Assembly: GCF_014132155.1 (NCBI RefSeq)
Contig: NZ_BLJQ01000010.1
Location: 1 to 64,000 of the forward strand
Length of the DNA: 64,000 nucleotides
Origin: Gluconobacter sp. Gdi
GTDB taxonomy: Bacteria; Pseudomonadota; Alphaproteobacteria; Acetobacterales; Acetobacteraceae
Direction: 5' to 3'
Part shown: positions 1 through 64,000 of the stretch, one piece after another
How the letters are laid out: every line of letters starts with the position of its first letter
Numbering within the stretch: the stretch's first letter is position 1
Made by a program: the position numbers and the translations under genes
Notes under the pieces: model-generated
Databases searched by the model: none
What the model saw: only the letters and a program-made list of their open reading frames with translations
Told to the model about the DNA's origin: nothing

Positions 1-35
1 ATCTGTTCATCCGTCAGCCAAAACAGGTCGCTCAT
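1..35 (-). CDS. IS5-family transposase, N-terminal fragment cut by the window edge
   Basis: Reading leftwards from the ATG at 35, the first residues are MSDLFWLTDEQ, which is the characteristic opening of IS5-family transposases (the group that includes IS1031 of acetic acid bacteria). A GGAG-type ribosome binding site lies just upstream (about 41-50). The rest of the gene is outside the window. The insertion sequence end should lie near 60, where the AT-poor leader ends. The family call rests on recognising eleven residues only. Confidence 0.65.
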   Translation of the reverse strand, partial: MSDLFWLTDEQ

Positions 36-79
36 CTCCAGTCTCCTCACAGAGCCTGAATCAGATTTCCGTAATCAAA

Positions 80-722
80 TCAATGGGTCCTGAGCCTAAG
101 GCCCCTTCCCCGCTGAATATTTTCACGAGAAAGGGCGATATCTTCATCAAGCGTTTTTTTTCCAGAACCTCGTTGCTGCATTTCTCCGCGAGGTCCATCC
201 AGCCTGGCGCATGGCTTGAGCAAGTGCCCGTTGATGGATCGTAGATAGTGGCCATTGATAATGAAGTAGCTCTTCGACCACCATTGTGAAGTGATATGGT
301 CCGTCTGAGAGGCAGCCCAGATTTCGAGCACTTCGGGCATCCGGGCGTCCAGCCGCTCCTCGAATGACGGAAGCTGCAGAGAAGGAGGAAGTGCTTGCTC
401 CTGCTCTTCCCGTGGAGGGTCAATTCTGCTTCCGGGTCAGCAACGCCCCGGCCTCGATTTCTTCCCACGCTTTGCGTAGCCCGATGGGCTCCCAATGTGA
501 GCGGGAGTAATGCTCCGCTAGGTTCTCCTGAGTGATCGCCATCCACCGACCTTGCATCACGTTGAAAATTTCAATTCGTTCGGGAAAGCATTTCCATCTA
601 CGGCTTTCCCTTGGCCATTCCCTGTGCTTTGCTTCACTATGAACCGGAGCGTTGCTGTGGAGCATAAGACTGCCTGCTGGCCTTAGCCCGAACATTCTTC
701 CAGACATGGCCCGGATCACCAA
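80..722 (-). pseudogene. Decayed hypothetical gene next to the IS element
   Basis: Two minus-strand reading frames follow each other: 722 to 420 (100 codons, ending after a Trp/Glu-rich stretch) and a second frame running from about 430 down to 80, which contains a QWWSKSYF-like segment and ends with RLRT. Both look protein-like in composition, and a single base shift near 425-435 would join them into one protein of about 200 residues. I do not recognise the family. The position beside a transposase fits a decaying gene, but this could also be chance open frame. Confidence 0.25.
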
Positions 723-1086
723 AGTCTCGAACGGACAGCGGACAAAATTCCAGGATATTTCCTGTAGTGGCCAGACGCCACCGCCAGGTAATGATGCTCC
801 ATACCAAAAGACGGTCAGGTCAGTCTCTAGGTCATATCTAGTATTGCGTGCAGCTTGCCTGGTTTGGCCCCGACAATATTCTCACTGCGTTATCACGCAT
901 GATGATATTCTTCATTGGTTTCTACGTTTCGTTCTGAACGGATGTGAAAACTGTCTGAAGCGGCCCTGTTGGCCATGGCATAGCGTGAACGCGCGTAATC
1001 CCCCGGCCTTCTTTCGAAGGTCGGGACGCATGTAAGTATCTGATGAGCCAGTGTTTCATGGCGATCAGACGTCGATTGTGAGAGAA
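723..1086. other. Region with no supported gene
   Basis: A plus-strand open frame covers 652-1035, but its composition (Cys- and Arg-rich, no recognisable motif) does not look like a real protein. I see no RNA gene, clear repeat or regulatory site. The stretch is probably leftover sequence between the insertion element and the first intact cargo gene. Confidence 0.4.
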
Positions 1087-2238
<1,152 letters not shown>

Positions 2239-2348
2239 TTATTCTCGCTTCCGGGATGTCGCCTACAAATTCCTCCCCCACTCTAACCGCTGCCCTTTAT
2301 GGCGACTATGGCGTAAGATCGGCATGAACCTGTGAGCATGACGCATCA

Positions 2349-3242
2349 ATGTTGCGAGAGAACACGAACGACCTTCTGGCCTTCATGGCGGTCGCCCGCG
2401 AACGGAGCTTCACGCGCGCGGCCGCGAAACTGGGCGTTTCGCGATCGGCTCTGAGCCACACGATCCGTAACCTCGAAGAGCGTCTGGGCCTGCGGCTACT
2501 GGCGCGCACGACCCGCAGCGTCGGCCTAACCGAAGCCGGTGCGCGTCTGCTGGACACCATCGCGCCGCGCTTCGACGAGATCGAGGCGGAACTGCTCGCC
2601 ATGAGCAGCCTCGGAACCAGACCAGCCGGCACCATCCGCCTCACGGCGACCGAGCACCCTACCTACACCATCCTCTGGCCTCGGGTGTCGGAACTGCTGC
2701 GGCAATACCCGGACATAAAGGTCGAGATCGTCGTGGATTACGGCTTGCGGGATATCGTCGTCGAGCGCTTCGACGCCGGCGTGCGCGTGGGCGAGAGCAT
2801 CGCCAGGGACATGATCGTCGTGCCGATCAGCCCCGCTCTGCGCTCCGCCGTCGTGTGCAGCCCGGCCTATCTCGCGCGGCACGGCGTGCCCGCGACGCCG
2901 CAGGACTTGACGACGCACGCCTGCATCAACATGCGCCTGCCCACCCACGACACGATTTTCGAGTGGGAGTTCGAGAAGCGGGGCCAGTCCCTGAACATGC
3001 GTGTCGATGGCCCGGCAGTGGTCAACACGCTCGCACTGCGCCTCAACGCCGCACTCGACGGCGTGGGCCTTGCCTACATGCCGGAGGATTACGCCATGCC
3101 CCATATCGAGGCGGGCCGACTCGTCCGCGTTCTGGAGGACTGGTGCGATCCTTACCCCGGCTGTCACCTGTTTTACCCGAGCCGCCGGCAGATGACACCG
3201 GCTTTCGCCCTGCTGGTCGAGGCGCTGCGGTATCGGGCGTAA
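2349..3242 (+). CDS. LysR-family transcriptional regulator
   Basis: A 297-residue LysR regulator. An N-terminal winged helix-turn-helix (about residues 1-65, with FMAVARERSFTRAAAKLGVS) is followed by a periplasmic-binding-like effector domain with a YGLRDIVVERFDAGVRVGE segment typical of the AaeR/PA0477-like group. Length is normal. It is divergent from the aldo/keto reductase at 1087-2235, separated by 113 bp, so it probably controls that gene as well as itself. The inducer cannot be read from the sequence. Confidence 0.9.
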   Translation: MLRENTNDLLAFMAVARERSFTRAAAKLGVSRSALSHTIRNLEERLGLRLLARTTRSVGLTEAGARLLDTIAPRFDEIEAELLAMSSLGTRPAGTIRLTATEHPTYTILWPRVSELLRQYPDIKVEIVVDYGLRDIVVERFDAGVRVGESIARDMIVVPISPALRSAVVCSPAYLARHGVPATPQDLTTHACINMRLPTHDTIFEWEFEKRGQSLNMRVDGPAVVNTLALRLNAALDGVGLAYMPEDYAMPHIEAGRLVRVLEDWCDPYPGCHLFYPSRRQMTPAFALLVEALRYRA

Positions 3243-3522
3243 GTTGCCGGCATCCGGCGACCACACCCTACGTAATCCTGCAGTCCCAACTCTGATCGCT
3301 GATGTCAGGCAGACAGCATAGGTCGTGAGCGATCACGGTCGGTGCCCACGTGGCGGCCACGGACGTGGCCGGGGAACCGAAGACCTGGAAAGCATAGGGA
3401 TGAGACTCCCGCCGCGACAATACTGTCGCGAAGTGAAGACCGATTATCGCGAGAACAAAAGAAAGCGGGCATCTTGATCTTCTTCTTCCAGGGCATATCT
3501 CCGGCTAGGAAAAGGCATCTGT

Positions 3523-4413
3523 TCAGAGAAAAGCGCCAATGCTCCTCAACAATTCCTCCGGCGCTTCTTCCTGGGGGCTGTGACCACAGTCGATAGCGTG
3601 TCCCCGCACATCCGTGGCTTTTTCGCGCCACGTTTCCACGACATCATAAAGTGCGCCGACGGTCCCTCGTGCGCCCCAAAGAGCAAGGAGCGGCGCTTCG
3701 ACACGGCGGTCGGCATCCTCCGCGTCATGAACGAGATCAATGCCTGCCGCTGCACGATAATCCTCACACACGGCATGCCGCATCCGGGCATCGGCATAGC
3801 AACGGCGGTATTCCGCCATCACCCGAGGATCGACGGCCCCTGAAATCTTGATTTGTCCTGCTATATGGGTTTCCAGGAAGAACTCCGGATCGGCACCGAT
3901 TAGCCTTTCAGGCAACGGATAGGGCTGGATCAGAAAGAACCACCAGAAATAGCGCCGCGCAAACTCCATGTCGGTCCGGGCGTACATTGTCGCTGTCGGC
4001 GCAATGTCGATCAGCACCAGCTTTTCCACCGCCTGCGGCGCATCGAGCGCCAGGCGATGAGCCACGCGTCCACCGCGGTCATGCCCGACAAGCCGGAAGC
4101 GCTCAAAACCAAGCGCTCTCATGACGCCAATCTGATCGGCGGCCATGGCGCGCTTGGAATAGTTGATGTGTTCAGGGCCGCCATCGGGCTTTGCGCTGTC
4201 ACCATAGCCTCGGAGATCAGTCGCCACGACGGTAAAACGCTCCGCCATTACCGGCGCGACCTTATGCCAGGTCAGATGCATCTGTGGATGGCCGTGAAGA
4301 AGGAGAAGCGGAGGCCCGTTCCCGCCTATGGCGGTACGGATACGAGCTCCGTTCACATCGGTATCCTGCCACGTAAAGCCGGGCAGCAATTCCGGGAATG
4401 CCCTGACGACCAT
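3523..4413 (-). CDS. Alpha/beta hydrolase resembling fluoroacetate (haloacetate) dehalogenase
   Basis: Alpha/beta-hydrolase of about 296 residues. The features of the fluoroacetate dehalogenase group are present: the oxyanion segment LLLLHGHPQ, the nucleophile motif VGHDRGGR (Asp instead of Ser, followed by the carboxylate-binding Arg), the halide-binding Trp region in RYFWWFFLIQP, and the catalytic His in DCGHSPQEEAPE. These enzymes hydrolyse the C-F or C-Cl bond of haloacetates, giving glycolate. The frame extends to 4443, but the internal ATG at 4413 better fits family length. Convergent with the LysR gene at 2349; a second LysR lies upstream at 4598-5548. The true substrate is unproven. 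Confidence 0.8.
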   Translation of the reverse strand: MVVRAFPELLPGFTWQDTDVNGARIRTAIGGNGPPLLLLHGHPQMHLTWHKVAPVMAERFTVVATDLRGYGDSAKPDGGPEHINYSKRAMAADQIGVMRALGFERFRLVGHDRGGRVAHRLALDAPQAVEKLVLIDIAPTATMYARTDMEFARRYFWWFFLIQPYPLPERLIGADPEFFLETHIAGQIKISGAVDPRVMAEYRRCYADARMRHAVCEDYRAAAGIDLVHDAEDADRRVEAPLLALWGARGTVGALYDVVETWREKATDVRGHAIDCGHSPQEEAPEELLRSIGAFL

Positions 4414-4597
4414 AATCCCACCTGATTTTTTCGACGACCACACCAGTAAGCGGGACGTTACAGGACTATCTCTTCGTCTTCGGGTAAAAAGCCGTTTATT
4501 TATAGTCTTTCGTCATTCTCGATATCCCCGCTCCTGTCGCGCGACATACCCGTACGCAAATTTCCGGGACGTATTATTATTGCAGGCGCGCCTCTGC

Positions 4598-5548
4598 TCA
4601 ACCGGGCCCATCCGCAGCGTCTCGCCCACCGACGCCACCAGCCGCCTGCATCACCGGCCCGGACCGGCAATACCGTCCCAGAGCCGCCACAAGATGCCCA
4701 AACGCCGCATCGATCCGGCGGCTGTGACGCAGATCTTCATGCGCGACAACCCAGGCCTCGAGTTCGGCGACCACCACGCCCGGCAGCACACGCACCAGAT
4801 CCCGCTCGCCGACCGGCACTTGCGTCAAACCGATCCCCAGTCCCGCGCGTACCATGGCAAGCTGGGCCGGATGACTGTCGGTGCGGAGCGCGAAATACAG
4901 CTTCTGCCCCAGCGTCTTTTGCAATTCCCGTGTAAAATCTTGATCCATCCGGGATCGGTCCGAGCCGATCAGCGTGTGCCGGGCCAGATCCGTCGCACCT
5001 TCCGGCACCCCATGCCGCTCCAGATAAGAGGCGGTCGCGAAAAACCCGAGCGGGATACGTCCCGCCCGTTTCGCCACCAGCGCCCCATGACGCGGACGAT
5101 GCATCCGGATCGCGATATCCGCTTCCTGCCCCCGCAGATCGGCGTTCTCATTGCTCAACACCAGCTCGAGGTCGAGCCCCGGATGGCGCTCCCGCAGCGG
5201 AGCCAGCAGAAGCGGCATGACCTCGATGCCGACGAATTCGGCGACGCTGATCCGCACCGTTCCCGCAATCTCGCCCCCGGACGCGGACACAGCGCGATAG
5301 AAAGCCTCCGACGCGAAGGCCATACGCCGGACATGGATCGCCAGTTCCCGCGCTTCATCCGTCGGAACCAGCCCATTCACAGTGCGCGAGAAGAGCGGCT
5401 GACCGATCGCACCTTCCAGCGCCTCGATCCGGTGACGCACGGTCGGCTGGGTCAGGCCAAGCCTCCGCGCCGCCGCCGACAGGCTTCCCGTATCGAGAAC
5501 AGCGAGGAAAGCCCGTTGGCCGTCCCAGTCCGGAGAAAGAGTGCTCAT
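4598..5548 (-). CDS. LysR-family transcriptional regulator
   Basis: A 316-residue LysR protein with an N-terminal HTH (AFLAVLDTGSLSAAARRLGLTQPTV at about 13-37) and an effector-binding domain that starts near residue 95. The C-terminal 20 residues are Gly/Ala-rich and probably a dispensable extension. It is divergent from the NAD(P)-binding protein gene at 5641, with 92 bp between the starts, so it probably regulates that gene. Confidence 0.9.
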   Translation of the reverse strand: MSTLSPDWDGQRAFLAVLDTGSLSAAARRLGLTQPTVRHRIEALEGAIGQPLFSRTVNGLVPTDEARELAIHVRRMAFASEAFYRAVSASGGEIAGTVRISVAEFVGIEVMPLLLAPLRERHPGLDLELVLSNENADLRGQEADIAIRMHRPRHGALVAKRAGRIPLGFFATASYLERHGVPEGATDLARHTLIGSDRSRMDQDFTRELQKTLGQKLYFALRTDSHPAQLAMVRAGLGIGLTQVPVGERDLVRVLPGVVVAELEAWVVAHEDLRHSRRIDAAFGHLVAALGRYCRSGPVMQAAGGVGGRDAADGPG

Positions 5549-5640
5549 TATTTTTCAATGAGCAGCATGACGATCTTTGTCAATTTCCTTCATAACCGTC
5601 CCGGTTCATCCTCCCGGCGGAAACGCAGGGAGATCGCAGC

Positions 5641-6582
5641 ATGGCGAAAACAATTCTCGTTCTGGGGGCAACCGGCGGCATTGGCGGCGCCGTCGCACGG
5701 GTCATGATGCGTCGCGGCTGGCAGGTGCGGGCAATGGTACGTGATCCAGCCCATGCCCGGGCGGGCTGGGGTGACGATGCGAGGCCCCACTGGGTGCAGG
5801 GCGATGCCATGCGCCGTGACGATGTGGTGCATGCCGCGACCGGTGTCGATGCAATCCTGCACGGCGTCAATCCGGCGGGCTACCGCAACTGGCAAACAAC
5901 GGTGCTGCCGATGATCGACAACACGATCGCCGCCGCTAGGGCTGCCAGCGGAGCGCGCATTGTCCTTCCGGGGACGATCTACAATTATGACGCCGCCACA
6001 ACGCCGGTGATCGACGAGACGACGCCGCAAAATCCGCCCGGCCGCAAAGGCAAGATCCGCAAGATCCTCGAACGCCGCCTGATCGACGCCGCCCCGGAGG
6101 TTCCGAGCCTGATCGTGCGGGCGGGCGACTATTTCGGACCTGGCGCGCGCCAGAGCTGGTTCGCTCAGGCGTTGGCGAAGGCGCCGCTGAAGCAGATCAC
6201 CTATCCCGGCCTCACTGGTATCGGTCATGCCTGGGCCTGTCTGCCCGATCTGGCCGAGGCGATCGCGCGGCTGCTCGAACTGCCCCCCGGCATCCTCTTG
6301 CCCGTCGAGTGCGTGCAGTTTGGCGGGTTCTGGGACGCCGACGGCGCCCGGATGATCGACGCGATCCGCCGCGCGGCAGGCAGGCCGGATCTGCCGGTCC
6401 GGCGTTTCCCGTGGTGGTTGATGCGCCTTCTCGCTCCGTTCGGGGGTTTCCCCCGCGAGGTGATGGAGGTGCTGCCCTACTGGCGCTATCCGGTCCGGCT
6501 CGACAACACTCGCCTCGTCCGGTTGCTGGGATCAGAGCCTCATACCGACATCGATCAAGCCGTCAGAAACGCCCTGAACTGA
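5641..6582 (+). CDS. NAD(P)-binding (NmrA/atypical SDR) protein
   Basis: A 313-residue atypical short-chain dehydrogenase/epimerase-like protein. The Rossmann dinucleotide motif GATGGIGGAV is at residues 9-18. A GTIYNY segment (about 116-121) replaces the classical YxxxK-containing strand, and a long C-terminal part would form the substrate domain. A canonical YxxxK catalytic pair is not obvious, so it may act as a redox sensor or isomerase rather than a dehydrogenase. It starts right after a GGGAGATCGCAGC ribosome binding site, divergent from a LysR gene. Confidence 0.8.
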   Translation: MAKTILVLGATGGIGGAVARVMMRRGWQVRAMVRDPAHARAGWGDDARPHWVQGDAMRRDDVVHAATGVDAILHGVNPAGYRNWQTTVLPMIDNTIAAARAASGARIVLPGTIYNYDAATTPVIDETTPQNPPGRKGKIRKILERRLIDAAPEVPSLIVRAGDYFGPGARQSWFAQALAKAPLKQITYPGLTGIGHAWACLPDLAEAIARLLELPPGILLPVECVQFGGFWDADGARMIDAIRRAAGRPDLPVRRFPWWLMRLLAPFGGFPREVMEVLPYWRYPVRLDNTRLVRLLGSEPHTDIDQAVRNALN

Positions 6583-6655
6583 CCCGGAGTCTTAACGTCG
6601 CAATATTTGGCATACGCATTTTGGCTCGCGGGAGCAGAGCTGTCTGCAACTTTAG

Positions 6656-7879
6656 TTAACCTGCATCATGACTGCCCCCCTGCTTGAGTCGGTGGCCAGA
6701 TCGAAATCCATGCGATCGCGCTGTCCATGCGATCAGGAAACCGACGGCGACGAGCACCATCACGGCCCATGGGAACGACGCCGCGCCCCATGTATCGAAC
6801 AACACACCACCCAGAAGGCCACCTCCGGCTATGGCACTGTTCCACGCCACGACATTCATCGACAGCGCGACGTCCGCGCCAGCGCCGGCCGCATCGGCCA
6901 GCGCGGTCTGGAGCAAGGTTGCGGCCCCGCCGAATGTCAGCCCCCATATCGTGACACCAATCACGATCACAGTCGGCGACGCTGATTCAATGGCGAAAGC
7001 CACTGACACGACTGCGAATAGGGCCAGACTGAGCAGAACGGACAAGCGTAAAGCATGATCGACCGTGCGGCTGGTCAGCAAGATGCCCGCCAGCGCGGCA
7101 ATCCCGAACAGCAGCAGAATGCGATCCGCCTGCCCTACTAGTCCGGCAGGTGCGATGAACGGCACAATGTAGGTGTAGAGCACGTTGTGCGCGAGCATCC
7201 ACGCCATCACGACCCCCAGAACGGGCTTCACACCCGGCATGCCCAGAACATGCCGGAATGGCAGACGCTCGTGATGTGCAGCGCCCGGAAAATCAGGAAC
7301 CTTTGCCAAAACCCACGCAATCAAAAGCACTGTCAGACCCGACATGATCCAGAACGTCAGGCGCCAGCCGACAACAGCCCCCAGCCATGTGCCTGAGGGA
7401 ACCCCCAGAGAAAGCGCGATTGGTGTGCCTACCATAGCAATCGCAAGAGCTTGCCCCTGCTGAGCGCGCGTTACCATCCTGCGCGCGTAGCCGGCCAGCA
7501 ACGCCCAGGCGAGACCCGCCGCCGCACCCGCTCCGTAGCGGGCCATGAGAGTCGCGCCATAATGCGTCGAAAACGCGGTGATGGAATTGAACACCACGAA
7601 GCCGATGATCGCCAGCAGGAGAACCCTCCTGCGCCGCCATCGCTGCGTGGCGAGCGTCAGCGGGATCGCCGCACTCAGAGAACCGACGGCATAGGCCGTC
7701 ACCATCTGCCCAGCGAATGCCGGGGAAACATGCAGACCAGCGCCGATCTCGGGCAAAAGACCCGCCGGAAGAGTTTCTGTCATAATGCAGATGAAGCCGG
7801 TCATGGCCAGCGCGAGCAGACCGGAAACAGGCAAGCGCTCGTCGGTTTTTTTCGCGGAGGGTACGATGGTCGGTGTCAT
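6656..7879 (-). CDS. MFS transporter, DHA1 (AraJ-like) efflux family
   Basis: About 407 residues with twelve hydrophobic segments, including LALAMTGFICIMTETLPAGL at the first helix, a cytoplasmic RWRRRRVL loop between helices 2 and 3, and a central loop around 190-215. This is the layout of DHA1 drug/sugar efflux transporters such as AraJ, located in the inner membrane. The frame opens 20 codons earlier at 7939; I prefer the ATG at 7879, which removes an unlikely leader. It is divergent from the TetR gene at 7988, the likely repressor. Confidence 0.85.
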   Translation of the reverse strand: MTPTIVPSAKKTDERLPVSGLLALAMTGFICIMTETLPAGLLPEIGAGLHVSPAFAGQMVTAYAVGSLSAAIPLTLATQRWRRRRVLLLAIIGFVVFNSITAFSTHYGATLMARYGAGAAAGLAWALLAGYARRMVTRAQQGQALAIAMVGTPIALSLGVPSGTWLGAVVGWRLTFWIMSGLTVLLIAWVLAKVPDFPGAAHHERLPFRHVLGMPGVKPVLGVVMAWMLAHNVLYTYIVPFIAPAGLVGQADRILLLFGIAALAGILLTSRTVDHALRLSVLLSLALFAVVSVAFAIESASPTVIVIGVTIWGLTFGGAATLLQTALADAAGAGADVALSMNVVAWNSAIAGGGLLGGVLFDTWGAASFPWAVMVLVAVGFLIAWTARSHGFRSGHRLKQGGSHDAG

Positions 7880-7987
7880 GAGCCACTCAATATATGGAAC
7901 GAATGATACATATATATGCGGACCATAAAATCTTGGCAATAATTTCTGGATCGATTAATATGAAAGTCTTTTCAAAGGAGCACTAGC

Positions 7988-8644
7988 ATGGCGCGGACTG
8001 GCCGTCCCCGTGAGTTTGACCGCGACAAGGCGATCGACGCCGCCACGGCGCTTTTCTGGGCGCAGGGTTATGAACCGACGTCCCTGACCCAGCTCAAGGC
8101 CACCATGGGCCATATCTCGCCCGCGAGTTTCTATGCCGCGTTCGGTTCTAAGGAAGCCCTGTTCCGGGAAGTCGTGCAGCATTATCTCGCAACGTATGGT
8201 CAGGTCATGGCCCCCTTATGGGATGAAAGCCTGCCGCCACGTGAGGCCATCGAACGGACGTTACGCGGCTCAGCGCGCATGCAGGCGGCCCGTACGCATC
8301 CGACCGGCTGTCTGGTCGTGTCCGGCGCCAGCAATTGCTCACCCGAGAACGAACCTGTCCAAGCCCTTCTCGCCGCAGAACGACAGCGTACGCGGGCAGG
8401 TATTAAGGCCTGCGTGGAGCGCGGCATAGCCAGAAATGAATTGAAGGCCTCCCCGTCAACAGATGTCCTGCCCGATATTCTCGCTACTTTTTTTCATGGC
8501 ATGACATGCGAAGCGCGGGATGGAATGACTGTTGACACTCTGGATGCTGCCATCACATCCCTCCTTACGTTGTGGGATATCAACACGGTCAAACCTCTCA
8601 AAAATCGACAAAAAAACACCGAAAACACGGGGGTCAGACTGTAG
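7988..8644 (+). CDS. TetR-family transcriptional regulator
   Basis: A 218-residue TetR repressor. The N-terminal HTH spans about residues 10-58, with ALFWAQGYEPTSLTQL and FYAAFGSKEALFREV. The C-terminal ligand domain has TGCLVVSGA, as in the TetR_C group of AcrR-like regulators of oxidoreductases. A strong ribosome binding site (AAAGGAGCACTAGC) precedes the ATG. It sits between the MFS gene, which diverges, and the SDR-SRPBCC-SDR-AKR run, so it probably controls one or both. Confidence 0.9.
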   Translation: MARTGRPREFDRDKAIDAATALFWAQGYEPTSLTQLKATMGHISPASFYAAFGSKEALFREVVQHYLATYGQVMAPLWDESLPPREAIERTLRGSARMQAARTHPTGCLVVSGASNCSPENEPVQALLAAERQRTRAGIKACVERGIARNELKASPSTDVLPDILATFFHGMTCEARDGMTVDTLDAAITSLLTLWDINTVKPLKNRQKNTENTGVRL

Positions 8645-8781
8645 CCTTCTACAAAAACCCCCAACTTTCATATCGTCCGGTCCACAATTCCTTGACGTCG
8701 CTTCATGTCCATATTATGGATCGGGTGATACGGAAGTTGGGTTCCCGAATAGGACGCCATCTTTCCGCGAGGAGTCCGTTT

Positions 8782-9543
8782 ATGAACACACCCAAAATCG
8801 CCCTTATCACGGGTGCCAATCGCGGCATCGGCTACAGTATCGCGAGGCATCTGACGGATGCTGGCATTAATGTCGTCGGCACTTATCATGCCAATGAAGA
8901 CGAGGCGAAAGCTGCCGAAATCGCCCTCAGCCATGAAAAAGCGAAGTTGCGTATGCTGCAACTGGACATCGCGAACCATACGTCGTTCACGGATTTTGCT
9001 CAGCGGGTGAAAGCCCTTCTCGCAAACGAGTTCGGGCTGCAGGGACTAAATTATGTTGTCCAGAACGCCGGCAACATCATTCACACGCGCTTCGATGCCG
9101 CCACTTCCGAACAACTCGACAATCAGTACAACATCCACTTCAAGGGCCCTTACCTGCTGACAGTGGCGCTCCTGCCACTGCTTCGCGATGGCGGCCGTAT
9201 TCTCAACATCACCTCTGCCGCGACCCGCTTTTATCTGACGGATCATGGTCCCTATTCGGCCATGAAAGCCGCAACCGAGGTCATTTCGCTCTACATGGCG
9301 AAGGAACTGGGTGAGCGGGGGATTACCGTCAATGCCGTCGCACCTGGCGCGGTCGCATCGGATTTTGGCGGTGGGCTGGTCCGTGACGATGCCACGGTAA
9401 ACAAAAGCCTTGCAGACATCACGCCGCTGGGACGTGTCGGGCAACCCGATGACATCGGAGCCGCTGTCCGTGCTCTTCTTTCTGACGACATGCTCTGGGT
9501 GAACGGTCAACGCATCGAAGTGACGGGAGGGCAGTCGCTATGA
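8782..9543 (+). CDS. Short-chain dehydrogenase/reductase (SDR)
   Basis: A 253-residue classical SDR using NAD(P)H. It shows the cofactor motif TGANRGIGYSIA near the N-terminus, an NAG-type element (VVQNAGNII), Ser in NITSAATRF, the catalytic YSAMK (YxxxK), and the PG motif VAPGAVASD. The frame is open further upstream, but the ATG at 8782 behind GCGAGGAGTCCG is the natural start. It is the first gene of a same-strand run with the SRPBCC protein, a second SDR and an aldo/keto reductase; the substrate is not evident. Confidence 0.9.
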   Translation: MNTPKIALITGANRGIGYSIARHLTDAGINVVGTYHANEDEAKAAEIALSHEKAKLRMLQLDIANHTSFTDFAQRVKALLANEFGLQGLNYVVQNAGNIIHTRFDAATSEQLDNQYNIHFKGPYLLTVALLPLLRDGGRILNITSAATRFYLTDHGPYSAMKAATEVISLYMAKELGERGITVNAVAPGAVASDFGGGLVRDDATVNKSLADITPLGRVGQPDDIGAAVRALLSDDMLWVNGQRIEVTGGQSL

Positions 9544-9574
9544 TGGCCGGACAGACACGAACAGGAGCCGCATT

Positions 9575-10009
9575 ATGATCCATGTGATGGCCAGCAGCGT
9601 TCTTCCTGCCTCCGTTTCGTCCGTCTGGGGGCTGATCCGCGATTTCGGCGCTCTTGGGAATTGGCTGCCAGATGTGAAAAGCTGCGTGATCGAGGGCGAT
9701 GAGCCCGGCGACCGGGTGGGCGCGATCCGCCGTCTTGAAATGGGCGACGTTGGTGTGATCCGGGAACAGCTTCTCGCATTATCCGACGTGGATCATGCGG
9801 TGACGTTCTCGATTATCGAGTCCGCCCTGCCGATCAGTAATTATCGGTCGACAATCAGCCTTCTTCCCATAACGGATGGTGACCGCACGTTCATTCAGTG
9901 GCGGGGAGAGTTCGAAGCGCCCCTCGAACATGCCGCCAGTATGGAGGCCAGGATGCCGACAGGTATCTATCAGCCAGCATTCGACAGCCTGGCAAAAATC
10001 TTAGCGTAG
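9575..10009 (+). CDS. SRPBCC (START/Bet v 1-like) family protein
   Basis: A 144-residue protein of the polyketide cyclase/dehydrase-like SRPBCC superfamily. The opening VMASSVLPASVSSVWGLIRDFGALGNWLPDV is shortened here to its markers: the VW..IRDFG..GNW pattern is the family signature, followed by a VGAIRRLEMG strand. These folds hold a hydrophobic pocket and bind or cyclise small ligands. It lies 31 bp after one SDR and 14 bp before another, which suggests shared work on a carbonyl substrate; that is inference. Confidence 0.8.
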   Translation: MIHVMASSVLPASVSSVWGLIRDFGALGNWLPDVKSCVIEGDEPGDRVGAIRRLEMGDVGVIREQLLALSDVDHAVTFSIIESALPISNYRSTISLLPITDGDRTFIQWRGEFEAPLEHAASMEARMPTGIYQPAFDSLAKILA

Positions 10010-10023
10010 CAGGAAATGCCGTC

Positions 10024-10737
10024 ATGAACAATTTTGAGGGAAAATCCGTCCTCGTGCTTGGCGGCAGCCGCGGGATTGGGGCCGCCATCGTGCGCCGTTT
10101 CGCTTCGAAGGGAGCGAAGGTTCTTTTCACATATTGGTCTTCCCCGGACGATGCCGAAGTTTTGGCGGCTGAGACCGGAAGCAAGGCCCTCCGCGCCGAC
10201 AGTGGCGACCGGGACACTCTCATCGCGCTGATCGCTTCGCTCAGTCCTCTCGACGTGCTGGTCGTCAACTCTGGAATTCTTGGCGCGGGCGATCCGCTGG
10301 AGATCCCCCCGGATGACATCGACCGGCTGTTTCGTATCAACATCCATGCGCCTTACCATGCCGCCATTGCTGCTGCCCGGACCATGCCCGCCGGGGGCCG
10401 CATCATCTTCATCGGGTCCGCCAATGCCGACCGTATGCCGATGACTGGCCTTGCAGCCTACAGCGCCAGCAAGGCCGCACTGAAAGGCATGGTCAAAGGA
10501 CTGGCTCGTGATTTCGGAGCGCGCGGCATCACCGTCAATGTCGTCCAGCCCGGCCCCACTGATACAGACATGAACCCTGCCGATGGACCGCTGAAAGACG
10601 TGATGCACGACTTCATGGCGATCAAACGCCATGCCACGGGCGCGGAGATTGCGGGGCTGGTCGCGTATCTTGCCGGACCAGAGGCCGGCATCATCACGGG
10701 CGCCGCCTACAACATCGATGGTGGCTTCGCGGCCTGA
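10024..10737 (+). CDS. Short-chain dehydrogenase/reductase (SDR)
   Basis: A 237-residue classical SDR. Visible elements are the cofactor motif LGGSRGIGAAIV, an NSG element (VVNSGILG) in place of NNAG, Ser in IFIGSANADR, catalytic YSASK and the VQPGPTDTD motif. Ser-Tyr-Lys are intact. The frame upstream overlaps the SRPBCC gene; the ATG at 10024 preceded by GCAGGAAATGCCGTC is the likely start. Second oxidoreductase in the TetR-linked run. Confidence 0.9.
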   Translation: MNNFEGKSVLVLGGSRGIGAAIVRRFASKGAKVLFTYWSSPDDAEVLAAETGSKALRADSGDRDTLIALIASLSPLDVLVVNSGILGAGDPLEIPPDDIDRLFRINIHAPYHAAIAAARTMPAGGRIIFIGSANADRMPMTGLAAYSASKAALKGMVKGLARDFGARGITVNVVQPGPTDTDMNPADGPLKDVMHDFMAIKRHATGAEIAGLVAYLAGPEAGIITGAAYNIDGGFAA

Positions 10738-10786
10738 CGAAATGACTGATCCCTTAACCACCCGCTGGAAATAAGGACCGAGGACC

Positions 10787-11677
10787 ATGACCGATACAGC
10801 TTCCAACGCTGCCAGCTCCGGCACCTTCACGATCGGCGGCGATCTCGCCGTTCATCGGCTCGGTTTCGGCGCCATGCGCATCACGGGCAAAGGCATATGG
10901 GGACCGCCCGCCGATCACGACGAGGCCATCCGCACGCTGAAGCGCCTTCCCGAACTCGGCGTCAACTTCATCGACACGTCGGACGCCTACGGGCCGGATG
11001 TTTCGGAATGGCTGATTAAAGAGGCGCTTCACCCATATCCCAAAGGTCTCGTGATCGCCACGAAGGGCGGGCTGACCCGGTCGGGGCCAGATATCTGGAA
11101 GCCGGTCGGACGACCGGAATATCTTCTCCAGCAGGTGCATAAAAGTCTGCGGAATCTCGGCGTCGAGCAGATCGATCTGTGGCAGTTGCACCGGATCGAT
11201 CCCAAAGTCCCGGCGGATGAGCAGTTCGAGGCGGTCCGGTCCTTCATCGATCAGGGACTGATCCGCCACGCGGGACTGAGCGAGGTCTCCGTAGAAGAGA
11301 TCAAAGCGGCATCGAAGTTCTTTGACGTGGCGACCGTCCAGAACCGCTACAATCTCGTTGATCGCAGCAGCGAAGACGTGCTCGACTACTGCACGCCGCA
11401 AAACATCGGATTCATCCCGTGGTTCCCCCTCGCGGCCGGCGACCTCGCCAAGCCGGGATCGATTTTAGACACCATGGCAGGCAAATACGGCGCTCACCCG
11501 AGCCAGATCGCTCTGGCCTGGGTCCTGAAGCGCAGTCCAGTGATGCTGCCAATCCCCGGGACCTCGAAGGTCGCGCATCTTGAGCAGAATATCGCCACTG
11601 CAGACATCACCCTGTCTGAGGAAGATTTCGCGGTGTTGGACGCGGAGGGACGCAAGGCGCTTCAAGCGGCATCTTGA
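10787..11677 (+). CDS. Aldo/keto reductase
   Basis: A 296-residue aldo/keto reductase of the AKR family that reduces aldehydes and ketones with NADPH. The sequence shows GFGAMRITG, Asp and Tyr in [10 protein letters not shown], Lys in VIATKGGL and His in WQLHRIDPK, so the catalytic tetrad is complete. [14 protein letters not shown] marks the cofactor-binding end. Length is normal, unlike the AKR at 1087. Last gene in the TetR-linked run, 49 bp after the second SDR. Confidence 0.9.
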
Positions 11678-11828
11678 CCTCAATGTCGCACATCACCCGA
11701 CGTATCAATTCATAAGAGAAGCCTTAAATCCATGGCCGGACGATATCTACACAATCCACGTGGAACACATGTCGGACAAGCACGGATGGAACAAATAGGA
11801 ACCGAGGCAGAAAGGGATCATAACGACC

Positions 11829-12755
11829 ATGCGCACTGCGGAACTCCGCTATTTTCTGGCTTCTGTTGAAGCTGGAAGTTTCGGGAAGGCCGCATCATCC
11901 CTTCAACTGCGAGTATCGACGGTCAGCCGAGCAATTGCTCGACTTGAGGATCAACTGGGTGTTGCGCTCTTTGAACGAACCTCCTCTGGCATTAAACTTA
12001 CGACTGCGGGACGCATAGCATTACGCTGTGTCCGTCGCGTCCTGCGCGAGACAAATGCACTCACGGAAACACTCGACCGAAGTTCCTTCGGAGAAATCGG
12101 AGAGGTGCATCTCGGTTTTCATCTTCCACCTCTAAACGCCGTCCTGACAAGTTTGCTCGTCGAATGGCGGACAACCTATCCCGGCATAAGTGTCACACCA
12201 CACGAACCGGGTGAAAGAACACTCCATTCCGCACTGATCGAACGTCATATCGACGTTGCCTTGCTTCCTGAATTAGCCCTTTCTCAACACCACCCGCATA
12301 CTCCAATTTACTTCGAGCCCTTGATGGCGGCCGTGCCAAATACTCACCGCCTCGCCGAAAAAACAACAATTCAATGGACTGACCTCAAAAACGAAAATCT
12401 GCTTCTATGGTCGTGGGGAAAAGATAGGATCGGTCGTGATTTCTTTGCTACGCGGCTACCCGGCATTAATGTGCGCATTTTTGAAACGGGCAACATGACC
12501 CTGCTCGCTTTCGTGCGGGCAGGATACGGCGTCACTGTCGCAGCGCAAACTTATTCGACTCTCAACCTCCCCGGCCTGAAATTCATCCCAATCGACGAGG
12601 AAGATGCCGGGTTCAAGATCAATCTGGTCTGGCGTGCCGAAAGCGAAGATCCCGTCGTAGGAAAATTTGTCGCCTTCATGCGTGACCGGGCAAAGCCCTA
12701 TTGGCGAGTTACCTCTCCCCGCGCAGCTTCCGAAAGCCCCTATCCGCCCCCATGA
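11829..12755 (+). CDS. LysR-family transcriptional regulator; 3' end overlaps the conjugation module
   Basis: A 308-residue LysR protein with an N-terminal HTH (LASVEAGSFGKAASSLQLRVSTVSR, about 10-34, slightly degenerate) and an effector domain. Codon use is more AT-rich than its neighbours. The last roughly 16 residues are encoded opposite the end of the DUF2274 gene (47 bp convergent overlap), so the original C-terminus has probably been replaced where this cargo joins the trb module. Confidence 0.85.
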   Translation: MRTAELRYFLASVEAGSFGKAASSLQLRVSTVSRAIARLEDQLGVALFERTSSGIKLTTAGRIALRCVRRVLRETNALTETLDRSSFGEIGEVHLGFHLPPLNAVLTSLLVEWRTTYPGISVTPHEPGERTLHSALIERHIDVALLPELALSQHHPHTPIYFEPLMAAVPNTHRLAEKTTIQWTDLKNENLLLWSWGKDRIGRDFFATRLPGINVRIFETGNMTLLAFVRAGYGVTVAAQTYSTLNLPGLKFIPIDEEDAGFKINLVWRAESEDPVVGKFVAFMRDRAKPYWRVTSPRAASESPYPPP

Positions 12756-12927
12756 AACGAGCGAGCATTGGTGAGATCAGCTTCGCTACTGCGATCTCGG
12801 CCTGACCGCTCTCACGCGCCAGCAACCGCCCGTATTCAACCAGATCGCGATGTACGGTGGCCGGTAGCTCAATGGTCAGCCGCACCGGTTTGTCATTCTC
12901 AATCGGCCCAAGCCTGAGCTTTGTCAT
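12709..12927 (-). CDS. DUF2274 family protein, last gene of the trb operon
   Basis: A 72-residue protein whose MTKLRLGPIENDKPVRLTI opening and LARFMGADRGFRKLR ending match the small DUF2274 proteins regularly encoded just after trbI in Tn4371-like elements. The middle resembles a short ribbon-helix-helix or RHH-like segment (LPATVHRDLVEYGRLLA), so it may bind DNA; its function is not established. Its ATG overlaps the trbI stop codon by four bases, which indicates translational coupling. Confidence 0.8.
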   Translation of the reverse strand: MTKLRLGPIENDKPVRLTIELPATVHRDLVEYGRLLARESGQAEIAVAKLISPMLARFMGADRGFRKLRGER

Positions 12928-14084
12928 CGGGGAGCCTCCTGTCTGTAGGGGGAAAGAACCAGATCGCGATGCACCATGACCCGGACGGGAAAACCGCGCC
13001 GGATCGTATTGGTGGGCTGGATATTGAGCGAGCGTCCGACCATCTGCTCACCGATCTGGTTAAATCCTTGCGATCCGCCGGTGCGCAGCGCCTGGGCGAT
13101 GCCATTGCTACCGCCAATATCGGCTTCTGAACCCACGCTCAGCATCGTCGAAACCAGAGCGGCCTTGAACACCTCCCCCCAGTGATTGTCGGTCTGGTCC
13201 TGCAACCCGGCGTAGCCCGCCGCATCGGCGGCAGGTTCGTTTTCTAATACGATCGAATCCCCGACCCCGCGTATCAGCCGGGTCCAGACCAGCAGCACGC
13301 GGGTCTGGCCGTAGGCGATCTGGGAGTCATAGCGGCCGATCAGTTTCGCGCCCTGCGGGATCAGCAGGATATGGCCGGTCGGACTGTCATAGACATTCTC
13401 CGTCACCTGCGCCGTGACCTCACCGGGCAGGTCGGAGCGGATGCCGGTAATCAGCGCGCCGGAAATGATCGATCCCGCCTGGATTACATACGGGCTGGGA
13501 GCAGGCGTCAGGCGCACAGCACTCACGGTACGCTGGTCAACCGGGCTATCGAGAAACACCTGGTTGCGATCGGTCGAATTAACGGGGAATGGAACTGTGG
13601 GCGGGTCGGCCGTCACCGAGGCAGTGCTGTTTCGCCCGACCTGCGTCTGGGTAAAGAGATGGCTGACCCGTGCGGCTTCCTGCTCCTGGGCCATGCGCTG
13701 CTTCTCGGGATCAGCCGGTGCGGCGGGTGTCGCCATGCCGGGAGCACCCACGCCTGCCTTGAGGAACGGCCTGCCGAGATCGCCGGGCAGCGGTGGCCCG
13801 AGGCGCGGCAGGTGGGTATAGTCTCCCGGCAGGTTCGCCAGCCCGTCCGGTGTGGTGCGATTGCCGGTATTATAAAGCTCGGCCTTGCCCGTTCGGGGTG
13901 CGGGCTTCAGCGCCACATAGAGCGCACCCCCGACACCGAGCACCGCCACCAGCGTCAGCCCCATGATCACCTTGCGCGACAATCGCGTGACCGGCGGTCG
14001 CGTGACGCGCAACCGCATCTCGCCCGGCGGCCTGACGGGAGGCGCCGGTTTTCCCGCTTCCTCCGCTCCGGTGCTCCCGCTCAC
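12924..14084 (-). CDS. trbI: TrbI (VirB10-like) conjugal transfer protein
   Basis: A VirB10-type protein linking inner and outer membrane parts of the mating channel. About 386 residues from a GTG at 14084 that overlaps the trbG stop (GTGA). An N-terminal cytoplasmic Pro-rich part is followed by a single membrane segment (IMGLTLVAVLGVGGALYVAL), a Pro-rich periplasmic region, and the conserved beta-barrel domain with IQAGSIISGALITGI and LLIPQGAKLIGRYDSQ. The open frame continues upstream to 14243 but that part lies inside trbG, so the GTG start is preferred. Confidence 0.93.
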   Translation of the reverse strand: MSGSTGAEEAGKPAPPVRPPGEMRLRVTRPPVTRLSRKVIMGLTLVAVLGVGGALYVALKPAPRTGKAELYNTGNRTTPDGLANLPGDYTHLPRLGPPLPGDLGRPFLKAGVGAPGMATPAAPADPEKQRMAQEQEAARVSHLFTQTQVGRNSTASVTADPPTVPFPVNSTDRNQVFLDSPVDQRTVSAVRLTPAPSPYVIQAGSIISGALITGIRSDLPGEVTAQVTENVYDSPTGHILLIPQGAKLIGRYDSQIAYGQTRVLLVWTRLIRGVGDSIVLENEPAADAAGYAGLQDQTDNHWGEVFKAALVSTMLSVGSEADIGGSNGIAQALRTGGSQGFNQIGEQMVGRSLNIQPTNTIRRGFPVRVMVHRDLVLSPYRQEAPR

Positions 14085-15067
14085 GACCGACGGGCTCCAT
14101 CGGTGCGCACGATGCGCACCACCTGCTGATGCTTCGCCCCCAGTCGCAATTCGGCTGCCGCGAACAGGCGATCGACGATCATCCGGTTGCCGCGCACCCG
14201 GTAATTCACCAATTGTCCGTCGCCCTGTGGGCCGATCACCCACAGCGGCGGCATTTCCCCCTGGGCGATGCCGGTCGGAAACTCGATGAACACCTGCCGC
14301 CCATCATCGAAGGCCCTCAATGGCCTCCACGGTGCCTCGTCACCCTCGATCCGGTAGCGGAAATTCAGCGCATCGAGATCGATGCCCGTCGCGACCGGAG
14401 TGCCAAGATCAGAATCCCGATCCTGGCCGCGCAGGGCAACGATCTGGTCCTGCGGATAGTCCCAGGATACCGAGGCCATATAGGTCCGCTCATCGGAGCG
14501 CAGTTCCAGATGATAGGTGCGCCGGTCGGTATTGATGACCAGGTTGGTCGTCAGGTCCGGACGGGTCGGCTTGAGCAGGATATGAATCCGTTTCGACATC
14601 CCTGCCCCGCTCTCGGTGTCGCCGATAATCCAGCGCACGGTATCGCCGGCGGCGACCGGACCCGAACCGACCAGCTTCTCGCCCGGCTGCAGCGCGATAT
14701 CGGTGATCTCGCCGGGTGCGGCGTAGAGCTGATAGAGCGCGCCCTCAGAAAAGGGGTAGACCTGGATCGCATTCAGATAGCCGGCCCGCGTCGGTTGGAT
14801 CCGCGCCGCACTGTTGGCGAGCTCGACCCGCTGATGCGGATCCGTCGGGTCCGGAGCCGCATGCCGAAAGGGAATCGGCTTGAGTTGCCCCGGCAGCGGC
14901 AAGGGCTCGGGCAGTGCGACCACCTGCACCGGCTTGGGCGGCTCCGGGGTGAGAACCGCCTGCCGGGGCGTATCGTCGTACCGGATGGCAGGCGGCTTCC
15001 ATGAGGAGCAGGCTGCAAGGGGCGCCAGCAGGATCATGAACGGCGCGATGGTGTTGAAGGTGCGCAT
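14081..15067 (-). CDS. trbG: TrbG (VirB9-like) conjugal transfer lipoprotein
   Basis: A 328-residue VirB9-type component of the outer-membrane core of the channel. The N-terminus carries a lipoprotein signal with a lipobox (APLAACSS). The C-terminal VirB9 domain contains TYHLELRSDERTYMASVSW and a PPLWVIG element before the end. Its ATG at 15067 shares a base with the trbF stop (TGATG). It should bind TrbI and be anchored in the outer membrane. Confidence 0.93.
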   Translation of the reverse strand: MRTFNTIAPFMILLAPLAACSSWKPPAIRYDDTPRQAVLTPEPPKPVQVVALPEPLPLPGQLKPIPFRHAAPDPTDPHQRVELANSAARIQPTRAGYLNAIQVYPFSEGALYQLYAAPGEITDIALQPGEKLVGSGPVAAGDTVRWIIGDTESGAGMSKRIHILLKPTRPDLTTNLVINTDRRTYHLELRSDERTYMASVSWDYPQDQIVALRGQDRDSDLGTPVATGIDLDALNFRYRIEGDEAPWRPLRAFDDGRQVFIEFPTGIAQGEMPPLWVIGPQGDGQLVNYRVRGNRMIVDRLFAAAELRLGAKHQQVVRIVRTDGARRS

Positions 15068-15747
15068 CAGCCGAGTTCCCTGGACCAGTTGAGGGCATGG
15101 ATGTAGATGCCAAGCGGGTTCTTGCGCAGCCGCTCGGCATCGGTCGGGGTGTTCACAACAATGGTGAGGATCGCGCTCCAGCGCTCGGTGGCGGCCAGCG
15201 CGCCGTCGACATAGCGGCGCTCGATCCATTCCACCCGGAAGCTGTCGTCGGAAGCGCGGATGACGCTGGCGATCTCGACCGCCACCTGCATCTTGCCGAT
15301 CCGGCTGAAGGGATCGTTGGTGCGGGCATAATCGTTCAGGGCCAGCGCGCCGCGGTCGGTGACGTAGTTGTAGGCGTCGAGCCAGTTCTGCCGCAGCACC
15401 ACCGGATCGGCCGGGATGCCGCGCACCTCGGCGATGAAGCGTGCCAGATACCAGGCGATCTGCGGATCGGTCGGCCGATAGGCGGCCGTCGCCGGACCAA
15501 CGGCCTGCGCCTGGCCGAGATGGTCGATCTGCACCACCCAGGGGGTGATGGTGCCGCGCGCCGACTGCCAGACCAGCCCGGCGGCGAGGCCACCGCTCAA
15601 AGCCAGGCAGCCGAAGAAGGCCAGCCGCCAGTTGCGCGCCTGGACACGGGCCGAGCCGATGCGGTCGTCCCAGACCTGTCCGGCCCTGTGATAGGGCGTC
15701 TCGGGTTCCGGTGTTCTTCCGAAACGCACATTGGGGCGGCGGAACAT
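15067..15747 (-). CDS. trbF: TrbF (VirB8-like) conjugal transfer protein
   Basis: A 226-residue VirB8-type assembly factor. A cytoplasmic N-terminus (about 1-40) precedes one membrane segment (LAFFGCLALSGGLAAGLVW) and a periplasmic NTF2-like domain with a TPWVVQIDHLGQ opening and a RYVDGALAATERWSAILT strand. Length is typical for the family. It lies 2 bp after trbL and overlaps trbG. Confidence 0.93.
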   Translation of the reverse strand: MFRRPNVRFGRTPEPETPYHRAGQVWDDRIGSARVQARNWRLAFFGCLALSGGLAAGLVWQSARGTITPWVVQIDHLGQAQAVGPATAAYRPTDPQIAWYLARFIAEVRGIPADPVVLRQNWLDAYNYVTDRGALALNDYARTNDPFSRIGKMQVAVEIASVIRASDDSFRVEWIERRYVDGALAATERWSAILTIVVNTPTDAERLRKNPLGIYIHALNWSRELG

Positions 15748-15749
15748 GG

Positions 15750-17009
15750 CTATTCTCCCTCCGAAAGATCGACGTCATGGCCGCCGCTGGGCCGGTCGCC
15801 GCCCTTGATCGCCTGCGCGGCCGCTTCCGCTCCGCCCTTGATCCGGTTGTTGCGCTGCATCCGGCTGGCCCAGGCCGGTGGCTTGCCGGCAGCACTCGCT
15901 CCGCCGCCGGCACCCGAGGCCGTGGCACTACCCGCGCCACCGGTCGCGGCCGCCCCGCCGGCCTGATAGCTGGTGCGGACACTGGCCATGGCGCGGCGCA
16001 ACGGGCTGGCGGCGGCGGACAGTCCGGTTTTGGCCACTCCTGCCGCGCCGCCAGCGCGATAGGCGGCGGTGGTGCCACCGGCGACAAAGGCGCCGCCACG
16101 CACGGCCGCTGCCGCAGCGCCCACGGCCAGTCCGGCGCCAGACGCGGCGGCCACGCCGGCACCGACGACCCCAGCGGCTGTAGCAACCGCAGACCCGGCA
16201 CCCAACTGCGGACCACCGGCAATCAACCCGTTGGCCAATGCCGGGCCGAACACGGTCAGACCGAGGAGCGTCAGGGAGGCGAGGATCAGGGTAAGTGCGT
16301 CATTGATCGTCGGCGGGTTGTTGAAACCGCTGGTGAACTGGCCGAACACGGTCGAACCGATGCCGACGATGACGGCCAGCATCAGCACCTTGATCCCGGA
16401 CGACACGACATTGCCCAGCACCTTCTCGGCGAGGAAGGCGGTGCGGCCGAACAGCCCGAAGGGCACCAGCACGAAGCCTGCGAGGGTGGTCAGCTTGAAC
16501 TCGATCAGCGCCACGAAAAGCTGGATCGCCATGACAAAGAAGCTGATGACCACGATCAGCCAGGCGAGCAGCAGCACTACGATCTGGATTGCGTTATTGA
16601 AGATGGCGACGAAACCGACCAGCGAGGAGATCGAGGTCAGGATCGGCTTGCCGGCATCAATGCCGACCTGTGCCAGCCGACCGGGCTGGAGCAGCTGCGC
16701 CTGGGTGAGATGGCCACCGCCGGCCTCGATGCCCAGCCCGGCAAAGGACTCGTAGATGATTTTCGCGAGCCCGTTGAAGTTGCCGATGATGAACGCAAAC
16801 ATCCCGATGAACAGGGTCTTGCGGATCAGCCGCGCCAGCACGTCCTCATCCGGCGCCAGCGCCCAGAACAGTCCGGCCAGCGTGATATCGATGGTAATCA
16901 GCACACCGGCGAGCCAGTGGACGTCGCCCTGCACCAGCCCGAACCCGGAATCGATATATTGGGTGAAGATGGCAAGGAAATTGTCGATGACGCCGGTGCC
17001 CTGCTGCAT
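15750..17009 (-). CDS. trbL: TrbL (VirB6-like) polytopic membrane protein
   Basis: About 419 residues from the ATG at 17009. Five to seven hydrophobic segments fill residues 30-290, for example a long stretch around IVVLLLAWLIVVISFFVMAI, and a Gly/Ala-rich C-terminal tail with little predicted structure follows. This is the VirB6-type inner-membrane component that guides DNA into the channel. The open frame reaches 17084, but the upstream part overlaps trbK. Neighbours trbK and trbF are 4 bp and 2 bp away. Confidence 0.93.
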   Translation of the reverse strand: MQQGTGVIDNFLAIFTQYIDSGFGLVQGDVHWLAGVLITIDITLAGLFWALAPDEDVLARLIRKTLFIGMFAFIIGNFNGLAKIIYESFAGLGIEAGGGHLTQAQLLQPGRLAQVGIDAGKPILTSISSLVGFVAIFNNAIQIVVLLLAWLIVVISFFVMAIQLFVALIEFKLTTLAGFVLVPFGLFGRTAFLAEKVLGNVVSSGIKVLMLAVIVGIGSTVFGQFTSGFNNPPTINDALTLILASLTLLGLTVFGPALANGLIAGGPQLGAGSAVATAAGVVGAGVAAASGAGLAVGAAAAAVRGGAFVAGGTTAAYRAGGAAGVAKTGLSAAASPLRRAMASVRTSYQAGGAAATGGAGSATASGAGGGASAAGKPPAWASRMQRNNRIKGGAEAAAQAIKGGDRPSGGHDVDLSEGE

Positions 17010-17013
17010 GGCG

Positions 17014-17286
17014 TCACCGTGCCGCGTCGGGCGCGAAGAAGCGCTTGCGGTTCTCGGCCCATACCGCTTCGCAGGCCGGATCACCGTCGGCCTTCATGCC
17101 CAGCGCCTGACAATGCGCCAGACCGGTGGCCAGCCAGTCACGCGATCCAGGTGGCCCGAGATCCAGCACACCGACGTCACGGGGAACGTGCCGGAGATGC
17201 AGGGTCGCGGCCACGATGATCAGAACAACCAGCCCGACGGCCACGAGCCGGAAGATGACCGGCGGGGAAAGGCGCGGCGGGCGCAT
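17014..17286 (-). CDS. trbK: TrbK-like (entry-exclusion) small membrane protein
   Basis: A 90-residue protein with one N-terminal membrane segment (LVAVGLVVLIIVAATLHL) followed by a short periplasmic part containing two Cys (HCQALG and DPACEAVW), as in the putative entry-exclusion proteins found between trbJ and trbL of these systems. Entry exclusion would block redundant transfer into a cell that already carries the element. The assignment is by position and architecture; sequence similarity to RP4 TrbK is not evident to me. Confidence 0.75.
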   Translation of the reverse strand: MRPPRLSPPVIFRLVAVGLVVLIIVAATLHLRHVPRDVGVLDLGPPGSRDWLATGLAHCQALGMKADGDPACEAVWAENRKRFFAPDAAR

Positions 17287-18032
17287 CAGTGGAACATCTG
17301 TGCGTTGCCAGGCGTGTAGCCGGCCCCGTAATTCAGGAAATTCGCAAGCTGTGCCCTGCCCTGCTCCTCACTCTCCACCTGCCGGGCACCTTCCAGCGCC
17401 TGGGCGCGGCCCATCGCCGCCGTCACAGCGGTGAGGTCGGCAAGCTGGCGGGTTTGCAGCGCCATGAGCTGGTTGCCCGACTGCGCGGCCTGCAAGGCAC
17501 CGGTCGCCCCCTGGCTCGACGTGACCAGATCGTCGATCTGACTGCCGGTACTGTCGAGATTCTGCACGGCACCGGTCTGCACGCGCAGATCGTCCAGATA
17601 GGCCCCCCTTGCATTCTGCCATCGCGTCTGCGCGTCACCGGTCATCTGGGCCGCCGAACCTGGGCTCGCAAGCGCCTGCGGATAGGTCTGGCTGAAGGCC
17701 TGATCGATGCTGGTCAGGTTATAAGAGAGCCCTTGCGCCTGGCCGACGATTGCTTCCGTCTGCGCGATCGACTGCTCCAGCGGTGCCAGCACGGAGAACG
17801 GCAGACTGGCGAGGTTGCGCGCCTGGTTCTCCAGCATGGTCGCCTCATTGGTGAGGCTCTGCGCCTGCTGGTTGACCTGCTGCAGTGCCCGAGCGGCAAT
17901 CAGGACGCTCTGCACATGATTGGCCCCGTCATAGACCGCCCATTGCGCATGGGCCGGCACGCTCACGGCAAGCGGCAACAGAAGAACAGCACCGGACACG
18001 AAAACTGATTTCATTATCAGCCGATTTCTCAT
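17286..18032 (-). CDS. trbJ: TrbJ (VirB5-like) conjugal transfer protein
   Basis: About 248 residues with a signal peptide (hydrophobic SVFVSGAVLLLPLAVSVPAHA, cleavage after AHA) and a long alpha-helical, Gln-rich body, as expected for the VirB5-like minor pilus component. The ATG at 18032 overlaps the trbE stop (ATGA). An internal ATG at 18014 is an alternative. The frame upstream of 18032 belongs to trbE. Confidence 0.9.
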   Translation of the reverse strand: MRNRLIMKSVFVSGAVLLLPLAVSVPAHAQWAVYDGANHVQSVLIAARALQQVNQQAQSLTNEATMLENQARNLASLPFSVLAPLEQSIAQTEAIVGQAQGLSYNLTSIDQAFSQTYPQALASPGSAAQMTGDAQTRWQNARGAYLDDLRVQTGAVQNLDSTGSQIDDLVTSSQGATGALQAAQSGNQLMALQTRQLADLTAVTAAMGRAQALEGARQVESEEQGRAQLANFLNYGAGYTPGNAQMFH

Positions 18033-20455
18033 GACCCTGCTCCCGGATTGAGCATCTCCACCGCCCACTCGACGCCTTTGTGCACGAGCCATGCCGCCGC
18101 GAAACCATCGCGCCCGTCCCGGGCAAAGATCCGGTCGATGGCGGCCTGGTCGTCGGGCGACGACGCGGCGGTGAAGGCCAGCGCCACCTCGGACAGGCCG
18201 AGATCGAACAGCCTGTTGCCTCTGCGGGACTGGCAGTAATAATCGCGCTTGGGTGTGGCCCGGCTGAGGATCTCGATCTGACGGTCGTTCAGCCCGAAGC
18301 GGCGATAGATCGTGGTAATCTGCGGCTCCAGCGCCCGATCATTGGGCAGGAACACGCGTGTCGGGCAACTCTCGATCAGCGCCGGCGCGATCGGACTGGC
18401 ATCGATATCGGCCAGCGACTGGGTGGCGAAGATGACGGAGGCGTTCTTCTTGCGCAGCGTCTTCAGCCATTCCCGGAGCTGGCCGGCGAAGGCGCGATCG
18501 TCCAGCGCCAGCCAGCCCTCGTCGATGATCAGCAGCGTCGGGCTGCCGTCAAACCGGTCCTCGATACGATGGAACAGATAGGACAGCACGGCGGACGCGG
18601 CACCCGAGCCGATCAGCCCCTCGATCTCGAAGGCCTGGATATCGGCGACGCCCAGCCGCTCATGCTCGGCGTCGAGCAGGCTGCCCCACGGGCCGCCAAC
18701 ACAATAGGGCTGAAGCGCCTGTTTCAACGCCAGCGACTGGAGCAGCGCCGACAGACCGGTGAGTGTCCGTTCCGCGACCGGCGCCGAAGCCAGCGAGGTC
18801 AACGCCGACCACAGATACTCCTTGAGGTCGGGCGCAACCGTGACGCCCTCGCGCTCTAGCAGCGTCGCCACCCATTCCGCCGCCCAGGCCCGCTCGCCCG
18901 GCTCGTCGATCCGCGCCAGCGGCTGCAAGGCTACGGGGTCGCTCATGTCCTGCGCCAGCGCACCGCCGAGATCGTGCCAGTCGCCACCCATCGCCAGCGT
19001 TGCTGCGCGGATCGAGCCACCGAAATCGAAGGCGAAGATCCGGGCACCGGCATAGCGGCGGAACTGCATCGCCATGAAAGCCAGCAGCACGGACTTGCCG
19101 GCGCCGGTCGGCCCGGCGATCAGCGTGTGCCCGACATCGCCGACGTGGAGTGCGAAGCAGAACGGGGTCGAGCCCTCGGTGCGGGCATAGAATAGCGGTG
19201 GTGCCGCGAAATGCCCGTCCCGCTCCGGCCCCGCCCACACTGCGGAGAGCGGGATCATATGGGCGAGGTTCAGGGTCGAGACACAGGGCTGGCGGACATT
19301 GGCGTAGACGTGCCCCGGCAGGCTGCCAAACCAGGCTTCGAGCGCATTGACGCTCTCGCGCATGCAGGTGAAGTCGCGGCCCTGGATGGTCTTTTCCACC
19401 AGCCGCAGCCGATCGGCGGCGACGGTCGGATCCTCGTCCCACACCGTGACGGTAGCGGTGACATAGGCCTGTCCGACCTGGTCGGTTCCGAGTTCCTGCA
19501 AGGCCGCATCGGCGTCGGCGGCCTTGTTGGCGGCGTCGGAATCCAGCAGCACCGAGGCCTCGTTGGTCATCACCTCCTTGAGGATGGCCATGATCGACTT
19601 GCGCTTGGCGAACCATTGCCGTCGGATCCGGCCTACCACTTTCGTCGCGTCGGTGCGGTCGAGACAGATCGCCCGCGTCGACCAGCGATAGGGAAAGGCC
19701 AGCCGGTTCAGCTCGTCCAGCAGCCCCGGCCAGGTCTGGGTGGGAAAGCCGGTGACGGTGAGCGTGCGCAGATGGGCGTCGCCCAATCGGGGCTCCAGGC
19801 CGCCGGTCAGTTCCTCGTCGACCAGGATGGCATCGAGGTGCATCGGGATCTCGGGCACCCGAACCCGCTGCATCCGCGTCGAGACGCAGGAATGGAGATA
19901 GGTCAGGGTTTCGCCGTCATCGAGCCAGTCTGCCTCGGGCATGAAGCCATCGAGCAGGGCCAGCACCCGATCGGTCTGGTCGATGAAACCCGCGACCACG
20001 GCCTGCCAGTCGGAGCCGCCACGGGCGCGGTTCTCGTAGAGCCAGGCCTCCGCGCGGGCGGCGTCGTCCGCCGGCGGTAGCCAGACCAGGGTGAGGAAAT
20101 AACGGCTTTCATAATGCGCCCCCTCTTCCTCGAACTGCGCCCGGCGTTCGGCGTCGACCAGTTCGGAGGCTGGATCTGGGAACGGGCTGGAAGGATAGCC
20201 CCGCGCCTGGCGGCGCTGCGCTTCAACGAAAATGGCCCAGCCGGAGCCGAGACGGCGCAGGGCGTTGTTCAGCCGCGACGTGATCGCGACCAGTTCGGAC
20301 GCGGTCGAGGAGTCCAGGTCCGGGCCGCGAAAGCGCGCGGTGCGCTGGAAGGCGCCATCCTTGTTCAGCACCACACCTTTGGCGACCAGAGCTGCCCAGG
20401 GCAGGAAATCGGCCAGCCGGTCACGGCGATGGCGGTATTCGGCGAGGTTCATCAT
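18029..20455 (-). CDS. trbE: TrbE (VirB4-like) ATPase
   Basis: An 808-residue VirB4-type ATPase that powers assembly and substrate transfer at the inner membrane. The N-terminal CagE/TrbE domain is followed by a RecA-like domain with Walker A GPTGAGKS (about 448-455), Walker B LLIIDEGWLAL and the FATQSLADI segment typical of VirB4 proteins. Two ATG codons in tandem (20455 and 20452) follow trbD by 7 bp. Length is normal and no key residue is missing. Confidence 0.95.
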   Translation of the reverse strand: MMNLAEYRHRRDRLADFLPWAALVAKGVVLNKDGAFQRTARFRGPDLDSSTASELVAITSRLNNALRRLGSGWAIFVEAQRRQARGYPSSPFPDPASELVDAERRAQFEEEGAHYESRYFLTLVWLPPADDAARAEAWLYENRARGGSDWQAVVAGFIDQTDRVLALLDGFMPEADWLDDGETLTYLHSCVSTRMQRVRVPEIPMHLDAILVDEELTGGLEPRLGDAHLRTLTVTGFPTQTWPGLLDELNRLAFPYRWSTRAICLDRTDATKVVGRIRRQWFAKRKSIMAILKEVMTNEASVLLDSDAANKAADADAALQELGTDQVGQAYVTATVTVWDEDPTVAADRLRLVEKTIQGRDFTCMRESVNALEAWFGSLPGHVYANVRQPCVSTLNLAHMIPLSAVWAGPERDGHFAAPPLFYARTEGSTPFCFALHVGDVGHTLIAGPTGAGKSVLLAFMAMQFRRYAGARIFAFDFGGSIRAATLAMGGDWHDLGGALAQDMSDPVALQPLARIDEPGERAWAAEWVATLLEREGVTVAPDLKEYLWSALTSLASAPVAERTLTGLSALLQSLALKQALQPYCVGGPWGSLLDAEHERLGVADIQAFEIEGLIGSGAASAVLSYLFHRIEDRFDGSPTLLIIDEGWLALDDRAFAGQLREWLKTLRKKNASVIFATQSLADIDASPIAPALIESCPTRVFLPNDRALEPQITTIYRRFGLNDRQIEILSRATPKRDYYCQSRRGNRLFDLGLSEVALAFTAASSPDDQAAIDRIFARDGRDGFAAAWLVHKGVEWAVEMLNPGAGS

Positions 20456-20462
20456 GGCGCCC

Positions 20463-20729
20463 TCACCCGACCAGATGGGTGGGGTAACGCAGATGCCGTC
20501 GCACCACGTCGACAAAGGCGGGATCGCGTTTTGCCGCCCAGACGGCGGCGAAATGACCCACTAGCCAGAAGAGGCCGCCTGCGATCCAGAGCCGCAGGCC
20601 GAGCCCGATGGCGGCGGCCAGCGTGCCGTTGACGATGGCCACCGTGCGTGGCGCCCCGCCGAACAGGATCGGCTCGATCAGGGCACGATGCACCGGGGCG
20701 GTGAATCCGGGAATGCTGTCCGGCTCCAT
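20463..20729 (-). CDS. trbD: TrbD (VirB3-like) membrane protein
   Basis: An 88-residue VirB3-type protein beginning MEPDSIPGF, with two adjacent hydrophobic helices in the middle (about 30-65) and the typical FTAPVHRALIEPILFGGAPR segment in front of them. Its start overlaps the trbC stop (TGATG). The upstream open frame to 20951 is a shadow of trbC. VirB3-like proteins work with VirB4/TrbE at the inner membrane. Confidence 0.9.
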   Translation of the reverse strand: MEPDSIPGFTAPVHRALIEPILFGGAPRTVAIVNGTLAAAIGLGLRLWIAGGLFWLVGHFAAVWAAKRDPAFVDVVRRHLRYPTHLVG

Positions 20730-21055
20730 CAGGTCAGCGCCCCGCCCGCGAAGGAGAAGAAGGACAGGAAGAAGCTGGACGCCGCGAAAGCGATCGACAG
20801 GCCGAAGACGATCTGCACCAGACGGCGGAAGCCACCAGAGGTTTCCCCGAAAGCCAGGGTCAGGCCGGTCACGGTGATGATGATCACCGACACGATGCGC
20901 GCCACCGGCCCCTGCACGGATTCCAGGATCTGGTTGAGCGGCTCCTCCCACGGCATGTTGGAGCCTGCCGCGTAGGCCGGGGCCGACAGCAGGGCGAGCG
21001 AAAGGGTGGCACCTGCCACTTCGAGATGGCGGCGCAGGACAATCATGCGGGTCAT
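20729..21055 (-). CDS. trbC: TrbC (VirB2-like) pilin precursor
   Basis: A 108-residue prepilin. A cleavable signal ending in APAYA is followed by a short linker and two hydrophobic helices around VARIVSVIIITVTGLTLAFG and FGLSIAFAASSFFLSFFSF, the layout of cyclic or VirB2-like pilins. The ATG at 21055 overlaps the trbB stop. This is the major subunit of the mating pilus. Confidence 0.93.
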   Translation of the reverse strand: MTRMIVLRRHLEVAGATLSLALLSAPAYAAGSNMPWEEPLNQILESVQGPVARIVSVIIITVTGLTLAFGETSGGFRRLVQIVFGLSIAFAASSFFLSFFSFAGGALT

Positions 21056-22020
21056 GACGGATCTCCGGCGGGTGTGAGGATGTAATCGCCCTCCGGGGTC
21101 AGGCCCCGGACCGTGGCAAGTTCGGCCAGCCGACGCGCGCTGCCACGTCCGGACAGGACCGCGATGACATCGATGGTCTCGGCGATCAGGACGCGCGGGA
21201 CGGTAACGACGGCTTCCTGGATCAACTGCTCCAACCGACGCAGCGCCCCGATCGCGGACCCCGCATGCAGGGTGCCGACCCCGCCGGGATGGCCGGTGCC
21301 CCAGGCCTTGAGCAGGTCGAGCGCTTCCGCTCCGCGCACTTCGCCGATCGGAATCCGGTCGGGGCGCAGACGCAGCGAGGAGCGCACGAGGTCGGAGAGC
21401 GAGGCGGCGCCGTCCTTCGTGCGCAGGGCCACCAGGTTCGGGGCCGCGCATTGCAGTTCGCGGGTGTCCTCGATCAGCACCACCCGGTCGCCGGTCTGCG
21501 CGATCTCGGCCAGCAGGGCGTTGACCAGGGTGGTCTTGCCGGTGGAGGTGCCGCCGGCGACCAGGATGTTCTGCCGCTCGACGACGGCGCAGCGCAGAAA
21601 CGCGGCCTGTGCGCCGGTCATGATGCCGGCCGCCACATAATCGTCGAGCGAGAACACCGCGACGGCCGGACGCCGGATGGCAAAGCAGGGTGCGACCACC
21701 ACCGGGGGCACCAGCCCTTCGAACCGCTCCCCGCTTCCCGGCAGTTCGGCGGAGACACGCGGACTTCCGGGATGCACCTCGACCCCGACATGATGGGCGA
21801 CCAGGCGGACGATCCGCTCGGCATCGGCGGCCGCGATCCGGGTGCCGGTGTCCTCCATCCCTCCAGCCAGCCGGTCGATCCACAGCCGGCCATCGGGGTT
21901 GAGCATCATCTCGACGATCGACGGATCATCGAGATGCCCGGCGATCGCCGGGCCGAGCGCGGTGCGCAGCATGCGCATACCTCGAGCGACGGCTTCGGAG
22001 CGGAAGGGAGCGACGGTCAT
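21052..22020 (-). CDS. trbB: TrbB (VirB11-like) secretion ATPase
   Basis: A 322-residue VirB11/GspE-type hexameric ATPase on the cytoplasmic face of the channel. It shows Walker A GGTSTGKT (about 156-163), the Asp box VLIEDTRELQC, and the His box GHPGGVGTLHAGS. It is the first gene of the trb operon, which continues on the minus strand to 12709 with short gaps and overlaps. In Tn4371-like elements trbB normally follows traG and its RHH partner directly; here 26.6 kb of other genes separate them. Confidence 0.95.
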   Translation of the reverse strand: MTVAPFRSEAVARGMRMLRTALGPAIAGHLDDPSIVEMMLNPDGRLWIDRLAGGMEDTGTRIAAADAERIVRLVAHHVGVEVHPGSPRVSAELPGSGERFEGLVPPVVVAPCFAIRRPAVAVFSLDDYVAAGIMTGAQAAFLRCAVVERQNILVAGGTSTGKTTLVNALLAEIAQTGDRVVLIEDTRELQCAAPNLVALRTKDGAASLSDLVRSSLRLRPDRIPIGEVRGAEALDLLKAWGTGHPGGVGTLHAGSAIGALRRLEQLIQEAVVTVPRVLIAETIDVIAVLSGRGSARRLAELATVRGLTPEGDYILTPAGDPS

Positions 22021-22253
22021 CGGAAACCCGCGATTGGCCTCCCGAGGGAGGCGATGGATCAGCGGGGTCGATTAGAAAGAGGCATGAACACGGAAGCGCA
22101 ACAAGTCTCTTGGGTCATAGGGCGCCGGGATAGAAGAACTTGCATAGGAGTAGAGTGCGTTTGGGCGGTGACGGGGCGACAGGGCGCTGCTACCGTTTCC
22201 GGAATCGACCATCACATGGACCTGCGCCCGCATGAGCGAAGCCTTCATTGCCG

Positions 22254-22343
22254 CTGTTCTTCGGGACGTTCATCATCCACAAGACCAAGGCCGGCCAGAC
22301 CGTGCGCTTCAAGGCCAGTCCGGTGCTGAAGAAGGTAGTGTGA
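22254..22343 (+). pseudogene. Remnant of an HU/IHF-like DNA-binding protein
   Basis: In the 416-bp gap upstream of trbB I see a plus-strand segment encoding FFGTFIIHKTKAG, then QTVRFKASPVLKK and a stop. This resembles the C-terminal arm and last helix of HU/IHF proteins (GFGTF...VxFKAxxxLK). A nearby ATG at 22231, in another frame, gives MSEAFIAAVLR, like an HU N-terminus, but the central part is missing. It looks like an internally deleted HU gene. The rest of 22021-22436 holds nothing I can identify. Confidence 0.35.
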
Positions 22344-22436
22344 TCTGTCAGTCGGTCTCGTCGGCAGGTTCGAAAAAAGAGCCGGAAAGTCATAGAACTT
22401 GAAGATGGGGAGCGGACTGCACCCCCACCATAACTG

Positions 22437-23084
22437 TCATCCGAACGGACGCGGCTCTTCGACACGAGGCATTACGCCATCCGGCAAAGGCCGCTGAAGG
22501 CGCAGAGCCTCCGCCACCGGCGCGTTCATCCACACATCCAGCTCATCCGGCTGCGTCAGGATCACCGGCATGGCCTTCGGATGGATCGCGCCTACTTCCC
22601 GGTTCGCCTCTGTGGTCAGGAACCCGAACAGATCGTCCGTCGTTTCGCCATCTGCCAGTTTTCGCACTGAGGTCCACCGGCACCAGATCCCGGCAAAGAA
22701 GGCCAAAGGTTCTCCATCGTTGCGGGCAAACCACACGGGCCGTGATTTCCCGTCGGACAGACGCTCCGGTTCCGAGAACGCCGTCAGCGGCACCAGACAG
22801 CGATGTTGCACGCCTTCCCAGCGCTTCCACCATGTCGAGGTCGGATTGCGGATGTTGGTCACACCCCGATCGACCTTGTGCCCCTTGAGATAGCCGGGTG
22901 GGGTCGGCATGCCCCAGCGCGCCATGACCAGTTCACGGCCGTTCACGCCATTCCGCACGATCGATGCCATCGTGTTCGGATAAATCTCGGGCTGTAGCTG
23001 GAGATTCCCCGTGCGATCCTCAAGGACTTTCGCGATCTCGCGGATCGCCTGCGGGTTCGAGGTCATGGAATAGAGATTGCACAT
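22437..23084 (-). CDS. SOS response-associated peptidase (SRAP/YedK-like)
   Basis: A 215-residue SRAP protein. Cys2 (MCNLYSMT), which forms the thiazolidine link to abasic sites in single-stranded DNA, is present; the Asn-rich element NIRNPTSTWW, Glu in LVPLTAFSEPE, and His in AIHPKAMPVIL complete the active site. The family shields abasic sites at stalled forks. It lies 12 bp downstream of the UvrD-like helicase on the same strand, so both may be expressed from the SOS-box promoter at 25296. Confidence 0.92.
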   Translation of the reverse strand: MCNLYSMTSNPQAIREIAKVLEDRTGNLQLQPEIYPNTMASIVRNGVNGRELVMARWGMPTPPGYLKGHKVDRGVTNIRNPTSTWWKRWEGVQHRCLVPLTAFSEPERLSDGKSRPVWFARNDGEPLAFFAGIWCRWTSVRKLADGETTDDLFGFLTTEANREVGAIHPKAMPVILTQPDELDVWMNAPVAEALRLQRPLPDGVMPRVEEPRPFG

Positions 23085-23096
23085 CGGCCTGCTCCC

Positions 23097-25199
<2,103 letters not shown>

Positions 25200-25295
25200 T
25201 TCTTTAGCGCACTTTCATCAACGATTCCGAACCGGCATCGGACACCAGCATGGCGGATGCGGAGCGAATTTGCATTGACTTCCATAGCCCAATCG

Positions 25296-25310
25296 GAACA
25301 AATCAGGAAC
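25296..25310. promoter_or_regulatory. LexA (SOS) box
   Basis: The sequence GAACAAATCAGGAAC matches the alphaproteobacterial LexA site GAAC-N7-GAAC exactly. It sits 46 bp before the imuA ATG and 97 bp before the helicase ATG, between the two divergent genes, and could repress both. Confidence 0.8.
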
Positions 25311-25355
25311 ATATAATCATGAAATACTCCTGCACAAGGGACGCCGAGCCGTGAC

Positions 25356-26120
25356 ATGACTGCTGAAATCCATAAAAAACCCGGTCTGGAAACGCTGCGG
25401 GCCGCAATCAGCCGTCTCGAAGGACACAGCGACCGACGCCGCACGGTGCTGCCCTTTGGTGTGCGCGAGATAGACGCCCGTCTGCCCGGTGGCGGTCTGA
25501 CGCTGGGCGCCCTGCATGAGGTTGCCGGCGGCGGCAATGACGCCCTGCACAGTGCGGCGGCCGGTCAGTTCTGCGCCGGCATAACAGCCCGCACGCGCGG
25601 CAAGGTGCTCTGGATTGTCACCCGTCAGGATATGTTCGCCCCCTCCCTGAAACAGGTGGGGCTGGCAGCACGGCGAACCATTTTTGTCGAGGCCAGTTCG
25701 GATGTCGATGTGCTGGCCTGCTTCGAGGAAGGTCTGCGGCATGGCGGCCTTGGGGCTGTGGTCGCCGAGGTGGCACGTCTGTCCATGACGGCATCCCGCC
25801 GTCTGCAACTGGCGGCTGAAACGTCTGGTTCGCTTGGCATCGCGATCCGCCGCTGGCGACGGCAGACGGATGCGGCGGATTTTGGCCAGCCGACTGCCAG
25901 TGTGACCCGATGGCGGGTGTCCCTCCTGCCTTCCGTATCGTTACCGGTGCCCGGTGTGGGCCGTCCCCGCTGGCTGCTGGAACTGATCCGTGCCCGTGCG
26001 GGCGAATGTGCCGATTTTGAAGTGGAGGCCTGTGATGGCAAGGGTCGTCTCTCTTTATCTGCCACTCTGGTCGACCGACCGGATCAGGAAGCGGCTGGGC
26101 AAAGACGCGCCCGCGCCTGA
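25356..26120 (+). CDS. imuA: ImuA-like SOS mutagenesis protein
   Basis: A 254-residue RecA/SulA-like protein. The LPFGVREIDARLPGGGLTLG segment (about 32-51) and GALHEVAGG are typical of ImuA, which works with ImuB and DnaE2 in translesion synthesis. The RecA-like Walker A is degenerate, as in the family. The ATG at 25356 is 46 bp downstream of the LexA box. Its 3' end overlaps imuB by 86 bp, so the cassette is one operon. Confidence 0.88.
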   Translation: MTAEIHKKPGLETLRAAISRLEGHSDRRRTVLPFGVREIDARLPGGGLTLGALHEVAGGGNDALHSAAAGQFCAGITARTRGKVLWIVTRQDMFAPSLKQVGLAARRTIFVEASSDVDVLACFEEGLRHGGLGAVVAEVARLSMTASRRLQLAAETSGSLGIAIRRWRRQTDAADFGQPTASVTRWRVSLLPSVSLPVPGVGRPRWLLELIRARAGECADFEVEACDGKGRLSLSATLVDRPDQEAAGQRRARA

Positions 26121-27558
26121 AACGCCGTTGGCCCTTGTCGGACGGGAAGGACGGCGACGAGTTGTCCGGTCGGTCGATCTTGCTGCCCGCAAGCTGGGGC
26201 TGCGCCCAGGCATACCTGTGGCCAAGGCTCAGGCGCTCTATCCCGATCTGGTGCTGATGGATGCCGATCCCGAAGGCGACCGGCTCGGACTGGAAAAACT
26301 CGCTTTGTGGTTCCAGCACCGTATCGCGCCCATTGTGGCGGTCGATACACCGAACGGCCTGGTTCTGGACACGACCGGGGCGGATCACCTGCATGGTGGC
26401 GAACTTCCCATGCTCAAGGATATGGTCCACCGCATGGCAGGAGCCGATTTTTGCGCTCGGGCTGTAGTCGCGGACACCTGGGGGGCGGCCCATGCGCTGG
26501 CTCGTTATGGCCGGTTAGCGATTGCGGCTGTCCCTTCAGATAAAACGACCTCTGCTCTGGCTGATCTGCCCGTTGAAGCTCTTCGCCTGCCCTCACCTAT
26601 CATTGAGGGTCTGGCCACGCTGGGCGTATCCCGCATCGGACCACTGGCCGCCATGCCCCGCGCACCGCTGGCCTTGCGGTTTGGCCCCGACATCACCCGC
26701 AGGCTGGATCAGGCGTTCGGGCGTATTGGTGAAGCTATCGTGCCAGTCCGCCCGGTTGATCCGATCGAGGCCAGCCGGAATTTCGCTGAACCTATCGGCG
26801 CGGCGGAGACCATTGCCCGTTATATCGGTAAGCTGGTGCTGCTGCTCTGTCAGGGGCTGGACGAACGCGGCCAAGGCGTGCGCCGTCTCGACCTGCTGCT
26901 GCATCGCGTCGACAGCCGGACCGAAGCGATCCGGGTGGCCACGGCCATGCCGGTGCGGGACGTCAAACGCCTGACCCGGCTGCTGTGCGAGAAGATCGAG
27001 ACCATCGATCCGGGGTTCGGCATTGAGCGCATGGTGCTGATTGCCTCTCTGGCCGAACCGATGGACCGGCGGCAGACCGTCTCCTCCCTGATCGCCGAGG
27101 AAGATGCCGATGTGTCCGACCTGGTCGACACGCTGGCCAACCGTGTCGGGACGCAGGCGCTCTATCGCTTTGCCCCGGTGGAAAGCGATCTGCCCGAACG
27201 CTCCTTTTGCCGCGTGCCCGCACTGGCTCCGGAGGAGATAAAGGACTGGCCTGAACATTGGCCACGTCCGACACGCCTGTTGGCGCGGCCCGAGCCGGTG
27301 CAGGCGATGGCGGAACTGCCGGACCAGCCACCGCTGTTCTTCATCTGGCGCGGCGTGCGGCGGAAAGTGAAATGCGCCGACGGGCCGGAGCGTGTCTTTG
27401 GCGAATGGTGGAAGAATGACGCTGAACTGACCATCGCCCGGGACTACTTCCGGGTGGAGGATACCAGCGGCGAGCGTTTCTGGCTCTACCGGGCGGGTGA
27501 CGGCGAGCATGGCGAGACCGGCTCGCAGGGCTGGTTCCTGCATGGGATCTTTGGATGA
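26035..27558 (+). CDS. imuB: ImuB, Y-family polymerase-like protein
   Basis: About 507 residues. The [17 protein letters not shown] opening and [13 protein letters not shown] segment place it in the ImuB/DinB-like family. The carboxylates that coordinate metal in active Y-family polymerases are not preserved in the N-terminal DxD position, as is usual for ImuB, which acts as a scaffold linking ImuA and DnaE2 to the sliding clamp. The ATG at 26035 lies inside imuA; the stop overlaps the dnaE2 start (ATGA). Confidence 0.9.
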
Positions 27559-30500
27559 ACACCTCGGCACTGCGTTACGCCGAACTGCAGGTGACGACGT
27601 ATTTCTCGTTCCTGCGTGGAGCCTCGTCGCCCATGGAACTTTTCGAACAGGCCAGGGCGCTGGGGATCGAAGCGCTGGGCATCTGCGACCGGAATTCCCT
27701 GGCGGGCATGGTGCAGGCATACGGAGCGGCGAAAGCGTCCGGCGTCCGGCTGGTCGTCGGCTGTCGCCTCGACCTGGCCGACTTTCCGCCCGTGCTGGTC
27801 TATCCGACCGACCGCGTGGGCTACGGCCGATTGTGTCGTCTACTCACCATAGGCAAGGCCCGAGCCGGCAAAGGGAAATGCCATCTGCTCTGGGAAGACT
27901 TGATCGCCTGGGGTGCGGGTCTGATCGTCGTCATGATCCCGGACACGGCGGATGATGCCTGCGTCCTGCATCTGCGCAAGCTGAAAGAAGCTTTCGTTGA
28001 TCGGGCCTACATGGCGCTCACCTTGCTGCGTCGTCCCAATGACCAGATGCGTCTCTACGAACTGGCGAACCTGGCGCATCAGGCCCGCGTGCCGACCGTC
28101 GTGACCAACGACGCGTTGTTCCACACCCATGACCGGCGCATCCTGCAGGATGTCGTCATCTGTATACGGCATAACACCACCATCGACGAGGTGGGTTTCG
28201 TGCGCGAGCGCCATGCCGATCGCTATCTCAAGCCGCCGCAGGAGATGGCCCGGCTGTTCAGCCGTTACCCTGAAGCGGTCGCCCGCACCATGGAGATTGT
28301 GGAGCGCTGCCGTTTCTCCCTTGACGATCTGGCCTATCAGTATCCGGATGAAGTGTCCGTACCCGGCCAGACGCCGCAGCAGGCGCTGGAAACCCTGACA
28401 TGGGAAGCCGCCGCACGCACCTATCCCGAAGGGATTCCGGACGAGGTTCGCAAAAGCCTGAACCATGAACTCGGCCTGATCGGGCGTATGGCCTACGCGC
28501 CCTATTTCCTGACCGTGAACAGCATTGTCCGCTATGCCCGCTCTCAGGGCATCCTCTGTCAGGGTCGTGGGTCAGCCGCCAACAGTGCGGTCTGTTATGT
28601 GCTGGGCATCACCGCCATCGACCCCGCCCGCAACTCCCTCCTGTTCGAGCGCTTCGTCTCTGAAGAGCGCGGCGAACCGCCGGACATTGATGTGGATTTC
28701 GAACATGCACGCCGTGAGCAGGTTATCCAGTGGGTCTATGAGCATTACGGGCGTGACCGGGCAGCCCTGACGGCCGTGGTCATCCGCTATCGCGCCAAGG
28801 GGGCCTTGCGGGATGTTGGCAAGGTCATGGGCTTGCCAGAAGACCTGATCCGCACACTCTCGGGCCAGATTCATGGTTGGGGGCGCAAACTGGACGATAA
28901 CGCCCTGACTGACAGCGGTATTGATCTGTCAGACCGCCGTATCCGCCTCACGCTGGATCTGGCCCGCTGCCTGATTGGTGTACCTCGTCACCTGTCACAG
29001 CATCCCGGTGGTTTTGTGCTGACACATGACCGGCTGGATGAACTGGTGCCGATCGAACCGGCATCCATGGAGGACCGCCAGATCATCGAGTGGGACAAGG
29101 ACGATATCGACATCCTGAAATTCATGAAGGTGGATATTCTGGCCCTTGGCATGCTGACCTGCATGAAAAAGGGGCTGGACCTGCTCGCGGAACACAAGGG
29201 CCAGCATTTCACGCTCCAGACAATCCCGGCCGAGGATCCGCGCACCTACGCCATGATCAGGAAGGCCGACACGATCGGGGTGTTCCAGATTGAATCCCGC
29301 GCGCAGATGTCCATGCTGCCACGGCTCAAACCGCGCGTCTTTTATGACCTCGTCATTGAAGTCGCGATCGTAAGGCCCGGACCAATTCAGGGCGATATGG
29401 TGCATCCGTATCTGCGTCGCCGCGAGGGCCTTGAGCGCGAAGACTATCCGACACCAGAACTGGAAGCGGTTCTAAGTAAAACGCTAGGCATCCCGCTGTT
29501 TCAGGAACAGGCGATGCAGGTGGCCATGATCTGTGCGGGATTCACCGCCGCCGAAGCGGATCAGTTGCGCCGGGCCATGGCGACCTTCAAAAATACCGGC
29601 ACTGTCTCGCAGTTTCAGAGACGGCTCATCGAAGGCATGCGCGCCAACGGTTATGATGAGGATTTCGCCGAACGGATCTATCAGCAGCTCGAAGGCTTTG
29701 GCTCCTACGGATTTCCAGAGAGCCATGCCGCTAGTTTCGCCATTCTGGCCTATTCGTCGTCCTGGATGAAATGCACCCATCCGGATGTGTTTCTGGCCTC
29801 GCTCCTGAACTCCCAACCGATGGGATTTTACGCGCCAGCGCAACTGGTCCGCGATGCGCGGGAACATAGTGTGGAAATCCGACCCATTTGCGTCAATACC
29901 TCACGCTGGGACAGCACACTGGAAGGACCGGAAAGACCTGACGGGATGTTCGCCGTGCGGCTGGGCATGAGTCTGGTGAAGGGGCTGGCTAATGACGATG
30001 CCGCCTGCATTGTTGCCGCAAGGGCGTCACGTCCGTTTACCTCGGTCGATGACCTATGGCGTCGGGCTGGCGTGAAAGCAGCAGCTTTGAACCATCTGGC
30101 CGAGGCCGACGCGTTCCGCCCTTCGCTCGGGCTGGCACGGCGCGAGGCGCTCTGGGCGATTAAGGCCTTACGGGACGAACCGCTGCCCCTGTTTGCGGCA
30201 GCGGAAGTAACGCGGGAAGCAGAGGAGCCGGATGTGTTGCTCCAACCCATGCGGGATGGGGCAGAGGTGGTGCGGGACTATAATCGGCTTGGCTTGAGCC
30301 TGCGGGATCATCCCCTAACTTTTCTGCGCAAGGATTTACAGGAACAGGGCATCCTACCCTGCCGACAGGCCCTGAACGCCAAGGACGGCAAGCGTCTCAC
30401 CGTAGCGGGACTGGTGCTGGTCCGGCAGCGGCCTGGCTCCGCCGAAGGTGTGGTGTTCATGACGCTGGAGGATGAGACGGCCAACATGAACGTCATCATC

Positions 30501-30731
30501 TGGCCGGATCTATTCGACGCCAACCGGCGCGTCGTGCTAGGCGGGCAAATGCTGGCCGTGAAAGGCATGCTGCAGAAGGAGGGCGAGGTCGTGCATCTGG
30601 TCGCGAAAGAGATCACGGACCTTTCCGGATTGCTGGCAGATGTTGGGAACCGGTGCCTGCATGAGGTCGGTAGGGCACAACAGGAAGCTAGATCTGAACG
30701 GATGACGGTGAAATCAAGAAACTTCCACTAG
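27555..30731 (+). CDS. dnaE2: Error-prone DNA polymerase DnaE2 (ImuC)
   Basis: A 1058-residue C-family polymerase. The N-terminal PHP domain has the DnaE2-type [15 protein letters not shown] opening, in which metal-binding His residues are lost. The palm has the catalytic Asp motifs [13 protein letters not shown] (about 378-390) and [13 protein letters not shown], followed by the fingers and an OB-fold near the end ([14 protein letters not shown]). It makes the error-prone extension in SOS mutagenesis with ImuA and ImuB. All key residues appear intact. It is longer-range cargo on a conjugative element, where chromosomal copies are more usual. Confidence 0.95.
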
Positions 30732-30832
30732 CCCCTGCGCTTACGTGATAATTCTGCTGGTCGACGATGTCGGCTTCCGCCCTCATGTCGGACAATCCGA
30801 AACACAAACGAATGACCGCAAAGCGGACGATG

Positions 30833-30863
30833 CAGGCCCATCTTGCCTGGGTGATTTTTATTC
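30833..30863 (+). terminator. Possible terminator after dnaE2
   Basis: A short CAGGC / GCCTG stem with a 7-base loop (30833-30849) is followed six bases later by TTTTTATT (30856-30863). The stem is only five base pairs, so this is a weak candidate. Confidence 0.25.
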
Positions 30864-30892
30864 TCTCAGGCGAGTATCAATGCCCGCCAGAT

Positions 30893-32311
30893 TCAGTTCG
30901 ATCCGAACTGGCGTTTCTTTTCCGAAGGCCTGATGAAGCGCGTGGCGAGCAGCAGGACGCCATGAAATAACGCGAGCAGCCCAAATGTTTCGCCATAAAC
31001 CTCCGATGCGACATGGGACGGGCCGACCGTCGCAAGCCGCCACCCAAGGAACGTGGCGCATGCTGTGATCAATGTCGGTCCTCCAATCCTTTGCATGATG
31101 TTCAGCGCGGTCGTTGCCATCGGGATATCCGCGCGTGCGATAGAAGCATATCCCGCGCTCATCGCCGGAATACCGACGGCGCCCCCACCTCCGCCACGCA
31201 GCAGCAACGCTATAGTGAGCAGGACGACGTTCAGACCGTTATAGGAGAGCAGCATCAGGATCACTGTTCCGACAAAGGACAAAAGAGCCCCGCAACCGGT
31301 CAGATCGCGCGCGTCAAACCGCTCACTCAGACGGCCAATGAGCGGATAGACGCACATCATCCCCAGACCCAGGGGTGCCATGAACAGGCCCGTCCGCTCG
31401 GGCGAGATACCGCAGGCGTGGATCAGCCATACGGGTAGAAGCATCTGACCAGCGAACGACACCCCGTTCGTCAGAAACATGATGACCGCCGACACCGAAA
31501 AGGCAGGCGCACGCAGCAGGCGCAGGTCGATCAACGCGTCATCGCCCTTGCGTCGCGCGGATCTGACATACAGGACGAACAGCACGAGGGACGCGCCTAA
31601 GGTCGCCTGTCCATAAGGCCGGGCGACATGATCCATGCCGTAGAGAAACGAGACGAGAGCGGGCGCGAGAAATCCGAGCCCTGTCAGGTCAAGTGGACGG
31701 GGGCGCTCGTCATGCCGATCGTCAGGGAGAAACAGGACGGCGAGGATAAAGGCCGCGAGCCCGACCGGAACATTGAGAAGAAAGATCCATCGCCAGGACG
31801 CGACGGAGAGAATGGCACCGGCGGCGACGGGTCCAAGAAGCGGCGCGAGCAGAACAGGTGCCGTCATTGCGCTCGCAACCCTCGGCATCTGTCGGCCCGC
31901 GACACGAGCAACCGTCATCTGCGCCATAGGGGCAAGCAGACCGCCCGCCATACCTTGCAGCAGACGGAATACGATCAGGGACGGCGCAGACCACGCCAGC
32001 GCACACAGGCCTGATGTCAGCGTGAAGGCACCGAAGCACCATAAATAGACCGCTCGCCCCCCGAGGCGGCTTACGAGCCATCCATTCAGGGGCAACGTCA
32101 GGGCGAGCGCCAGCAGATAGCCGCTGACCACCCATTGAATGTGCGAAAACGGCGCGTGCAGGGTCGTAACGAGATCGGGAAGCGACACATTGACGATCGT
32201 GGCGTCCAGTTGCGCCATGAAAGACCCTATCGCCGCGACGCTCACGATTTTCCAGATGCCCGGAGGCAGTTGATCCGGGTCTGAGCCTGGCGCCGACGTT
32301 CTGGCGTTCAT
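30893..32311 (-). CDS. DHA2-family MFS multidrug efflux transporter
   Basis: A 472-residue EmrB/QacA-type drug:H+ antiporter with about 14 hydrophobic segments. The first helix motif FMAQLDATIVNVSLPDL is characteristic of DHA2 proteins, as are RVAGRQMPR and the GxxGPVAAG motif C (LLGPVAAGAIL). It is located in the inner membrane. It follows the isochorismatase-like gene by 48 bp on the same strand, so the pair is probably one unit under the TetR protein at 33035. Confidence 0.9.
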   Translation of the reverse strand: MNARTSAPGSDPDQLPPGIWKIVSVAAIGSFMAQLDATIVNVSLPDLVTTLHAPFSHIQWVVSGYLLALALTLPLNGWLVSRLGGRAVYLWCFGAFTLTSGLCALAWSAPSLIVFRLLQGMAGGLLAPMAQMTVARVAGRQMPRVASAMTAPVLLAPLLGPVAAGAILSVASWRWIFLLNVPVGLAAFILAVLFLPDDRHDERPRPLDLTGLGFLAPALVSFLYGMDHVARPYGQATLGASLVLFVLYVRSARRKGDDALIDLRLLRAPAFSVSAVIMFLTNGVSFAGQMLLPVWLIHACGISPERTGLFMAPLGLGMMCVYPLIGRLSERFDARDLTGCGALLSFVGTVILMLLSYNGLNVVLLTIALLLRGGGGGAVGIPAMSAGYASIARADIPMATTALNIMQRIGGPTLITACATFLGWRLATVGPSHVASEVYGETFGLLALFHGVLLLATRFIRPSEKKRQFGSN

Positions 32312-32359
32312 GAATGATCTCGCCGGGAACCGCGAGACGCGCAGACATGAGCCATGCGT

Positions 32360-32926
32360 TTACGCATCCAGCGCGATCGCGTCGCTCGTCGTCACCCGGC
32401 CGAGGCGAGGAAAAATCTCCTCGCAGGCAAAGCGCTGCATGTCTTCGGTGAATGTGGACATGACATCCTCGACGAGCACGACGTTGTATCCATGCTCATG
32501 CGCCGCTCTGGCGGTAGATTCCACACCCAGATTGGTGGCGATTCCGCCGAGCACGATGGTCGTGATACCACGTCTCCGTAACTGAAGATCGAGATCCGTG
32601 CCGTAGAAGGCACCCCACTGCCGTTTCGTGATGCGCAGATCGGTTGGTTCGGCAAGCCCGTCGACCAGTTCCATCCAGTCGGGTGCAAAACCGCCTGGCG
32701 GCGAAAAGGAGCGATCGACGACCGTATGCACCGCGTCCGCAAAGTCCAGCGCGAACGCGACGTTGACCAGAATGACCGGAGCGCCGGCAGTTCGGAAACG
32801 CGCCGTGAGTTCTTTCGATCGCTCAACAATCAAAGCACCCGGTGTCGGAGCCAGGGGAAGCCCCGTAATGCCCTTCTGGAGATCGATCAGGACAAGAGCC
32901 GTCTTGGTGGCTTGAAGCGAAATCAT
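32360..32926 (-). CDS. Isochorismatase-like hydrolase lacking the catalytic Cys
   Basis: A 188-residue isochorismatase/cysteine-hydrolase fold protein. The catalytic Asp (LVLIDLQKG) and Lys (ITKRQWGAFYGTDL) are present. At the position of the nucleophilic Cys the sequence reads GGIATNLGVESTARAA, with Gly, as in the YecD-like subgroup, so it may not catalyse the usual thiol-based amidohydrolysis. Divergent from a TetR gene whose two operator-like repeats occupy the 108-bp gap. Confidence 0.85.
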   Translation of the reverse strand: MISLQATKTALVLIDLQKGITGLPLAPTPGALIVERSKELTARFRTAGAPVILVNVAFALDFADAVHTVVDRSFSPPGGFAPDWMELVDGLAEPTDLRITKRQWGAFYGTDLDLQLRRRGITTIVLGGIATNLGVESTARAAHEHGYNVVLVEDVMSTFTEDMQRFACEEIFPRLGRVTTSDAIALDA

Positions 32927-32999
32927 GGAGAAACATCCCTGTCGGCGTTAGAACCGCCATCCCGAACCATTGTCCGGAACACGCGGTAACGTTAGTAAG

Positions 33000-33015
33000 T
33001 TGAGTAGACACTCAA
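33000..33015. promoter_or_regulatory. Operator-like inverted repeat 1 for the TetR protein
   Basis: TTGAGTAGACACTCAA is a perfect inverted repeat with 6-bp arms. Written as TTGAG-N6-CTCAA, it matches the second repeat at 33029-33044. It lies between the divergent hydrolase/MFS genes and the TetR gene. Confidence 0.6.
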
Positions 33016-33028
33016 GCAGGAGCATTAT

Positions 33029-33044
33029 TTGAGGATGGACTCAA
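33029..33044. promoter_or_regulatory. Operator-like inverted repeat 2 overlapping the TetR start codon
   Basis: TTGAGGATGGACTCAA is the same TTGAG-N6-CTCAA pattern as the repeat at 33000, with centres 29 bp apart. One more matched base pair on the outside gives 6-bp arms. It covers the ATG at 33035, which would suit autorepression. Confidence 0.55.
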
Positions 33045-33691
33045 ATTCGTCAAGGGGTAAAAGAACGTCTCTTCAGCCGCTGCGTGCGGCTGGGCGTCAG
33101 CGCGTTGAGGAATTGCTGGAGGCCGCGTCTGATCTCATGGCGGAACGAGGGTACGAGGCCACGACCATGGCGGAGATCGCCGCGCGCGCCGGGGCGAAGA
33201 TCGGCTCGCTCTATCGTTTCTTTCCAAACAAGGAGGCGGTCGCGGACGCTTTGGTGCAGCGGCATATCGCCGTTCTGGAAGACGAATACGCGGCACTCGC
33301 CAAACGTGCCGCCACGCTGTCGCCCGAAGCATTGGCGGACGTCCTGATCGAGTTGCTTGTCACGCTTTATCCTCGCGTGAAATCCCTGTCCGCGCTGATG
33401 GAGGCCCGGACCGACAGGATGGAGATTCGCGAACGTGCACGAGGACATGCGATAGCTGGAATTGCGGCTGCGTTGCGTGTCTGTGCACCAGGGTTGGGTG
33501 AGATGCTGGCGAAAGACATTTCTGCGGTCGTTCTGAACACTATGAAAGTGTTGCGCGGTATGCTCTCGAAGGACGCGCCCACGATGCCAGGTGCGCCTGA
33601 CGAATTGCGGCGGATGCACCGTCTTTATCTCGCGGACCGGCTGGAGCCGTTTCGGCGCACTTTAGACAGTATAACGGAGGCGGAGCCATAA
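33035..33691 (+). CDS. TetR-family transcriptional regulator
   Basis: A 218-residue TetR protein. The HTH lies at about residues 20-65 (ASDLMAERGYEATTMAEIAARAGA, then GSLYRFFPNKEAVADAL, given here as markers of the fold). The C-terminal ligand domain is of the QacR/AcrR-like kind. An in-frame TTG at 33029 is an alternative start. The two matching inverted repeats upstream suggest control of itself and of the divergent hydrolase and DHA2 pump; the inducing compound is unknown. Confidence 0.9.
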   Translation: MDSNSSRGKRTSLQPLRAAGRQRVEELLEAASDLMAERGYEATTMAEIAARAGAKIGSLYRFFPNKEAVADALVQRHIAVLEDEYAALAKRAATLSPEALADVLIELLVTLYPRVKSLSALMEARTDRMEIRERARGHAIAGIAAALRVCAPGLGEMLAKDISAVVLNTMKVLRGMLSKDAPTMPGAPDELRRMHRLYLADRLEPFRRTLDSITEAEP

Positions 33692-33862
33692 TTTCGCGGA
33701 TTGGTGCAGTATTCGCCCCACGACCTAAGAGCCTTGGCGCTGTCCCGGAGAGCGAGATGTCATGGCAGCTTACGCCCTCATACCGGTCATCCGCTCGGTC
33801 GTAGCTTGTTCCGCAAAGCAGACGTTGCCATGACGAGTAGGGAGAAAGCGGAAATGATCTGG

Positions 33863-34624
33863 TCAGGCGGGAAGGATTACGCTTTTCCCACCGTCTGCCA
33901 TTGTGATCGATCCGACCATGAAGCTGGCCTCGTCAGATGCGAGAAAGGCGATTACCTTCGCGATTTCCTCTGGTTGAGCAGCTCGTCCGATGGGGGCGTG
34001 TTTGCCATAGTCCGCAAGGGCCGATGGGCCGTCTGCATGAATATGATTGAGAATATTGGTCACGGTATCTCCCGCGCCCACTGCATTCACTCGGATCCCA
34101 TGATCAATGGCTTCCACTGCGAGTGTCCGGGTGAACTGGGCAAGGGCACCCTTCGATGCGGCATACGCTGCGATTGATGGAAAGGTCTGAAAGCAGGCAT
34201 AGGACCCGACATTGACGATAGCTCCGTTACCGTTCGGGATCATCGCACGCATCGCCTCACGTGAGTGCAAGAATACACCCCGAATATTTACGGCGAAGAT
34301 ACGGTCCCAGTCCTCAAGAGTCATGTCTACTACAAGCTTGTTAATGATAATGCCTGCGTTATTAACGAGAATATCCAGCCGACCGAACTGCTCGACCGCC
34401 GTTGCCACGGCCAGTCGGGCCGCGCCTTCTTCTGCTACGTCTCCGACGAGTGGAAAGATGCCAGGCCGAGCAAGGGCGCTGATACCGGGATCACGGTCTT
34501 CCGCAATAACCGATGCGCCACGCGCATGAAGTAATTCCACAGTTGCGCGACCGATCCCGCTTGCGGCGCCGGTAACAATCGCGACTTTGCCTGCAAAATT
34601 TCCTGCTGTGTTTTCCAGATTCAT
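33863..34624 (-). CDS. Short-chain dehydrogenase/reductase (SDR)
   Basis: A 253-residue classical SDR. Visible motifs are TGAASGIGRA (cofactor), NNAGIIINK, Ser in VNVGSYACF, catalytic YAASK and a shortened VGAGDTVTN in place of PG. It ends with the usual SxMxxDGG-like TMADGGKS. The ATG at 34624 has a strong AGGAGG ribosome binding site. The gene after the LysR at 34727 on the same strand; its substrate is not evident. Confidence 0.9.
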   Translation of the reverse strand: MNLENTAGNFAGKVAIVTGAASGIGRATVELLHARGASVIAEDRDPGISALARPGIFPLVGDVAEEGAARLAVATAVEQFGRLDILVNNAGIIINKLVVDMTLEDWDRIFAVNIRGVFLHSREAMRAMIPNGNGAIVNVGSYACFQTFPSIAAYAASKGALAQFTRTLAVEAIDHGIRVNAVGAGDTVTNILNHIHADGPSALADYGKHAPIGRAAQPEEIAKVIAFLASDEASFMVGSITMADGGKSVILPA

Positions 34625-34726
34625 ACAAACCTCCTGTGATGTCGAGAACATCATCTGGCATGGCCGTATCGTTATTTTAATACTGCATATTCTGGATGGG
34701 TTATGTGGCGTGGCAGGTACAATCTG

Positions 34727-35626
34727 TCACGGTTTATTCGCACCGCGCACGGCGGTAATGAAGGTCTTTACAGCAGTCGAGCGATGACGATGCGGGGGAT
34801 AATAGAGCGCAAAGCCTGGAAAAGCGGCGGAATACTCTGTCAGCAGGGGAACAAGATGGCCGGCCGCGATAAGTGGCTGGACCTCGCTCTCAACCCATAA
34901 TGCGATGCCGGCACCAGCAACGGCGGCATCAAGAGCCGCCCGCTGATCATTGAAGGTCAGCGGACCGGATACGGCCACGGAGAACCAGACGCCGTTTTCG
35001 CAGAATTCCCAGTTGTACAAGGCATCATGTCCCGGCCAGCGAAAACCGATACAGAGATGATCGCGAAGCTCACGCGGATGGAGTGGCGCCCCGTGTTGAT
35101 CGAGGTAGGACGGGGCGGCAACGGCGATTTGTCGCAAACCGGGCTGAAGCGGGAAAGCAATAACATCCTGATCCAGCATCTCCCCAAGCCGTATGCCTAC
35201 GTCGAACCGTTCCTGTACAATATCCACGCCAGCATCGTCGATCTGCACCTCGACGCTGATCCTCGGGAAACGTCGGACAAAATCGGGTAAGAGCGGTTTT
35301 AGAAAGAGCTCGTACCCAAGACGTTGCGCGTGAACCCTCACCGGACCAGCGATTTCGCCACCCATCGCACCGGCTTCGCTTAAAGCTGATTGGATTTCTC
35401 CAAACGCTACTCCGAACCGCGCAGCCAGACGCTCACCGGCGAGCGTGGGGCTGACACTGCGTGTCGTCCGGTTCAGAAGCTGAACGCCAACAAAGTTTTC
35501 CAGTCGGCGGATCGTTTCACTGAGCGCCGAACGCGACACGCAAAGTTCTCTGGCAGCGGCGACGAAACTGCCTTGATCAATAATACAGCACAGCGCGCGG
35601 AGATCAGAATAATAGCGGTCGGACAT
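34727..35626 (-). CDS. LysR-family transcriptional regulator
   Basis: A 299-residue LysR protein with an N-terminal HTH (IIDQGSFVAAARELCVSRSALS at about 12-33) and an effector domain carrying VDIVQERFDVGIRLGEM. I use the ATG at 35626 behind a GGGAGGGG ribosome binding site; the frame is open to 35734. It lies between the ars operon and the SDR gene and may act on the SDR, 102 bp downstream. Confidence 0.9.
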   Translation of the reverse strand: MSDRYYSDLRALCCIIDQGSFVAAARELCVSRSALSETIRRLENFVGVQLLNRTTRSVSPTLAGERLAARFGVAFGEIQSALSEAGAMGGEIAGPVRVHAQRLGYELFLKPLLPDFVRRFPRISVEVQIDDAGVDIVQERFDVGIRLGEMLDQDVIAFPLQPGLRQIAVAAPSYLDQHGAPLHPRELRDHLCIGFRWPGHDALYNWEFCENGVWFSVAVSGPLTFNDQRAALDAAVAGAGIALWVESEVQPLIAAGHLVPLLTEYSAAFPGFALYYPPHRHRSTAVKTFITAVRGANKP

Positions 35627-35804
35627 ACCCCTCCCTAACACAAAACCGGTTTTTCTGGTTCGGTTTTCCGGCCGGTTTATGGGGCTACGGGCTATCGACC
35701 GTAGCAAGTCAGACGATCTGCCATTTGGGAGCATTGCCTACAGACGAAATCGCCCTCTTCTCGGCCGTGTTCAGATTTGCTCAAAGTTTCGATAAGCAGA
35801 CCTT

Positions 35805-36872
35805 CTATATCGGCGACGCAAGCCAGGCCGCCAGTTGCCGGACCATGGATCTGGCGACACGGCCGGCGCCCAGCAGCGTGGCGGATGCGGGCCCACACCA
35901 GGAGCCATAACCCAGCAGCCAGAGACGTGGCTCCCTGACGGCCTGCTGCCCGTTAACACGGATCAAGCCGTCCGGCTCGATCACGTCGAGTGATGCAAAT
36001 ACACCGAGCGCGGGTCGGAAGCCGGTACACCAGATGAACCTATCGATGGCTTCTTCCCGCCCGTCGGGCCAGACGACGCCCGTCGCCGTCACACGTACAA
36101 ACGGGCGCACCGCGTGGAGCACGCCTCGCTCCCTGGCGGCGCGCACAGGTGGGACCATGACGATATCGCCAAAGCCGCTGGTGGGCATGGCCGACGGGCC
36201 GCCGAGAACGCGAGCGGTCGCCCGCTCGAACAAGACCCGTCCGTCCACGTCATCGGGCAGAAAGATGGGATCATGCAGCGTGACCCATGTTGCCTGAGCG
36301 ACAAGCGACAGCTCCGCCATAATCTGTGCCCCGGAGTTGCCCCCACCCACCACCAGTACACGTCGGCCAGCAAAGGGCGCGGCATTCCGGTAATGGCTGG
36401 AATGGAGTTGCGTCCCGCCGAAGAGGTCACGCCCCGCGACATCGGGAACAAAGGGGGCTGACCACGTACCGGTCGCCCCGATAACCGCACGGCCAAGAAA
36501 ATCACCCGCGCTGGTTCTGACAGTCAGAAGTTTTCCGTTCGCGCGCTCCACACACTCGACCATGACCGGACGGCGGATCGGCGGCGCATAGCGCGCCTCG
36601 TAGCGGTGCAGATAGTCCAACACCTCGTCACGGGTCGGATAGCCGCCATCCGGCGTGTCTGGCATCGGCCAGCCGGGCAGCGAACTGTAGGACGCGGGTG
36701 AAAACAGATGCAGGGAGTCCCAGCCATGCACCCATGCACCACCCGCCTGCGTCCCGTTATCAAGAATGACGTAACGCAGTCCGGTCCGTCGTAGAAAATA
36801 CGACGCGGCGAGGGCCGCCTGACCGCCTCCCACGATCACAACATCGAACTGTTCCGCCATTGCCCGGCTCAC
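35805..36872 (-). CDS. arsO: ArsO-like flavin-dependent monooxygenase
   Basis: A 355-residue two-dinucleotide-binding flavoprotein. The FAD motif [15 protein letters not shown] is at the N-terminus, a second Rossmann motif [14 protein letters not shown] follows near residue 170, and the [12 protein letters not shown] segment between them is typical of the ArsO/Trk-like monooxygenases found in arsenic operons. The exact reaction of ArsO is not settled. A GTG start at 36872 overlaps the arsH stop; the ATG at 36860 is an alternative. Confidence 0.82.
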
Positions 36873-37590
36873 AGACTTTCCGGGAGACGGAATTCCGCCT
36901 TGCGTTCGCTGTAGCGATCAACGAGGTAGTCGGCCCGGTCGCGCAGCAGCCATGTGAACTTCATCAGCTCCTCCATGACGTCCACCATCCGGTCATAGAG
37001 GGGGGACGGTTTCATGCGGTCATCGTCGCCGAACTGCGTATAGGCCATTGGCACGCTGGACTGGTTGGGGATGGTGAACATCCGCATCCACCGACCCAGC
37101 ACCCGCAGGGCATTGACGGAATTGAAGCTCTGCGATCCGCCCGAGACCTGCATGACGGCCAGCGTGCGGCCCTGCGTCGGACGGATCGAGCCTTCGGTCA
37201 GGGGCAACCAGTCGATCTGGTTCTTGAACACGGCAGTGATGTTGCCGTGCCGTTCGGGGCTGCACCAGACCTGGCCTTCAGACCAGATCGAGAGTTCCCG
37301 CAGTTCCCGCACCTTCGAATGACTTGCGGGCACGGAATCCGCTACCGGCAGGCCGGTCGGGTCGAACACCCGTGTCTCGGCCCCCAGCACCTTCAGGATG
37401 CGTTCTGCCTCAAGCACCAGCAACCGGCTGAAGGATCGGGGGCGTAAAGAGCCATAGAGCAGAAGGATACGCGGCGGATGGTCCACACGCGGTTGCGGTT
37501 CCAGCCGCGCGAGATCGACCTGTTCAAGATATTCGGGGTGAAGGGCCGGCAAGTCAGGTTCAGTCATTGTGATATCGGTCCATTCATGCA

Positions 37591-37591
<1 letters not shown>
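36869..37591 (-). CDS. arsH: ArsH, NADPH-dependent organoarsenical oxidase
   Basis: About 240 residues. [17 protein letters not shown] and [22 protein letters not shown] are the FMN-binding segments of ArsH, and [17 protein letters not shown] is also highly characteristic. ArsH oxidises trivalent methyl- and aromatic arsenicals to less toxic pentavalent forms with NADPH. The ATG at 37591 overlaps the arsB stop (TAATG); an ATG at 37567 (MTEPDL) is the alternative start. Fourth gene of the ars operon. Confidence 0.92.
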
Positions 37592-38885
<1,294 letters not shown>

Positions 38886-38886
<1 letters not shown>

Positions 38887-39308
38887 CAGGAGATCCGCTT
38901 TCCGGATTCATCGACGATCTTCTCGCCGTCCTCTTTGACGAAAGCACCTCTCTGCGGGTTAGGCAGGATGTCCAGAACCGTCTCGGACGGACGGCAGAGT
39001 GCCGCACCGAGGGGGGTGACGACGATCGGCCGGTTCATCAGGATCGGATGCGCCATCATGGCGTCGATCAGCGCATCATCGCTCAGGGCCGGATTATCGA
39101 GGCCGAGTTCGTGAAAGGGCGTGCCCTTTTCCCGCAGGACCGAGCGCACCGGAACGCCCATACGGGCGATCAGACTGACCAGTTCCGCACGGCTTGGTGG
39201 GGTTTTCAGATATTCGATGATGCAGGGGTCCTCGCCGCTGCTGCGGATCAGCGCCAGCACGTTGCGCGACGTGCCGCAGGCTGGGTTGTGGTAGATCGTG
39301 ATGGTCAT
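38886..39308 (-). CDS. arsC: ArsC arsenate reductase, glutaredoxin-type
   Basis: A 140-residue arsenate reductase of the glutaredoxin-coupled (E. coli plasmid R773) class. The catalytic Cys is in [11 protein letters not shown] near residue 12, and the arsenate-binding Arg residues appear in [10 protein letters not shown] and LCRPSE. It converts As(V) to As(III) for export by ArsB. The ATG at 39308 overlaps the arsR stop; upstream open frame belongs to arsR. Confidence 0.95.
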
Positions 39309-39658
39309 GAGCAGGATTCCCGGGATGGGCAGCAGGAGGACAGGGTCGCGATCAGGGGCGCGCAGAGTTCGGGGTTGCCCGCACAGCAGTCTCTGACGAG
39401 GAAGAGCATCAGGTCGCGCAAGCGCGGAAGGCACGCACGATAGACGATCAGCCGGCTATGGCGTTGCGAGGTCAGCAGACCGGCGCGGGTCAGGGTGGCG
39501 AGATGGGCCGAGATCGTGTTTTGCGGGACACCGAGATACCGCGCGACCTCGCCCGCAGGCAGGCCGTCCGGTTCGTGGCGTACCAGCAGGCGGAAGATCT
39601 CCAGCCGTGTGGACTGCGACAGGGCGCTCAGGGCAGCGAGGGCGGATTCTGTATCCAT
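39305..39658 (-). CDS. arsR: ArsR arsenic-responsive repressor
   Basis: A 117-residue ArsR/SmtB winged-helix repressor. The DNA-reading helix lies around YLGVPQNTISAHLATL. The metalloid-binding Cys pairs are at the C-terminus ([22 protein letters not shown]) rather than in the DNA-binding helix, as in some proteobacterial ArsR proteins. It is the first gene of the arsR-C-B-H-O operon. A TTGACT -35-like box lies upstream at 39689-39694 on the minus strand. Confidence 0.92.
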   Translation of the reverse strand: MDTESALAALSALSQSTRLEIFRLLVRHEPDGLPAGEVARYLGVPQNTISAHLATLTRAGLLTSQRHSRLIVYRACLPRLRDLMLFLVRDCCAGNPELCAPLIATLSSCCPSRESCS

Positions 39659-39735
39659 AAATCGACGTTCACGGATATATTGGATGAAGTCAACACTACC
39701 GAGGGCATGCACCGTTCAGAGCTTGCAACGTGGTG

Positions 39736-40431
39736 TCACACGCCGAACAGGCGGCCGATTCCGCCCGTGACGATCATCGCAACAATACCCCAGAACGTCA
39801 CACGCAGTGCTGGACGCAAAGGCGCCGCACCGCCGGCAAGCGCGCCAACGACGCCCAGAACAGCGAGAACCACGACGGACGTCAGGGACACGCCCCAGGA
39901 CACCCATGCCACAGGGGTCAGAACCGCCGCGAGCACGGGCAGCAAGGCTCCAGATGAAAAGGCGGTTGCCGAGGCGAATGCCGCCTGTATGGGTCTTGCC
40001 GCCGTGGTCTCGGACAGACCCAGTTCATCCCTGGCATGGGCGCCGAGTGCATCATGCTTCATGAGGGCGACGGCGACCTTGCGCGAGAGATCTCTATCCA
40101 GTCCTCTTTTCTGATAGATCCCAGCCAGTTCGGTGACTTCCCCCTCCCAGTCCGTGGCCAGCTCCTGTTTTTCGCGGGCGATGTCAGCGTGTTCGGAATC
40201 GGCCTGGGAACTGACCGAGACATACTCGCCAGCCGCCATGGACAGGGCGCCCGCGACAAGCGCGGATAGTCCCGCGATGAGAATGCTGCCGCGTGTCGCA
40301 TGAGAGCTGGCAACGCCGACGATGAGGCTGCCGGTCGACAGCGTTCCGTCATTGGCGCCGAGAACGGCCGCGCGCAGCCACCCCAGTTTCTCGACGGCAT
40401 GGCGTTCGGCCAGAGGATGGAGACGCGACAT
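39736..40431 (-). CDS. VIT1/CCC1-family transporter
   Basis: A 231-residue membrane protein of the vacuolar iron transporter family. The family signature is LRAAVLGANDGTLSTGSLIVGV and GALSMAAGEYVSV, with about five membrane segments split by a charged loop with Glu/Lys (EKQELATDWEGEV) that would bind metal. It would export or take up Fe(II) or Mn(II). The ATG at 40431 is followed directly by MSRLHPL; the upstream open frame is not conserved in character. Confidence 0.88.
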   Translation of the reverse strand: MSRLHPLAERHAVEKLGWLRAAVLGANDGTLSTGSLIVGVASSHATRGSILIAGLSALVAGALSMAAGEYVSVSSQADSEHADIAREKQELATDWEGEVTELAGIYQKRGLDRDLSRKVAVALMKHDALGAHARDELGLSETTAARPIQAAFASATAFSSGALLPVLAAVLTPVAWVSWGVSLTSVVVLAVLGVVGALAGGAAPLRPALRVTFWGIVAMIVTGGIGRLFGV

Positions 40432-40627
40432 AAGGTGACCTGTTGCTTCTGATAAATACAAACCAGATTTAGGCCCCTGTTTTTGCCACGGCAATAGGCA
40501 TTTTATTCTGATATTGCGAGCTATTTTCAATAGTATTTATATTTTCGTAAAATATTCTCTGTTCAGAATCCTGTCAGGTAAGCATGATATGGAAGTGAAT
40601 CCAGGGTTCCTTTTCACCGAGACGCAT

Positions 40628-41194
40628 ATGCCTTGTTCAACGCCGGACATTACCGACACCCTGCGCTACGACAGGCCGACGATCGTCCTTCACTGGACCA
40701 CCGCCTTTCTGGTGCTGCTTCAGTTTGCTCTTGGCGAAACCTGGAACTGGCCGGCAAAACCCGTCCATCATCTGATGGTGGTCGCGCATCTGACCGTCGG
40801 TATCCTGCTGACGGTGATCATGGCGTTCCGCATAGTCTGGCGTCTGACGAAAGGCCGGCATCTGTCGGACCTTCTCCGTCCAGTGGACCAGGTATGCGCT
40901 CTCGGGGCGGAGTACACACTCTATGGGCTGCTTCTGGCGGAAATTTTGCTGGGCTACTTCTGGCGATGGGGTGCCGGGCAGACGATGAGTTTTTTCGGCC
41001 TTCTGATCCCATCCCCGTTTGCACGGTTCCCGGCGGAAACCGTGACGTGGCTTCACACGCTGCATGAGTGGAACGCCTGGCTGATCATGGGCTTTGCGAC
41101 AGGCCATGGCGCAGCGGCACTTTTTCATCAGTTTGTCCTGAAGGACAAAGTGCTTGGACGTATGCTGCCGCAGTGTTCCTTGCCCCGTCAGTGA
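40628..41194 (+). CDS. Cytochrome b561-family membrane protein
   Basis: About 188 residues from the ATG at 40628, with four hydrophobic segments. The likely haem-ligand His residues are in IVLHWTTAF, HLMVVAHLTVG, LHTLHEWNAW and GHGAAALFH. These diheme inner-membrane proteins pass electrons between quinones and partner proteins. An in-frame ATG at 40589 is an alternative. The 5' region (40450-40600) is AT-rich and holds the promoter for this gene or the divergent VIT gene. Confidence 0.85.
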   Translation: MPCSTPDITDTLRYDRPTIVLHWTTAFLVLLQFALGETWNWPAKPVHHLMVVAHLTVGILLTVIMAFRIVWRLTKGRHLSDLLRPVDQVCALGAEYTLYGLLLAEILLGYFWRWGAGQTMSFFGLLIPSPFARFPAETVTWLHTLHEWNAWLIMGFATGHGAAALFHQFVLKDKVLGRMLPQCSLPRQ

Positions 41195-41344
41195 GGTCCT
41201 GTCCGTATGACTGGGCACACCGTGATGCTGGGCCGCCAACAAGCCAGAAGTGATGATTGCCTGTTGTCATCGGCAGCCACACATGAATGCCGGTGCATGG
41301 GAATTGTCTCCTGTCGAACGGGAAAATAAGAAAGTAACGACCGA

Positions 41345-42565
41345 ATGACGATCGTGCCGCGTGGCGTGGGACCAGAAAGACCGGGGTCGGTTCTTGAGGT
41401 GCTCCTGATCTTCCTCAGACTGGGCGTCACCTGCTTCGGCGGGCCGATCGCGCATATCGGGTATTTCCGGGACGAATTCGTCGTCCGGCGCCGGTGGCTC
41501 AATGAGCGCGCCTATGCCGATCTCGTCGGGTTGTGCCAGTTCCTGCCCGGTCCCGCGAGCAGCCAGGTGGGATTTTCCATTGGCCTGATGCGGGCCGGTT
41601 ATGCAGGCGGTCTTGCGGCGTGGGCGGGATTCACCCTGCCTTCGGCGCTTATCCTCATTCTCTTCGCCTATGGCGCGAACGCTGTTGCCGGTCCGAATGC
41701 CGCAGGACTTCTTCATGGATTGAAACTCGTTGCCGTCGCAATCGTGGCACAGGCCGTCTGGGGCATGGCGCGCACGCTGTGTCCGGACCGGGCGCGTGCT
41801 TCGATCGCGGTCACGGCCGCGCTCATCGTTCTGTTCGCCATCTCACCGCTTGCCCAGATCGCGGCCATCGTTCTCGGGGGCCTCGCCGGCCTGTGGCTTT
41901 GCCGCTCTGTGCAGACGTCAGATGGTGAGCATATTACAGTGCCCGTATCGCATCGTGCAGGGATCGTCGCACTGGCTCTCTTTCTGGCGCTGCTCTTCGG
42001 TCTGCCCGTTCTCGCCCGCCATGGCGCACCGGAGAGCGTTTCCCTGTTCGACGCCTTCTACCGGTCAGGCGCGCTCGTGTTCGGTGGCGGTCATGTCGTG
42101 CTGCCCTTGCTGCACGAGGCTTTCGTGACATCGGGCTGGGTCAGCGACGACACCTTTCTCGCCGGTTATGGCGCGGCACAGGCGGTTCCGGGGCCGCTTT
42201 TCACGTTCGCGGCCTATCTCGGTGCGATCGTCAGCCAATCTCCCCACGGTGTTGCCGGTGCCGCTTTCGGTCTTTTCGGCATCTTTCTGCCGGGCATCCT
42301 GGTCCTGATCGGAGCTTTGCCCTTCTGGGACACCTTCCGCAGCCAGCCGGCCGTTCGGGCGACGATGCGCGGCGTCAATGCAGCGGTCGTGGGCCTGCTG
42401 GGGGCGGCGCTCTATACACCGGTCTGGACGAGCGCGGTCAGGTCGGTGGCGGATTTCGGGATCGTGCTGGTCGGTTTCGTCCTGCTGACCGTCTGGCGGG
42501 CGCCACCCCTGGTGGTAGTCGGTATCAGCGCGCTGGGAGGGGTCGTCATTGGGCAGGTGGCATAA
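41345..42565 (+). CDS. chrA: ChrA chromate transporter
   Basis: A 406-residue protein of the CHR family, two homologous halves. Each half has the GGP/GGG and PGP elements: TCFGGPIAHIGYFR and FLPGPASSQVG in the first half; VFGGGHVVLPLL and AVPGPLFTFAAYLG in the second. It exports chromate from the cytoplasm and confers resistance. It follows the b561 gene on the plus strand, 150 bp away, without obvious shared control. Confidence 0.92.
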   Translation: MTIVPRGVGPERPGSVLEVLLIFLRLGVTCFGGPIAHIGYFRDEFVVRRRWLNERAYADLVGLCQFLPGPASSQVGFSIGLMRAGYAGGLAAWAGFTLPSALILILFAYGANAVAGPNAAGLLHGLKLVAVAIVAQAVWGMARTLCPDRARASIAVTAALIVLFAISPLAQIAAIVLGGLAGLWLCRSVQTSDGEHITVPVSHRAGIVALALFLALLFGLPVLARHGAPESVSLFDAFYRSGALVFGGGHVVLPLLHEAFVTSGWVSDDTFLAGYGAAQAVPGPLFTFAAYLGAIVSQSPHGVAGAAFGLFGIFLPGILVLIGALPFWDTFRSQPAVRATMRGVNAAVVGLLGAALYTPVWTSAVRSVADFGIVLVGFVLLTVWRAPPLVVVGISALGGVVIGQVA

Positions 42566-42628
42566 TGAAATGTTCAGTCAGCGACCAGCATCGACGCGTG
42601 ATCGCCATACCGTTTTTCAACGCACACT

Positions 42629-43072
42629 TCAATCATGGCGCGTCGTTATAAGGGCCATGCTTCGGCCGTTTCGTGTGTAAGTCAGCCAGAAAACGGACAG
42701 GCAGTTTACCCCCCACGCCTGCGCCATTGAGCGCAACGACCAATGCGTGGCATCGCGCGGTGTTTCTTCCGGGGTCATGCCGATCGTCTCTGCGATCTCC
42801 TCGTCGCCGATCGAACGCGGCGTCCCCGGCCGGGGTTCATCGTAAAGCCCGTCCAGATGGACCGTCGCAAAACGCCGGCGCCACTTGCCAACCGTGTTGA
42901 TGTCCGCGCCCGTCAGGTCACGGATCGCTTTGTTCTCATGCCCATTGGCGGCGGCAAGGACAATACGGGCTCCCCGCGCAAGCGCCTGGCCCGTCTTACG
43001 CGCCCTTGCCAGAGATTCCAGTTCCTGACGCTCCAATGCCGTCAGTTCGATCGCAACCGCCGTGCGTCCCAT
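42629..43072 (-). pseudogene. IS630-family transposase, truncated N-terminal part
   Basis: The first about 120 residues resemble the HTH-containing N-terminus of IS630 transposases: AVAIELTALERQELESL, ARGARIVLAAANGHENKAI, NTVGKWRRRFA and LYDEPRPGTPRSIGDEEI are typical. The DDE catalytic domain is absent, since the frame turns to unrelated sequence after QAWGVN and stops. It marks an old insertion immediately upstream of the three-gene module at 43256. Confidence 0.8.
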
Positions 43073-43255
43073 TCGATTGCCCCTGCCATCAGGATAATCA
43101 TCTAAACGTCTCGATCAGGACACTAGTTAGCTGATCGGATTGGTGCGGAGACTATCGCTTTCGCTCCGCCCCAAATTAGCTAGTCTTCCCACTAGGGTGG
43201 AGGGGCGGTACGGTGGTTTCTTGCTTAATTCGCGGGTGAGCAGGAGGGGGAATTG

Positions 43256-43543
43256 GTGGACGAGGACGAGACAGCAGCACCGGAGGAGGCGGTGGCGTTC
43301 GAAATGATCGCGGCCCTTGCCGGGCCGGAAATGGATGTGTTGGAAACGCCAGACGCGTTTCTGACCGGGGTCGCTGCTGCGCTCAACGCCTCCGATGATG
43401 TCGATGCCGATTTGGCCGCGATCCTGACGGATCATCTGTTGACCGTTATGCCGCACGAAAATGTGATTGCGAATGCCAAGGCGGCGATCCTGATGCTGGC
43501 CGCTGAGCGCGCGGCCACGGCCGAGGAAGCGGCCGATGGCTGA
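43256..43543 (+). CDS. Small acidic protein of the three-gene ATPase/nuclease module
   Basis: A 95-residue acidic, helical protein (N-terminal VDEDETAAPEEAVA, then an Ala/Leu-rich body). I do not recognise a domain. A good AGGAGGGGG ribosome binding site precedes a TTG (43253) or GTG (43256) start. The stop overlaps the ATPase gene by 8 bp, so the two are translationally coupled. Its place next to an SMC-like ATPase and a nuclease is the place of the middle component in ABC-three-component and Lamassu-like defence systems, but similarity to those components is unverified. Confidence 0.6.
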   Translation: MDEDETAAPEEAVAFEMIAALAGPEMDVLETPDAFLTGVAAALNASDDVDADLAAILTDHLLTVMPHENVIANAKAAILMLAAERAATAEEAADG

Positions 43544-46010
43544 TCCGACGCTGTTTCACTCCCTGACGCTCGAAGGCTTTCGCGCCTATCTTCAGCCTAA
43601 GACCTTCGACTTCAGCAAGAAGCCGAGCCTCGCGATTTTCGCGCCCAATGGTCTCGGCAAGTCGAGTGTCATCGACGCGCTCGAATTCCTCTTCTCCGAA
43701 CACGGCACGCTCGATCGGCTCGGGCAGCGTGCGCTCAATAACCAGGCCGGCCCGTCCGCGCTGGTCCATAATGGCGCGCAGGCGGCAGGGGTCGCGCCGG
43801 TGGTCAAGTTCACGACCATCACCGGCAAGGCCATCGCTGCGGGAAGCCGCACGGCGCTGGGCAATCCACGCCCGATCCATGCGGCAGCCACCGCAATGAA
43901 AGCCGGGTTCGTCGTCGCGCCGATCATCCGCGGTTATACGCTGCGGACTTTCGTCGAAGAGCAGAAGGCGGAGACCCGCTACAGCGACGTGGTGAGCTGG
44001 CTGCAGCTCTCGCCGCTGGTCGAGGTCCAGAAGAATCTCCGGCTGCTGCGCCGCGAGGTCAAGGCCGCTGCCGAGAGCACGACTGAGCAGGTTCGTCTCG
44101 TCGGGCAGCTACGCACCGAGACCGCCCAGGCCGTCCAGGCATGGGACGACGCGGCTGTGCTCGACTTCGTCAACACAAACGTCATTGCGCCACTCGATCC
44201 CGCGTTGACGATGGCCGCGCTCGATGCCGCAGACGCCGGCTATCTCGATATCGGCAAACGCGTCGCGGCCGAGGAGAAGAGCGTCGGCCTCGCCGGTCTG
44301 CGACAGGTCCGCAACTCGGTTATCGCGCTGTGGCAGAAGATTGTGCCCGAGGACGGCAGCGATCCCGAATATTCGGGCGCTATTGCCGCCTTCGACGAAG
44401 CGCTGGCGGTGCTGGCCGATGCCATGGCCACCGAAGCCAACGAGCGCGACAAAGCGGCGGACACGGTCTTCCGGTCGGTGTGGAAGGAAGCCGAGAAACT
44501 GTTTGCCGACGATGCTGCGGCTCCGGACAAATGTCCGGTCTGCGCGACGGTGATCGGCGATACCGCTGCCGGAAGCGTCCCCGCGATCCGCGATCTTCTG
44601 AAGACCCACCTCGATGATCTGCAAAACTACAACGACGCCAAGACCGCGCTGGACGACGCCGACAAAGCCACTATCAAGGCGCATAACCAGCTGATCGCGC
44701 GGCTTCCAGCGATGATCGATCATCTGTCCGAAGATGATCCCGACGGCTTCAGGGCAGCACTCATCGAGTATCAGGCCGGGGTTGTCGCATGGCCGGCCGC
44801 CGCCGCTCCTGCGTCCGCCGCGATCACCGCCGAGCTGGAGGCGCGCCTCGCCGGTCTCGACCAGGACATCGCCGACATCGAGGACAAGCAGGGCGAACGT
44901 ACCTGGGTGAAGGCAAAGGCGAGCATCGACCGACTGGTGAAGCTCCAGACGGATGTAGCGCTGGCGACACGGACGACCGAGGAACTCACCGCGCTGCACG
45001 AGTCTCTCGGCACCCAGGCCACGCTCGTCTCGGGCAAGATTCGCGAGAAGATTCAGTCGCTGCTCGACACCCTCCAGGCGCCGATGAACGACATCTACAA
45101 GGAAATCCAGGGCGACAAGGCCAGGCCGATCCGGCTAGAGCTGCCCAGGGAGGACGATACCAATCAGCAGCGCATGCATCTGGTCATCGACTTCGCCGAC
45201 AATCGTCAGGGCGTTGCGCCTGGCGGCTATCTGAGCGACTCCCAGATTCACTCGGTGGCGCTGGCGCTGCGCCTCGCGGCGATCAAGAAGTTCAACAGAG
45301 CCGCCCCGGTGATCGCGCTCGACGATGTCGTTACCTCCTATGACGCCGACCATCGCCGCGCGATCGGCGCGCTACTCGCCAAGATGTTCACCGACTGCCA
45401 GATCATCCTCGTCACCCATGACGAGCGGTTCTTCAATCACTTGAAGGATCAGCTCGCCGCGAAGGACTGGCAGTTCACGCGCATCATTGGGCTAGACCCG
45501 GCATACGGCCCGCGATTCGCCGACCATAAGGTGACAGACGAGATGATCGCCGATCGCTGGGACAAGGGCGAATCCGCTGCCAACGAGATGCGTCAGGCCG
45601 AGGAGGAATGGCTGCTCGGCATCGCTCGAGGCTTCGGCGTCAACGTCCGCATCCGTCAGCTCGAGAAGGCCTATTCCTACGAGCGATCCGAATTGGCCTC
45701 GGCGATCGGCGGCTTCCTCAGCGATATAAAATTGACGCCGGCCGACGTGCCCGGGGTCAACAACCGATTCATCACCAGCTTGGTGAAGGGCGACATCGAG
45801 AATTTCGGCAGCCACTTCCAGGATGCGCCCTATGGCTATGGCTCGATCGGCGACGAGAAGACACGCTGGGGCGAATTCAAAGCATTCTGCGGTCAATTCG
45901 AATGCGTGTGTGGCCGAACGAAGTATCAGAGGCCTTTCGGTCTTAGCAAGCCGGTCTGCGCTCACAATAAATGCGAGACACAATTCGAGTTCAAACCGCT
46001 TGTCGTGTGA
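43536..46010 (+). CDS. SMC/Rad50/RecF-like ATPase with zinc-hook CPVC and C-terminal Cys cluster
   Basis: An 824-residue ABC-type ATPase. Walker A is IFAPNGLGKSS (about 34-44). Coiled-coil-like arms follow, interrupted by CPVC (333-336), as in Rad50 zinc hooks. The C-terminal half has the signature-like LSDSQIHSVALALRLA (566-581), Walker B PVIALDDVVTS (591-601) and the H-loop LVTHDERFF (625-633). The last 180 residues extend beyond the ATPase and end in five Cys (785, 790, 792, 808, 813), probably a zinc ribbon. This is the architecture of SMC-like sensors in anti-phage systems. It is the second gene of the module and probably senses DNA ends or structures. Family name uncertain. Confidence 0.85.
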   Translation: MADPTLFHSLTLEGFRAYLQPKTFDFSKKPSLAIFAPNGLGKSSVIDALEFLFSEHGTLDRLGQRALNNQAGPSALVHNGAQAAGVAPVVKFTTITGKAIAAGSRTALGNPRPIHAAATAMKAGFVVAPIIRGYTLRTFVEEQKAETRYSDVVSWLQLSPLVEVQKNLRLLRREVKAAAESTTEQVRLVGQLRTETAQAVQAWDDAAVLDFVNTNVIAPLDPALTMAALDAADAGYLDIGKRVAAEEKSVGLAGLRQVRNSVIALWQKIVPEDGSDPEYSGAIAAFDEALAVLADAMATEANERDKAADTVFRSVWKEAEKLFADDAAAPDKCPVCATVIGDTAAGSVPAIRDLLKTHLDDLQNYNDAKTALDDADKATIKAHNQLIARLPAMIDHLSEDDPDGFRAALIEYQAGVVAWPAAAAPASAAITAELEARLAGLDQDIADIEDKQGERTWVKAKASIDRLVKLQTDVALATRTTEELTALHESLGTQATLVSGKIREKIQSLLDTLQAPMNDIYKEIQGDKARPIRLELPREDDTNQQRMHLVIDFADNRQGVAPGGYLSDSQIHSVALALRLAAIKKFNRAAPVIALDDVVTSYDADHRRAIGALLAKMFTDCQIILVTHDERFFNHLKDQLAAKDWQFTRIIGLDPAYGPRFADHKVTDEMIADRWDKGESAANEMRQAEEEWLLGIARGFGVNVRIRQLEKAYSYERSELASAIGGFLSDIKLTPADVPGVNNRFITSLVKGDIENFGSHFQDAPYGYGSIGDEKTRWGEFKAFCGQFECVCGRTKYQRPFGLSKPVCAHNKCETQFEFKPLVV

Positions 46011-46096
46011 GGAAAGCAAGGTTGAAGCGCTCTGCTATTGATGAGGAAAAACCGAGGAATGCCGACCTATTTCTTCACCGGGGGCAAGGTGAGGGT

Positions 46097-48421
46097 GTGA
46101 GAACTGTGCGCAGTCAAATTGAAACTACGGAACGCGATCCACGTAGCGCGCAGGGCCCCTGGAGCGATCTCGCGCTTCACACGATCGGTTGGCGCGCCTT
46201 TCAGGACCTTTGCTCGCAAGTCTGCGAAGTGGTCCTAGGGCGCCCCGTCGAAATATTCCGAGAAGCGCAGGACGGCGGTCAGGATGCGGTCTTTCTCATA
46301 CCCTCGCCAAATGGCGAGCAGCTCATCGGCACGATCCAGTGCAAGCACACTTCGGACGCCGGCAAAGCGTTGAAGCTCAGCGACCTCTCCGCTGAAATCG
46401 GTAATGTCGAGGAACTCGTTAAAGGCGGCCAGGCAGACACATACATCTTCATGACCAACATGAGCGTGGATGCGCCGGTTGCGGCCGCCATGCGCGCCAA
46501 ACTGCGCGAGTTCGGCGTTCGCAAGCCGCATATCCTGGGCCGCCAATACATCGTTCGGGTCATCAAGAGCAGCGCACGCCTGCGCGCCCTCGTCCCGCAG
46601 GTTTATGGTCTAGGGGATTTGACAGCGATCGTCGATGAACGGCTTAGCGAGCAGAGCCGCGCGCTGCTCGATAGCTGGATTCCGAAACTTCGTACCTATG
46701 TTCCAACTCAGGCGCATCGCGACGCCGTCAACGCCATCTCGGACCACGGCGTGGTGCTTCTGCTCGGCAATCCTGCGAGCGGCAAATCGGCGATCGGTGC
46801 GATCGTTTCAACGATCGCTTCGGAAAATCCCGACAACACCGTGTTGGCGCTGACCAGTCCACGCGATTTCGAGGCTGGCTGGAATCCCAACGATCCCGGG
46901 CGATTCTTTTGGATTGATGACGCTTTTGGCTCGAACGTGCTGCGCGACGATTACGTACAGGATTGGGCGTCGGCATTTTCGAAGCTGCGCGCAGCAATCA
47001 AGCACGGCAACCGTTTCCTGCTAACATCGCGCAAGCATATTTACGAAGCAGCTCGGCGCCGACTGGGGCAGCGTAATCTAGCGCAATTCGCTGATGGCAG
47101 CGCCGTGGTCGACGTCGGTGAACTTACCTTCGAAGAGAAGGCACAAATCCTTTACAACCACATCAATTTCGGCGAGCAGAGCCAAAGCTGGCGTTCGAAC
47201 GTCAAGCCGCATCTAGCCGCCGTTGCCGCCGTCGAAGAGTTCTTGCCCGGAATCGCTGAGCGGCTTGGCGACCCGAACTTTACCAAGGGACTGACGCCGC
47301 GCGAAAGTTCGCTCGTCCGCTTCATGGAGGAGCCGACCGAGCACCTTATCGACACGGTCAGCGCACTGGACGAGCAACTCCGGGCCGCGCTCTATCTCAT
47401 CTACGTCCATCAAGCCGGCTTCGATCCCAGCGATCATGATGCGGCGGCAGCGCAGGCGGTTTCGGACTTGACCGGTTTCACCCTAGCCAAGATCCAAGAT
47501 TGCTTCGCCGAATTGAGGGGATCCTTTCTCAAGCTATCCGGCACCAAATGGACCTTCGCGCATCCGACCATCTCCGATGCTCTGACAGAGGTTTTGCGGC
47601 AAAAACCTCATATGATGGCCGCACTGATCCGCGGCGCACCAATTGATACGATCCTCGGCAGCTTCACCTGCGAGGGATCGCCGCTCATTCGGGATGCCTT
47701 GGTGATTCCGTCCACGCTGGACGAAGCGCTGGTAGCGCGTCTCAGCCACACGCCGGACGAAAACCATCGAAATTGGATGCTGTTTCACTTCCTGTCCTAC
47801 AGGGCAAACGACGCGGTTTTCGCCAAACTAATCGGACAGTTCCCGGAGCTACTCAGGCGCTACTGCTGGCAGTCCGATCCCCTCGCCAATGACCCTCGGT
47901 TTCGTACCTACGGCCGCGCCCATCAATTCGGTCTACTCCCGGAAGATTTGCGGCGCGAGGCCGCAAGGAGCCTCGAATCCGCAGCGCTCTCTGACCTCGA
48001 TATGTCCTTCTTTGCCGAGAGGGGGATGCTCGCACTCATATCGCCGCTTCGTCTCGTCGGATTAGGCTTGGCGCTGCGAACCAAGCTTCTGCCCGCTCTT
48101 GAAGAGAAGATCGACGAGATCGCCGCAGATGCCGATCTGGATGAAGAGCCCGACAGCCACTTTAAGAAATTGCTCGATGCGCTCGAGCGCATCGAGGAGA
48201 TGGGCGTCGAGCTGGATGACGATGCGGTTGGCTTGGTCGGCGACGCGCGGGATCAGGTGAATCGGGCGGTAGACGGACTTGAAGAACGCAAGCGGGAGCG
48301 CGACGAAGATAACGAAGACGACACGGACTGGACCTATATCGTCACGCAGAAGAAAGAAGAGCCGTCACCGCCGGAACTTGCGGCTACGAAGCGCTCGGTC
48401 TTCGACGATGTCGATAAGTGA
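46097..48421 (+). CDS. Mrr-like restriction endonuclease fused to a STAND-type (nSTAND3-like) NTPase
   Basis: About 774 residues. Residues 25-165 form a Mrr-like PD-(D/E)XK nuclease domain: AFQDLCSQV, catalytic Asp in DGGQDAVF (63) and QCK in IGTIQCKHT (81-83). A STAND NTPase follows, with Walker A GNPASGKS (224-231), Walker B FFWIDDAFG (270-278) and an Arg sensor in FLLTSRKHIY (307-316). The C-terminal half is helical, like a repeat sensor, with a charged tail. The open frame extends to 45971 (ATG) and overlaps the ATPase; I favour a GTG at 46097, a TTG at 46022 is possible. Third gene of the module; likely the effector that cuts DNA on activation. Confidence 0.82.
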   Translation: MRTVRSQIETTERDPRSAQGPWSDLALHTIGWRAFQDLCSQVCEVVLGRPVEIFREAQDGGQDAVFLIPSPNGEQLIGTIQCKHTSDAGKALKLSDLSAEIGNVEELVKGGQADTYIFMTNMSVDAPVAAAMRAKLREFGVRKPHILGRQYIVRVIKSSARLRALVPQVYGLGDLTAIVDERLSEQSRALLDSWIPKLRTYVPTQAHRDAVNAISDHGVVLLLGNPASGKSAIGAIVSTIASENPDNTVLALTSPRDFEAGWNPNDPGRFFWIDDAFGSNVLRDDYVQDWASAFSKLRAAIKHGNRFLLTSRKHIYEAARRRLGQRNLAQFADGSAVVDVGELTFEEKAQILYNHINFGEQSQSWRSNVKPHLAAVAAVEEFLPGIAERLGDPNFTKGLTPRESSLVRFMEEPTEHLIDTVSALDEQLRAALYLIYVHQAGFDPSDHDAAAAQAVSDLTGFTLAKIQDCFAELRGSFLKLSGTKWTFAHPTISDALTEVLRQKPHMMAALIRGAPIDTILGSFTCEGSPLIRDALVIPSTLDEALVARLSHTPDENHRNWMLFHFLSYRANDAVFAKLIGQFPELLRRYCWQSDPLANDPRFRTYGRAHQFGLLPEDLRREAARSLESAALSDLDMSFFAERGMLALISPLRLVGLGLALRTKLLPALEEKIDEIAADADLDEEPDSHFKKLLDALERIEEMGVELDDDAVGLVGDARDQVNRAVDGLEERKRERDEDNEDDTDWTYIVTQKKEEPSPPELAATKRSVFDDVDK

Positions 48422-48668
48422 CGATCACCAGATGGGACGATCGGATACAGGCGTATAACATCCGCAACTTCGGCAACTCCTGCCCAGCGGCCGGAAGCAG
48501 CCTGAATGACTGCTCTTGTGAGACTACAACGTTCGTGCAGCCAGTAACGAACGTCTCAATCTGGTCGTTAATCATCATAAACGTGAGCACTGCGAATGGC
48601 AGCTTTCGATCACTCCTCCCCGATAACCGACATCCCGCTTTCCCCCCTTTAGGAGACGCTCTACCGAC

Positions 48669-49103
48669 TCAGGTATCGTGCCCTTCCACATCAGATCCCA
48701 CGTCCAGCCTGACCTCATCATCCAGCGTCGTCCCACGCGCCAACCTGCGTCCGACAGCCTCGACAAAGCCGTCATACCGCTCCCGCCCCTTGCTCTGTGC
48801 CGCAGCAAGAGCGGCATCCGGCAATGGCGGCGTGCTGGTCAACCAGAACCGCACGAACACGGCCAATGATTCGTTCGAAATCGTGACCCGTCGCTCCATG
48901 CGCTCCAACTGCCGCGTCATCCGGTCCAGCCGCCGAGCCAACGCCGCTTCCAACCGCTCCGGCCCGTCCGGCGACAGGAACGATGCCAGCGCCGTCTCAA
49001 CGATCAGCGCCTGCGGCACCTTCTTGCGGGCAGCGTAGGCAGCGAGCCTGTCGCTGAGATCGGCGGGTAGCCGGATCGTGTGTTTGATCCGCATGGCGCT
49101 CAT
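48669..49103 (-). CDS. Ribbon-helix-helix (CopG-like) protein paired with traG
   Basis: A 144-residue protein with an N-terminal RHH-type segment (HTIRLPADLSDRLAAYAARKKV) and a long helical tail with ERLEAALARRLDRMTRQLERM, a possible coiled coil. RHH genes in this position follow traG in Tn4371-like elements and probably regulate or help the coupling protein. The ATG at 49103 overlaps the traG stop (ATGA). Downstream, 48422-48668 contains no gene I can support. Confidence 0.85.
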   Translation of the reverse strand: MSAMRIKHTIRLPADLSDRLAAYAARKKVPQALIVETALASFLSPDGPERLEAALARRLDRMTRQLERMERRVTISNESLAVFVRFWLTSTPPLPDAALAAAQSKGRERYDGFVEAVGRRLARGTTLDDEVRLDVGSDVEGHDT

Positions 49104-51082
49104 AGTCCCAACCGATCGCCGGGATCGAGCGAAACCTGACGCGCGAGAGCCCGTTCCCCGCGCCGCAGGGTCTGTGCCCGTGTGGTATCGTCCTCGGATT
49201 CATCCTCGGGCGGGTCGAACTCATGCACCGGTTTCCTCGGCGCCTGCACCACCTCTTCCTGTTCGGGCAGTTCCGGCTCACGGCGGATGCCGGCATTGGC
49301 GGGATCATCATCCCCATTGCTGGCAGGAGGCGGCTGCACCACATCGGCCCAGTCCCCCGGCGGCTGCGGTCCGATGGGTGGCGTTCCTTCCGGGGGCGGC
49401 GGCGGTTCGAACCGGGGTAGCGGCAGGATGCGTGCGGCCAGTTCGGCGTCCTCGAAATACCGCGCCTTGCGCGCCCGGATCGGCGGGCAGCCGGAAACCA
49501 GCACCAGTTCCTCGTCGGGGGAAAGCTGCATGATCTCGCCGGGCGTCAACAGCGGCCGGGCGGTTTCGTGGCGCGTCACCATCAAATGCCCGAGCCACGG
49601 CGACAGTCGATGCCCGGCATAGTTCTTCGCGTCACGGATCTCGGTCGCGGTGCCGAGCGCGTCGGAAACCCGTTTGGCGGTCCGTTCATCATTGGTCGCA
49701 AAACTGACCCGGACATGACAGTTGTCGAGGATCGAATTGTTCTGGCCATAGGCTTTCTCGATCTGGTTCAGGCTCTGGCCGATCAGGAAGCTCTTGATCC
49801 CATAGCCTGCCATGAAGGCCAGCGCACTTTCGAAGAAATCCAGCCGCCCCAACGCCGGGAACTCATCAAGCATCAGCAGCAGGCGATGGCGGCGCTTCGC
49901 CTCCAGTTCCTCGGTCAGCCGGCGGCCGATCTGATTCAGCACCAAGCGGACCAGCGGCTTGGTGCGGCTGATATCCGAGGGCGGCACCACCAGATAGAGC
50001 GTTGCCGGATGACTGCCGGCGACAAGATCGCGGATCCGCCAGTCGCAGCGCCGCGTCACATGCGCCACCACCGGATCGCGATAGAGGCCAAGGAACGACA
50101 TGGCGGTGGACAGCACGCCCGAGCGCTCGTTATCGCTCTTGTTGAGCAGTTCCCGCGCCGAACTGGCGACCACCGGATGCACGCCCTTTTTGCCGAGATG
50201 AGGCGTGGCCATCATGGCGCGCAGCGTGGTCTCGATCGCACGCTTGGGGTCGGAGAGGAAATTGGCCACTCCGGCCAGGGTCTTGTCCTCCTCGGCGTAG
50301 AGGACATGCAGGATGGTACCGACCAGCAGGGCGTGGCTGGTCTTTTCCCAGTGGTTCCGCTTCTCAAGGGCGCCCTCGGGATCGACCAGCACGTCGGCGA
50401 TATTCTGTACATCACGGACCTCGCGCTCGCCACGCCGGACCTCCAGCAGCGGATTGTAGGCGGCACTAGCGAGGTTGGTCGGATCGAACAGCAGCACCCG
50501 GCCGAAACGGGCGCGCCAGCCGGCCGTCAGTGTCCAGTTCTCGCCCTTGATGTCATGGACGATGGCAGCGCCCGGCCAGGTCAGCAGCGTCGGCACCACC
50601 AGGCCGACGCCCTTGCCCGAGCGGGTCGGCGCAAAGCACAGCACATGCTCCGGCCCGTCATGGCGGAGATAGGCATCGCCGGAGCGGCCCAGCACCACGC
50701 CATCGGGCGCAAGCAATCCAGCGCGGCGGATCTCGCGCGGTTCGGCCCAATGCGCCGAACCATAGGTAGTGGCGCGTTTCTTCTCGCGGGCACGCCAGAC
50801 AGACATTGTGATCGCGACGACGACAGCGGCAATGCCGCCCGATGCCGCGATGTAACCGCCCGTGGTGAAGATGTCCGGCGCGTAGGCGTCGTAGGCAAAC
50901 CACCACCAGAAAAACTCGGGCGGATAATAGACCGGCCAGCCGAGCAGCGTGACCCACGGCGCGCCAAGCTGCGCCTGAAAGCCGAGCCGCCAGGCAGTCC
51001 ACTGCGTCGCGGCCCAGGTGAAGGCGAGGATCACGGTGCTGACCGCACACACCGAGCCCCAGAGGATCTTGGTCTGGTTCAT
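49100..51082 (-). CDS. traG: TraG (VirD4-like) type IV coupling protein
   Basis: A 660-residue coupling ATPase that delivers the relaxase-DNA complex to the channel. Two N-terminal membrane helices (about 5-25 and 70-90) precede Walker A APTRSGKG (about 149-156) and Walker B LLLMLDEFPALGRL, with the QSLNQIEKAYG and VSFATNDERTA segments of the VirD4 family. The tail after about residue 550 is Pro/Glu-rich. The ATG at 51082 is preferred to a GTG nine bases upstream. It is separated from trbB by 27 kb of cargo. Confidence 0.95.
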   Translation of the reverse strand: MNQTKILWGSVCAVSTVILAFTWAATQWTAWRLGFQAQLGAPWVTLLGWPVYYPPEFFWWWFAYDAYAPDIFTTGGYIAASGGIAAVVVAITMSVWRAREKKRATTYGSAHWAEPREIRRAGLLAPDGVVLGRSGDAYLRHDGPEHVLCFAPTRSGKGVGLVVPTLLTWPGAAIVHDIKGENWTLTAGWRARFGRVLLFDPTNLASAAYNPLLEVRRGEREVRDVQNIADVLVDPEGALEKRNHWEKTSHALLVGTILHVLYAEEDKTLAGVANFLSDPKRAIETTLRAMMATPHLGKKGVHPVVASSARELLNKSDNERSGVLSTAMSFLGLYRDPVVAHVTRRCDWRIRDLVAGSHPATLYLVVPPSDISRTKPLVRLVLNQIGRRLTEELEAKRRHRLLLMLDEFPALGRLDFFESALAFMAGYGIKSFLIGQSLNQIEKAYGQNNSILDNCHVRVSFATNDERTAKRVSDALGTATEIRDAKNYAGHRLSPWLGHLMVTRHETARPLLTPGEIMQLSPDEELVLVSGCPPIRARKARYFEDAELAARILPLPRFEPPPPPEGTPPIGPQPPGDWADVVQPPPASNGDDDPANAGIRREPELPEQEEVVQAPRKPVHEFDPPEDESEDDTTRAQTLRRGERALARQVSLDPGDRLGL

Positions 51083-51287
51083 GACGACCACCGATCAAGG
51101 GGATGGATCGATGTAACAGCAAGTCGAAAATTGCTTCGATCGTGCGCGCGGCTAACTTGGGATAAACAAAGGACGTAATGCCAATCATTGATGGCTGGGC
51201 GAGATTATGGCGTCCTTCTCTAATATCCGCCCCAGAGCCAGAACATTATAATTTCAGCTGAATATAAAATTATTCTGACGGTACTGC

Positions 51288-52106
51288 TCAATTTTTCTGC
51301 ACGGCACTCGCTTGGATAATATTTTCAGTTTTAGGAGGTGTCGGAGGGGCGGCCACACTAGAGTCCAGATCGTCACTATCTTCATTCTTTTGATCGTGAC
51401 CGTTCTTTCCTGTCGCCTTATTGGCGCCATAAATAGTTTCACTGTCAGTATGAAAAACCGGTTCCTGTACGCCAGATTCTTCTGTCATATGTTTCTCTTT
51501 ATCCGCAGGAACCTCGTGCCGTACGTGAAGCAACGACGGTGTAGGATGCACCGGATTACAGCGTTTAAGATCAATAACCTTCTGCGCCAAATCTTTCTGA
51601 GAACCGTCGAACCCTTCGCACCATTCTTCATAGTTCAGCAAGGGCATCCCCTTGCCACCATCTAGTCCACGCTTCTTGCCGGAATCGAAAGTATGAAAGG
51701 CATCCACTGCAACCCCGTAGTTCTCGATAAGGTGGATGCAAGAGGCCAACATTATAGCATCCCCGGTTCCGAGTTTTCGTTCGCCGCCCGTTTTCCGATA
51801 GGGCAAGTCCTTTAATCGAGCAGCCATCAACATGACGTTCGGGTTTAGATCCACGAGTCGAACAGCGTTACGGAAATCGCGCAGAAATTCTTCAAAACTC
51901 CCGTGTTTTCCGCCGATGAACGCGCTTGGGACTACTTCGGCAAGAGCAACGGAGCAGGTGTAGATGACTACCGATCCAGCCTTCGCTTCCGCTATATATT
52001 GTTCGACACCACTCAAATCGTACGCCGCAGTATTATTGCTAAAATACGCGTAGAATATACACGAATCCCAGAAGAGGTGAGCCTTTTCCCCCATGCCCAT
52101 TACCAT
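51288..52106 (-). CDS. PIN-domain protein with a long disordered tail
   Basis: A 272-residue protein. Residues 8-150 look like a PIN ribonuclease fold: first acidic site in HLFWDSCIFYAYF (Asp14), Glu in CSVALAEVVPSAF, and the later LGTGDAIMLAS carrying another Asp. The C-terminal 100 residues are charged and Ser/Asp/Pro-rich, apparently unstructured. It begins inside the stop region of the upstream gene (ATGGTAATGG, 7-bp overlap), so the two are coupled. Codon use and base composition are AT-richer than the surrounding backbone. Likely a toxin or nuclease effector; VapC-like function is inference. Confidence 0.7.
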   Translation of the reverse strand: MVMGMGEKAHLFWDSCIFYAYFSNNTAAYDLSGVEQYIAEAKAGSVVIYTCSVALAEVVPSAFIGGKHGSFEEFLRDFRNAVRLVDLNPNVMLMAARLKDLPYRKTGGERKLGTGDAIMLASCIHLIENYGVAVDAFHTFDSGKKRGLDGGKGMPLLNYEEWCEGFDGSQKDLAQKVIDLKRCNPVHPTPSLLHVRHEVPADKEKHMTEESGVQEPVFHTDSETIYGANKATGKNGHDQKNEDSDDLDSSVAAPPTPPKTENIIQASAVQKN

Positions 52107-52909
52107 TCCTCATCCATGTCATCGTACGGAGCCGGCTTAAAAGCTCCCTTCCATTTCGTTAGGTCGCCCATCTCTTCAAGCCTATTGATACGACGTATCT
52201 CCAAACGCACCGGCAATGGATGACGACCATCATAATGAGCGGCAGCATCAACCGAAACTCGCTGATTGAACTGCTCGCGCAAGGTCGGGATCTCATCCCT
52301 ATTCAATACGCAGTCGAGTTCTACGCCTCCATTCAAGATTAATTTGCCGCGCAAAAGTGTGCCGCGGGCATCAAGCTCCTGAAGAACACCTTCAAATGTT
52401 CCATAGGCTGTTCCAAGAAAGTATTCTGGGGATACAATAATATTATCATTTGCAATGGCACTGACATCTCTCACTCGATCAGCTAGGAACTCGTCAATCC
52501 GAATAATCCGTCCATGCGGAAAAGTGAGCTCTGCGTGGGAAAACGCTTTGGAACTACCACTAGTCAGCCGCCGCAGATTAGCAAAAATCTGTTTTGGCAG
52601 ATTCAATTCAGACACCGAATCTCCGTCATAAACTGACGAAATAATGTCAGAGAAAGAATCTATACTTGAGGAACTTCCTTTATTGCTTCTGGTGGAAATT
52701 TTTTCCCTAATCGTAGCGAGAGCACTGCCAATCTGGAGATCAGTGATAATATATTGGTGACGTTTTTTCTTGTTATTTAGACGATCAATACGCTTCAGAG
52801 AATCTACTACCGCACGCAATTTCATGACGAACACATCGGCCCTCACCAGGTCGTTATCGACCTCGAGCCCATGAATCTTCAGCGTTATTTTGTCTTTATC
52901 GCCCGACAC
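52100..52909 (-). CDS. Unrecognised 269-residue protein, partner of the PIN protein
   Basis: I do not recognise the family. The N-terminal half contains KITLKIHGLEV and a Lys/Arg-rich helix (DSLKRIDRLNNKKKRH), followed by YIITDLQIGSALATIREK and a Ser-rich linker (about 95-105). The C-terminal half has GTAYGTFEGVLQELDARG and ends in an acidic PYDDMDEEW. It precedes and overlaps the PIN gene, so it may act as an antitoxin, sensor or guide for it. AT-rich codon use relative to the backbone suggests separate acquisition. There is no predicted membrane segment. Confidence 0.5.
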   Translation of the reverse strand: MSGDKDKITLKIHGLEVDNDLVRADVFVMKLRAVVDSLKRIDRLNNKKKRHQYIITDLQIGSALATIREKISTRSNKGSSSSIDSFSDIISSVYDGDSVSELNLPKQIFANLRRLTSGSSKAFSHAELTFPHGRIIRIDEFLADRVRDVSAIANDNIIVSPEYFLGTAYGTFEGVLQELDARGTLLRGKLILNGGVELDCVLNRDEIPTLREQFNQRVSVDAAAHYDGRHPLPVRLEIRRINRLEEMGDLTKWKGAFKPAPYDDMDEEW

Positions 52910-53171
52910 AATCTGCGTTTACCCAACTCCATATCTCGTTAAGCATATCTTGAAGCATCCACTCGGTCGAGTGTCATAAATCTAAATGTGATCGGACCGA
53001 TGCCGGGAACCCGCCAAAAACTTGAGGTGTGCCATGAAAACCGGGGTGCGGAACGGGCTGGTCTGTGATTGCCCGAAATTTGGTTCTTTGAGCATGGTAC
53101 ACGTCGTCCCGAGTTCATGCGCAATCTGTGCAGAGAGATCGGTCTCGCGATTACAAAATAGTCGCTCGCTT

Positions 53172-54923
53172 CTAGATCCCGAGCCCCCGCTTCCGCCCGA
53201 AATTCCAGTCCACCGATCCACCCGGCGACAGGGTGCCGGAAACCTGCCGTCCGAGCTTCTGCTCCAGCGCCGGGCGCCACGGCACGAGCTGGAAGCCCAG
53301 CCCGTCATCGACCATGGCGAACCGGCCGGAGGACAGGTTGACCCGCTGGCGATAGACGCCCGAGACAATCTCGCCTTCCTTCGCGGGCCGATGCTCCAGC
53401 CCGGTCTGCGCCGCCAGCCTGGCCGTCGCCTGATCGAGATCGCGCTGGCGCAGGATGCCGATCAGGTCGGGCGCGAACACCACCCGCTCGCCCTGCCGCC
53501 GGGCCAGCCCCTCAGATTCCAGATGGTCGATCCGTTGCGTCATCGCCTCGTGGACCTCTCCGCCGAAGCCCGCATTGGCCAGCGCCGGATCCTTGGCGAG
53601 CAACTGGCGATCGAGCCAGGTCGCGCCCGGTGCCGTCACCTGCTCGGCCAGCGTGAAGTCCGAGCGGGTCGCCAGTGACAGGCGCTGCTGGCCCTTCGTG
53701 TCCTCCCAGCTCCGGGTCTCGACGACCGCGCCCGTCTTCGCGTCACCGGTCATGTCCAGATTAGGAAAGCGGACATGATGCGTCCGCCCGTCGGTCCCCG
53801 CGATGACCACGTAGCCCGAGCCCTTCAACTCGTCATCCAGCCCGCGCTCGACCAACCGGCCTATGACGGGATCGGCCAGCGTCTCGCCATGGATCGCAAA
53901 ACCCGCAACATCGGGTTCCGCCCCGCCGCCGGACATGGCGCGGTGCATGGTCTTGATGATGTCGCCCCGGATGGAGAGATCGCGCAGGGTCGCCTCCAGC
54001 CCCGGCTTGAGGGTCCAGCGTGCCACCCCGACCGGTTCGGCGAGACCAAGCCCTTCCAGCTTGGTCGCCCGGCCGACCAGCAGGCGCCGCAGTTCCGGGT
54101 CTTCACCGCCCGCGCCCGGCCGCAGATCGACGATACCGCCCCTTTCGTCGCTGATGTCCTGCAACGCGCGATCGAGGCTGGTCCAGCGGTCGGCGCCGAT
54201 CTCGGTCTCCAGGGCGGTGCGGATTTCCTGTTCGCTGCGCGGGCCAAGTTCCAGCGTCACCCGTTCGGCGGCGCGGTCGCGCAGGCCCTGGCTGATATAG
54301 GCGCGGCTGATGACCAGATCCTTGCCATCATCAGCGACACCGCGCACCAGGATGTGGACGTGCGGATTGTCGGTGTTCCAGTGATCCACCCCCACCCAGT
54401 CCAGCTTTGTGCCGAGGTCGCGCTCCATGTCCTGCATGAGTTCCCGCGCGAAGCCCCGCAGATCCTCCATCCGTACCGCGTCCTCGGGCGAGATGATGAA
54501 GCGGAAATGGTGACGGTCATCTTCACAACGTTCCGCGAAGGCCTTGCTGTCCGCCTCATCAGACCCGGCATCGAACAGATGGGCCCTGGCCCCATCGCGG
54601 GTGACGCCCTCGCGCCTGAGATAGGCGATATGCCGGGCGAGAGGCGCGGAGCGGAAGCGCGAGCCCTGCTGGCGGACGACCCGCGCCTTGACCACGACGC
54701 GGCGGGCATTGCTTCGGAGCCGCATGGACAGCGCCGCGCGCCGCCCGCGGCCGAAACGGGAACCGCCGCCTCCCCTACCCTTCGCGCCGAACCGGGTCCC
54801 GGTATGACCGGCCCTTTTCGCGGCACGCATGACCTCGCCGACGAAGGATTTCGGACGCGCGCCCTGATTGCCATGCTGGATGCGTCCGGGCCGGACAGTC
54901 AGGCCGTCATCGCGCGTCGCCAT
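53172..54923 (-). CDS. Relaxase with DUF3363 C-terminal domain
   Basis: A 583-residue relaxase of the VirD2/MobP-like type seen in Tn4371-like elements. The metal-binding His triad is visible as VDHWNTDNPHVHILV (His181, His188, His190), preceded by HFRFIISPEDA. A basic N-terminal part (KGRGGGGSRFGRGRRA) should contact oriT. The DUF3363 region is the C-terminal half. It nicks at oriT and is carried into the recipient through TraG and the Trb channel. I use the ATG at 54923 (MATRDDG); the frame is open to 55034. Confidence 0.92.
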   Translation of the reverse strand: MATRDDGLTVRPGRIQHGNQGARPKSFVGEVMRAAKRAGHTGTRFGAKGRGGGGSRFGRGRRAALSMRLRSNARRVVVKARVVRQQGSRFRSAPLARHIAYLRREGVTRDGARAHLFDAGSDEADSKAFAERCEDDRHHFRFIISPEDAVRMEDLRGFARELMQDMERDLGTKLDWVGVDHWNTDNPHVHILVRGVADDGKDLVISRAYISQGLRDRAAERVTLELGPRSEQEIRTALETEIGADRWTSLDRALQDISDERGGIVDLRPGAGGEDPELRRLLVGRATKLEGLGLAEPVGVARWTLKPGLEATLRDLSIRGDIIKTMHRAMSGGGAEPDVAGFAIHGETLADPVIGRLVERGLDDELKGSGYVVIAGTDGRTHHVRFPNLDMTGDAKTGAVVETRSWEDTKGQQRLSLATRSDFTLAEQVTAPGATWLDRQLLAKDPALANAGFGGEVHEAMTQRIDHLESEGLARRQGERVVFAPDLIGILRQRDLDQATARLAAQTGLEHRPAKEGEIVSGVYRQRVNLSSGRFAMVDDGLGFQLVPWRPALEQKLGRQVSGTLSPGGSVDWNFGRKRGLGI

Positions 54924-55168
54924 GGCCCGCTCTCCGCTTCGATGTGTGCCTGACGGCGCCCGGATCGTTGAAAAGATTAGGAAAAATGCCCGGACAGCCG
55001 CAGGCGGTGCGTGGTGAGAGGACAAATTCCCCAATCAAACCAACCACATGCAGCCCCGAACGGGCACTGCTTTTACCTTGCCGTCCTTCCCTCCGTTGCC
55101 TGCCTCCCCCAGCACCCCATCCCCAAGGCACCCATAGGCCGCCAGCGCCCGATGGACCGGAACGGGGA
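54924..55168. other. Gap upstream of the relaxase gene, expected place for oriT
   Basis: 245 bp between the relaxase and the transglycosylase genes. It contains a short CCCG-AA-CGGG hairpin (about 55057-55067) and a stretch of C/A-rich sequence, but no repeat that matches a known nick site to my eye. oriT usually lies beside the relaxase gene, so this gap, or the one at 52910-53171, is the place to test. Confidence 0.3.
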
Positions 55169-55870
55169 TCATCGGCGCGCCTCCCCATGTCCTGACGCGA
55201 TAAACAGCCCGGCTGACTGCGGTGCGAGCGCCGTCCAGTCAGTCGGGCGGGAGCCAGATGAACGTGCCGGATCGTGCGCGCTTTCGGCAGGCCGGGACGC
55301 ATCGCCCATGCGCAGGAATGAGGCCGGAAAGAGGGAAGAGTCCTGCCATGATGGTGCAGCCAGAGCGCCGACCGCGATGTTATCGGCGAGTGGAAGAGCC
55401 AGCCGCGCGCTGACGGATGCGACGTAGTTCCGCGTCTCGGCAGGCAACGGTCGGCCGGTTGCCAGATGTTCGTCATAGCGCGCGGGACCGGCATTATAGG
55501 CGGCCAGAAACCCGGCCTCGCCGTAGCGATCCCGCATCCAGCGCAGATAGGTCGCACCCGCCAGAATATTGTCGTGCGGGTCGAACGGATCCTCGCCAAG
55601 GCCAAGCGACGTGCGCAGGCTGGCCCATGTGCCGGGCATCACCTGCATGAGCCCCATCGCGCCCGCCGATGACACGGCCCGCGCGTCGCCCCTGCTCTCC
55701 GCATGCAGGACGGCAGCAATCCATGAGGCCGGAATCTGCGCGCGCGTGGCCGCCTCCGTGATCATGTCGGCGTATGGATCAGCGTCCGCCATGCGAACGG
55801 GTGATACTGCAACCAGCACTGCAACCAGTGCGTTCGCGACAAGATCGCGAACCTTCCTACCGCCGATCAT
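55169..55870 (-). CDS. Lytic transglycosylase of the conjugation system
   Basis: A 233-residue SLT-type lytic transglycosylase. A hydrophobic N-terminal leader (VANALVAVLVAVSPV) suggests export. The catalytic Glu is in VLHAESRGDARAVSSAGAMGLMQVM, here the AESRG and GAMGLMQ parts; the AYNAGPARY segment follows at about 125. The C-terminal 60 residues look unstructured. It opens peptidoglycan for channel assembly. Its start overlaps the end of the DUF736 gene by 14 bp. Confidence 0.92.
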   Translation of the reverse strand: MIGGRKVRDLVANALVAVLVAVSPVRMADADPYADMITEAATRAQIPASWIAAVLHAESRGDARAVSSAGAMGLMQVMPGTWASLRTSLGLGEDPFDPHDNILAGATYLRWMRDRYGEAGFLAAYNAGPARYDEHLATGRPLPAETRNYVASVSARLALPLADNIAVGALAAPSWQDSSLFPASFLRMGDASRPAESAHDPARSSGSRPTDWTALAPQSAGLFIASGHGEARR

Positions 55871-56195
55871 CGCGCTTCACCGGCCGGTTCCAGACCAGAT
55901 GGAAAGCACGCCCCTGACGGTCGGACTGGAACAGATTAGCGCGGATCGGCTGCGCCAGCATCGGATCGTCAAGGACCAGCGAGAGGTAAGTGCCCGCCTT
56001 TTCGCCGGTGCGTTTCCACCCAGCGCCGATCTCCGGTCCGGCATCGGCGTCACCGAGATGGACACGATAGTCGGGCGCGTGCTCGGCATCCGACGATTGC
56101 GCCGGCACGATCGTCAGTTCGACGTCGAGGGCGAGCGTGCGCAGGCGACCGGCGAAGCCGTCAGACGTGCGTGTGAAAGTACCGATCTGGGCCAT
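55857..56195 (-). CDS. DUF736 family protein
   Basis: A 112-residue protein with the DUF736 hallmarks MAQIGTFTRTSDGFAGRLR near the start and a PDYRVHL strand. These proteins are universal in this operon type but have no established function. The gene is between traF and the transglycosylase gene, 1 bp from traF and overlapping the latter, so it is part of the same transcript. Confidence 0.9.
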   Translation of the reverse strand: MAQIGTFTRTSDGFAGRLRTLALDVELTIVPAQSSDAEHAPDYRVHLGDADAGPEIGAGWKRTGEKAGTYLSLVLDDPMLAQPIRANLFQSDRQGRAFHLVWNRPVKRDDRR

Positions 56196-56196
56196 G

Positions 56197-56739
56197 TCAG
56201 CCTCGTTTCTGCTTGGGGGTGGAAGAAATCGGTGACGGCACGAGCCATACGGGCAGCGCGTGGCCGAGCACCGCATCGACCGGCAGGACGCCGAAATAGC
56301 GGCTGTCGAGACTGGTCGGGACTGCCGGATTCATGACGAAGATCTGGCCGGGCAGAACATGCCGACAGCCCTGCCACACCGGCAGAAAACGGCCACGATG
56401 ATCGCGGGCGAGTGCCTCGCCGAGCGGCTTGCCGTCAACCGACACGGCAGCACCAATGCGACAGATCAGTTGCCCTGGCAGTGCCGCGACCGGCTTGAGC
56501 AGCGGCACGCCGAGCGGCAGATAACCACCGCGCGCCAGCATCCCGGCGATATCGGACGGCGGCCGGATCGCGATCAGGTCGCCGACATGCAATCCGCGCA
56601 CCGATTGCAGGCGATACAGCCCGACCGGCGTGCTGGCCGTGGCGTTCCAGATCAGCCGGGGCGCCGGATGGATCGCCACTGATGTGCCAACACCGAGTAT
56701 TGCGAAATACGTGGTGAAGAACCAGCCAAGGCGCATCAT
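56197..56739 (-). CDS. traF: TraF signal-peptidase-like protein (S26)
   Basis: A 180-residue protein of the S26C family that processes the TrbC pilin. A membrane helix (FFTTYFAILGVGTSVAI) is followed by the catalytic Ser in NATASTPVGLYRL (Ser36) and Lys in PLGVPLLKPVAALPG (Lys82), with the signature SRYFGVLPVDAVLGHALPVW near the end. The ATG at 56739 overlaps the DUF2840 stop; the open frame to 56835 lies in that gene. Confidence 0.92.
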   Translation of the reverse strand: MMRLGWFFTTYFAILGVGTSVAIHPAPRLIWNATASTPVGLYRLQSVRGLHVGDLIAIRPPSDIAGMLARGGYLPLGVPLLKPVAALPGQLICRIGAAVSVDGKPLGEALARDHRGRFLPVWQGCRHVLPGQIFVMNPAVPTSLDSRYFGVLPVDAVLGHALPVWLVPSPISSTPKQKRG

Positions 56740-57200
56740 GACACCGCCCTCCGGCGCAGCCAGGCATGATGGCGGTCGCGCGTGTAGGGGCGTGGCGTCT
56801 GCCCGGAGAGCATCCGATTGTGCAGGTGCCGCCAATGGTCGGGCGCAACATCGACGGGATTGATGCCGATGGCTTCGATACGATCGACGGCTTCCAGCAC
56901 CAGGCGGACCTTCGGCCAGCCGCTCTGGCGCAGCAGGCTCTCGCCACCGGGCCGCACGAACGGCACCGTCTGATACGGCTCGCCAGGAGCAGTGACGCGC
57001 ACGATGTCGATGCAGGACACCACCGTGCCGAAATCGTTCGCCGCCCAGCGCAGGAAGGCAAACACGGTGTCCGGCGGAAAGCTCAGTATCCGCCGACGAC
57101 GATCGAGAATCTGCTCACGGGCGACAGAGCCGAAGCGGATCCAGTGCTCGATGCGCTTCTCGATCCAGGTCAGTTCGACATGAGCGAGGGTGTCGTTCAT
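56736..57200 (-). CDS. DUF2840 family protein
   Basis: A 154-residue protein with the DUF2840 core: THVELTWIEKRIEHWIRFG-like opening, then RILSFPPDTVFAFLRWAANDFGT and a C-terminal LHNRMLSGQTPRPYTRDRHHAWLRR. Regularly found between parA/RHH genes and traF in these elements; the function is unknown. The ATG at 57200 overlaps the stop of the preceding RHH gene. Confidence 0.9.
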   Translation of the reverse strand: MNDTLAHVELTWIEKRIEHWIRFGSVAREQILDRRRRILSFPPDTVFAFLRWAANDFGTVVSCIDIVRVTAPGEPYQTVPFVRPGGESLLRQSGWPKVRLVLEAVDRIEAIGINPVDVAPDHWRHLHNRMLSGQTPRPYTRDRHHAWLRRRAVS

Positions 57201-57440
57201 GGCACATCTCCAGACGTATCGGGGAACTCTCGGGCCAGCAGGGCACGCAGCATGTCCGCGACCGTGATGCCGCGCTGGAACGCTGCGACCTTGAGCCGTC
57301 CGCGCAGTGCCGGCGTGACGTCGATGGTCAGCCGGGCGGTAAAGCGGTTGGGGGGGCGCAGGCGTCTCCGGCGTCCTGACCCAGCGTTCAGGATCGGCGG
57401 GACGCGCGGCGAAACCGGGCAGCGTGCGACGTTCCGTCAT
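57197..57440 (-). pseudogene. Ribbon-helix-helix gene interrupted at a C7 tract
   Basis: The ATG at 57440 opens MTERRTLPGFAARP and continues through TPETPAPP, but a run of seven C on the minus strand (57350-57356) breaks the frame. Beyond it, a shifted frame reads RFTARLTIDVTPALRGRLKV and AFQRGITVADMLRALLAREF, a clear RHH fold, to a stop at 57197 that overlaps the DUF2840 start. One base more or less in the C run restores an 80-residue protein. This may be a real frameshift, a slippage site or a sequencing error. Confidence 0.75.
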
Positions 57441-57628
57441 GGCGCAATTCCTTCGCCGATCAGAAACTGGCTGTACGGCTTCAGGGTAACGCGCGCCTTC
57501 GCCGACCAGTCCACGACGCGCCGGTCCCAGGCGAGCGACGTATCGCCATAGGGCGGGTCGGCCAGGACCATGTCGTATGGGCCGTGCCAGGGCATCAGGA
57601 GCGCGCTGTCGCCGGTCAGCAGGGTCAT
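57437..57628 (-). pseudogene. Internally deleted DNA adenine/cytosine methyltransferase remnant
   Basis: A 63-residue frame. It has the catalytic motif DPPYGDTSLAWDRRV of N6-adenine/N4-cytosine methyltransferases, but it stops after about 60 residues, where the family needs about 230. Both ends are coupled as in a functional operon: its ATG overlaps the parA stop and its stop overlaps the RHH ATG. An internal deletion seems more likely than simple truncation. No SAM-binding motif remains, so it should be inactive. Confidence 0.6.
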
Positions 57629-58263
57629 GATACCAGCCCCCTGATCTCAGCCGTCAGGGCGGCGATTTCGCGGGCGGCTATCCCTTGGGGGCAAAGATCG
57701 CACACCAGGCGGCCGGAACGCGCAGCATCGGCAAATGCGACCCGCTGGCCGATCCGCGCCATGAGCGCCGCTGGCTCCTGCCCCACCAGCGCCAGTCGGG
57801 TTTCGCGAGCGATGACCGTGCGTGCGGCGCAGCGGTTGAGCACGAAACGGGCGAGCAGGCTGGGACGGAAGAGCCGCGCCTCCTCCAACAGCCGCAGCAT
57901 CTCGGCCGAGGCCCAGCCGTCAAAGGGCGAGGGCTGCGCCGGGATCAGCACCAGGTCGGCGGCCAGCAGGGCCGAGCGCAGCAATGCCGCCACGCGCGGC
58001 GGACCGTCGATGACGACGTGATCCGCCCCCTGAGCCAGTGCTGGAGCTTCGTGATGCAGCGTGTCGCGCGCCAGTCCGATGACACCGAACAGCCGGGGCA
58101 GTCCTTCCCGCGCGCGCTGCGCCGACCAGTCCAGCGCCGAGCCCTGCGGGTCGGCATCGATGACCGTCACGCGCTGACCTTCCCGAGCCCATTGGCCCGC
58201 GAGATGCAGCGCCAGCGTCGTCTTGCCGACGCCGCCCTTCTGGTTGAGGAGGGCCACGATCAT
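57625..58263 (-). CDS. parA: ParA-family partition ATPase
   Basis: A 212-residue ParA/MinD ATPase with the deviant Walker A KGGVGKTT (residues 9-16), the DADPQGSA motif and VVIDGPPR. It segregates the element. No ParB is visible next to it, and the frameshifted RHH gene may once have supplied the partner. The ATG at 58263 overlaps the repA stop; the MDKPRRG leader upstream is in repA. Confidence 0.93.
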   Translation of the reverse strand: MIVALLNQKGGVGKTTLALHLAGQWAREGQRVTVIDADPQGSALDWSAQRAREGLPRLFGVIGLARDTLHHEAPALAQGADHVVIDGPPRVAALLRSALLAADLVLIPAQPSPFDGWASAEMLRLLEEARLFRPSLLARFVLNRCAARTVIARETRLALVGQEPAALMARIGQRVAFADAARSGRLVCDLCPQGIAAREIAALTAEIRGLVS

Positions 58264-59315
58264 GACCCCTCTCCGGGGCTTATCCACGGATCGGCAGGGG
58301 GGCCAACATCCTTAAAGTTAGACTCTTTTAAGTTAGATTCTAAGTTAAGGGCGTCATAACCGTTTGATTCAAGGTCGTGATTCGGCGTTTTCCGCAAACG
58401 ATAGCACGGATGCCGTGGCAGTGATGGCACGGATAAATCCACAACCGATAGCACGGATGAATTCACAGCTTGTCCACAGGCGCCTGTGGATAGTTTGACA
58501 GGAGCAAAGGCCAGCGTGTCGTTGCCGTTACGGTCGGGGCGCACCGACAGCCGATAGCCGGCAAAGGGCTGCCGTTTCGCCATCTCGCGCAGTTCGAAGG
58601 CAAAGCGGCGATAGGGGGAAAGGCTGGCGGATTTTTCGTAGAGATGGTGCAGACCGAATACCCAGCCCGCGCGCTGGCGACCACCATGCTTGCGCACGAT
58701 GCGATAAAGCCAGCGCTCCAGACCGCCTGTGAGGCCAAAATAGGCCGGATCGATGGTCAGCACGAGCGCGTCATCGAGCACCGCCTGGTAGAACCAGTCG
58801 GGCAGAATCAGCTCAATCACGCGAGTGCGGCCTTCCCGCGCGGTGTGTCGTTTCCATTCGTTGATCCAGGAAAAGCGGTGCAGTTGCCCTTTGCCGGTCT
58901 GCCGGAGCGAGGTCTTGATCGTGGTGGATTGCAGCCGATCGAAGGCCGCTTCCAGCCGCTCATAGTCCCGCGCGCTGTCGCCCCGACCGATGAAGGTCAG
59001 GATCTCGCGCGGGCTGGCCACCATCAGCCGCGACGTGCGCCGACCGGCGTCGCGCGCGGCAACGAGATGGCTGGCGGCCCAGATCAGCACGTCGGCATCC
59101 CAGATCGTGGCCATGCCATGTTCGGCGGACGCCTCGACGCGGATCGTGACATCGGGGGTCCGATAATCGATCGGAACTATGCGAGGGGACTTGGCGAGGC
59201 TGAAGAACGGAAACGCCATCAGATCCTGGGCGTCACGAGGGGCGAAATCTCCCGCAATCGCATGGAAGAACTCCAGTTGCTCGCGCTCGGAGCGCGCTCT
59301 GCCGGTCTGGGACAT
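58260..59315 (-). CDS. repA: RepA-like replication initiator
   Basis: A 351-residue initiator of the RepA type found with ParA in Tn4371-like elements and in related plasmids. The winged-helix initiator part covers about 1-270 (FPFFSLAKSPRIVPIDY, DADVLIWAASHLV, GLTGGLERWLYRIVRKHGG). The C-terminal 70 residues are unusual, rich in Ser, Leu and Asn, and their coding DNA contains the repeats and DnaA-like boxes listed at 58280-58493. The gene follows the AlpA-like HTH gene with a 1-bp overlap. It suggests autonomous replication, or replication of the excised circle. Confidence 0.88.
   Translation of the reverse strand: MSQTGRARSEREQLEFFHAIAGDFAPRDAQDLMAFPFFSLAKSPRIVPIDYRTPDVTIRVEASAEHGMATIWDADVLIWAASHLVAARDAGRRTSRLMVASPREILTFIGRGDSARDYERLEAAFDRLQSTTIKTSLRQTGKGQLHRFSWINEWKRHTAREGRTRVIELILPDWFYQAVLDDALVLTIDPAYFGLTGGLERWLYRIVRKHGGRQRAGWVFGLHHLYEKSASLSPYRRFAFELREMAKRQPFAGYRLSVRPDRNGNDTLAFAPVKLSTGACGQAVNSSVLSVVDLSVPSLPRHPCYRLRKTPNHDLESNGYDALNLESNLKESNFKDVGPPADPWISPGEGS
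58280..58493. repeat. Iteron-like repeats and DnaA-like boxes inside repA (candidate oriV)
   Basis: Three 13-bp iterons YGATRGCACGGAT at 58399-58411, 58422-58434 and 58446-58458, spaced 23 and 24 bp. A DnaA-like TTATCCACG at 58280, TTGTCCACA at 58470 and, on the other strand, CTATCCACA at 58493-58485. A second family of three AAGTTAG-like repeats lies at 58312-58350. The iterons are in different reading frames, so they are not a protein repeat. Confidence 0.6.
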
Positions 59316-59599
59316 CAGCGACGGCTCCCGCGTGATGTCGGCGGAATCAGCGGGCTTTGCCGCGCGGCCGCCGACACGGTGCCGGCGGTGGTGTCCGAGG
59401 TGTGGGCGCGTGCCCCGCTCTCGACCCAGGCCTGCAATTCATCGACCCGGTAGACCACGCGGCCGCCGAGCTTCGAGTAGCGCGGGCCGGTGCCGTAGAT
59501 CCGGTGTTTTTCCAGGGTGCGAATGGACAGTCCGACGAAGCGCGAGGCGTCGGGCGTGCGCAGGTAGCGCGGCGGCAGATCGCTATAATTGGCGGACAT
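59315..59599 (-). CDS. AlpA/MerR-like helix-turn-helix protein
   Basis: A 94-residue protein with an excisionase-type winged HTH: PPRYLRTPDASRFVGLSIRTLEKHR (about 8-32), then YSKLGGRVVYRVDELQAWVE. Proteins of this kind regulate replication or excision of integrated elements. The ATG at 59599 is preferred over the longer frame to 59638. Its stop overlaps the repA start by one base. It begins the repA-parA-traF operon. Confidence 0.88.
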   Translation of the reverse strand: MSANYSDLPPRYLRTPDASRFVGLSIRTLEKHRIYGTGPRYSKLGGRVVYRVDELQAWVESGARAHTSDTTAGTVSAAARQSPLIPPTSRGSRR

Positions 59600-59688
59600 G
59601 AGAAGGCTCCGTGATCCTTGTCTGGGGCCGCGGGACAAATGCGGCCAGCAGGGATCAGCGTGGCGGAGCGGGTAGGTTCGGAACTAGG

Positions 59689-59716
59689 ACCGATCTCGCA
59701 GAGGCATGAGATCGGT
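59689..59716. promoter_or_regulatory. Perfect 9-bp inverted repeat upstream of the HTH-repA operon
   Basis: ACCGATCTC, ten bases of loop, then GAGATCGGT. It lies 90 bp in front of the HTH gene, with a second small repeat (GGTGA-AAAA-TCACC, 59725-59738) next to it. It could be an operator for the HTH protein or a terminator for the gene to the right; no T-run follows. Confidence 0.4.
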
Positions 59717-59789
59717 TCGTGACAGGTGAAAAATCACCGCATGCCTACCGCCAATATAAGTCACATTGATAGTATTTAATAATTATTAA

Positions 59790-60851
59790 TTATAAATAAT
59801 AATTATTTACTATATCCAAGGTTTCCTGGATACTAGACGATCCACCTTGTACTATTCTTGCAATAGGAACTCCACATGGTGCAGCACTCCTGATTCCATC
59901 AATGTTTCGTATAAAATTTTTATCTGCAGATATAACCAAGTCAGATTCACAGAGATAGACGGACAACGCTGCATCAGCAGGCGTCCCAGGTGTTACTTTT
60001 TGTACGGACTGCAGCATTTCGAAAGCATAGTGTAACCAGAAGCATTTCATCTGTTTTTCATTGACTTCTCGCAACCAAAAACGATTCCACGATGCCAAAG
60101 AAAACTGCATCCGATCAAAATCAAGAAAAGGCGTTAACCATTCACCAAGAGGGTGCTCAGGATATGCCAGCGCTCTTGTTACAGAAGCCCACGAACGTAT
60201 CCTCCAGAATTGAATAGGTTCATCTGTGATCCCTTCAGGCAAAGGGGCTGGAAATGTTCCCTCACAATTTTTGAGTGAACCAATATCACGAATGCCTTGC
60301 TCCTTATTTAGGCTTCGTTGATCAGCATAATCTTTCCTTGCCATTTCGAGTAAATTACGGGGCCAACCACCATCCTCCCGTAATGCATTTCTAAGTAATT
60401 CCGAATGATAACGTGCTCGCTCCCAGAATCCTCTGGTCTTTCGCGTCCAATCATAACGTAGCTTATGGAAGCGTTGAGTTTTGGGTTCATGACGGAGCCA
60501 CTCGGGTCGCAACCGCTTAACTTCTGAAAGAATTTCCTGAGATAAAGTGTAAGCCTCTGGCATTAGGCGTGTCCAAGTGGGCATAGTAAGTAACCTTACT
60601 AATCGACGACGATGCTCATCAGCGGGGGTTGCTAGAGCTTCAAAAAGAATTAGTGGCGGAACGACAATAATATTATTGGTACGTTTAATAGCCCGGTGCA
60701 AATCAGGACCTACGTCGGCTTTAGCGAACTCACTCCAAATGTTTGTATCCAGCATGATACGTATAGGTGATTTCCTATCAATCCGATTTGGCATGCTTAA
60801 ATTTTCTCCCAACGTTAAAATCATATCTATATTTTTAAATAAATTATCCAT
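59790..60851 (-). CDS. Large PIN-domain protein, orphan
   Basis: A 353-residue protein. The N-terminal RIMLDTNIWSEFAK (about 32-45) is the first PIN motif, and GTPADAALSVYLCESDLVISADKNF near residue 300 supplies later Asp residues; ILFEALATPADE may be the second. The large insert between them (100-280) is Trp/Arg-rich and unfamiliar. No antitoxin-like gene adjoins it. The region is AT-rich (59750-60900), unlike the backbone, and so is probably acquired. The exact start is uncertain: ATG at 60851 or an internal one. Confidence 0.65.
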   Translation of the reverse strand: MDNLFKNIDMILTLGENLSMPNRIDRKSPIRIMLDTNIWSEFAKADVGPDLHRAIKRTNNIIVVPPLILFEALATPADEHRRRLVRLLTMPTWTRLMPEAYTLSQEILSEVKRLRPEWLRHEPKTQRFHKLRYDWTRKTRGFWERARYHSELLRNALREDGGWPRNLLEMARKDYADQRSLNKEQGIRDIGSLKNCEGTFPAPLPEGITDEPIQFWRIRSWASVTRALAYPEHPLGEWLTPFLDFDRMQFSLASWNRFWLREVNEKQMKCFWLHYAFEMLQSVQKVTPGTPADAALSVYLCESDLVISADKNFIRNIDGIRSAAPCGVPIARIVQGGSSSIQETLDIVNNYYL

Positions 60852-60987
60852 ATGTTATACATTTTACTTATCATTTATATTATTGCAGTAGACAACTAAA
60901 TGCTGGAAGCGAAAAATCGATGCTCCATGGTAACGCGACAACCACGTCGCATCATGTTGACCGATGTGAAACAAGCGAAATTACCGC

Positions 60988-62238
60988 TTAGACGGATGCC
61001 GGATAAAGCCTACGGGCAACCCGCTCCATGGTTAGCCCCTGCACAATGATCGTAAACACCACCACGCCGTAACAGACGGGCAGCAGCAGGTCGCGCAAGT
61101 CTCCGGGCGGTAATCCAAGCGCCAGTGAAACCGAGATGCCGCCACGCAGACCGCCCCAGGTCAGGATACCAAGAACACGGCCACGTTCCCATTGCCTGAG
61201 GTGAACCGGAAACGTTGAAAACAGCACGCTCAATGCCCGCACGGCAACGGACAGCGGGATCACGGCAAGGGTCGCCAGCACCGTAAACAGATGCGGCGTG
61301 ATCTCCAGAATTTCAAAGCCGATCAGCATAAACAGCAGGACGTTCAGCACCTCGTCAATGAGTGTCCATGCGATATCGAGTTCCTTTCGGGATGCCTCAT
61401 CGAAAATGGAATGGCTATAGCTTGTTCCGAAGCACAGTCCCGCCACCACGACGGCAATCGCACCCGACATGCCAAGCTGGTTGGCAATGCTGAAGGTTCC
61501 GGTCGCCAGAGCCAGCGATGTCAGCAGATCAATATGCGGATCCCGCTGTCCCTTAAGCACACGGAGTGCAATCCATCCGGTCAGTGCGCCCAGCAGGCCG
61601 CCACCGATCGCCTCGCGGCAAAAGCTGAGAGCAATCTCGGAGATAGTTACCCCCTGACTGTCCCCGTTCGCCAGCCCGATCGTGACACCAAAAATAACAA
61701 CGCCCACGCCGTCATTGAACAGACTCTCTCCTGCAAAAACGGCCTGAAGTGGGCCTGGCAGTCCGAGACGTTTCAGCATGCCGACGACCGAGACCGGGTC
61801 GGTTGGTGCGAGAATGGCGCCGAGCACGATACACCATGCAAAAGGAATGGCATGGCCCAACAGAGGGAAAACATACCACGCCGCGCTCGCCAAGAAGGCA
61901 ACGGCCAGAACGGTCCCCAGAACAGAGAGAGCGGCCACGGAGGCAAGTTTTACGCGCAGATGTCCGACATCCACCTGCATGGCCCCGGCAAACAGAAGCA
62001 GGGACAGCGCGCCATTCAGGAGGGCCGTGGGAAGATTGATGGCTCCGAGCACAGACCGTGGGAGAGCCTGAAGGTCATAGGCCGGTATCAGCGGATTCAG
62101 GATCATGACCAGCAGGGAAGCCAGCAATGAAAAGATCAGCACGCCGATCGTTACAGGGAGGCGAAACGTGTGGTGATTGAGAATGCTAAACCCTGCCGAG
62201 AGAGTCAGAAGCAGGGCGAGGAGGCTGATGGTATCCAT
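60988..62238 (-). CDS. Na+/H+ antiporter, CPA1-like
   Basis: A 416-residue monovalent cation/proton antiporter with about twelve hydrophobic segments in the inner membrane. The ion-binding motif is in LAPTDPVSVVGMLKRLG and ESLFNDGVGVVIFGV, the Asp being that of family ND motifs, and GALLG-like helices follow. GGLRGGISVSLALGLPPG is typical of the CPA1 C-terminal part. It would help against Na+ or pH stress. It sits in the backbone between the HTH-repA operon and the DUF2285 genes. Confidence 0.92.
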   Translation of the reverse strand: MDTISLLALLLTLSAGFSILNHHTFRLPVTIGVLIFSLLASLLVMILNPLIPAYDLQALPRSVLGAINLPTALLNGALSLLLFAGAMQVDVGHLRVKLASVAALSVLGTVLAVAFLASAAWYVFPLLGHAIPFAWCIVLGAILAPTDPVSVVGMLKRLGLPGPLQAVFAGESLFNDGVGVVIFGVTIGLANGDSQGVTISEIALSFCREAIGGGLLGALTGWIALRVLKGQRDPHIDLLTSLALATGTFSIANQLGMSGAIAVVVAGLCFGTSYSHSIFDEASRKELDIAWTLIDEVLNVLLFMLIGFEILEITPHLFTVLATLAVIPLSVAVRALSVLFSTFPVHLRQWERGRVLGILTWGGLRGGISVSLALGLPPGDLRDLLLPVCYGVVVFTIIVQGLTMERVARRLYPASV

Positions 62239-62347
62239 GCCCTCACCGCTGGCTGCTCCTGTTCCTTACGTCAAGAAAAACAGGATGTTGGCTGCTTCTC
62301 GAAAGTCTTGATTGTCTGTGAAGTGGCACACGCAAGGACGAGTCGTC

Positions 62348-62902
62348 CTATCGCCCCCGGAATGGATGCAACAGCAAACGCCGGTATTCTCCGTCGCGCA
62401 GCGCCCGCGCGAACTGCACCAGCCGTTTCATGCGGAAATGCAGATCGTGCGAAAGCCAGTCCCCAGCGGAAACCTCCCGACCGAACAGAACGCCGCCGAT
62501 CTCGCGCTGCGATACCCCGCTGTCCAGACCGTCAAGCGTACGGAGCGCCAGGATCAGCCTGCGGATGCGATCGGATGACAGGCGGGCCGGATCACGACCG
62601 GGACGCCGATCTATCAGCACGCGCCAGAGCCGCAAGGCGGCCTGGACGCGTACCTCAAACAATGCGTCGAGCGGCAGCAACACGCCGACCGGAGCCCCGT
62701 CAGGCGGCAGGACGTATAGGCGCAGGATCGTCTCCCCCCGCTCGGTCAATACTTCTTCCGCCATGTCGGGCGGCAGTCCTGCCCGGGCGAGGGAGAGCGG
62801 ACGAGACGCCGCGTCAGCCAATGCTGTCGGCAGGGGGACAACCGCAATCACGGCCGGCGATACCGCAACAGTCCAGAGGGCGGTACGCGGATCGAGGGCC
62901 AT
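62348..62902 (-). CDS. DUF2285 domain protein, probably the 3' part of a split gene
   Basis: About 184 residues. LPLDALFEVRVQAALRLWRV, RRLILALRTLDGLDSG and SHDLHFRMKRLVQFARAL are DUF2285 hallmarks, with a predicted DNA-binding helical fold. Related proteins carry a DUF6499 N-terminal domain in front of this one. Here that domain is in another frame (62814-63113) and overlaps this gene, so a single-base frameshift near 62920-62940 (a GGGGG run) may have split one original gene. Confidence 0.8.
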   Translation of the reverse strand: MALDPRTALWTVAVSPAVIAVVPLPTALADAASRPLSLARAGLPPDMAEEVLTERGETILRLYVLPPDGAPVGVLLPLDALFEVRVQAALRLWRVLIDRRPGRDPARLSSDRIRRLILALRTLDGLDSGVSQREIGGVLFGREVSAGDWLSHDLHFRMKRLVQFARALRDGEYRRLLLHPFRGR

Positions 62903-63113
62903 GTGGACACTCTCGAAATCGCAACCCCCAGCGCCGGGCGAAGGCTTCGGCGTCTGACGTGGACAGCGCAGCCCGGCGCGCGGCGCGCTGAAGGGCGGCA
63001 CGATCGCGGATAAAGTCCCGATTGCGACTGACAAACTGCAAGGCAAAGGCGGGGGCGTCGAGCGACCGCAGGCCCTCGTACGCGCCCGCCGACCGCCAGT
63101 TGGCACGGCTCAT
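62814..63113 (-). CDS. DUF6499-like domain protein, probably the 5' part of a split gene
   Basis: A 99-residue protein starting MSRANWRSAGAYEGLRSLDAP, with FALQFVSRNRDFIRDRAAL and FARRWGLRF, the signature of DUF6499 domains found at the start of DUF2285 proteins. After RRWGLRF the sequence becomes Cys- and Arg-rich and loses resemblance. A shift into the neighbouring frame gives a good match again. It may therefore be the N-terminal half of a broken gene. Confidence 0.65.
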   Translation of the reverse strand: MSRANWRSAGAYEGLRSLDAPAFALQFVSRNRDFIRDRAALQRAARRAALSTSDAEAFARRWGLRFRECPHGPRSAYRPLDCCGIAGRDCGCPPADSIG

Positions 63114-63245
63114 GGCGTCGTCTCCGATGCGTAACGGGTGGGAACAGGGCAAGCACTTGCTCGCGAGAGTATGCCAGACCATCCGGCTGCCCGCTACGCC
63201 CCGGTCCTGCAACAGATCTTGCGGATCACGCAACGATTCAGGGGG

Positions 63246-63524
63246 TCAGTGGGGGGCGCCGCCGCGCAGGAGATGCTGGTAGCCATGCTCGGTCATCCAG
63301 TGCGCCCTCGCCAGATGACTGTGCCAACAGCGGTGGACGCCCTCGGGGTCAAGCGTGGCGTCGCGGTGCAGCACTATGCGGGCCACCTCGCGCCAGTCGG
63401 CGCCATCGGCCTCGGCATCCAGCAGGCGGAGATAGGTGATGAGATGCTGTTCGTCGTAGCCGGTGAGACAGGATGCTTCCGGGGCGCTGTCGGCGACGGA
63501 CGGGTCAAGCGGGGGCTTCTGCAT
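63246..63524 (-). CDS. DUF2285 domain protein, short form
   Basis: A 92-residue protein with YDEQHLITYLRLLDAEADGAD, WREVARIVLH and LARAHWMTEHGYQHLLRGG, the pattern of short DUF2285 proteins that precede the larger one in these elements. Function is unknown; DUF2285 proteins are thought to regulate the element. Two genes and 11 bp downstream of the Xre regulator on the same strand. Confidence 0.8.
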   Translation of the reverse strand: MQKPPLDPSVADSAPEASCLTGYDEQHLITYLRLLDAEADGADWREVARIVLHRDATLDPEGVHRCWHSHLARAHWMTEHGYQHLLRGGAPH

Positions 63525-63535
63525 GGGTGAGCCGA

Positions 63536-63820
63536 TCAGGTCGGAGAACGAACGCGACGCACCCTAGCCTGCCGCGTTTGGGTATCGGAAGTCTCGTGAA
63601 GAAACATGACGCCGCGTCCCTGTCCGGACTCGATGAACAGGATGCCCGCCGCCTCCAACGCACGGCGAACCTGGTCGGTCGTGCCCTCATGAACGCCAAG
63701 ACCGCGTTCGGATTCAAGGCGCTTGAGCGCGGTCAATGCTACGAGGGCCTTTTCAGCAAGCATCTCCTGTGTCCAGTTCAGAAGTGCTCGTGCCGCCCTT
63801 ACCTGTCGGCCTGTGATCAT
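63536..63820 (-). CDS. Xre-family helix-turn-helix regulator
   Basis: A 94-residue HTH protein: ITGRQVRAARALLNWTQEMLAEKA at the N-terminus is the Xre HTH, VALTALKRLESERG the recognition side, and EGTTDQVRRALEAAGILFIE the helix-strand that ends these regulators. It precedes the DUF2285 genes on the minus strand and likely governs them. A 15-bp palindrome at 63863-63877, 43 bp upstream of the ATG, is its candidate operator. Confidence 0.88.
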   Translation of the reverse strand: MITGRQVRAARALLNWTQEMLAEKALVALTALKRLESERGLGVHEGTTDQVRRALEAAGILFIESGQGRGVMFLHETSDTQTRQARVRRVRSPT

Positions 63821-63862
63821 CCACGATCACATCCGACACGCGAGGCCAACACACCAGAAATA

Positions 63863-63877
63863 CGACTATAATAGTCG
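63863..63877. promoter_or_regulatory. 15-bp palindrome overlapping a TATAAT box upstream of the Xre gene
   Basis: CGACTAT-A-ATAGTCG has perfect 7-bp arms and one central base. TATAAT forms its centre on the plus strand. Its location in front of the Xre regulator suggests an autoregulated operator. Confidence 0.55.
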
Positions 63878-63968
63878 CATTGTGGATATTCAACACCGTT
63901 CTTTCAGAGGGATGACTAAAGAGATTCGGCGTCTGGTTCCCGATAGTCATGGCGACCACACAAAAAGA

Positions 63969-63987
63969 CCCCCGCGCTATGCGGGGG
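63969..63987 (-). terminator. Rho-independent terminator for leftward transcripts
   Basis: CCCCCGC-GCTAT-GCGGGGG forms a 7-bp G/C stem. Read on the minus strand it is followed by TCTTTTTG, a T-run. It would stop transcription arriving from beyond the right edge of the window before the Xre operon. Confidence 0.75.
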
Positions 63988-64000
63988 CCGTCTCGTCGGG

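Follow-up and report, generated by a model that had tools for sequence, protein, structure and literature searches.

Lamassu, ABC-3C and DdmABC systems combine an SMC/Rad50-like ATPase carrying a zinc hook with a small partner and an exchangeable gene beside the ATPase, Mrr-type nucleases included. In the accessible portion of PMC10586767, Mrr-type nucleases are named among the Lamassu effectors, LmuC is missing from some Lamassu systems, and the CPxC zinc hook occurs in Rad50 as well and so is not Lamassu-specific. Avs5, a member of the Avs (AVAST) family, is laid out as an N-terminal effector, nSTAND3 and a C-terminal part, as given in the accessible portion of PMC12931631. Here we compare with these systems a three-gene unit of Gluconobacter sp. 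Gdi, found in a 64,000-nucleotide stretch of contig NZ_BLJQ01000010.1 that was analysed as a whole (the window; Table 1) and proposed by a sequence-only reading as one defence module.

By sequence the unit is not a Lamassu system, and it may work in a Lamassu-like way. LmuB models are the best PADLOC matches of gene 2 (4e-23), yet its score against PDLC03859, the one LmuB model used for bit-score comparison, is 80.4 bits, against 260-450 bits for ten hits chosen at E<=1e-40 from 200 genomes. In profile comparisons resting on uneven sets (37, 3, 10, 3 and 1 sequences), gene 2 aligns with the LmuB hits over 146 columns, or one ATPase half, as against 722 columns with distant, restriction-associated relatives. 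One LmuA model matches gene 3 weakly, in its nuclease part (E 0.006, 14.6 bits, residues 35-132), and neither gene 1 nor gene 3 has an LmuC or ABC-3C match in Pfam or PADLOC. The Pfam library includes ABC-3C domain models, and its middle-component and C-terminal effector domains gave no match to genes 1 and 3 at E up to 1. At 824 aa the ATPase is longer than LmuB, which measures about 650 aa (accessible portion of PMC10586767), and it carries a Cys cluster and an additional C-terminal domain; its Walker B ends in DD, whereas LmuB is described with a Glu-to-Gln change. Unlike in Lamassu, the third gene stands last in the order and brings its own STAND domain. Literature on Lamassu, ABC-3C, nSTAND3 and Hachiman held no description of the pair or the trio as far as the accessible portions of PMC8565338, PMC10586767 and PMC12931631 extend, with preprints and most subscription papers outside the coverage.

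Table 1. Positions of the three genes, their motifs and their surroundings in the window
Feature	Coordinates	Strand	Remarks
Gene 1 (F1)	43253..43543	+	small acidic protein, 95-96 aa; open frame
Gene 2 (F0)	43536..46010	+	824-aa Rad50/SMC-like ATPase
Walker A, gene 2 (FAPNGLGKSS, residues 35-44)	43638..43667	+	nearly every position invariant in 31 aligned sequences
CPVC zinc-hook motif, gene 2 (residues 333-336)	44532..44543	+	C333 and C336 in 31/31
C-terminal Cys cluster, gene 2 (C790, C792, C808, C813)	45903..45974	+	all four Cys in 31/31
Junction between pair and gene 3, 86 nt	46011..46096	+	pair-only and gene-3-only DNA homology stops nearby
Gene 3 (F3)	46097..48421	+	774-aa Mrr-type nuclease fused to nSTAND3 NTPase
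Nuclease core, gene 3 (D63 to Q81-x-K83)	46283..46345	+	D59, D63, Q81, K83 in 10/10 aligned sequences
nSTAND3 domain, gene 3 (residues 201-358)	46697..47170	+	Pfam E 1.4e-35
C-terminal tail, gene 3 (RSVFDDVDK)	48392..48418	+	18/20 tree rows
Cassette extent common to window and Sphingobium	43128..48567		92.5% DNA identity
Transposase-like remnant (neighbour, outside unit)	42629..43072	-	Pfam HTH_32

The ATPase and its small acidic partner

The SMC/Rad50-like ATPase with a CPVC hook that had been read from the letters is confirmed by Pfam matches to SMC_N (2.3e-17) and AAA_23 (3e-10), and a PDB sequence search returned SMC/Rad50 structures only. Across 31 aligned sequences, the window's among them, its Walker A, CPVC, LSDSQ signature and LDD Walker B show little or no variation, and the C-terminal Cys cluster likely binds zinc. 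ATPase halves and zinc hook are of the kind found in Rad50-Mre11 and SbcCD; unlike in those complexes, no Mre11/SbcD-type gene was found among the ten window neighbours scanned, though a partner may lie elsewhere. Gene 1 is likewise the acidic open frame first described (pI 4.05; 21 D+E against 2 K+R), beginning at TTG 43253 (96 aa) or GTG 43256 (95 aa), and it matched nothing in Pfam, NCBIfam or PADLOC at E up to 1, or in PHROG at 0.001. Whole-frame homologues occur across many genera and dN/dS of genes 2 and 3 is 0.09-0.33 in six comparisons, which is more than chance would give. All three genes are genuine and conserved, and purifying selection acts on them, more weakly on gene 1 (0.13-0.67, six comparisons).

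Genes 1 and 2 form a tight pair. Two peptide patterns, by which relatives lacking them are missed, were scanned against the genomes of 84,980 species and gave 40 loci, of which 34 with full-length ATPases were counted; the six dropped were frameshifted (L065), partial (L076, L077, L080, L081) or a chance match (L082). A gene 1 homologue precedes the ATPase in every one of the 34 (33 by tblastn, L072 by clustering), and with genes called by a dicodon script rather than a standard gene caller the two overlap by 8 nt in 30. The same 8-nt overlap is present in the window, so that the earlier statement that the starts overlap or nearly touch is right for this junction; gene 3, counted from GTG 46097 of its 774-aa form, begins 86 nt beyond gene 2 and therefore neither overlaps nor quite touches it. 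An in-frame ATG at 45971 would produce a 40-nt overlap with gene 2, and the first 22 or so residues of the 774-aa form lie outside the conserved part of gene 3. No promoter- or terminator-like patterns were listed in the junction, the promoter/terminator scan did no better than on shuffled sequence, and Rfam gave no match at gathering scores in 40000-52000.

Over the 722 columns mentioned above, gene 2 aligns with distant ATPases that have small acidic partners of their own, and type III or MmeI-type restriction genes precede two of these three pairs. A search of 289 genomes with the distant-ATPase alignment A5 found no match, a null that carries no weight. In L072 a methyltransferase gene lies 25 nt upstream of the pair. 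Three pattern-based scans of viral contigs found no relatives of gene 2 or gene 3.

Exchange of the gene behind the pair

What follows the pair varies. Directly downstream of the 34 ATPases we identified a DUF3223/HamC gene in 9 loci, an HD-CE/HATPase gene in 6, Mrr-nSTAND3 in 5 and PDC-M54A in 1; these 21 slot genes are all on the pair's strand, spaced -26 to 95 nt from it. The remaining 13, including L057, which ends at a contig end, have none of the four families there, and their pairs presumably work without them. HamC, the accessory of type II Hachiman, thus recurs in the third slot, unlike in the window, where no HamC adjoins the pair. PADLOC models match HamC and PDC-M54A strongly and Mrr-nSTAND3 partially, and the HD-CE/HATPase protein had no PADLOC match beyond E 0.0044. 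STAND-type Pfam matches in PDC-M54A fall below the cut-offs, and the label "effector" is tentative for part of the slot, HamC included. On the ATPase tree the slot state requires at least 14 changes, where the state "none" takes in L031 (a HamC remnant) and L032 (an SbcD-like gene 158 nt downstream); L091 (G006) and L106 (G557) appear to duplicate L061 and L067, with contigs of equal length and the same proteins, and the tree holds L061 twice.

A fixed three-gene system is rejected by these counts and by those for gene 3 below: the genes occur mostly apart (slot, 5/34; independently found gene 3 loci, 2/17), the outcome that the sequence-only reading had itself set as a refutation. What stands of the proposed module is the pair and a trio restricted to one clade. 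There the trio is a real cassette, a conserved pair with an exchangeable third gene transferred together. Seven genomes from at least three families carry it, with 52-95 nt between genes 2 and 3, and its gene 3 copies form one clade (78/99). DNA similarity of Sphingobium and Paracoccus to the window ends near the cassette edges (Paracoccus, 43258-48424), and among the compared loci the match runs on into the transposase-like remnant solely in three from Acetobacter. Homology of pair-only loci ends at 46000 (L045) and 46003 (L046), that of the gene-3-only locus L033 begins at 46147, and of the three more distant comparisons two show similar divergence of genes 2 and 3. In L045 and L048, pair-only loci of the same clade, an Mrr-like protein of 306 aa lies just upstream instead. 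The mobile setting first suggested for the unit also holds, with conjugation genes after it and, before it, the transposase-like remnant, which the sequence-only reading named IS630.

Gene 3 and its other partners

Gene 3 is the predicted nuclease-STAND protein of the first description. Its nSTAND3 match is clear, Mrr_cat scores just below threshold (20.5 bits against a Pfam cut-off of 21) with D59, D63, Q81 and K83 invariant, among them the two predicted active-site residues D63 and K83, and the C-terminal half is without a domain assignment; a PDB sequence search gave no significant match. The sequence-only reading did not know this layout from described types, and PADLOC in fact lists Mrr-nSTAND3 as candidate PDC-S73. 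The resemblance extends over residues 33-368 of 774, leaving the C-terminal half outside and the tail different, and gene 3 scores 94.7 bits where a close PDC-S73 protein (L045) reaches 463. Together with LmuB for gene 2 and the weak LmuA match, this agrees with the earlier view that named systems match only in part. An N-terminal predicted effector, nSTAND3 and a C-terminal half as possible sensor also give gene 3 an Avs-type layout; in contrast to Avs proteins, no PADLOC Avs model is among its matches, and the effector of Avs5 is Sir2 (accessible portion of PMC12931631), whereas that of gene 3 is Mrr-type.

Since loci reached through the ATPase are biased towards having it, we give rates for gene 3 from loci found independently. 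The pair lies directly upstream in 2 of these 17. Elsewhere gene 3 follows OLD (4-nt overlap), AbiEi/AbiEii (4-nt gap), PDC-S06 (8-nt overlap), Avs2 (141 nt), or a MarR-like gene plus a 253-aa protein, or it stands alone. Plasmid loci were drawn from 10 of the best 30 of 40 matching records; nine Piscirickettsia plasmids with the same gene 3 match are among the matches listed and one was taken, the weakest listed (20-24% identity) were left out, and two weak partial genome matches (G192, G060) are uncounted. The gene 3 tree omits fragments or broken copies (L042/L094, L080, L087, L108) and retains L084 and L086 though N-terminally short.

The RSVFDDVDK tail occurs in 34 of 1215 called proteins, duplicate loci counted, all of them gene 3 family members or pieces of them, and it is conserved with or without the pair alongside. 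A docking signal for this pair only was rejected because pair-less copies keep the tail, and the idea that proteins of the remaining slot families have the tail in common with gene 3 was rejected as well.

Possible functions of the cassette

We tentatively favour, at somewhat less than even confidence, a modular, probably antiviral defence cassette in which a DNA-sensing ATPase pair would be joined to an exchangeable effector slot. Gene 2, a small Rad50-like ATPase, would dimerise by way of its zinc hook, with gene 1 as constant partner, and this core may recognise abnormal DNA, such as an invader's ends, forks or hairpins, in an ATP-dependent manner. The gene directly behind would act as exchangeable effector or helper. 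Gene 3 would then be a STAND-regulated PD-(D/E)XK nuclease, triggered by the core or by its own STAND domain, that oligomerises and cuts DNA, so that the invader is stopped or the cell killed.

It is also quite possible, if more doubtful, that two autonomous systems are stacked here, the pair being one and gene 3 the other, an Avs-like STAND nuclease that would sense a phage protein with its C-terminal half, with adjacency serving co-expression and co-transfer only. Gene 3 is far commoner away from the pair and, with a STAND domain of its own, may do without a partner; its varied neighbours and a layout fitting that described for Avs5 (accessible portion of PMC12931631) are consistent with such independence, and tight same-strand spacing also arises in defence islands without mechanistic coupling. 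The trio, however, stays intact at its spacing across seven genomes, with a single clade of gene 3 copies, which argues against such stacking.

It appears improbable that the pair serves DNA repair or mobile-element maintenance rather than defence, with defence genes merely gathering around it. Against this stand the distant pairs in restriction operons and the direct adjacency, seen repeatedly, to four other families that are mostly defence-listed, whereas the Rad50-like features, the SbcC-like PHROG match (2.5e-13), the 13 pairs lacking any slot family and five full-length plasmid copies are in its favour. AbiE, SIR2-HerA and SbcCD-like genes recur further downstream, which fits a defence cassette, and an SbcD-like gene is near the pair in 8 loci (5 with an SbcC-like gene beside it, 2 with another gene of 1160-1173 aa, 1 at a contig end). 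The nearby SbcCD-like genes, and in L032 the nuclease/UvrD-annotated ones, also favour a maintenance function. A true Lamassu or ABC-3C system in unusual gene order, which the hooked ATPase, small partner, predicted Mrr-type effector (a Lamassu type in the accessible portion of PMC10586767), top LmuB matches and the weak LmuA match of gene 3 would suggest, is very improbable given the deficit in LmuB score, the short alignment and the missing LmuC and ABC-3C matches.

A broader and rather unlikely extension of the modular cassette is that it belongs to an unrecognised defence class, whose two-gene Rad50-like core, mainly in alphaproteobacterial genomes and plasmids and with a distant branch in type III/MmeI-type restriction operons, would be armed by swapping the gene behind it. 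Mrr-nSTAND3 would in that case be a general rider, often coupled through overlapping starts, and a second-line guard behind such different front-line defences as the pair, OLD, AbiE, PDC-S06 and Avs2.

One-clade adjacency, as seen here, does not prove a system. Nature has supplied the swaps, one core with four third genes and one nuclease-STAND gene behind at least five partners, which makes it directly testable whether the neighbouring gene product is switched on by the core or the two genes only travel together. If the modular cassette is correct, it would be a second, sequence-distinct form of the Lamassu design, with a fixed Rad50-like sensor and interchangeable weapons.

A conserved two-gene core with an exchangeable third place

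The three reading frames in the window lie where the sequence-only reading had placed them, with small corrections (see table). Its account of starts that overlap or nearly touch holds for genes 1 and 2, which share 8 nt, whereas gene 3, in its 774-aa form, begins 86 nt past gene 2. The ATPase (gene 2) matches SMC_N and AAA_23 in Pfam and is the only one of the three with a PHROGs match (SbcC-like), while gene 3 matches nSTAND3 (1.4e-35) and, just below threshold, Mrr_cat. Gene 1 has no Pfam match, and NCBIfam at its cut-offs matched none of the three. Residues on which activity should depend are kept: Walker A, CPVC, LSDSQ, LDD, H628 and four C-terminal cysteines among 31 aligned gene 2 sequences, and D59, D63, Q81, K83, Walker A and W-x-D-D among 10 of gene 3 (the window's included in both). 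Two of these, Asp63 and Lys83, are the nuclease residues that the sequence-only reading had named.

Features of the window, with positions and strand
Feature	Positions	Strand	Remarks
Chromate transporter	41345-42565		precedes cassette
Gene 1	43253-43543	+	95-96 aa, pI 4.05, very acidic
Gene 2	43536-46010	+	824 aa
Gene 3	end 48421	+	Mrr-type nuclease with nSTAND3
Gene 3 C-terminal tail	48392-48418		RSIFDDVDK-like
Conjugation genes	48669-55870		after cassette
T4SS coupling protein	49100-51091		conjugation gene
Two adjoining genes	51288-52909	-	270-aa PIN-like and unassigned 269-aa proteins
Relaxase with DUF3363	53172-54923		conjugation gene
SLT transglycosylase	55169-55870		conjugation gene

One scan of 84,980 species, using two peptide patterns taken from an alignment of four sequences, returned 40 loci, six of which were left out: L065 is frameshifted, L082 matched by chance, and L076, L077, L080 and L081 are only partial. 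In each of the 34 retained loci the ATPase gene has a gene 1 homologue ahead of it (33 by tblastn, L072 via clustering), called with the 8-nt overlap in 30, and genes 1 and 2 form a conserved two-gene core. Copies close to alphaproteobacterial ones also occur in records named for other phyla, Mycobacterium sp. KBS0706 (L071) and Bacillus sp. 2B10 (L080), possibly mislabelled or contaminated assemblies. In L050 a DUF1403 gene and a homologue of the SMC partner ScpB (together 5935-7499) precede gene 1 in the same orientation, and L052 has genes of similar size there.

Three distant ATPases (L004/L092, L006/L093 and L037; 22-25% identity), which align with gene 2 by profile over 722 columns (probability 99.5), are each preceded by an acidic protein of 71-83 aa with a 4-nt overlap. 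Against the gene 1 profile these small partners score 27.5 when taken together (probability only 50%) and 18-23 one by one (4-20%); among 150 random small proteins, three were gene 1 or a distant partner and the other 147 reached at most 16.8. The partners may be homologues of gene 1. The L092 pair directly follows a type III restriction gene and the L093 pair a T5orf172 gene, in a row starting with an MmeI-type gene; no restriction-type gene adjoins the L037 pair.

The third place behind the pair, defined as a gene directly downstream of the ATPase on the same strand within 250 nt, is exchangeable. It holds DUF3223/HamC in 9 of 34 loci (L051, L059, L060, L064, L069, L070, L073, L074, L078), HD-CE with HATPase in 6 (L050, L052, L056, L061, L066, L075, counting a 138-aa fragment in L052 and a gene cut by the contig end in L056), Mrr-nSTAND3 in 5 (L043, L044, L047, L049, L067) and PDC-M54A in one (L079). 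None of these families occupies it in 13, including L057, whose contig ends 315 nt on, and L058, where a different sort of gene (96 aa) follows. All five full-length plasmid copies are from Bradyrhizobium. HamC follows in L119, in shortened form in L120 and as a remnant in L031; L032 has an SbcD-like gene, and the incomplete annotation of L121 shows nothing close. AbiEi/AbiEii, SIR2-HerA and SbcD/SbcC-like genes recur farther downstream; with HamC these defence-type genes stand in similar order and varying subsets in L051, L060, L064, L069, L070, L073, L074 and L119. Among the five HD-CE slot proteins whose C-terminal ends were compared (one truncated at a contig end), three finish with acidic residues and F.

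On the ATPase tree (39 rows: 34 scan loci plus the window, G433, two plasmids and G006, a duplicate of L061), slot state changes at least 14 times against a shuffled mean of 21, and none of 200 shuffles gave so low a count. Mrr-nSTAND3 is limited to one starred clade of 10 rows, seven with it and three without (L046, L048 and L045, the last 93% identical to the window). By our own motif reading, L045 and L048 instead encode a 306-aa protein that lies 180-188 nt upstream of gene 1 and shows a D...QCK pattern like that of Mrr; the protein of L045 had no match in Pfam (E up to 0.001) or PADLOC (1e-6), and L046 has neither this protein nor Mrr-nSTAND3.

The trio as a cassette and the separate life of gene 3

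In one clade the trio is a cassette, found in seven genomes of at least three families (the window's, three Acetobacter, Sphingobium, Paracoccus and G433, the last also complete, as L088). DNA similarity to the window spans 43128-48567 in Sphingobium (92.5%), 43258-48424 in Paracoccus (79.8%), 43242-46000 in L045, 43245-46003 in L046 and, with gene 3 only, 46147-48453 in Methylocella. The dS values of genes 2 and 3 are similar in Paracoccus (0.95/0.87) and G433 (0.84/0.80) and less alike in Sphingobium (0.29/0.17); dN/dS is low for both (0.09-0.33) and 0.13-0.67 for gene 1. Gene 3 copies from trios group in a single clade (78/99; 79% of bootstrap trees). The proposed three-gene unit stands within this clade, but gene 3 is directly downstream in only 5 of 34 ATPase loci.

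Gene 3 leads a widely separate life from the pair. It occurs in 4 of 288 other genomes sampled in the class, 5 of 298 others in the order (two weak and partial) and 2 of 397 others in the phylum (both seen already); a plasmid search matched 40 records, of which 10 were examined, among the 30 matches listed. The genes had been expected to be found together; among 17 gene 3 loci found independently of the pair (10 plasmid records, 7 genomes; several truncated or broken), the pair lies directly upstream in two (G433, and G557, the L067 contig). Other upstream neighbours are an OLD-type ATPase (L034), a MarR-like plus an unassigned 253-aa protein (L033) and an unassigned 276-aa protein (L085), each with a 4-nt overlap, PDC-S06 (L107, 8-nt overlap), AbiEi/AbiEii (L083, 4-nt gap) and Avs2 (L037, 141 nt away), and several loci stand alone. 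In L059, found via its ATPase, the pair is followed by HamC and then a distant gene 3, and L037 has a distant pair on the opposite strand to gene 3, ~1 kb away.

Whatever its partner gene, gene 3 ends, after an ill-conserved stretch, in a form of S-I-F-D-D-V-D in 18 of 20 tree rows, some of which share only ~31% identity with the window. The pattern occurs 34 times in 1215 called proteins, duplicate loci counted, always in the gene 3 family or its broken pieces. Near the pair-only locus L045, a close PDC-S73 protein (3502-5847, minus strand; 463 bits) ends in acidic residues and DDLPF, which resembles the C-terminal tip of SSB.

Known systems and overall reading

The best PADLOC models, LmuB for gene 2 (80 bits) and PDC-S73 for gene 3 (94.7 bits), both match partially, and the nuclease part of gene 3 matches LmuA weakly (0.006). 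With a selection limit of E 1e-40, LmuB model PDLC03859 gave ten hits across 200 genomes, and their 260-450 bits argue against gene 2 as a Lamassu family member. The review PMC10586767 places ABC-3C inside the Lamassu superfamily; among the features it lists are effectors of Mrr type, zinc hooks, an LmuB of ~650 aa and a Walker B in which Gln replaces Glu. The likeness drawn earlier to Lamassu and ABC-3C survives as one of design, but the family is different; the nuclease-STAND effector, thought undescribed, has a candidate counterpart in PDC-S73, though the match is partial. HamC, the commonest slot occupant, is described as a companion of Hachiman in PMC8565338, and nSTAND3, also in gene 3, is the NTPase of Avs5 (PMC12931631).

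One of the ten hits lies elsewhere in the window's own genome. An ATPase there (L116, G000:C23:8900-11176) matches an LmuB model at 9.9e-80, and so may belong to a probable Lamassu-like system coexisting with the cassette. Amid the transfer genes, the 51288-52909 duo, whose PIN-like member falls just under the Pfam cut-off, is possibly a toxin-antitoxin or defence pair.

The pair and gene 3 could be two autonomous systems stacked together, a plausible reading that we rank slightly below a coupled one. We tentatively favour a modular system in which the core works with an exchangeable third gene; the trio would then serve in defence, sensing DNA and coupling this to an effector.
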